This document shows, piece after piece, positions 1-24,523 of a stretch of 24,523 bases of DNA (position 1 is the first letter of the stretch; each line of letters begins with the position of its first letter). Origin of the DNA: Myxococcota bacterium (GTDB taxonomy: Bacteria > Myxococcota_C > UBA6777). The stretch lies in assembly GCA_023150835.1 (NCBI GenBank), contig JAKLKB010000107.1, forward strand, positions 1 to 24,523. Direction: 5' to 3'. A program made the position numbers and the translations under genes. The notes below the pieces were generated by a model that was not told the origin of the DNA, did no database searches, and saw nothing but the letters and a program-made list of their open reading frames with translations.

Positions 1-28
1 CTTGTGCTTCGGCGCTTTGTGTGAACAT
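1..28 (-). CDS. Possible start of a gene leaving the window
   Basis: On the minus strand an ATG at 28 follows an AGGGGAA Shine-Dalgarno-like stretch about 9 bases upstream and opens a frame reading MFTQSAEAQ to the window edge. Only nine codons are visible, so no product can be named. If real, it is divergent from the ceramidase-like gene and shares the upstream region. Confidence 0.3.
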
Positions 29-106
29 CTCTATTCCCCTTTCGCGTTTTGAGGTGCGCCATTATGCCACAAGAATCTGCTTTTACTTCTTAACCTGATG
101 CCAATG

Positions 107-126
107 GGGCGGTTCGCGAACCGCCC
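107..126. repeat. Perfect 20-bp palindrome
   Basis: GGGCGGTTCGCGAACCGCCC is a perfect inverted repeat with no loop. No T-run follows it, so it is not a typical terminator. It may be an operator or the GC hairpin of a dispersed intergenic repeat: the intergenic elements at 2492 and 11934 also combine a GC-rich inverted segment with a GGATTT-CGTATAA-like end, and a faint version of that end is seen here at about 173-186. Confidence 0.6.
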
Positions 127-207
127 GTCTATCGGGATATCGAGGAGCGAACGGGCATGATCACACAATCACAGGATTTTGTATAAGGGGGCGTTTGTGG
201 GGTATTC

Positions 208-236
208 TTGACAGGAGAAGGTGGATTTCGTAGCCT
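208..236 (+). promoter_or_regulatory. Possible sigma70-type promoter
   Basis: A perfect -35 TTGACA (208-213) is followed, after 17 bases, by TAGCCT (231-236), a weak -10 match. It lies upstream of the leader ORF at 285 and the ceramidase-like gene at 407. The weak -10 is the main reason for doubt. Confidence 0.3.
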
Positions 237-284
237 ATACCGACCTTTAGGCGCTGGATGCGTTTGCAATCGGAGGAACACAGG

Positions 285-410
285 ATGCGTTCTCGTTGGT
301 TTGTGGGTGGGTGTGGATTTGATTACGAGGATTTTCCTGAATATTGTATCGCACTTTTCGTTTTAACGCCGTCAATGCAAATGGATGGGCTATTTTGGAG
401 AAATCGATGA
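285..410 (+). CDS. 41-residue leader ORF, possibly coupled to the ceramidase-like gene
   Basis: The ATG at 285 is preceded by a strong GGAGG (272-276) with 8-base spacing. The frame encodes 41 residues (MRSRWFVGGCG... ending GLFWRNR) and stops at TGA 408-410, which overlaps the ATG of the next gene in the ATGA arrangement typical of translational coupling. No family is recognised. The peptide is not obviously secreted: it has one short hydrophobic stretch (CIALFVL) and two Cys. It may be a real small protein, a leader that controls translation of the ceramidase-like gene, or chance. The combination of Shine-Dalgarno and exact coupling is the only support. Confidence 0.35.
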   Translation: MRSRWFVGGCGFDYEDFPEYCIALFVLTPSMQMDGLFWRNR

Positions 411-2494
411 AATGTTACCGTACTTTTTCTGGGAGATTATCCGTGTGGATGATCTGGTGTGGCTTGTTGGCTTTGGTGTGCTTCCCTTACTGCGACCCTC
501 AAAAGACCACGACCAAAGAGCCTGAGCCGATCAATCCTGCGGATTATGGTTATTCGGCGCTTTGCCCGGGAGCCAAGGGCTGTATGAAGCCCGAAGGCGA
601 ACTGTTCGCAGGGGCGGCAGCGGTAGCGTTGACACCCGAAGCGTACGAGTTTGCGCGATTTTCGTACATGGTAGAGAAGAGTTTTTGTCCGACACCGACA
701 CCGATGTCTCCATTTGGGTTGTTGCGTTGTGGAGAACTTGAAGGTCGTGCGCAGTACGGACGGCGAGATTGTGGCCGTGATGGTTTGTGTCCACAGGATA
801 ATTTGCCGACGCGCAAGACGTGCGACGAAAACACCCCATGTCCCACGCCTTTGGTGTGCAACGTTGCGGAGAAAAAATGCTATCTCAAGTACACAGGCCC
901 CGATGCGGACGGTTCGGAAGGGGATGGTTTGGATGATTGGTTTGTGGATTGTGGGCGGGATCGGATCTGCCCTTGTTTGGACCCCGAAGAGCAGCCTTCG
1001 TATTATGGGAAAGACAAAAAATGCTTGATCGGGCACAAGCCGAATCCGGCTTACAAAGGCCCCGATGCGGATGGCTCGGAAGGAAATGGGATCTTTGAGG
1101 GCGTGTGGATGGCGGGATTTGGTGGGAATCATCCCGCGCAAGGCAAGTATGACGATATCTGGGCGCGAGCGTTGGTTTTACGGACGGGAGATACGACCGT
1201 TGCGATCGTATCGTTGGATCTGGTTGGCTTTTTCAACAACAAGATCCAAGAGATCCGTAAGCAAGTCGCAGCGCAGCTTCCCGAAGGAGAGATCGATTAT
1301 ATTTTGGTGTCCTCCACCCACGCGCACGAAGGCCCCGACTCTGTTGGGCAATGGGGACGAAGTCAATCCGGAATTCCTCTCGAAACAGGCGCAACACCGG
1401 CCTTCTTGAAGCGAGTTGTCGATGGGGCCACAAGAGCCATCGTGGAGGCCCACAAACAGCTTCAAAAAGCCAAGCTCAAGGTCGGGCATATCAAGACGGG
1501 CCGCCAAGGTTTTCTGCGTGATAGCCGCGATCCGCAGATCTTTGATGACAATCTACATGTCCTCCATCTGACTAGCGCTGAAAAGAACGAGACGATATCT
1601 GTGCTGGTCAATTGGGGAAACCATCCTGAAGTGCTTTCCGATATCAATAACTATATTACATCCGATTTTCCACACTTTTTGCGCGAAGCTTTGGAGAAGG
1701 GCGTACCAAAATCCTCGAAAGGATTCGAGATCCCAGCGTATGGCGGGACAGCGATCTATCTTCAAGCAACTGTCGGAGGATTGATGACGCCTCTTGGGAT
1801 CGGCATCCCTGATCTCGATGGCGTCGAACAAACCAAGAGCGATTGGGAAAAATCCAAGGCACTTGGGCATCAACTCGCTGTAAAAGCTGTGGAGGCGTTG
1901 AAAAACGGCGAAGAGATCAGCAAAGTCGACCTTGCTGTGTGGGCCAAAACCACCAAAGTCAAAGTTGAAAACAAAGCCTTTCAGGCACTCTTTTGGATCG
2001 GGACGATCTTCGATCGTCCGGTGACGGATTACGATCCGAAGTCGCCGATCAACGAAAGCAATATGCCCAAGATCACCACCGAGATCGCGGTCATTCGGCT
2101 AGGAAAAGATATCACCTTTTTCTCAATGCCGGGAGAATTGGACCCCGAGATTACTGTGGGCGGGTACGATGGCTCGTGGACGTATGGAGCCGATCTGATC
2201 GATCCCAAGAACCCGAATCCGCCTGACCTCACCAAAGCCCCGAAAGGACCGTACTTACGAGAACGTATTCCGGGGAAGTACAAATTTTTTGTGGGCCTAG
2301 GCAATGACTTTTTGGGTTATTTGATCGCCAGTTGGAACTATCAGCTTGACAAGACCAGCCCGTTTTTTACGCAAGCTCCGGGCGATCACTACGAAGAAAC
2401 CAACGGCCTTGGCCCGAGCATCGTTCCGACTTTAATGAAGCTTTATGACGAGCTGATCCCTCAACTCGAAAAGCCCGGTCCTCCCGCCAAGTAA
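407..2494 (+). CDS. Secreted neutral/alkaline ceramidase-like protein, probable lipoprotein
   Basis: The product has 695 residues. The start at 407 (GGAG 6 bases upstream) gives a signal-peptide-like N-terminus: a basic MKCYRTFSGR, then a hydrophobic run ending near Cys25/Cys29. The lipobox is poor, so lipid anchoring is uncertain. Residues ~45-225 are Cys-rich and contain two acidic GPDADGSEG[DN]G segments (~163 and ~217), possibly Ca-binding or a spacer. From ~230 it resembles the neutral ceramidase N-terminal domain: AGFGG near the start, SSTHAHEGPDSVG with likely zinc ligands His305 and His307, and NWGNHPEVL with His406. This family hydrolyses the amide bond of ceramides outside the cytoplasm. 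Actual substrate here is inferred; many bacterial members are untested. The gene stands alone and converges with the helicase gene. An in-frame TTG at 344 would add 21 residues but would spoil the signal peptide. Confidence 0.8.
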   Translation: MKCYRTFSGRLSVWMIWCGLLALVCFPYCDPQKTTTKEPEPINPADYGYSALCPGAKGCMKPEGELFAGAAAVALTPEAYEFARFSYMVEKSFCPTPTPMSPFGLLRCGELEGRAQYGRRDCGRDGLCPQDNLPTRKTCDENTPCPTPLVCNVAEKKCYLKYTGPDADGSEGDGLDDWFVDCGRDRICPCLDPEEQPSYYGKDKKCLIGHKPNPAYKGPDADGSEGNGIFEGVWMAGFGGNHPAQGKYDDIWARALVLRTGDTTVAIVSLDLVGFFNNKIQEIRKQVAAQLPEGEIDYILVSSTHAHEGPDSVGQWGRSQSGIPLETGATPAFLKRVVDGATRAIVEAHKQLQKAKLKVGHIKTGRQGFLRDSRDPQIFDDNLHVLHLTSAEKNETISVLVNWGNHPEVLSDINNYITSDFPHFLREALEKGVPKSSKGFEIPAYGGTAIYLQATVGGLMTPLGIGIPDLDGVEQTKSDWEKSKALGHQLAVKAVEALKNGEEISKVDLAVWAKTTKVKVENKAFQALFWIGTIFDRPVTDYDPKSPINESNMPKITTEIAVIRLGKDITFFSMPGELDPEITVGGYDGSWTYGADLIDPKNPNPPDLTKAPKGPYLRERIPGKYKFFVGLGNDFLGYLIASWNYQLDKTSPFFTQAPGDHYEETNGLGPSIVPTLMKLYDELIPQLEKPGPPAK

Positions 2495-2553
2495 TACGAA
2501 ATCCGCCCATCGTGTTATCGTCACGGTGTCGGGGCAGCTACAGGGGGTTGCCC
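2492..2553. repeat. Half copy of a dispersed intergenic element
   Basis: Starting within the TAA stop codon of the ceramidase-like gene, TAATACGAAATCCGCC and the following TGTTATCG match the terminus of the MITE-like element at 11934, which also starts within a stop codon. A GC-rich inverted pair (GGGCA...TGCCC, about 2532-2553) follows. No second terminus is visible before the helicase gene, so this is a half or truncated copy. Confidence 0.5.
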
Positions 2554-2557
2554 AAGA

Positions 2558-2578
2558 ATCGGGCGTCTGGACGCCGAT
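2558..2578. terminator. Hairpin between convergent genes
   Basis: ATCGGGCGTC-TG-GACGCCGAT forms a stem with one bulged base just beyond the helicase stop codon. It lies between two convergent genes, where a bidirectional terminator is expected, but no U-run flanks it. Confidence 0.3.
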
Positions 2579-2580
2579 GT

Positions 2581-5500
2581 TCAAAGGGACGAATTCTGTG
2601 CGGAAGGGAAAGATTGTACAAGCAAGAAGGGCGCGAGGGCTTCGAGAAAGCGGGAAGCGCGTTGAGGCGGTGGGAAGGGCGCTTGAGGCGTTTGAGGATA
2701 GCGGGCATAAGAGAGGAAGAGAAAGCGCTCCGAGCGGTGGATAGCGGTGTAAAGTAGGCGTAAGGCTTCGTCGATGCGTTCGGGGTAGGGGTGCATCTCT
2801 TCGAGAGGAAGGGAGAGATCGTCACAGCCTGCGAGAAAGACGACGGGAAATTGGAGTCCTTTGAGGGCAGACAGCGGAAGAAGTTTGAGCAGGTGGGGGT
2901 CGGTGGGAAACAGCGGCGCGTGTTGTTCGAGAACAAGGCTGGTCAAAAAGGCGAGGGTATTGCGGGTATGTCTGGCGCGTTCGTAGAGGGCGGCGCGTTG
3001 GGTGGCGCGGCGTTGGGGAGGGTGGGGCCAAGGCGCTTGGTCGATCTCTGAAAACAGCCGATCGAGCAGAGATATCGGTGATTCGGAGGCGGAGAAGTCG
3101 GGCGCTCGTAGGCGAGCGAGCAGGGTGTGACGTTCTTGACGAAGTGCGGGATCTTCGTGGGCATGGAGCCAGTAGGGGAGTCCGGCCTCTTCGAGCGCAT
3201 CGCGCAAGGGAGCGATATGACGGGGGTGATGGTAGCAGATCACGATATCTTTGGGATGGAAAGAGAGCGGAAGCTCTGGGGCTTTGGGATGGGAAGAGAG
3301 CGGAAGCTCTGGATCTTTGGGATGGAAAGAGAGCGGAAGCTCTGGATCTTTGGGATAGAAAGAGGTTGTGGGAGATCGGGATTCGGGGTGAAGCGTGAGA
3401 AGGGATTGAATCTTTTTGACGATGCCACGGGCTTCTTCATCGGGAGATTCAAAGATCTGCAACGGGATCTGCTGTTGAAGGTCCGAGGCAAGGGCTTCTG
3501 TGGGGGTACGGTGCGGATCGGGCTGTGTGGATATCAGAGAATGAGCAGCGTCGACCAAGAGTTTTGGACTACGATAACTTCGCCAAAGAGTATAGCGTTG
3601 GGCAGGGTGATGGAGCGTCGAAAAGTCTGTGGAAAACTGGTAAAAGTGATGAAGCTCGGCCCCTTCGGTCGAAGCGATGGCCTGATCGGGATCTCCTGCG
3701 ACGCAAAGATCGGTGTGTTCGCTGACAAGATGGCGGAGGATCTGGCGTTGGGCGGGGTAGATATCTTGGTAGTCGTCGACGTGAATAGAGCGAAAGCGCA
3801 AGCGAAGTTGCTGTCGAAGAGGCGTATCATGCTGAAGAAGGCGTACGCCTTCAAGCAAAAGATCATCGAGGTCAAGAGAAGATTCGTTTCGCAGATGTTC
3901 TTGATAAAGAGAAAAGATATCTCGAAAGCGCGGATTCATCTCAGGGAGTGTGTCAGCGGCTTCTTCGGGAGAAAGGGCGGCTTGTTTGGCCGTCGATATC
4001 GCCCGCAACAACAGCGGTATCTCGTGATCGTGGAGGGGTGTGTGCTGTTGTGCGGCGATCTTTGTCAGCCGCCCCATGCGTTCAACATCGCTGACCAAAC
4101 GAGGGAGACAGTCTTCTCCTGCGATCAATTCGAGGCAAAAGCGATGAAAGGTGGTGATCGTAAGGTAGTGGCGTGGGCTGATGTGGCGTTGGATCTGTTC
4201 GGAGAAGCTGCGGGCGGCTTGTTCGCTGTGAACGAAGACAAGGATCTGAGAGGAATCGAGTTGGCGAGTGGCGATCAAATACAGAATGCGATGAAGGAGC
4301 GTGTAGGTCTTTCCTGTACCGGGTCCTGCGATCATTTGAAGTGGAGAGCCCCAATGCTTGACGGCGCTACGTTGTTCGGTGTTGAGGCGTGCAAGCAATT
4401 TTTTGGGAAGGGCAGAAAGCGTCGGCCACGCGCCCGATCGGTGGGCGGTGGGGGAAGCAGCGGGTTCGAAAGCAGAGGTTGGTGGAGCAGCAGAGCGGTA
4501 AAGTGCGGAAGCGCGGGGATCTTGGCGAAGAGAGCGGATGCGTTCTTGGATGGTCTGGAGTTTTTGGATCACGGCGTCGGGTGAAAAGGGCGGTGGTGAC
4601 AGCTTTTGCGAAGGAAGGACAGAGAGGGGAGGGGTTGGTTGCCCTTGTGAGAGCGTTTGTTGGATGCGCTGCGCGTAGTGGTTTGGGAAGCTTTGTGGGC
4701 AATGAACAGGCGAAGAAGAGGGCGAAAGGGCTGTTGGGTGAGGGGTTGTGTTGTTTTGGGCCGATGTGTGGCCTGAATGGAGATCGCTTGCGTCCGTAGA
4801 GATGATATATTCCGAATATACGGGAAGATCGTTGCGATGTGTTGCGGATACTTCGGAATATACGAGCGATGCGTGGGGGTTCAGACTATCGGAAAGGGGA
4901 GAAGCCTCGGAGTTGCGTGCGGCGGAAAGGGGAGAAGCCTCGGAGTTGCGTGCGGCGGAAAGGGGAGAAGCCTCGGAGTTGCGTGCAGCGATGGCGATGG
5001 CGATGGCCTCGGTGATATCCATCTGGCGCAATGGCGGTGCGGGGGGGGGCGGGCTTGGGGGAGACCACGAGGTGCGTGTCATGGGTGTGGGCGTTGGGCG
5101 CGATGGATAGGGGGGGGCGGGTTCTGCAAGAGTTGGAGAGAATAAGTCGAATTGCTTGTCGTAGGTTGGAGATTCGACGGAAGTTCCGATGCGTCGTCGC
5201 CAAAAGGTCGGAGAGGCCATGTCGAAGAGCATCAATTGGTTCGAGGGGATCGGGATGACATCTAGATCGGGAAAGAGATCTTGTTGAGGGATGGCTTGTT
5301 CGTTGGGGAGGAAGAGACGGATCTTGCCGGGCTGTCCGTCGAATCCGGGTTCACGCGATATCTCTTCTTGGCGGACACGTCGGACGGCTTCTTCGAGCAA
5401 AGGGATATCCAGATGTCGGAGTTCTTCGAGGGGAACGCTGCGCAAGATATCGATCTCGTGGCCGAGACGGTCGATCATCGCGATGTATCGTTTTTGAAGG

Positions 5501-6558
5501 CGCTTTGCGCGGGGATTGCATTGCAGGAGTTCAGCGAGGATCTGTTCGAGAGAAAGCAGCTTTTGGGAAGGAGGGCAGAAGGCGGGCGAGCGTATCGAAG
5601 AAGGCGGGCGTTGGGCGAGTTGTTCAATGCGGTGCATGATGCCGAGTGTCAGGGGTTTTTTGCATGCAGGGCAGAAGGTATCTCTGGCGCGACTTTCTTG
5701 GGGGGACATACTGACACGGCAGCGTTGGTGTCCGTCGAGATAGTATTTTTCTTCTTCGGGCCATGTTTCGAGGACTCTGAGGTAGTTGTGGGGAGTCGGA
5801 TGACGCAAGACCGAAAAGAGGCCCTCATAGCTGCGTTCGGACTCGATCTCGATGGCTGCGCGCCCGATTTTGCTTGGAGAATAAGCATTGGAACTTGCGA
5901 AAAGCGTGTAGGGATCGAGTGATTTGATGCGTCGTAGCTGGGGGATGTCGATCATCAGGCCCGATTCAAGGGCAAAGATTTGATCGCGATGAGGCCCAAA
6001 ACAAGAGTCCACATCGAAAAAAGCCGAACGATGGCCAAGAAGTGAAAACCAAGAGGCGAGGATATGGGCCGGGATCAGATGCGCTTGTGGGTCGGCGTCG
6101 TGGAGGATCGAAAGCAGCGTCGGGATATCAAGATGGAGCGTTGGACGACCTTCGGCTTGGATGTCGCCAAATCGCGCAAGATCCGCACGAATACGCTTGA
6201 CCGCTTCAAAGTCGGGCGCAAAAAGCAGATGGCGTATGCGTTGGAGATCGCCGTTGTGTACGAAGGTTTGGGTGATCTCGGCACTCAACACAAAACGCAC
6301 TTCGTGGGCGCGTGTAGAGGCCGGGCTTTGGTGGATCAGCGGTGCTTCGAGATCTTCGCGCAAGCAAAACAACCCTGCTTCGGCGGGGCGCAGCTTTTCT
6401 TGGAGTTCTTGAAGCCATGAAGGATGCGTAAAGTCCCCTGTTCCAAGCAGATGAATGCCTTTGTAGCGCGCCCAAAGCGCCATGTTCTCCAGATCCATGT
6501 CGCGACTGGTCGTCTTGGTGTAGCGTGAGTGCAGGTGAAGATCAGCAAGCAGGCGCAA
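2581..6558 (-). CDS. EndoQ-like PHP endonuclease fused to UvrD/PcrA-like SF1 DNA helicase
   Basis: The product has 1325 residues. It starts at TTG 6558, with AAGGAG about 10 bases upstream; this start gives the MRLLADLHLHSRYTK typical of PHP/EndoQ (TIGR00375) proteins. Residues 1-~400 carry PHP metal-site motifs (ADLHLHSR, GTGDFTHP) and a Cys cluster (RCRVS...FCPACKKPL, ~280-303). EndoQ cuts DNA 5' of deaminated bases. Residues ~470-690 are a low-complexity Pro/Ser linker. The helicase part shows GPGTGKT (Walker A, ~745), VDDYQD (motif II, ~928), GDPDQA (motif III, ~956), SYRSP (motif IV), ALKGLQFPVVFLAG (motif V) and YTAIHRSERF (motif VI, ~1274). Members with both domains exist in related bacteria, to my knowledge. 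A role in repair of deaminated DNA, with unwinding after incision, is inferred. Two 33-bp repeats lie inside the gene. Confidence 0.88.
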   Translation of the reverse strand: MRLLADLHLHSRYTKTTSRDMDLENMALWARYKGIHLLGTGDFTHPSWLQELQEKLRPAEAGLFCLREDLEAPLIHQSPASTRAHEVRFVLSAEITQTFVHNGDLQRIRHLLFAPDFEAVKRIRADLARFGDIQAEGRPTLHLDIPTLLSILHDADPQAHLIPAHILASWFSLLGHRSAFFDVDSCFGPHRDQIFALESGLMIDIPQLRRIKSLDPYTLFASSNAYSPSKIGRAAIEIESERSYEGLFSVLRHPTPHNYLRVLETWPEEEKYYLDGHQRCRVSMSPQESRARDTFCPACKKPLTLGIMHRIEQLAQRPPSSIRSPAFCPPSQKLLSLEQILAELLQCNPRAKRLQKRYIAMIDRLGHEIDILRSVPLEELRHLDIPLLEEAVRRVRQEEISREPGFDGQPGKIRLFLPNEQAIPQQDLFPDLDVIPIPSNQLMLFDMASPTFWRRRIGTSVESPTYDKQFDLFSPTLAEPAPPYPSRPTPTPMTRTSWSPPSPPPPAPPLRQMDITEAIAIAIAARNSEASPLSAARNSEASPLSAARNSEASPLSDSLNPHASLVYSEVSATHRNDLPVYSEYIISTDASDLHSGHTSAQNNTTPHPTALSPSSSPVHCPQSFPNHYAQRIQQTLSQGQPTPPLSVLPSQKLSPPPFSPDAVIQKLQTIQERIRSLRQDPRASALYRSAAPPTSAFEPAASPTAHRSGAWPTLSALPKKLLARLNTEQRSAVKHWGSPLQMIAGPGTGKTYTLLHRILYLIATRQLDSSQILVFVHSEQAARSFSEQIQRHISPRHYLTITTFHRFCLELIAGEDCLPRLVSDVERMGRLTKIAAQQHTPLHDHEIPLLLRAISTAKQAALSPEEAADTLPEMNPRFRDIFSLYQEHLRNESSLDLDDLLLEGVRLLQHDTPLRQQLRLRFRSIHVDDYQDIYPAQRQILRHLVSEHTDLCVAGDPDQAIASTEGAELHHFYQFSTDFSTLHHPAQRYTLWRSYRSPKLLVDAAHSLISTQPDPHRTPTEALASDLQQQIPLQIFESPDEEARGIVKKIQSLLTLHPESRSPTTSFYPKDPELPLSFHPKDPELPLSSHPKAPELPLSFHPKDIVICYHHPRHIAPLRDALEEAGLPYWLHAHEDPALRQERHTLLARLRAPDFSASESPISLLDRLFSEIDQAPWPHPPQRRATQRAALYERARHTRNTLAFLTSLVLEQHAPLFPTDPHLLKLLPLSALKGLQFPVVFLAGCDDLSLPLEEMHPYPERIDEALRLLYTAIHRSERFLFLSYARYPQTPQAPFPPPQRASRFLEALAPFLLVQSFPSAQNSSL
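3250..3364. repeat. 33-bp tandem repeat inside the helicase gene (3.5 units)
   Basis: Units begin at 3250, 3283, 3316 and 3349 (partial). Each encodes 11 residues on the minus strand (consensus HPKDPELPLSF), so copy changes keep the frame. It lies in the helicase half, between motifs IV and V, just before the segment HPKDIVICYHHP, from which the unit seems to have been duplicated. Confidence 0.9.
4891..4989. repeat. 33-bp tandem repeat in the helicase linker (3 units)
   Basis: Units begin at 4891, 4924 and 4957, each encoding ARNSEASPLSA on the minus strand (the last ends in D). The units are nearly identical in DNA, which implies a recent expansion. It lies in the disordered linker between the PHP and helicase parts. 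Confidence 0.92.
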
Positions 6559-6698
6559 GGCTCTCTCTCCTTGTAGCGATCGATCGATCTGTCTGGTGGT
6601 GTTCTATCGCGATCTGGGGCGCGCAGCAAAAAAAGGGGCGTTTCTATAACATGTGCTTTGTCGGGCGTCGAGAGGCTACGAAGCGTATAGAAAAAAGT

Positions 6699-6810
6699 CC
6701 ACGGAAAACACGGAAGACACGGAAAGGAATACATAGAAAAAAGAGGTAGAAGAGGTAGAAGAGGTAGAAGAGGTAGAAGAGGTAGAAGAGGTAGAAGAGG
6801 TAGAAGAGGT
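6699..6810. repeat. CACGGAA-type and 9-bp (AGAGGTAGA) tandem repeats
   Basis: The 256-bp space upstream of the helicase gene holds a short run of CACGGAA-like copies (about 6701-6725), then about 7.7 units of the 9-mer AGAGGTAGA at 6742-6810, ending just beyond the stop codon of the DUF2520 gene. Unit identity is essentially perfect. No promoter could be assigned with confidence in the remaining 6559-6698. Confidence 0.85.
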
Positions 6811-6814
6811 CGGA

Positions 6815-7726
6815 CTATACAGGATCTTCTGAAGCATCGAGGAGAGCGCGAAGTGCGGTGATGCGTTGGGTATCGAGGTGGCGTTGTGTCGCTTGCTCGG
6901 TTGCGATGGGCAAGGTGGCTTGTGCGAGGAGAGTGTAGATCTGTCGGAGAGACGGGCTTTTTGGATCGGACTGGGCGGGGAGTGTTTGGAGAGCGCGGAG
7001 GTGGGCTTCGATGGTGGCGTAATCACCGCGTGGATAGGGGCCTGTTAAGGCGAGGGGAAGTCCTTGTGTGTAGAGATTGTGAAGGCTGGCTTGCATCAAA
7101 GGCAACAAAAGAGGCAAGGCGTCAGCGTGGTAGCCTGCGGCCTGTAGAGTTTTTGTGGCTTGCGCTGCAAGCGTCACAAGAAAGTTGGAGGCGATCACGG
7201 CGGCTGCGTGATAAAGCGCACGATCAATGCCATGCAAAGAAAAGGCGGTCCCTCCGAGGGATTGCGTGATCTCTTGGGCGACTTGTACGGCGCTATCTTC
7301 TCCATCCACACCGATGTACGCGCCTGAAAACAATGTTTGCGCAAGATCGGAGGTGTGTGTGTTCGGCGTGATCGGTAAGAGCGGGTGCATCACACCGATC
7401 GAAACGCCGCGCTCTCGCAGCGGAGCAAGATCTTCGACTGCGCATCGTCCCGAACAGTGAAGCGCCACTTTCGGGAGAATCGTGGCTTGTTTTGCGAGTT
7501 GTTCTGCGAAAGATCCGATGGCATCGTCGCTTACGGTGATCAACCAAAGCTCCGAGGGCGTGGGTTGACTCGAAAGAAAGCGCTCAGGAGAGCCATGCGT
7601 GCGTCGTGACCACAACGCGACTTCGTTCGATCGCGCACGTAGAGCTTCGCAAAGCGCACTACCCAAGCGCCCCGCCCCCCAGAGAGTGATCGTGGTAGGA
7701 AAAAATGTAGGTTGAACGGTCTTCAT
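6815..7726 (-). CDS. Rossmann-like and DUF2520 domain protein
   Basis: The product has 303 residues. The start ATG at 7726 has AGAGG upstream; a longer in-frame extension to 7972 only reads through a dispersed repeat and is rejected. Residues ~11-40 (ITLWGAGRLGSALCEAL...VALWSRR) form a dinucleotide-binding Rossmann fold with GxGxxG at 17-22. LITVSDDAI, VALHCSGR and GVMHPLLPI follow, the layout of NADP-dependent F420/pyrroline-carboxylate-reductase-like proteins. The C-terminal half (HGIDRALYHAAAVIASNFLVTL) matches the DUF2520 helical domain. It is probably a cytoplasmic NAD(P)-dependent oxidoreductase; its substrate is unknown, and no neighbouring pathway gene suggests one. Confidence 0.82.
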   Translation of the reverse strand: MKTVQPTFFPTTITLWGAGRLGSALCEALRARSNEVALWSRRTHGSPERFLSSQPTPSELWLITVSDDAIGSFAEQLAKQATILPKVALHCSGRCAVEDLAPLRERGVSIGVMHPLLPITPNTHTSDLAQTLFSGAYIGVDGEDSAVQVAQEITQSLGGTAFSLHGIDRALYHAAAVIASNFLVTLAAQATKTLQAAGYHADALPLLLPLMQASLHNLYTQGLPLALTGPYPRGDYATIEAHLRALQTLPAQSDPKSPSLRQIYTLLAQATLPIATEQATQRHLDTQRITALRALLDASEDPV

Positions 7727-7766
7727 CGGAACCTCTTGAAGTGACGAGAGGAGTGACTTGTGGCCA

Positions 7767-7900
7767 AAAAAAGCCGTGTTCGCGAGCGTCCAAGCGAGAG
7801 CGTCGCTGATTTGAAAAAGCAGTGATCGTCTCGCCAAAAACGGGGCCAAGGGGCCTTTGGTCCCTTGTGGGGCGTGGGGTGACACCCCACCAAAACCCTC
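7767..7900. repeat. Dispersed ~135-bp intergenic repeat, copy 1
   Basis: This segment aligns with 12424-12556: CGTGTTCG, CAAGCGA, TTTGAAAAA, GATC, TCGCCAA, CGGGG-CAAGGGG and CCCTTG-GGGG occur in the same order and spacing, about 70% identical by eye. It contains GC-rich inverted segments (CAAGGGGCC/GGTCCCTTG). It lies upstream of the DUF2520 gene. Its open frames in several phases are not convincing genes. Confidence 0.75.
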
Positions 7901-7953
7901 CAACCGCGTAAGTCCGAATGATGAAAGGATATCGGGCGGGCATATCTCAGTCT

Positions 7954-7982
7954 TTGACTTGCGGCCTTGCACAAGCTAGATA
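7954..7982 (+). promoter_or_regulatory. Possible promoter for the Cys-rich lipoprotein gene
   Basis: TTGACT (7954-7959), a 17-base spacer, then TAGATA (7977-7982). The -35 is good and the -10 fair. It would give a 5' leader of about 225 bases before the ATG at 8217; nothing else is recognised in that leader. Confidence 0.35.
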
Positions 7983-8216
7983 ACAAAGGCAGGTTCGCTG
8001 CGAAAAGGATCGGCGGAGATCGGCGCGTGAAGAGAAAGATCGAAATAGGCCGATACATCCGTTGATTTGGATGGCTTCACAACGGGCCGTTGCAGGGATG
8101 TGGCGATGACTATCCAAAAAGAATCTGTTGGAAAGTGGCGCATTGAGATCGCAAGGTTGTGGACGAGGTGTTTTTGAAATGGGCCGTTGGAACGGTCGGA
8201 TTGTTGGGAGGAATGG

Positions 8217-9449
8217 ATGCAAAGAAGAAGATCGACGGGTTTGGGTTGGTTGATCGGGAATGTGTGTTTGTGCTTGTGGGTCTTGTCGTACGCGGTGGGG
8301 TGTCCAGAAGAAAAAAAGAAAGATGAGTGCCTGATCTCATCGGATTGCAAAGTCGACGATACATTCTGCAAAGCTGGAAAGTGCGTTCCTTTGGGCGATG
8401 TCGGGGCGGCTTGCACAGGCGATACGGATTGCTTGTTGCGCTCCAAACAAAGCAACCGCGCTTTGAATTGCCAAGCAGGCAAATGCACCGAAAAGTGCGA
8501 GACAAACTTCGATTGCAACGCGGCAACGCAGATCTGCGATCGTTCGATAGGCAAGTGTATCGCCAAAGATCCCGATGCTGGGGAGATCAACACCGAGCAA
8601 GCTCCCGGTGTAAAAGAAGGCGAAGATTGTGCCGCACCCACCGCACGTTGCGAACAAGGGCTGTCCTGTATCCAGCAAGCCGAGGGAAAGAATCGCAAGA
8701 AGATCTGTTGGAAGCCTTGCGCGAAAAACTCGGAATGTGCAGCGGGCAAGGTCTGTGCAGCGGGCCATTGTGTTCCTTCGGGCGAGACCTGTTCGTTTAA
8801 TAGCGGCGGAACCTTGGACGATCCCTGTTGGCCCGGTCTCGATTGTCGCCGTGAAGCGGTGGTTGAAGGCACTTGTTATCTGCCTTGCAGTCAAGACACG
8901 GACTGCCCGACAGGTGTTTCTTGCACCGAAGTCGAACCCAACAAAAAATACTGCAAGGCCAAAGGCAAGTTGGCTGGACCTGACGAAGCTTGCGGAAAGA
9001 TCAACAACGAAAACGTCGGTTGTGTCGATGGATACGGATGTATCCCCAAAAGTGCCGGCAGCAGCGACAGCGTCTGCACCAAAAAATGCACGCAAGCCAC
9101 CGATTGCCAAGATCCCCGTTTTTGCAGCGGTGGATTCTGTGTGCTTGGAAACGTCGGGGAGGCCAAAGAAGGGGCCTCGTGCAAAAATGCGGCAGGCGCA
9201 ACAAAACAAGAGATCTGCGCAGCGGGCTTGTACTGCTTGCTCTTTCAAGGAAAAGATCTCGGCTTGTGCTACAAAGAGTGCCGCGCTGATCCTGCCGTCT
9301 GTACGGCCCCCACACAATGCGTCACTCTTGCGAGCGCCAACACCAATGTCTGCCTCAAGACCTGCAAGCAAGCCAGCGATTGCACCGCTCCCACCAGCGC
9401 TTGCGCTTCGGTCGCCCAAGGCGGTCCTACCTACTGCCTCCATCCGTAA
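8217..9449 (+). CDS. Cysteine-rich secreted lipoprotein
   Basis: The product has 410 residues. The start at 8217 follows GGGAGGA by 4-5 bases and gives a short basic N-terminus (MQRRR), a hydrophobic stretch and a usable lipobox AVGC with Cys29 as the lipidated residue; the charged CPEEKKKDE follows directly. The rest is packed with Cys in repeated C-x-S-D-C / C-x-x-x-x-D-C blocks (for example SSDCKVDDTFCKAGKCVP, NSECAAGKVCAAGHC), like the Dickkopf/EGF-like Cys-rich repeats common in Myxococcota outer-surface lipoproteins. It presumably folds by disulfides outside the cytoplasm. Binding partner and function are unknown. No operon partner is evident; the lon-like gene follows after 75 bp. Confidence 0.82.
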   Translation: MQRRRSTGLGWLIGNVCLCLWVLSYAVGCPEEKKKDECLISSDCKVDDTFCKAGKCVPLGDVGAACTGDTDCLLRSKQSNRALNCQAGKCTEKCETNFDCNAATQICDRSIGKCIAKDPDAGEINTEQAPGVKEGEDCAAPTARCEQGLSCIQQAEGKNRKKICWKPCAKNSECAAGKVCAAGHCVPSGETCSFNSGGTLDDPCWPGLDCRREAVVEGTCYLPCSQDTDCPTGVSCTEVEPNKKYCKAKGKLAGPDEACGKINNENVGCVDGYGCIPKSAGSSDSVCTKKCTQATDCQDPRFCSGGFCVLGNVGEAKEGASCKNAAGATKQEICAAGLYCLLFQGKDLGLCYKECRADPAVCTAPTQCVTLASANTNVCLKTCKQASDCTAPTSACASVAQGGPTYCLHP

Positions 9450-9462
9450 TCTTCTCCGCACC

Positions 9463-9492
9463 TTGACAGCCCACCATAATCCCTCCATGTAG
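9463..9492 (+). promoter_or_regulatory. Possible promoter for the Lon-family protease gene
   Basis: A perfect TTGACA (9463-9468) is followed after 18 bases by ATGTAG (9487-9492), a poor -10. It sits in the 75-bp space upstream of the ATG at 9525, where a promoter is expected if the gene is not cotranscribed with the lipoprotein gene. Confidence 0.35.
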
Positions 9493-9524
9493 AGTCTCCA
9501 TTTTGCCTGTCGTGGAGAGGATAC

Positions 9525-11936
9525 ATGCCGAAAAGCACACCCGTTGAGGCGCTATCTGCTGCAAAACTACGTCGCCGCGTCGATCCTGCGCGCTTACAAG
9601 AACTTGAACGAACGATGACTGCCCCTGTTGATGCGGATCTTGTTGGCCAAGGCCGCGCCGTCGATGCGTTGTCCTTTGGTTTGGATATCGGTGTAAAGGG
9701 CTACAACGTCTTTGTGGTCGGCCCTCCGGGAACGGGGAAGACCAGTACCGTCCTGCGTTTGGTGCGCGAACGCGCTCGCAAAGAATCGCGCCCCCACGAC
9801 ACATGTTATGCCTACAACTTCGACGATCCGCATCGACCGCAAGTGTTGACCTTGCCTTCGGGGGTGGGGGCCAAGCTCGACAAAGAGCTTCAACAAAGTA
9901 CCTTGGCGCTTTCGCGTTCTATCGGACAGGCGTTGACGGACGAACATCTGATCCATCCAACCACCGCCGCCATCGAACAAGCGCGTGAAAAGCTGCGCGA
10001 GATCATGGTCGAACTACAAAAGATCGCCCACAACTACCAGTTGGAGTTGGAATCTGAAGACGATCAGTTTCTGCTCGTTCCGCTGATCGACGGAAAGCCC
10101 ATCGAACCCGAGGTTTTTGAGGAGCTTTCTCCCGAAGTGCAAGTCTCGCTGCAACACAACATCGCGGAGTTTCAACAAGAAGCTGCTCCGTTGATCCACG
10201 CACAGCGCGAGCAAGAGCGCATTATCCACGATGAGACGGCGATTATCGAGCGCCAAGCCATCCAGATCCTTGTCGAAAAGACCTTTGAGTCCCTACTCAA
10301 GCGCTTTTCTGTACATGGCGAAGCGGTGGCGCATTATCTCGAAGGGATGCAAGAATATGTGCTGGATCATTACCGAGAACTGTTGATCGGTGTGCGCGGC
10401 AGCAGCGACCCGATGATGGAACCCCGTTCCATCCGTGAGGCCGAGATCCCAACGGCTTATCGTCTCAATGTCCTCGTCACACACAAACAGCGCGGTGCGC
10501 CCGTGGAATTCGAGAAAGAGCCGACGCTGCCCCATCTCTTTGGCTATCTCGAATACCAAGACACGCAACAAGGGCTTGCTGCCGATCACATGATGATCCG
10601 CGCTGGATCGTTTCATCGCGCCAACGGGGGCTATCTTGTGGTACAGGCCGATGAATTGCTCCGATCTTCCGATGTTTGGTTTGGTTTCAAACGCGCTTTG
10701 CGCCACCGCGAGATCCGTATGCAAGATCTCTGGGCCGATCCTGACAAACCCCGTATCCAAGGGGTTTTGCGCCCGATGGAAGTTCCCACCCATCTCAAGG
10801 TCTTGTTGATCGGGAGCGTGGAAAGCTATTACGCCCTGATGAGCGAAGACGAAGACTTCCGCCGCATCTTTAAGATCAAGGCGGAGTTTGAGCCTTGGTT
10901 GACATGGGACGATGAACACGAAGTCGCGATGATGCGGATGTTGCAGCGTGTGGCGAAAGAGGAACAACTGCTTCCTGTCGATCCTTCGGGAGCGGCGCTG
11001 ATGATCGAAGAAGCGGCCCGAGAGATCGAGTCCCAAAGCAAGATATCTGCTTCGATCGCCGACGGTATCGACTTGTTGTGCGAGGCGGATCATTGGGCGC
11101 GTCACCGAAAAGCCGACGCCATCGCAGCGGATGATGTGCGTCGCGCTTTGTCTTTTCGCAACTATCGCAACGAGATCCTCGAACGCAATATCCACGAATC
11201 CATCAACAAAGGCGAAACGCTGATCGACACAAACGCCCTTGTGATCGGGCAAGTCAACGGTCTGTTGGTGTACGCTGCCGTCGATCATCGCTTTGGTATC
11301 CCCACCAAGATCACAGCACGCACCTACGCAGGCGAAGACGGCATCCTCAACATCGACCGTGAAGCCAATCTATCGGGCATTATCCACGACAAAGGCGCGA
11401 TGATCCTTGTGGGTTATCTTGGGGGCCTTTTTAGCCAGCATCATCCGTTGTCTTTTAGTGCAAGCGTCACCTTCGAGCAGATCTACGGCGAGATCGAAGG
11501 CGACTCCGCTTCGTGCGCCGAGTTATACGCCTTGCTGTCGAGTCTTGCGCAAGCCCCCATCCAACAAGGTATCGCCATCACCGGCTCGATCAACCAACAA
11601 GGTTATCTCCAACCCATCGGCGAAGTGAACCTCAAAGTCGAAGGGATGTTTAAGATCTGCAAACATCGCGGATTGACGGGCAAACAAGGCGTGATCATCC
11701 CCATCCAAAATGCCGAACATCTCATGCTCTCCGAAGAAGTCATCCAAGCCGTCGAACAAGGTCTCTTTCACCTCTGGCCCCTCCACCACGTCGACCAAGG
11801 CATCCCGATCTTGATGGGCCTCAACGCAGGCACCCAACACGAAGACCTCTCTTGGACGCCCTGCTCTCTCTACCAACGCGTCCAGCAGCGTCTTGACCGC
11901 TTCCACGAGATCACTCGCTCTCAAAAAATCCGCTAA
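9525..11936 (+). CDS. Lon-family ATP-dependent protease (LonB/LonC-like)
   Basis: The product has 803 residues; GGAGAGG lies 6-10 bases before ATG 9525. Walker A is GPPGTGKTS at ~66-74. An AAA core follows that is interrupted by a long helical segment (~110-270, rich in Q/E, likely coiled coil), as in the AAA_32/LonB-like group, and HRANGGYLVVQADELL matches the Walker B region. The C-terminal Lon protease domain has EGDSASC with Ser661 as nucleophile and GEVNLKVEG with Lys704. The 43-residue gap equals that of the E. coli Lon Ser679-Lys722 dyad. The N-terminal LON substrate-binding domain of LonA is absent, and no membrane helix is seen. It probably degrades misfolded or regulatory proteins in the cytoplasm. 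The gene ends in a TAA that is part of a MITE-like element. Confidence 0.9.
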   Translation: MPKSTPVEALSAAKLRRRVDPARLQELERTMTAPVDADLVGQGRAVDALSFGLDIGVKGYNVFVVGPPGTGKTSTVLRLVRERARKESRPHDTCYAYNFDDPHRPQVLTLPSGVGAKLDKELQQSTLALSRSIGQALTDEHLIHPTTAAIEQAREKLREIMVELQKIAHNYQLELESEDDQFLLVPLIDGKPIEPEVFEELSPEVQVSLQHNIAEFQQEAAPLIHAQREQERIIHDETAIIERQAIQILVEKTFESLLKRFSVHGEAVAHYLEGMQEYVLDHYRELLIGVRGSSDPMMEPRSIREAEIPTAYRLNVLVTHKQRGAPVEFEKEPTLPHLFGYLEYQDTQQGLAADHMMIRAGSFHRANGGYLVVQADELLRSSDVWFGFKRALRHREIRMQDLWADPDKPRIQGVLRPMEVPTHLKVLLIGSVESYYALMSEDEDFRRIFKIKAEFEPWLTWDDEHEVAMMRMLQRVAKEEQLLPVDPSGAALMIEEAAREIESQSKISASIADGIDLLCEADHWARHRKADAIAADDVRRALSFRNYRNEILERNIHESINKGETLIDTNALVIGQVNGLLVYAAVDHRFGIPTKITARTYAGEDGILNIDREANLSGIIHDKGAMILVGYLGGLFSQHHPLSFSASVTFEQIYGEIEGDSASCAELYALLSSLAQAPIQQGIAITGSINQQGYLQPIGEVNLKVEGMFKICKHRGLTGKQGVIIPIQNAEHLMLSEEVIQAVEQGLFHLWPLHHVDQGIPILMGLNAGTQHEDLSWTPCSLYQRVQQRLDRFHEITRSQKIR

Positions 11937-12051
11937 TACGATATCCGCGAGATGTGTCATCGAAGATGGGCGCGAAGACACCCTGTGATTGGGCCACAGG
12001 GGGCTGCCCCTACATCTTTAACGATCACGCTACAGGCGGATTTCGTATAAT
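11934..12051. mobile_element. MITE-like element with ~26-bp imperfect terminal inverted repeats
   Basis: The left end TAATACGATATCCGCG..TGTCATCG (from 11934) is inverted at the right end CGATCACG..GGCGGATTTCGTATAAT (to 12051). The ends share TACGA[AT]ATCCGC and ATCG at the same spacing. The interior is about 60 bp, GC-rich, with no ORF. The first three bases are the lon stop codon. The 28 bases ending at that stop resemble 12050-12077 (21 of 28 identical by eye, both ending ATCCGCTAA), so the gene's 3' end looks duplicated across the element. No transposase is present; mobility is inferred. Confidence 0.5.
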
Positions 12052-12141
12052 CTCCCGCACCCAAAGCATCCGCTAACTTCTCGCACTCAAAATGCTTTCT
12101 TCGATGGCTAAAAAAAAATCATCCATCGCACAATTTTCTTC

Positions 12142-12170
12142 TTGCCAAGTTGGACTCTCTATGCTAGTAC
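12142..12170 (+). promoter_or_regulatory. Likely promoter of tRNA-Leu
   Basis: TTGCCA (12142-12147), 17 bases, TAGTAC (12165-12170). Transcription would start about 40 bases upstream of the mature tRNA, a usual distance. The bases 12078-12141 hold only an A-rich stretch flanked by CGATGG/CCATCG. Confidence 0.45.
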
Positions 12171-12218
12171 ATCACCCTGCAAACGCGGCGATGACAAGTC
12201 GCCGCCCTCGCAAACCTC

Positions 12219-12302
12219 GCCGAAGTGGTGGAATTGGTAGACACACTATCTTGAGGGGGTAGCGGGCGTAAGCTCGTGTCGGTTCGAGTCCGACCTTCGG
12301 CA
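12219..12302 (+). tRNA. tRNA-Leu (anticodon GAG)
   Basis: The acceptor stem GCCGAAG pairs with CTTCGGC, with discriminator A at 12302. The anticodon stem CTATC/GGTAG encloses the loop TTGAGGG with anticodon GAG. There is a long variable arm (around CGGGCGTAAGCTCG), as expected for Leu, and a GGTTCGAGTCC T-arm. CCA is not fully encoded. It reads CUU/CUC codons. It marks the border between the plus-strand genes and the minus-strand CRISPR region. Confidence 0.96.
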
Positions 12303-12311
12303 CACTCTGAA

Positions 12312-12345
12312 AGCTCCAAGTGAAAAATCACTTGGGGCTTTTTTT
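12312..12345 (+). terminator. Rho-independent terminator after tRNA-Leu
   Basis: AGCTCCAAGTG, loop AAAAAT, CACTTGGGGCT (11-bp stem, one G-T pair), then a run of seven T. It lies 10 bases after the tRNA. Confidence 0.92.
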
Positions 12346-12423
12346 GTTTGTTCTTTCACGAAGAGAACTTCTTCGTATATCGGCCAAGCACAACACCATG
12401 CTACGCACCGCCGCTTGACGAGA

Positions 12424-12556
12424 GAGAAAAAAGGCGTGTTCGTGCCGATTCAAGCGACAGAGCTGTTGGTTTGAAAAACAACGATCCCTTCGCCAACACG
12501 GGGTCAAGGGGGCTTTGCTCCCTTGCGGGGTTTGGGGCAGCGCCCTAAAAAACCGA
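12424..12556. repeat. Dispersed ~135-bp intergenic repeat, copy 2
   Basis: This is the homologue of 7767-7900, in the same orientation. It carries CGGGGTCAAGGGGGCTTTGC and TCCCTTGCGGGG. It begins within about 25 bases of the end of the HipA fragment, so it may mark the break that removed the rest of that gene. The remaining bases between the tRNA terminator and here (12346-12423) show nothing recognisable. Confidence 0.75.
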
Positions 12557-12578
12557 TGGAATCAAACCAAGCGAACTC

Positions 12579-13088
12579 TCACTTGACGATCCAGTTGCCA
12601 CCGCGCCCTTTGGCGGGGATGGTGAGGCGCTGTCGCTGTCGGGTTGCGGAAAATTTTAGCTGAATGCCTGCAAGAGAAAAGCGGATCTCTTCTTCGTTTG
12701 GTGCTTCGGATGTTTGGTTTTTTGGGGCCGCTTCTTCCCAAGGGAAGGCCGCTTCGGAGTCTTCTGGAAGAACACGCACAGCACCCGCGAGATCTTCGCC
12801 AAGATAAGAGAGTAGAAAAAACTCCCTTTCAGTATGGACAGCAGCTTGCTTGGCGATCAGTTCTCGCAGGATTCCTTCGGGTAAAAGGTTGGAAAACCAA
12901 GCGTGTAGGCGTTGGCGTCGGTGGTGGATCGCGTCGAGGTTGTCCAAAAAGATCTGGCCCAAGACGGGTCTTTGCGCCATTTCTTTGTAACTATCGAGAA
13001 AGCGAAAGGATATCCCGGTCTGATCGTTTGCTAGAGTGAGATGGCGGTGGTACGGTGCTTTTTTGAGAGTGCATCGCGCCAAAGCCAA
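12579..13088 (-). pseudogene. HipA-like toxin fragment (N-terminal part only)
   Basis: The frame has 169 residues. GISFRF..SYKEMAQRPVLGQIF, the HAWFSNLLPEGILRELIAKQ block, GEDLAGAVRVLPED and FSLAGIQLKFS..GRGGNWIVK match, in order, the N-terminal region of HipA-family Ser/Thr kinases. In complete proteins (about 400-440 residues) the kinase core follows GRGGxWIVK; here a TGA comes at once and a dispersed repeat begins just beyond. All kinase catalytic residues are therefore missing. The first ~15 residues overlap the DUF262 frame and may not be native. No HipB antitoxin is visible. It is most likely a decayed remnant; a stand-alone N-domain protein (as HipS in HipBST) is possible but the cut falls at an unusual place for that. 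Confidence 0.72.
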
Positions 13089-14111
13089 CGGACAAGGAGT
13101 TCTTGGCTGCGGGGCAGTGGGGTGGGGTGGTGGTGAAAGAACTTGCCGAGGAGAACAAAGCTTTGTGGGTAAGGCAAAAGCTCGATGTGAGAGAAGGCTG
13201 CCTTTTCTTTTAGAAAGATCACAGCCCGTTTGGCGGCTTCTGTAGTTGAAATAGCGGACTCTTCGAGAACTTGGGCAGTCATGGAAAAGAGGTGCTTGCG
13301 GGAAGGCGTGCGTCCGAGGATAGCGAACAGCAAGCGAAAAAGCAGCGGGTGTGGGACTTTTCCAAAGGACAGGCTTTGAAGGTGTTCTGCGATCTGTGAA
13401 ATGTCGGTGGGAGCGTCTTTTGGGGCGCGTGCGCGGTCGATTGCGTCGAAGACTTCGTCTTGGCGCATTACTTTTGCTGTGGAGTGGGTACGTTCAAAGA
13501 CTTCGCGAGGGATATCTTCGGATGCTGTGCGGAGAATACACGCAGGGATCTCGTATTCACGGAGGCGTTTTGCAACGTGGAAGGCTTGCTGCCGTCGTTC
13601 GAGGCAGGGTTGCTGTTCAAGAAGCCATCGAGAGAGATGTTCTGGATCAAGCAGACGGGTCATCGGAAGCCAACGCGAAGGCTCTGCATCGGTCTGTTTT
13701 TTTATGCGCTTTTTTGAACGGTATGGGATCTTCGTGGTCGAGATCAAAGAAGAAGGCGGAGTCCTCTTCGGAGGGCCAAAACGCATCAAGCAGAGCGAGG
13801 ATGCGCTGTTGCCCATCGACAACCCAAAGAGCATCGTTGCGCTCGGAAGCGTGGATGGAGAAGCGGCCCAAGCGTACAAGGCTCGGAGGAGCGTGTGTTT
13901 CCCAAAACAGCAAGATGCCGATGGGATAACCGCGATAAAGGCTGTCAAGTAGTTTTTGGCGGTCGTGATCTTCCCAACGGAAGGGGTTTTGGAAAGGAGG
14001 GATGCGTACACGCCCGCGCTTCACATCGGCCAAGAGGCTTTCGATCTGAAAGGTTGTTGTTTCGGTGGTGCGGTCGAGATCTTGGGTGGATTTTTTCTTG
14101 TGTTCGTCCAT
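13031..14111 (-). pseudogene. DUF262 (GmrSD/ParB-like) protein, frameshifted
   Basis: The N-terminal frame (14111-13647) has RGRVRIPPFQNPFRWEDHD, DSLYRGYPIGILLFWE and VVDGQQRILALLDAF, the DUF262/ParB-like signature with the DGQQR motif. It runs into a stop after KKAHKKT. The family continues in another frame (down to 13031): YEIPACILR, REVFERTHSTAKVMRQDEVFDA, then a helical C-terminus. The switch falls at a T7 on the plus strand (13697-13703, A7 in the message); skipping one base there joins the frames into about 359 residues. Related proteins act in type IV restriction (GmrSD) and other defence. It may be a real frameshift, a homopolymer sequencing error, or transcriptional slippage. It is the last gene downstream of the CRISPR operon, 100 bp after TIGR03986. 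Confidence 0.78.
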
Positions 14112-14211
14112 AAAAACAAGCCCTTCGCGGAAAAGGAAAGCAGCGACGCTGCCCTATTCTACACGAGGGATGGCAAAAGGGTTCACAAAAGATTTGCCTT
14201 GATCGGGTTCA

Positions 14212-15894
14212 TCAGCCTTTTGCCCACTCGCGCAGTTTCTCTTGTGCTTGCTTTTGGACGCCTTTGGGATTTTTTTCCCAACTGCCTGCTTTTTGCAACC
14301 CATCGATGATGGCTTTGGCCCATGCTGCGCGGTGCTCTTTGGGTGGAGCGTTTTGATCGATGCGCTGATTTTTCAGATACAAGAAGAACTTGTCGGGGCG
14401 CGCTGCAAACTCCGCAAAGATCTCTGCAACGCTGTCTTCGATGGAGAATTGCGCTGTTTGCTTGACTTCGGGAGGGCGGCCGAGCAGATGTTCTCGATGG
14501 AACTCCAGCCAACCTTTTTCATCGGCCCCGAACATCTGTCGAAAAGCCCACTCCACAAGAACGGCTTGATCGGAACCCTCTGGAAGACTTCGGAAGGTCT
14601 CGATGTCAGACTTCAAACCCGAAAGTAAGTTGGGAGCGTACCTTTGGGCTGCAAGCTTCCGGCAAAGCGGATGGAGCGTCGAAAAAGAATCCCATATCTG
14701 CCCAAGGTTGTTGGTTTTGACCCACGACGGTGTTGTGTCGACTTCTTGTGGGGCGGATTGGGGGGTGATCTCTGGTGGAGCGCTCAAAGGTTTGCAGGAC
14801 TGTTTCTCCGCCCATCCAAGGGCCTCATCTACAGGCCGGAGTGGGACTTGCGAATGGTCTTTGAACCACGCATGACCGGGAAAACCAAAGGAACGGGGGA
14901 GCCTCTCTGTGGCTTCAAAACAAAGCATCTTGCGTAGATCGTCGAGGGCTTGGTTGTCTTCAAAGAGTTGTTTGCGCTTTTCTTGGATATCTCTGGGGAG
15001 TTGCTGGAGGTAGATGGTTTCGGTGTTGTCGCCCATCTCTTCGCCAAGATAGCGCGCCCTTGCATCTTCGATCACCATCCGTTCGATCTCGATCTTGACC
15101 GAACCAAGCCCGAATGATTTGCCTCGTCCCATCTTGTGCAATAGGCCCGACTCAAGGGCAAGCGCGTAATGAAGCAGCGCCACCAAACGCGCATCAAGCC
15201 CCGCAAAGTTCACTTGAAATACGAACATGGAACCCGCCTTGACGGGATGAAGCGTCGAATAGCCCGTTTGTCCTGATTTGTTCGGGTCGCTCTTCGATAT
15301 CTTCGTTTGTGCGCTCTTTTGGTGGTGATAAAACTTCTGGCGTGAGATCCCCTGTTGAGGGCCATAAAAGGCGGTGTGATGGGCACGTGGAGAGCTTTGG
15401 TAGAGGTACAGGGTCTCGCCTCTTGCGACGAAAACTTGGTTGTCTTTTTGGTAGGGCTTGGCATCGCTGATCTGAACGCGCCCACGAAGCAGCTTGGCGT
15501 TTGGCCCGTGCGTCATGTTGCCAAATAGCGCGCAGGTCGGGCAGATATAGTCCCCGTCACACAAAAACTCTGCTTTATTCGATCCACCCGATACGATCGA
15601 AACACAGCCGCGCCCGGCAAACTCCGCTACGGAACGCACCACGCCCTTGATCGAGGCTCCCGGGATCTGCTGCGCTTCGTGGAAAGGTTTTGATTGGGCT
15701 TGTGCGTTGATCTCAAGTGGTGTATAGGCCACAAGCTTACATTCAAACCGTCCACTGTAACTTTTGGTGCTCCTGTGGGTTCTCGGATCCGAAAAGAAGG
15801 TCGAGATATCGCGTGGATAACAACGGTCGACAGGAGCGGGTCGCTGCAATATACGGAAGGGATACGTCACGTTTGATTTTGGATCTTGGGGCAT
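14212..15894 (-). CDS. CRISPR-associated RAMP protein, TIGR03986-like
   Basis: The product has 560 residues; GGAG lies about 9 bases before ATG 15894. Residues ~45-300 are a RAMP/Cas7-like fold: FECKLVAYTPLEI, the glycine-rich IPGASIKGVVRS (77-88), ICPTCALFGN (Cys pair, likely zinc), and GRGKSFGLGSVKIEIER as the C-terminal RAMP loop. The GxDx[ST] aspartate of slicer-type Cas7 is absent before IPG, so target cleavage by this subunit is unlikely. A region of about 250 residues of unknown fold follows (~310-560), helical and charged, ending QAQEKLREWAKG. It starts 19 bp after Csx19 and is probably the last gene of the operon. The TIGR03986 family accompanies type III loci with Csx10. Its position in the complex is unknown. 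Confidence 0.78.
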   Translation of the reverse strand: MPQDPKSNVTYPFRILQRPAPVDRCYPRDISTFFSDPRTHRSTKSYSGRFECKLVAYTPLEINAQAQSKPFHEAQQIPGASIKGVVRSVAEFAGRGCVSIVSGGSNKAEFLCDGDYICPTCALFGNMTHGPNAKLLRGRVQISDAKPYQKDNQVFVARGETLYLYQSSPRAHHTAFYGPQQGISRQKFYHHQKSAQTKISKSDPNKSGQTGYSTLHPVKAGSMFVFQVNFAGLDARLVALLHYALALESGLLHKMGRGKSFGLGSVKIEIERMVIEDARARYLGEEMGDNTETIYLQQLPRDIQEKRKQLFEDNQALDDLRKMLCFEATERLPRSFGFPGHAWFKDHSQVPLRPVDEALGWAEKQSCKPLSAPPEITPQSAPQEVDTTPSWVKTNNLGQIWDSFSTLHPLCRKLAAQRYAPNLLSGLKSDIETFRSLPEGSDQAVLVEWAFRQMFGADEKGWLEFHREHLLGRPPEVKQTAQFSIEDSVAEIFAEFAARPDKFFLYLKNQRIDQNAPPKEHRAAWAKAIIDGLQKAGSWEKNPKGVQKQAQEKLREWAKG

Positions 15895-15913
15895 CGGTCA
15901 CTCCGCTGTCTTT

Positions 15914-16600
15914 TTACCGCCATCGCAAGGCGGCGTATCGTTCAAAACACGACTCTCCGCTTGGATTTTTGTACATCCGAACTTCCAGATGAAGGCGCTT
16001 TTTGGAGCCGCCTTGCTCTGCAAGCAGATCTTTGCTGCATAGCGAAAGTTGTTGTAGCTCGACATGGTATGTGTTGGAGGACGCTTCGCCTCTCGCCTTG
16101 GGTGCCTCGTTTGCATCGGAGGCATCGTCCGTATCGTCGGAAACATCGTCTTTATCGTCGAAAGACTCGTTGCTTTCGCCTGTTTCGCCTGTTTCGTCTT
16201 CGTCGAGGACGCTGTCGTTGTTCTCGTCGGATGAATCGGGCAACACGAACGATGGCGAGCGCTCCAATTCGTTGCGCAGTTCCAAAGAAGCGTCATCGAG
16301 TTCTGTTGGGGCATAAGCCGCGTCTTCGCCGAGATACACTACGCGATACACGCCACGATCCAGCCGCTTCCAGCGCAACTCCCCATCCTTCCAAAAGATG
16401 CGTACGTGCAGGCTGTCTTTGAGTGGGTGGTCCGCTTCTTTGAGGCGCTGCACTTCTTCTTTGAGGCGCTGCACTCGTCCCAGCCATGCTCGATCGATCC
16501 ACTCTGCCCAGATATACGCCTCTTTTGGCCAAGGCGCTTGTTCCAAAAGGGCGACCCACCGATCGGGGGCCAGATCCGAAGATCGTAGGATGCTGCTCAT
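15914..16600 (-). CDS. csx19: Csx19-like type III-D CRISPR protein with acidic insert
   Basis: The product has 228 residues. ATG 16600 overlaps the TGA of the upstream RAMP gene (ATGA) and has GGGAGG before it; longer frames upstream would read through that gene. LHVRIFWKDGELRWKRLDRG..RVVYLGED (65-92) matches the 'EARVFNExAELRW...VLLSE' pattern I associate with Csx19 (TIGR03984), and the C-terminus RLHLEVRMYKNP..GESCFERYAALRWR fits the final strands. Residues ~123-167 are almost entirely Asp/Glu/Ser/Asn (about half acidic) and probably disordered, which is unusual. Csx19 marks III-D loci; its biochemical role is not established. The identification rests on one motif block and context. Confidence 0.62.
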   Translation of the reverse strand: MSSILRSSDLAPDRWVALLEQAPWPKEAYIWAEWIDRAWLGRVQRLKEEVQRLKEADHPLKDSLHVRIFWKDGELRWKRLDRGVYRVVYLGEDAAYAPTELDDASLELRNELERSPSFVLPDSSDENNDSVLDEDETGETGESNESFDDKDDVSDDTDDASDANEAPKARGEASSNTYHVELQQLSLCSKDLLAEQGGSKKRLHLEVRMYKNPSGESCFERYAALRWR

Positions 16601-17565
16601 CGCCCTCCCCCGCTTGATTCGGGCATCCCGTCGCGCCATACACGTGGCTGCAAGCCTTGATTCCACTGATCTTGCGGAAGGTAGGCTTGAAGAGCGCGTC
16701 GACTCCAAGACAACAGTTGCTTGCGTTTTTCTTCTGTATCCAGCGCGTACACGTTCCAGACGCCATCTTCTTGTGCAGGCGGCAAGATATCATCGAGCGC
16801 TTCAGGTGCTTTCCCAAAGCCATACTGCGCTTTTTCTTGTTTGGTTGCGCGAGCCTCGATGCCAAGGATCTTTTGGCCCGTATAATCGAACGGATAACGC
16901 AAGCTGATATGGCGGATGTGGGCCTTGACATGTCCCAAACCACGAGAGGTCCCCAGTCCCAACGGTAGGCGTTCTTCTTCCATGTCCCGCAGACCCAACG
17001 CCAACAGCCCCAACTGCCACGACTCGAAGTTCTCGATCGCAAGGGAGGTTTGGAAGATCCCTTTGATCACCACCATCAGATCGTACTTTGCGCCTGTGGC
17101 TGCGCCGCCTGTTTTTCGATCGATGGCAACCCCATCGCGCACTTCGGTTTTGACTTCACCTTTTGCGTAGCCGTCCGTAAAAAAGGTACGCCCTCGAAAC
17201 GCCAAAGAGCCAAAGATCTTGCAAGCCATACACGAACACCGATACAACTCAGGCGTCGGAAGTTCCGACTTTTCAAGGCGCTTTCCGCAAGAGCGCTCTG
17301 GATGCTCTGCTTCAAACAGATAAGGCAGACAAACGGGTGTTTTTTCTGGCAAAAGCGTACGCACGATGCGTTCGCAATGGCTGCGTAGCACGCCTTTGAG
17401 GCTGGTTCCCGGGATATAGGGTTTGGCCTCTTCGCCGATGGCGTAAGTGACCACAGGCGACATATCGGGACCGTGAATGCTTTCTTGGCCGCTTTTGATC
17501 AACAGCGGGCCTTTGACTTCGATATCAAATGAGATCTGTGCGCTACACAACAAACGCTTACGCAT
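16597..17565 (-). CDS. Csx7/Csm3-like RAMP (Cas7 backbone subunit)
   Basis: The product has 322 residues. ATG 17565 lies 8 bases inside the end of the previous gene and follows AGGAGG. The order is typical of Csm3/Csx7: an N-terminal strand (ISFDIEVKGPLLI), SGQESIHGPDMS with Asp34 at the position of the Csm3 catalytic Asp33, YIPGTSLKGVLRSHCERI (50-67), a Cys-rich insertion (C..C.C..C around RCSCMACKIFGS), DGVAIDRKTGGAATGAKYD and the loop GLGTSRGLGHVKAHI. Family knowledge: these subunits form the crRNA-binding filament and cut target RNA every 6 nt. Its neighbour upstream is a paralogue. The C-terminal ~80 residues (EEKRKQLLSWSRRALQAYL) are helical and extend past the core. Confidence 0.85.
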   Translation of the reverse strand: MRKRLLCSAQISFDIEVKGPLLIKSGQESIHGPDMSPVVTYAIGEEAKPYIPGTSLKGVLRSHCERIVRTLLPEKTPVCLPYLFEAEHPERSCGKRLEKSELPTPELYRCSCMACKIFGSLAFRGRTFFTDGYAKGEVKTEVRDGVAIDRKTGGAATGAKYDLMVVIKGIFQTSLAIENFESWQLGLLALGLRDMEEERLPLGLGTSRGLGHVKAHIRHISLRYPFDYTGQKILGIEARATKQEKAQYGFGKAPEALDDILPPAQEDGVWNVYALDTEEKRKQLLSWSRRALQAYLPQDQWNQGLQPRVWRDGMPESSGGGR

Positions 17566-18355
17566 GGGTGGCCTCCTGTTCCAAACCTTTGCGGAGATCG
17601 GCTTTAATCTCTTCCAATGTAAGGTTTTGCATGGTGCGATCGAGCAGATAAGGCAGCCGATCTTTGGGGCGGCGCAGATCGACGCGCTGGTAGGTGGCGT
17701 CTTTCAGTTCGGCTGCACCGAAGCCTCGCGTCGTCATCCCGCCCAAGTGGACTTCTCGCGTCCATTCGAGGAAGGTCATCTGTAGCAGCCGCTCTTCTTT
17801 CTCGGTGATATTTTCGGCTTGCAGCAAAAAGTCGAATTGTGCGCCCGCAGGCACCACATCGTAATCGTACTTGACGTTCGGAACCGCTGTTCCTGCGTCT
17901 CGATCGATCCCGACACCATCGCGACGTTCGAGGGCACCTGCCCACGAAGAACAAGGCCCATCTTGAAAATACACTTTTCCTTTGGCGAGGCTCGAACCAA
18001 ATAGCTTGCAGATATCACACAGATGCTTGTCGAGGATCGATTCGATCTCGTGTTCGCTTTTGGCGCGGTGTAGGGCCTCTAGGTATCTTTTGGAGAGCTC
18101 TTGGTTTCCGCCCGCGCAGACGCCTTGATGTTTATCCAAAAAGCAGGTCGAGGCTCCCAAAAAATGACACAGACGCTCTGTGGTCGAACGGAAGACGCCT
18201 TTGAGCGAAGAACCCGGCAACAGCGGCTTGCCTGCATAATCCAGCAATACGGACATATCCGTCCCTGACTCGCTTTCGTTGCCTGTTCCAAGATGAAACG
18301 CCGCCCGAAATACCAATTTCCCCGAAAGGCGGACGCGATTTTGTAAGTGCAGCAT
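17558..18355 (-). CDS. Csx7/Csm3-like RAMP (Cas7 backbone subunit)
   Basis: The product has 265 residues. ATG 18355 has GAGGAG 7 bases upstream; the open frame continues upstream to 18553 but that part is the antisense of the preceding gene's tail. It carries FHLGTGNESESGTDMSVLLD with Asp33 at the Csm3 slicer position, LLPGSSLKGVFRS (about 45-57), a Cys pair LCDICKLFGSSLAKG, RRDGVGIDRDAGTAVPNVKYD and the loop GGMTTRGFGAAEL. It resembles the next gene closely enough for them to be duplicates, and their coding regions overlap by 8 bp. It should be a second crRNA-backbone subunit with target-RNA cleaving ability. Confidence 0.85.
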   Translation of the reverse strand: MLHLQNRVRLSGKLVFRAAFHLGTGNESESGTDMSVLLDYAGKPLLPGSSLKGVFRSTTERLCHFLGASTCFLDKHQGVCAGGNQELSKRYLEALHRAKSEHEIESILDKHLCDICKLFGSSLAKGKVYFQDGPCSSWAGALERRDGVGIDRDAGTAVPNVKYDYDVVPAGAQFDFLLQAENITEKEERLLQMTFLEWTREVHLGGMTTRGFGAAELKDATYQRVDLRRPKDRLPYLLDRTMQNLTLEEIKADLRKGLEQEATHA

Positions 18356-18425
18356 ATCGTCTCCTCGATGTCTGGTGCAGATCAAAGCACGCATCTGCGT
18401 TTGCCTTTGTGCGTGCCGTCTCGTT

Positions 18426-19022
18426 CTATCTCTTTGATGGCGGCTTGCCTTTCGACGCCTCTTGTTTTTTGGGCTCGTCTTTTCGTTGTTCGCCTTTTCC
18501 CTTGGGTTGGGCATTTGGGGTGTTGGCGCCTTGGTTGCCCTTGGGTTGGGCATTTGGGGCGCTGGTGGCTTGGTGGTTTTTGGAAGGATTGTCTTGGCTG
18601 ACGAATTGGGCTGCGAAGGTCAGTTTGGCTGCGACTCGTCCAACGAACAACAAACACAGCGCATCTTGAAGGGGCGGAGCGACTTGTTCGCACAAACCTT
18701 TGAGCGTGATCTGCCCGTTGTCTTGGGGCTGTTCGAGATATCGGCCCCACAACAGCCAAAAGGATTCGTAATTGCCTTCTTTGGTCTTGCCCGGATGCTG
18801 TTTTTCGTAGGCTTCTTTGTTTTTGCGATCGCGTTGTTTTTGATGGTTGACCAGCTCTCGCAAGCCTTTTTGCCCTGCGCCTGTGGTATGCGATACCAAC
18901 GCATGCAGTTGTGAACGCGAGATCGCTTTGTTTGGCGGGTTGGCTTGATAAGACTGATAAAACGCCTCGATAGAGGCTTCCAAAAGATCGTCGAAGGCTG
19001 CGGAACGAAGAGACTGCGCCAT
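18426..19022 (-). CDS. Small helical protein with repetitive basic tail; candidate complex subunit
   Basis: The product has 198 residues; GGAAG lies 7-11 bases before ATG 19022, and the previous gene stops 4 bases upstream. Residues 1-~135 look all-helical (AFDDLLEASIEAFYQSYQ, FWLLWGRYLEQ, PPLQDALCLLFVGRVAAKL). The rest is a low-complexity tail with a duplicated PNAQPKG block and a Lys/Glu-rich end (KGKPPSKR). No family is recognised. By place and helical character it could be the Cas11 (Csm2/Cmr5-type) small subunit, or share that role with the gene before it. The basic tail could touch RNA; that is inference. Confidence 0.7.
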   Translation of the reverse strand: MAQSLRSAAFDDLLEASIEAFYQSYQANPPNKAISRSQLHALVSHTTGAGQKGLRELVNHQKQRDRKNKEAYEKQHPGKTKEGNYESFWLLWGRYLEQPQDNGQITLKGLCEQVAPPLQDALCLLFVGRVAAKLTFAAQFVSQDNPSKNHQATSAPNAQPKGNQGANTPNAQPKGKGEQRKDEPKKQEASKGKPPSKR

Positions 19023-19026
19023 GACG

Positions 19027-19512
19027 TTATCTTCCCTTTTTGTCGATGGTTTCGTAAAGATAGGCGCTGTGAAGGTGACGTAAAGCAACCGAAGCGATCT
19101 TGAGACGCAAGGTGTTTTTCTGCTCGCCTTCTGCTTCGCCGATCTCTTGGCTGAACTGTTTTTGGTGCTCGCCCCATGCTTTGTCAGCTTTTTGACGGAG
19201 GCTCTCTAAAAAGCCGAGAGTGGCCTCACCCAGCGTCTGCTTCTTTCCGTCGTCCAAAGTCAGCCAGCCTTCTTGCTTTGACTTTTCTTTCCCTGTTTGG
19301 CGTTGGATGTAGGCCGTGATGTCGTGGAATCGTCGTGTCGAAAAGCCAAGAACTTCGAGGTGAGAGACTTGTGTCTTGCTTTTGCCGCTGCCGAAAGCTT
19401 TGGCCATGTGGCGCGCAAGTCTTCGGAGTTCCTTGAGCAGATCTTCGGACTCAAGCACTCCGTTGGCGGTTTTTTCAAAGGCAAGGGTGTATTCGCTGCT
19501 AAAGTTAGGCAC
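19027..19512 (-). CDS. Small helical protein, candidate Cas11 (small subunit)
   Basis: The product has 161 residues. GTG 19512 is chosen because GGAG precedes it by 7 bases and the upstream gene stops 16 bases before; an in-frame extension to 19701 would overlap csx10. The protein is mostly helical and strongly charged (DLLKELRRLARHMAKAFGSGK, LGFLESLRQKADKAWGEHQKQF, LRLKIASVALRHLHSAYLYE). Its length fits Csm2/Cmr5-like small subunits, which line the inner filament and contact the target. No diagnostic motif was found, so this is context-based. It follows csx10 directly in the operon. Confidence 0.7.
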   Translation of the reverse strand: MPNFSSEYTLAFEKTANGVLESEDLLKELRRLARHMAKAFGSGKSKTQVSHLEVLGFSTRRFHDITAYIQRQTGKEKSKQEGWLTLDDGKKQTLGEATLGFLESLRQKADKAWGEHQKQFSQEIGEAEGEQKNTLRLKIASVALRHLHSAYLYETIDKKGR

Positions 19513-19528
19513 GGGCGTTCTCCTTTTT

Positions 19529-20689
19529 TCAAACAACCAAAGGCAGATGGATCGGGGCGCAGACGATGATCTGCCCAAAGCCTTCTTCGCGTCTTTCGCC
19601 GATCCCCTGTGCTTCAAGTTCTTGTAGCTTCGACAACAGATCTTTTCGTGGCAGCGGGCTTTTGGCGTACAGAACAGAGCCTGCCGAAAGCCCCCATTCA
19701 TCGTCCTTGTGGATACGGTGGACCACGTTCCACGTCGCGAGGTGAACCGATTTGACGTGCTGATAGGGATCGTTTAGCTCGACGATCTCGCCGACCGCTA
19801 CTTGTAGATCCAGATGATTCCGTAAGTAGCGATCCAAGAGGATGGTTGGCGTTCGCAACAGGATCGCAAAAGCCCCGTCTCCTTGGCTTTTTTGAAACTG
19901 TGCAAGTCGCGCCTCCAACGCAGGGCGCTGTTGTTTTTGCAGCGTCATACGAACCTGCCCAAACCCCCGTGATCGCTCGCTCCCAAGGAACATCGGCGTT
20001 TTACAAAGCTCTTGGAGCTTTTCGAGATAGCGCTCTTCCACCCGACCCACCCCCGCAAAAACAGCAGGCTGCTTTTTGAGAAGGCTTGTCTCGTTTGCCC
20101 CCGCTGCTTCGTTCCGCCACACATCATCCACCGCAGAACGGCCATACAAGATCCCACCCGCTGTACTGCCCGTTGTGGCGTCCAGCCCTACACCCATGCG
20201 GCTTCGATAACTCACGCGGGGCGGCATCTCTTGGCTCTTTTGGTAGGCGTACACATAACCCGCAAAAGGCTTGCGATCTTCCCCACAGCCCGCAGGCTTC
20301 GCATTGGACCCTGTTTTGGCGGAAAGAGTGTGGTTGCATTGAAAGCGTTTGCCGAGTTCTTCTTCTTTTCCTGCGGCGTAGTAGCACAACAAGTCTTCGA
20401 CGCCGTGTTTGTTCGGACCGCCGTGGCGTTTGCATGAAACTGTTGTCAGCGGATAGGGGCTGCTTTGCCAAGAACCCGGATACAAGAAGGGATAGCGTTG
20501 TTGGCCTTGTGTGAACAGTCGATAAAAATCGTCCCCAAGCCCATAACGCCGAATCCATGCGCTTGCAAACATTCCGCGCAAGGTACTGCCCGGGATATAA
20601 CCAAGGGTCTCGGGAAATTGTTCGTTGCGCTTCTTTTTGATCGTAAAGGGCGATTGCAAGGTCGCTTCAAAGGCTACATCGATCCACAT
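19529..20689 (-). CDS. csx10: Csx10, Cas5-like RAMP of type III-D CRISPR
   Basis: The product has 386 residues. ATG 20689 has GAGGACG upstream; an in-frame start at 20734 has no better site. The N-terminus MWIDVAFEATLQSPFTI leads to YIPGSTLRGMF (31-41) without the slicer Asp. The middle has Cys at CNH and AGCGED and a glycine-rich GSTAGGILYG. MFLGSERSRGFGQVRM is a first RAMP loop, and the C-terminal GIGERREEGFGQI (362-374) is the sequence I recognise as typical of Csx10. Two RAMP-type loops point to a double-RRM protein. Csx10 is thought to act as the Cas5/Csm4-like subunit that holds the crRNA 5' handle and contacts Cas10. Confidence 0.87.
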   Translation of the reverse strand: MWIDVAFEATLQSPFTIKKKRNEQFPETLGYIPGSTLRGMFASAWIRRYGLGDDFYRLFTQGQQRYPFLYPGSWQSSPYPLTTVSCKRHGGPNKHGVEDLLCYYAAGKEEELGKRFQCNHTLSAKTGSNAKPAGCGEDRKPFAGYVYAYQKSQEMPPRVSYRSRMGVGLDATTGSTAGGILYGRSAVDDVWRNEAAGANETSLLKKQPAVFAGVGRVEERYLEKLQELCKTPMFLGSERSRGFGQVRMTLQKQQRPALEARLAQFQKSQGDGAFAILLRTPTILLDRYLRNHLDLQVAVGEIVELNDPYQHVKSVHLATWNVVHRIHKDDEWGLSAGSVLYAKSPLPRKDLLSKLQELEAQGIGERREEGFGQIIVCAPIHLPLVV

Positions 20690-20749
20690 GATGCGCGTCC
20701 TCTCTCTTGTTTTCGGTCTCTCTTTGATCGACAAACACGGCTGCTTTTT

Positions 20750-21526
20750 TTAGGATTTCTGCCGCTGTGCTTCCCAGATATCTGTTGTTTCGGAGGCCAG
20801 CGGAGCCATCAAAAAAGCCATCTGCTCGCGCAACGAGCCTTTGTTGTTTAACTCGTAAGGATCTGGATCAAGGCCGATGGTTTGGACTTGCGCGACGATG
20901 CTGCCTGCGCCTGTCGACCGATGCCCGCCGATGTACGAAAGCATACACAGCCCGCCCAACAACAGCGCTAGTGCTGGATCTTGGCTGTCTTTGTTCAATG
21001 TCCGCCAGCACCAGATCTCGCCTTCCATCGTTTCACGCAGCGCGTACACGGTGTCGAAGAGGCTTTGATGGCGGGGCCTGCCCAACCGACGGTCGATCTG
21101 GATGCGTTTGCGCACCGACTCTGCATGGTTAGAAGATGTCAGCTTCACATCCGAAAAGACCGCATGGATCTCTTCTTGTGCAGGGACGCCAAAGATCGCA
21201 TTCAGCCATGTTTGGTAATACAAGTGCGTGAATTTGCCTTCGTGGTGTCGGGTGAGTGAAAGCCCCATCGCTCGGCAGAGATCCGTACACTTGTCTCGAA
21301 GATTTCCCTTGAGTGTCGACCCCGGGATATAAGGTCGACCATGCCCGTCCTTGACAAAGGTGAGATCCACGCCCCTGCGCCCTACGCCTGAACCACAAAA
21401 TAGCCGATCCATCGACATATTTTCAGGTTCTTCTGAGAGCGGTGTACGCTCTTTTTGCGGAGATTGCGGAACCAAACGATAGCGTAGATGGATCTGAGTC
21501 AAGCCTGTCGTCTGCTCGGTACGCAT
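20750..21526 (-). CDS. Cas7-like RAMP (Csm3-type)
   Basis: The product has 258 residues. ATG 21526 lies 3 bases after the cas10 stop, with AAGGAG inside the cas10 end. LFCGSGVGRRGVDLTFVKD has Asp54 in the G-x-D-[LM]-[ST] setting of slicer Cas7 proteins, then YIPGSTLKGNLRDKCTDL; a RIQIDRRLGR block and the loop GGHRSTGAGSIVAQV follow. It lacks the Cys-rich insertion of the two Csx7-like paralogues, so it is a separate lineage. Its place next to cas10 suggests it sits at the end of the filament nearest Cas10, which is inference. Confidence 0.82.
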   Translation of the reverse strand: MRTEQTTGLTQIHLRYRLVPQSPQKERTPLSEEPENMSMDRLFCGSGVGRRGVDLTFVKDGHGRPYIPGSTLKGNLRDKCTDLCRAMGLSLTRHHEGKFTHLYYQTWLNAIFGVPAQEEIHAVFSDVKLTSSNHAESVRKRIQIDRRLGRPRHQSLFDTVYALRETMEGEIWCWRTLNKDSQDPALALLLGGLCMLSYIGGHRSTGAGSIVAQVQTIGLDPDPYELNNKGSLREQMAFLMAPLASETTDIWEAQRQKS

Positions 21527-21529
21527 GGC

Positions 21530-23203
21530 CTACTCCTTTTCAACGGGTTGGGGGCGACTGGCGGGCTCGCCTGCTTTGAGCCGATTTGCGGACTCGTTGG
21601 CTTCCAGATGAGCCGAAGGTTCGGCGATGTACGGATAAAGCGTCGCAAAATCCAACGCCGAGGTACTTCGACGAGCCTTTGCTTTGGTGCTGCGCCAAGG
21701 TGGGGCATCCATGCCGAGTTGCTCGAAGAATTCCAGCAATGCGTTGCGTTGATCTGCATGAAGCCGTGTCAACAAGCGATAGGTCTCAAATTCTGTGCGG
21801 CTGCCTTCTTGAAAGAGCAGATCAGCCAGTTGATTGACGCGCCCTTTGCGTAAACCTGCCTCAATTAAGCGGTCGCATTGCTTTTGAAATCGTGCTGCTT
21901 CCGAGCAAGAGCGCGGCCATTCGGTCAAAGAGGTGCCATCTTTCAACCGCAGATCTTCTTCTCGGATATCCGCGAGATCGACGTAGTGTGTTTGGGACAC
22001 ATCCGCGAGATCGAGAAAGGGTTCATTTTTTGGGGAGGCTTCCTTTGTGGCCAGTTTTTCCGAAGATGACCCTTTTGAGGCCAAACCCAAAGACGTGTTT
22101 CTGTGCTCGGCTTCGACCTCGGACTTGCGCCGTTTGGCGCTCTTGAGGAGCTCTTCGGCTTGCTCCAAGACGACGCGAAAGGGCTGGGTGGAACGTGCGA
22201 TCGCGATACCAAAAGAGATCGTTAATCCGTTCCCGCAGTGCGTTTTGAAAAAGTCTTTGTCTTTGAACTCTTTTTGGGTGAGTTCTTGGAAGCGTTGAGC
22301 GGCTTGGATCGCAAAGCGCAGCGCAAGATCCACCCGCAGCACCATCACAAGGTCATCCCCCCCAAGCAACAAGATATCCGCAGGCAGGATCAGCCTTTTT
22401 TTTCGCAAATAGGGGGCCGGCAACAGCTTCTTCAACGTCTCATAGGTCGCTTGACGCAAGGCTCCATCCACCGTCTTTGAAAAGATGCGATAGGTTTCTT
22501 CGTTTGGGATATCTTTGACGATACGGCCCATCGCATCCCCGTCTGCGTACAGCAGCGCGATGTAATCTTTTCTCGTGATCGAGGCTGCGCCGATATCATT
22601 GAAGCTCTCAGGACGCCACAGATTCTTCTTTGCGTCTTGTTGGCCGTAGTATTCCAGCAATTCTTTCCATGCTGGCCCGTTTCCACGATTCAACCGCTTT
22701 TCGTTGCATACGCGGCAGATCTTTTTGTCTTTGTCTTTGGTGCTGTACTCGGCTGGGTTCTGGGCGCAACTGGCGCAAGCACGCCACATCCCGAAGTGAC
22801 TTCGTGGGTAGGCTTGGGCTTTTTGGCTATAACGTCGCTTCGCAAGGCGACTGTGTAGGCTGCTCACCTCTTTTTTGAAGTCGCCCCGTTGCTCGCAAAT
22901 CGCGTATTCGATAGACAATCCGCCGCCGCTCTTTGATGAAACCCGACGTTGGTAACTCTCCAAAAAATCCAAGATCTCTCTTTCGTTCGGGCAGTCCTTG
23001 ACACAAAACAGCGCACTGCCGCCTCCCGCGTAAATCAACCGATGACGCGGTTCGGGAAAGGCTTGTTTGAGCGAGCGTTCAAGGGTGTCACGGTTGAGTT
23101 GATCGAGGATCGCCGAGCCACCCCGAATCTCGCCCGCGGGGCTTGTTCCAAAGACAAAGGACTTGATGGAAGGAAAGTCTATCAATACCAAGCGATCTGT
23201 CAC
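21530..23203 (-). CDS. cas10: Cas10, HD-less, with intact GGDD cyclase motif
   Basis: The product has 557 residues. GTG 23203 has AAGGAG 7 bases upstream and gives the strand MTDRLVLIDF that opens the first palm domain (IRGGSAILDQLN, IYAGGGSALFCV). Cys143, 146, 163 and 166 (CASC...CRVC) form a likely zinc finger. The second palm has YADGDAMGRI (219-228) and LLGGDDLVMVL with GGDD at 281-284, then THCGNGLTISFGIAIA. The C-terminus is helical (D4-like), preceded by a low-complexity linker (~360-400). There is no N-terminal HD nuclease domain, so no ssDNA cutting is predicted, while cyclic oligoadenylate synthesis is. It is the second gene of the operon. Cas10 is the large subunit of type III complexes. 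Confidence 0.9.
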   Translation of the reverse strand: MTDRLVLIDFPSIKSFVFGTSPAGEIRGGSAILDQLNRDTLERSLKQAFPEPRHRLIYAGGGSALFCVKDCPNEREILDFLESYQRRVSSKSGGGLSIEYAICEQRGDFKKEVSSLHSRLAKRRYSQKAQAYPRSHFGMWRACASCAQNPAEYSTKDKDKKICRVCNEKRLNRGNGPAWKELLEYYGQQDAKKNLWRPESFNDIGAASITRKDYIALLYADGDAMGRIVKDIPNEETYRIFSKTVDGALRQATYETLKKLLPAPYLRKKRLILPADILLLGGDDLVMVLRVDLALRFAIQAAQRFQELTQKEFKDKDFFKTHCGNGLTISFGIAIARSTQPFRVVLEQAEELLKSAKRRKSEVEAEHRNTSLGLASKGSSSEKLATKEASPKNEPFLDLADVSQTHYVDLADIREEDLRLKDGTSLTEWPRSCSEAARFQKQCDRLIEAGLRKGRVNQLADLLFQEGSRTEFETYRLLTRLHADQRNALLEFFEQLGMDAPPWRSTKAKARRSTSALDFATLYPYIAEPSAHLEANESANRLKAGEPASRPQPVEKE

Positions 23204-23331
23204 GGATCTTCTCCTTCGTTAAAGGCTACGCATCAACGCCCTTGTCGCGGCGTGGGCGACTCGGCGTCTATCCTCTCCAAAAAGCAAAACGTCGTGTCGG
23301 TTTGCTTTCTGACTTGTTTTCGTCTCGCTTT

Positions 23332-24114
23332 TCAGTTGGGGACTGGGGGGGCTGGATCGGTGGTGGGTTGGGGGCGTTTTTGCTTTGCGGCCTTGACCGC
23401 TTCTTCGAGACCTGCACGAAGCTTGCGTGCATTTTCGGCAAACGAAGGCTCATCTTTGGTGTAATCGTCGATCGCACGAAGAAAGGAGTGCGTGGCGTTG
23501 ATCCATTCTCGGCGGGCGGTATGTTCGCGGGTCGATGGATCACTTTTCCAATCGAGGTCTTTGCGGGTTTGAACTTGGGCATCGAGCTGTTTGCCTGCTT
23601 CGATGATCTGGTCAAGTACCCAAGCGAGGCTGTGCGTCCCCAGTTTGCACTGCTCCAACACCGCTAGTTTGTCGGGGTATTGTTGCGAACGCTCTGCAAG
23701 TCGAAGCGCGATGCCAGCTTCTTCGTCGAAGGAGCGTTGGGTCACTTGGAGTCCATCGGGCAAGAAAAAATCCAGCGCGTCTTGAAGTGTACGTTGTTGC
23801 TCGGTGCGCTCTTGCGTGTTGGGTGATCGCAGGGAGGCGAGGTGGGTGAACGCTTGCAACGCCGTCGACAAGCAGCGGTGTCCTTCGTCAAATAGCTGAT
23901 CAAAGGTTTGTAGAGCATCGCGCACTTTTTGTTTTTCGAGGCTGTAGGGATCGATATCTTTTTGCGTGCTTTGTCGCAACGCTTCGCAGCGTTGTTCCAG
24001 CCGAGGCAAGTGAACCGCCAAATAAGCATGCGGCTCGATCAGGCTTCTTTGTGGTCCTGTCCATGTTTGACTTTGTACCAACATCTTTTCCGTACTCAGC
24101 GCCTTTAGATCCAT
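23332..24114 (-). CDS. Unknown helical protein, first gene of the CRISPR operon
   Basis: The product has 260 residues. ATG 24114 is preferred because GGCGGAG precedes it by 7-8 bases. The frame stays open to 24306, but that extension is a Lys/Glu-rich low-complexity stretch with no Shine-Dalgarno. The protein is almost wholly helical and charged (VRDALQTFDQLFDEGHRCL, LGTHSLAWVLDQIIEAGKQL, FAENARKLRAGLEEAVKAAK) and ends in a Pro-rich PAPPVPN tail. No Cys cluster, signal peptide, membrane segment, HEPN R-x4-6-H pair or nuclease motif is evident. It ends 128 bp before cas10. I do not recognise the family. It could be an accessory or regulatory CRISPR protein or unrelated. Confidence 0.72.
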   Translation of the reverse strand: MDLKALSTEKMLVQSQTWTGPQRSLIEPHAYLAVHLPRLEQRCEALRQSTQKDIDPYSLEKQKVRDALQTFDQLFDEGHRCLSTALQAFTHLASLRSPNTQERTEQQRTLQDALDFFLPDGLQVTQRSFDEEAGIALRLAERSQQYPDKLAVLEQCKLGTHSLAWVLDQIIEAGKQLDAQVQTRKDLDWKSDPSTREHTARREWINATHSFLRAIDDYTKDEPSFAENARKLRAGLEEAVKAAKQKRPQPTTDPAPPVPN

Positions 24115-24310
24115 CGGATATCTCCGCCGTGTTGAGGGGAACGGGTCGAGAGGTTGCTTTTTTTCGGCCCGTTTTCGTTGTCTGGTTTCTTCGGGGGATT
24201 GTCGTGCTTTCTTCTCTTCTTTGTTATCTGATCTGGCTTCTTGAGCGCAAGACATTTCTTTTTGTTTTGCTGTGGCGGTCTTGTTCTTCGGCATCTTCTT
24301 GATCATCCAC

Positions 24311-24523
24311 AGGGAAAGGGGGTTCGCGACCGACTTTTTTGTTGAGCGTCAACAGAGAGGGGGGTTCGTGACCGACTTTTTTGTTGAGCGTCAACAGAGA
24401 GGGGGGTTCGTGACCGGCTTTTTTGTTGAGCGTCAACAGAGAGGGGGGGGCGTGACCGACTTTTTTGTTGAGCGTCAACAGAGAGGGGGGTTCGTGACCG
24501 ACTTTTTTGTTGAGCGTCAACAG
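24311..24523. repeat. 42-bp tandem satellite, five units, cut by the window end
   Basis: GTTGAGCGTCAAC recurs at 24341, 24383, 24425, 24467 and 24509, exactly 42 bases apart. A partial unit starts at 24311. The unit is GTTGAGCGTCAAC (inverted repeat GTTGA/TCAAC) + AGAGAGGGGGGTTCGTGAC + CGACTTTTTT. Units differ by only a few bases (one A-to-G, one TT-to-GG). It has no unique spacers, so it is not a CRISPR array. Because 42 is a multiple of 3, long frames stay open on both strands (14-residue units such as KKVGHEPPSLLTLN on the minus strand); I do not call a gene from this. The 24115-24310 stretch between it and the first operon gene holds the Lys/Glu-rich open frame and no clear promoter. Confidence 0.92.

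What the first reader, a model, noticed from the sequence alone, without database searches (positions are those of the whole stretch)
14212..24114. Ten-gene type III-D-like CRISPR effector operon without adaptation genes, Cas6 or array
Cas10, Csx10, Csx19-like, TIGR03986-like, three Cas7-like RAMPs and three unassigned helical proteins run in one tight minus-strand cluster. The sequence shows no Cas1, Cas2, Cas6 or CRISPR repeat-spacer structure. Known III-D loci have Csx10/Csx19; this exact set of ten, including the two small proteins and the first gene, is the part I cannot match to a described layout. It may borrow crRNAs from another array in the genome.
Basis: partly seen in the sequence, partly recalled or inferred. 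Interest (0 to 1): 0.65.

Follow-up and report, generated by a model that had tools for sequence, protein, structure and literature searches.

The report
Split type III-D CRISPR effector operon
This is an ordinary type III-D CRISPR immune complex whose guide-making and memory genes sit on another contig of the same genome; the only odd gene in the cluster belongs to a small uncharacterised protein family that tends to sit beside short tandem-repeat arrays.

Summary
The ten genes are real and tightly packed. Nine of them, in the order Cas10, Cas7, Csx10, Cas11, probable second Cas11, Cas7, Cas7, Csx19, TIGR03986-type Cas7, are the standard multi-gene (III-D1) effector. The same order occurs in at least two unrelated genomes (G017, G035) and matches published III-D1/III-Dv organisation, so the claim of an unmatched layout fails. 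The window is a whole contig ending in a 42-nt tandem repeat just upstream of the first gene, so the missing adaptation genes, Cas6 and array are a property of the contig. The same genome carries the complementary half on contig C183: Csm6, Cas6, RT-PrimPol, PrimPol, Cas1, Cas2 and a 42-repeat array, with no effector in the stretch read. In genome G091 a related module lies directly beside a III-D effector. Best explanation: a III-D RNA-targeting, signalling complex fed with crRNAs from C183 (truly distant or only split by assembly is open). The first gene (23332-24114) is not a recognisable Cas protein. It belongs to an uncharacterised helical family (nine copies in three genomes of this bacterial family), distantly like DUF6261, and strikingly often beside 41-43-nt tandem arrays. 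That side observation is more novel than the operon.

The parts
23332..24114 (-). gene K, first gene; 260 aa (ATG 24114, upstream GGCGGAG), predicted all-helical at low confidence, no Cas family match; DUF6261-like family found here only in this bacterial family
21530..23203 (-). cas10, 557 aa, no HD domain, palm with DGD and GGDD motifs, zinc-finger-like cysteines
20750..21526 (-). cas7 (first, Csm3-like), with candidate catalytic Asp (GVDLTF)
19529..20734 (-). csx10 (cas5 of III-D); likely real start ATG 20689
19027..19512 (-). cas11 (Csm2-like small subunit), 161 aa, GTG start
18426..19022 (-). probable second cas11 by position and helical pattern; sequence support weak; low-complexity C-terminal tail
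17558..18355 (-). cas7 (Csx7-type), candidate catalytic Asp in GTDMSV
16597..17565 (-). cas7 (Csx7-type), candidate catalytic Asp in GPDMSP
15914..16600 (-). csx19 with an acidic low-complexity insert
14212..15894 (-). TIGR03986-type terminal cas7 without the catalytic Asp; residues 326-560 (14215-14919) are an extra tail with no match in the III-D loci compared
24318..24523 (.). 42-nt tandem repeat, 4.9 copies, no spacers, runs off the contig end; related units on C183 and C201

Best explanation
Genes at 14212-23203 encode one type III-D1 effector complex: Cas10, Csx10 (Cas5), Csx19, three presumably RNA-cutting Cas7 proteins, a terminal non-catalytic Cas7 (TIGR03986) and one or two Cas11 small subunits. 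crRNAs are made in trans from the C183 array by the C183 Cas6 (the repeat end ATTGAAAC would be the 5' handle) and loaded onto the complex. Binding of matching phage or plasmid RNA lets the Cas7s cut that RNA and switches on the Cas10 cyclase; the second messenger activates the C183 Csm6 (CARF-HEPN) RNase. New spacers are acquired by the C183 RT-PrimPol/PrimPol/Cas1/Cas2 module. Shown here: gene content, order, motifs, and presence of the partner module. Inferred: assembly, crRNA sharing, signalling, RNA cutting.
For: Profiles. Cas10's only solved-structure sequence matches are both III-D complexes, 8bmw and 8s9t. The nine-gene order with two small genes is found in G017 and G035; G205, G043, G091 and others differ mainly in the number of small genes or in fusions. 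GGDD and DGD are present and the N-terminus starts at the palm, so no HD; Asp is retained in three Cas7s and lost in the terminal one. HD is present in only 3% of III-D Cas10s (PMC11229360). C183 carries Csm6, Cas6, RT-PrimPol, PrimPol, Cas1, Cas2 and a 42-repeat array. In G091 the effector lies beside a related Cas6, RT-PrimPol, Cas1, Cas2 and array; C183 Csm6 resembles Csm6 proteins beside III-D effectors in G017 and G043 (29-33% identity); C183 Cas6 resembles III-D-linked Cas6s (best E 7e-52) better than the III-B-linked C111 Cas6 does (best E 1e-11). Use of Cas6 in trans is usual in type III (PMC12669027).
Against: No expression or binding data. Several proteins score below NCBIfam cut-offs (Csx10 108 of 177 bits, TIGR03986 130 of 161, Csx19 32.7 of 35), so the system is divergent. 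A III-B effector with its own Cas6 on C111 could be a competing user of the C183 array. The set used for the Cas6/Csm6 comparison held mainly III-D loci, which biases it toward III-D matches.
Confidence: 0.8

Rival explanations
1. The effector and the C183 module are one contiguous III-D locus, split only by the assembly; the crRNA supply is then simply in cis.
For: C44 ends in a 42-nt tandem repeat and C183 ends inside its CRISPR array; C183 carries a related 42-nt repeat between cas2 and the array. In G091 effector and adaptation module are adjacent.
Against: The 42-nt unit also occurs on C201 with no CRISPR genes around it; no other contig carries the C44 repeat version or the C183 CRISPR repeat, so no join can be shown.
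Confidence: 0.35
2. The effector takes its crRNAs mainly from another array of the genome (those on C138, C149 or C237).
For: The genome has four Cas1 loci and several arrays; the C149 repeat also ends in ATTGAAAC.
Against: Cas6 was found only on C183 and C111, and only C183 combines Cas6, Csm6 and RT/PrimPol adaptation genes, all typical of type III.
Confidence: 0.12
3. An orphan or decaying effector with no working guides.
For: The gene just downstream (13034-14111, GmrSD-type) is frameshifted, so the neighbourhood has decay or sequence errors.
Against: All ten frames are open, most starts have ribosome-binding sites, and Cas10 and Cas7 motifs are intact.
Confidence: 0.07

Closest known systems
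Type III-D effector of Saccharolobus solfataricus (SsoCsm, 8bmw; PMC9945777), called III-D1 in PMC12669027
   Same: Cas10, a Cas5, several different single-domain Cas7 genes, separate Cas11
   Different: Different gene set in detail (five cas7-like genes and one cas11 there); here Csx19, probably two cas11 genes, an extra tail on the last Cas7, and gene K in front
Type III-Dv (Synechocystis, 8s9t; PMC11026444)
   Same: Order cas10, cas7, cas5, cas11, cas7, cas7, csx19, cas7; three candidate catalytic Cas7 sites
   Different: There the genes are fused (cas7-cas5-cas11, cas7-2x) and cas6, adaptation genes, array, Csm6 and Csx1 lie alongside; here all are separate genes and none of those lies on the contig
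RT-PrimPol and TPR-PrimPol adaptation modules (CART-CAPP, CAPP; PMC10415136, PMC8211822)
   Same: C183 carries PrimPol genes beside Cas1-Cas2, one fused to a reverse transcriptase
   Different: C183 has both an RT-PrimPol and a separate PrimPol in one run of genes, with no effector found next to it

Membership tests
type III CRISPR | Cas10 large subunit | tested here: met
subtype III-D | Csx10-type Cas5 | tested here: met
   PADLOC Cas5_IIId 2e-32; NCBIfam TIGR02674 4.7e-31 but 108 bits, below the 177 cut-off
subtype III-D | Csx19 (often present in III-D) | tested here: met
   TIGR03984 5e-8, 32.7 bits against a cut-off of 35; PADLOC Csx19 1e-7
subtype III-D1 | separate genes in the order cas10-cas7-cas5-cas11-cas7-cas7-csx19-cas7 | tested here: met
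subtype III-D1 | separate Cas11 small subunit | tested here: met
   19027-19512 matches a profile of small genes from other III-D loci, built without it, at 1e-12; its neighbour 18426-19022 is inconclusive
subtype III-D | assembles on crRNA and cuts target RNA | not testable with these tools
   needs biochemistry; candidate Cas7 Asp residues are present
type III-Dv / III-D2 | fused Cas7-Cas5-Cas11 or multi-Cas7 proteins | tested here: not met
   all subunits are single genes
type III-E / III-I | single-protein Cas7-11 effector | tested here: not met
   only partial matches, far below cut-off
DUF6261 (PF19775), for gene K | match to the family profile | tested here: inconclusive
   K itself does not match; one family member matches at 7e-4 and the G003 C184 copy at 1e-3 with 21 of 27 bits

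The most novel reading that the evidence does not exclude
Gene K is the III-D-linked copy of an undescribed module in this phylum: a helical, DUF6261-like protein encoded beside an array of 41-43-nt tandem repeats (unit differing from locus to locus), several copies of which sit in defence loci (III-D here, the gap between cas2 and the array on C138, antisense inside a type I restriction operon on C70 and inside DISARM in G003). Six of nine K copies have such an array within 600 bp against 4 of 212 control genes, and DUF6261 members in the same genomes also abut arrays.
Probability: 0.35. Interest if true: 0.6.

Novelty: new member of a known kind. Interest (0 to 1): 0.33.

Why it matters
It shows that an apparently incomplete CRISPR locus is explained by a partner module elsewhere in the same genome, and it adds a divergent III-D1 system from a phylum with only five genomes held. 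The by-product, a protein family tied to short tandem arrays and often found in defence loci, is a testable lead on an uncharacterised gene family.

Tried and rejected
AlphaFold models of K (two sequences, pLDDT 54) and of 18426-19022 (single sequence, pLDDT 45) were too weak for a fold search, which was not run. The 42-nt repeat as a CRISPR array: rejected, no spacers. K as a Cas11 relative: no support. K in phages, plasmids and viral contigs: none found. C183 array against phage genomes: no match. Hairpin potential of the array units: mixed, not a general rule. The second small gene as Cas11 by sequence: about 3-5% of shuffled sequences score as well, so only suggestive.

Full report
Observation. 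The window is all of contig C44 of a 7.56-Mb, 239-contig assembly. Ten minus-strand genes run from 24114 to 14212. Gaps between the nine cas genes are -8 to 70 bp and the first gene, K, is 128 bp ahead of cas10. Some likely starts differ from the longest frames: cas11 starts at GTG 19512, the next small gene at ATG 19022, the first Csx7-type cas7 at ATG 18355, csx19 at ATG 16600, csx10 probably at ATG 20689. No Cas1, Cas2, Cas6 or repeat-spacer array is in the window; the periodic DNA at 24318-24523 is a spacer-less 42-nt tandem repeat that runs into the contig end.

Identity of the genes. Cas10, Csx10, Csx19, three Cas7 proteins and the TIGR03986-type Cas7 are recognised by public profiles, several below curated cut-offs, so this is a divergent system. 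The gene at 19027-19512 belongs with the small-subunit genes encoded at the same place in other III-D loci (1e-12 against a profile built without it). Its neighbour 18426-19022 sits where other loci have a second small gene and is predicted helical, but its sequence match is weak. The last Cas7 carries a 235-residue tail not seen in the III-D loci compared.

Layout. Of 386 genomes sampled, 34 had a Csx10 match. G017 and G035, each in a family other than the window's, show the same nine-gene order including two small genes; G205, G043, G091 and others show it with one small gene or with fusions. PMC11026444 states that the III-D1 organisation is kept in the fused III-Dv operon. The layout is therefore known.

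Mechanism. Cas10 has DGD and GGDD motifs and no HD domain; three Cas7s keep the candidate catalytic Asp and the terminal one lacks it. HD is rare in III-D (3%) and that subtype is thought to act mainly through signalling (PMC11229360). The missing parts exist in the same genome: C183 has Csm6 (CARF-HEPN), Cas6, RT-PrimPol, PrimPol, Cas1, Cas2 and an array of 42 repeats ending in ATTGAAAC, running off the contig end. In G091 a related Cas6, RT-PrimPol, Cas1, Cas2 and array lie beside the III-D effector. Supply of Cas6 in trans is usual for type III (PMC12669027). Whether C183 and C44 are neighbours in the chromosome cannot be told: the 42-nt repeat is shared with C201 too.

Gene K. K has no Cas, Pfam, PHROG or solved-structure match of note. 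A family profile finds nine copies in three of the five genomes held for this phylum and none in the other genomes searched. Copies lie in front of III-D (C44), between cas2 and the array (C138), antisense inside what reads as a type I restriction operon (C70, assigned from sequence reading only), and antisense between drmMI and drmA of DISARM (G003); one is about 1 kb from a DNA-methyltransferase-like gene (G004, sequence reading only) and four have no obvious defence gene nearby. Six of nine have a 41-43-nt tandem array within 600 bp against 4 of 212 control genes (Fisher 1e-7), and two more show weaker 42-nt periodicity downstream. DUF6261 matches in the same phylum also adjoin such arrays, and one weak match adjoins a 32-nt array. 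The C44 array is upstream of K and belongs to the C183/C201 unit family, so it may be coincidental here. The nesting in defence loci rests on few copies and was not tested against a genome-wide count of defence genes. What this module does is unknown.

Verdict. A correct and useful reading of a type III-D1 operon, ordinary in layout, with its partner module found elsewhere in the genome; the first gene is a separate, more novel puzzle.

Noticed in passing
window 23332-24114; L014:5906-6640, L158:550-1275, L159:8462-9229, L099:9886-10902, L096:9323-10093, L097:9232-9996, L098:9435-10214, L160:9089-9934: K family genes lie next to 41-43-nt tandem arrays far more often than control genes (6 of 9 against 4 of 212), and several copies sit inside defence loci.
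   Followed up: partly
L179, L180, L181, L182, L184: DUF6261-like genes in the same phylum also adjoin 41-43-nt (L184: 32-nt) tandem arrays; unit sequences differ from locus to locus.
   Followed up: partly
L011:1406-15158 (G000 C183): Csm6, Cas6, RT-PrimPol, separate PrimPol, Cas1, Cas2 and a 42-repeat array in one run without an effector; two PrimPol genes in one adaptation module.
   Followed up: partly
L011:11443-11671, L056:15800-16030, window 24318-24523: Related 42-nt tandem repeats at three places in the genome; C183 and C201 also share a conserved downstream flank.
   Followed up: partly
window 13034-14111: GmrSD/DUF262-type gene (PADLOC PDC-M55C) split over two frames by an apparent frameshift, just downstream of the III-D operon.
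   Followed up: partly
window 12582-13037: HipA N-terminal-type domain in a short frame that stops early; tRNA-Leu (gag) lies beyond it at 12219-12303.
   Followed up: no
window 2581-6558 and 9525-11936: Large UvrD-type helicase (C-terminal part matches GajB-type profiles) containing 33-nt repeats, and a LonB-like AAA protease.
   Followed up: no
L004 (G000 C111): A second type III effector (Cmr/III-B type by gene reading) with its own Cas6 and no array in the stretch read.
   Followed up: partly
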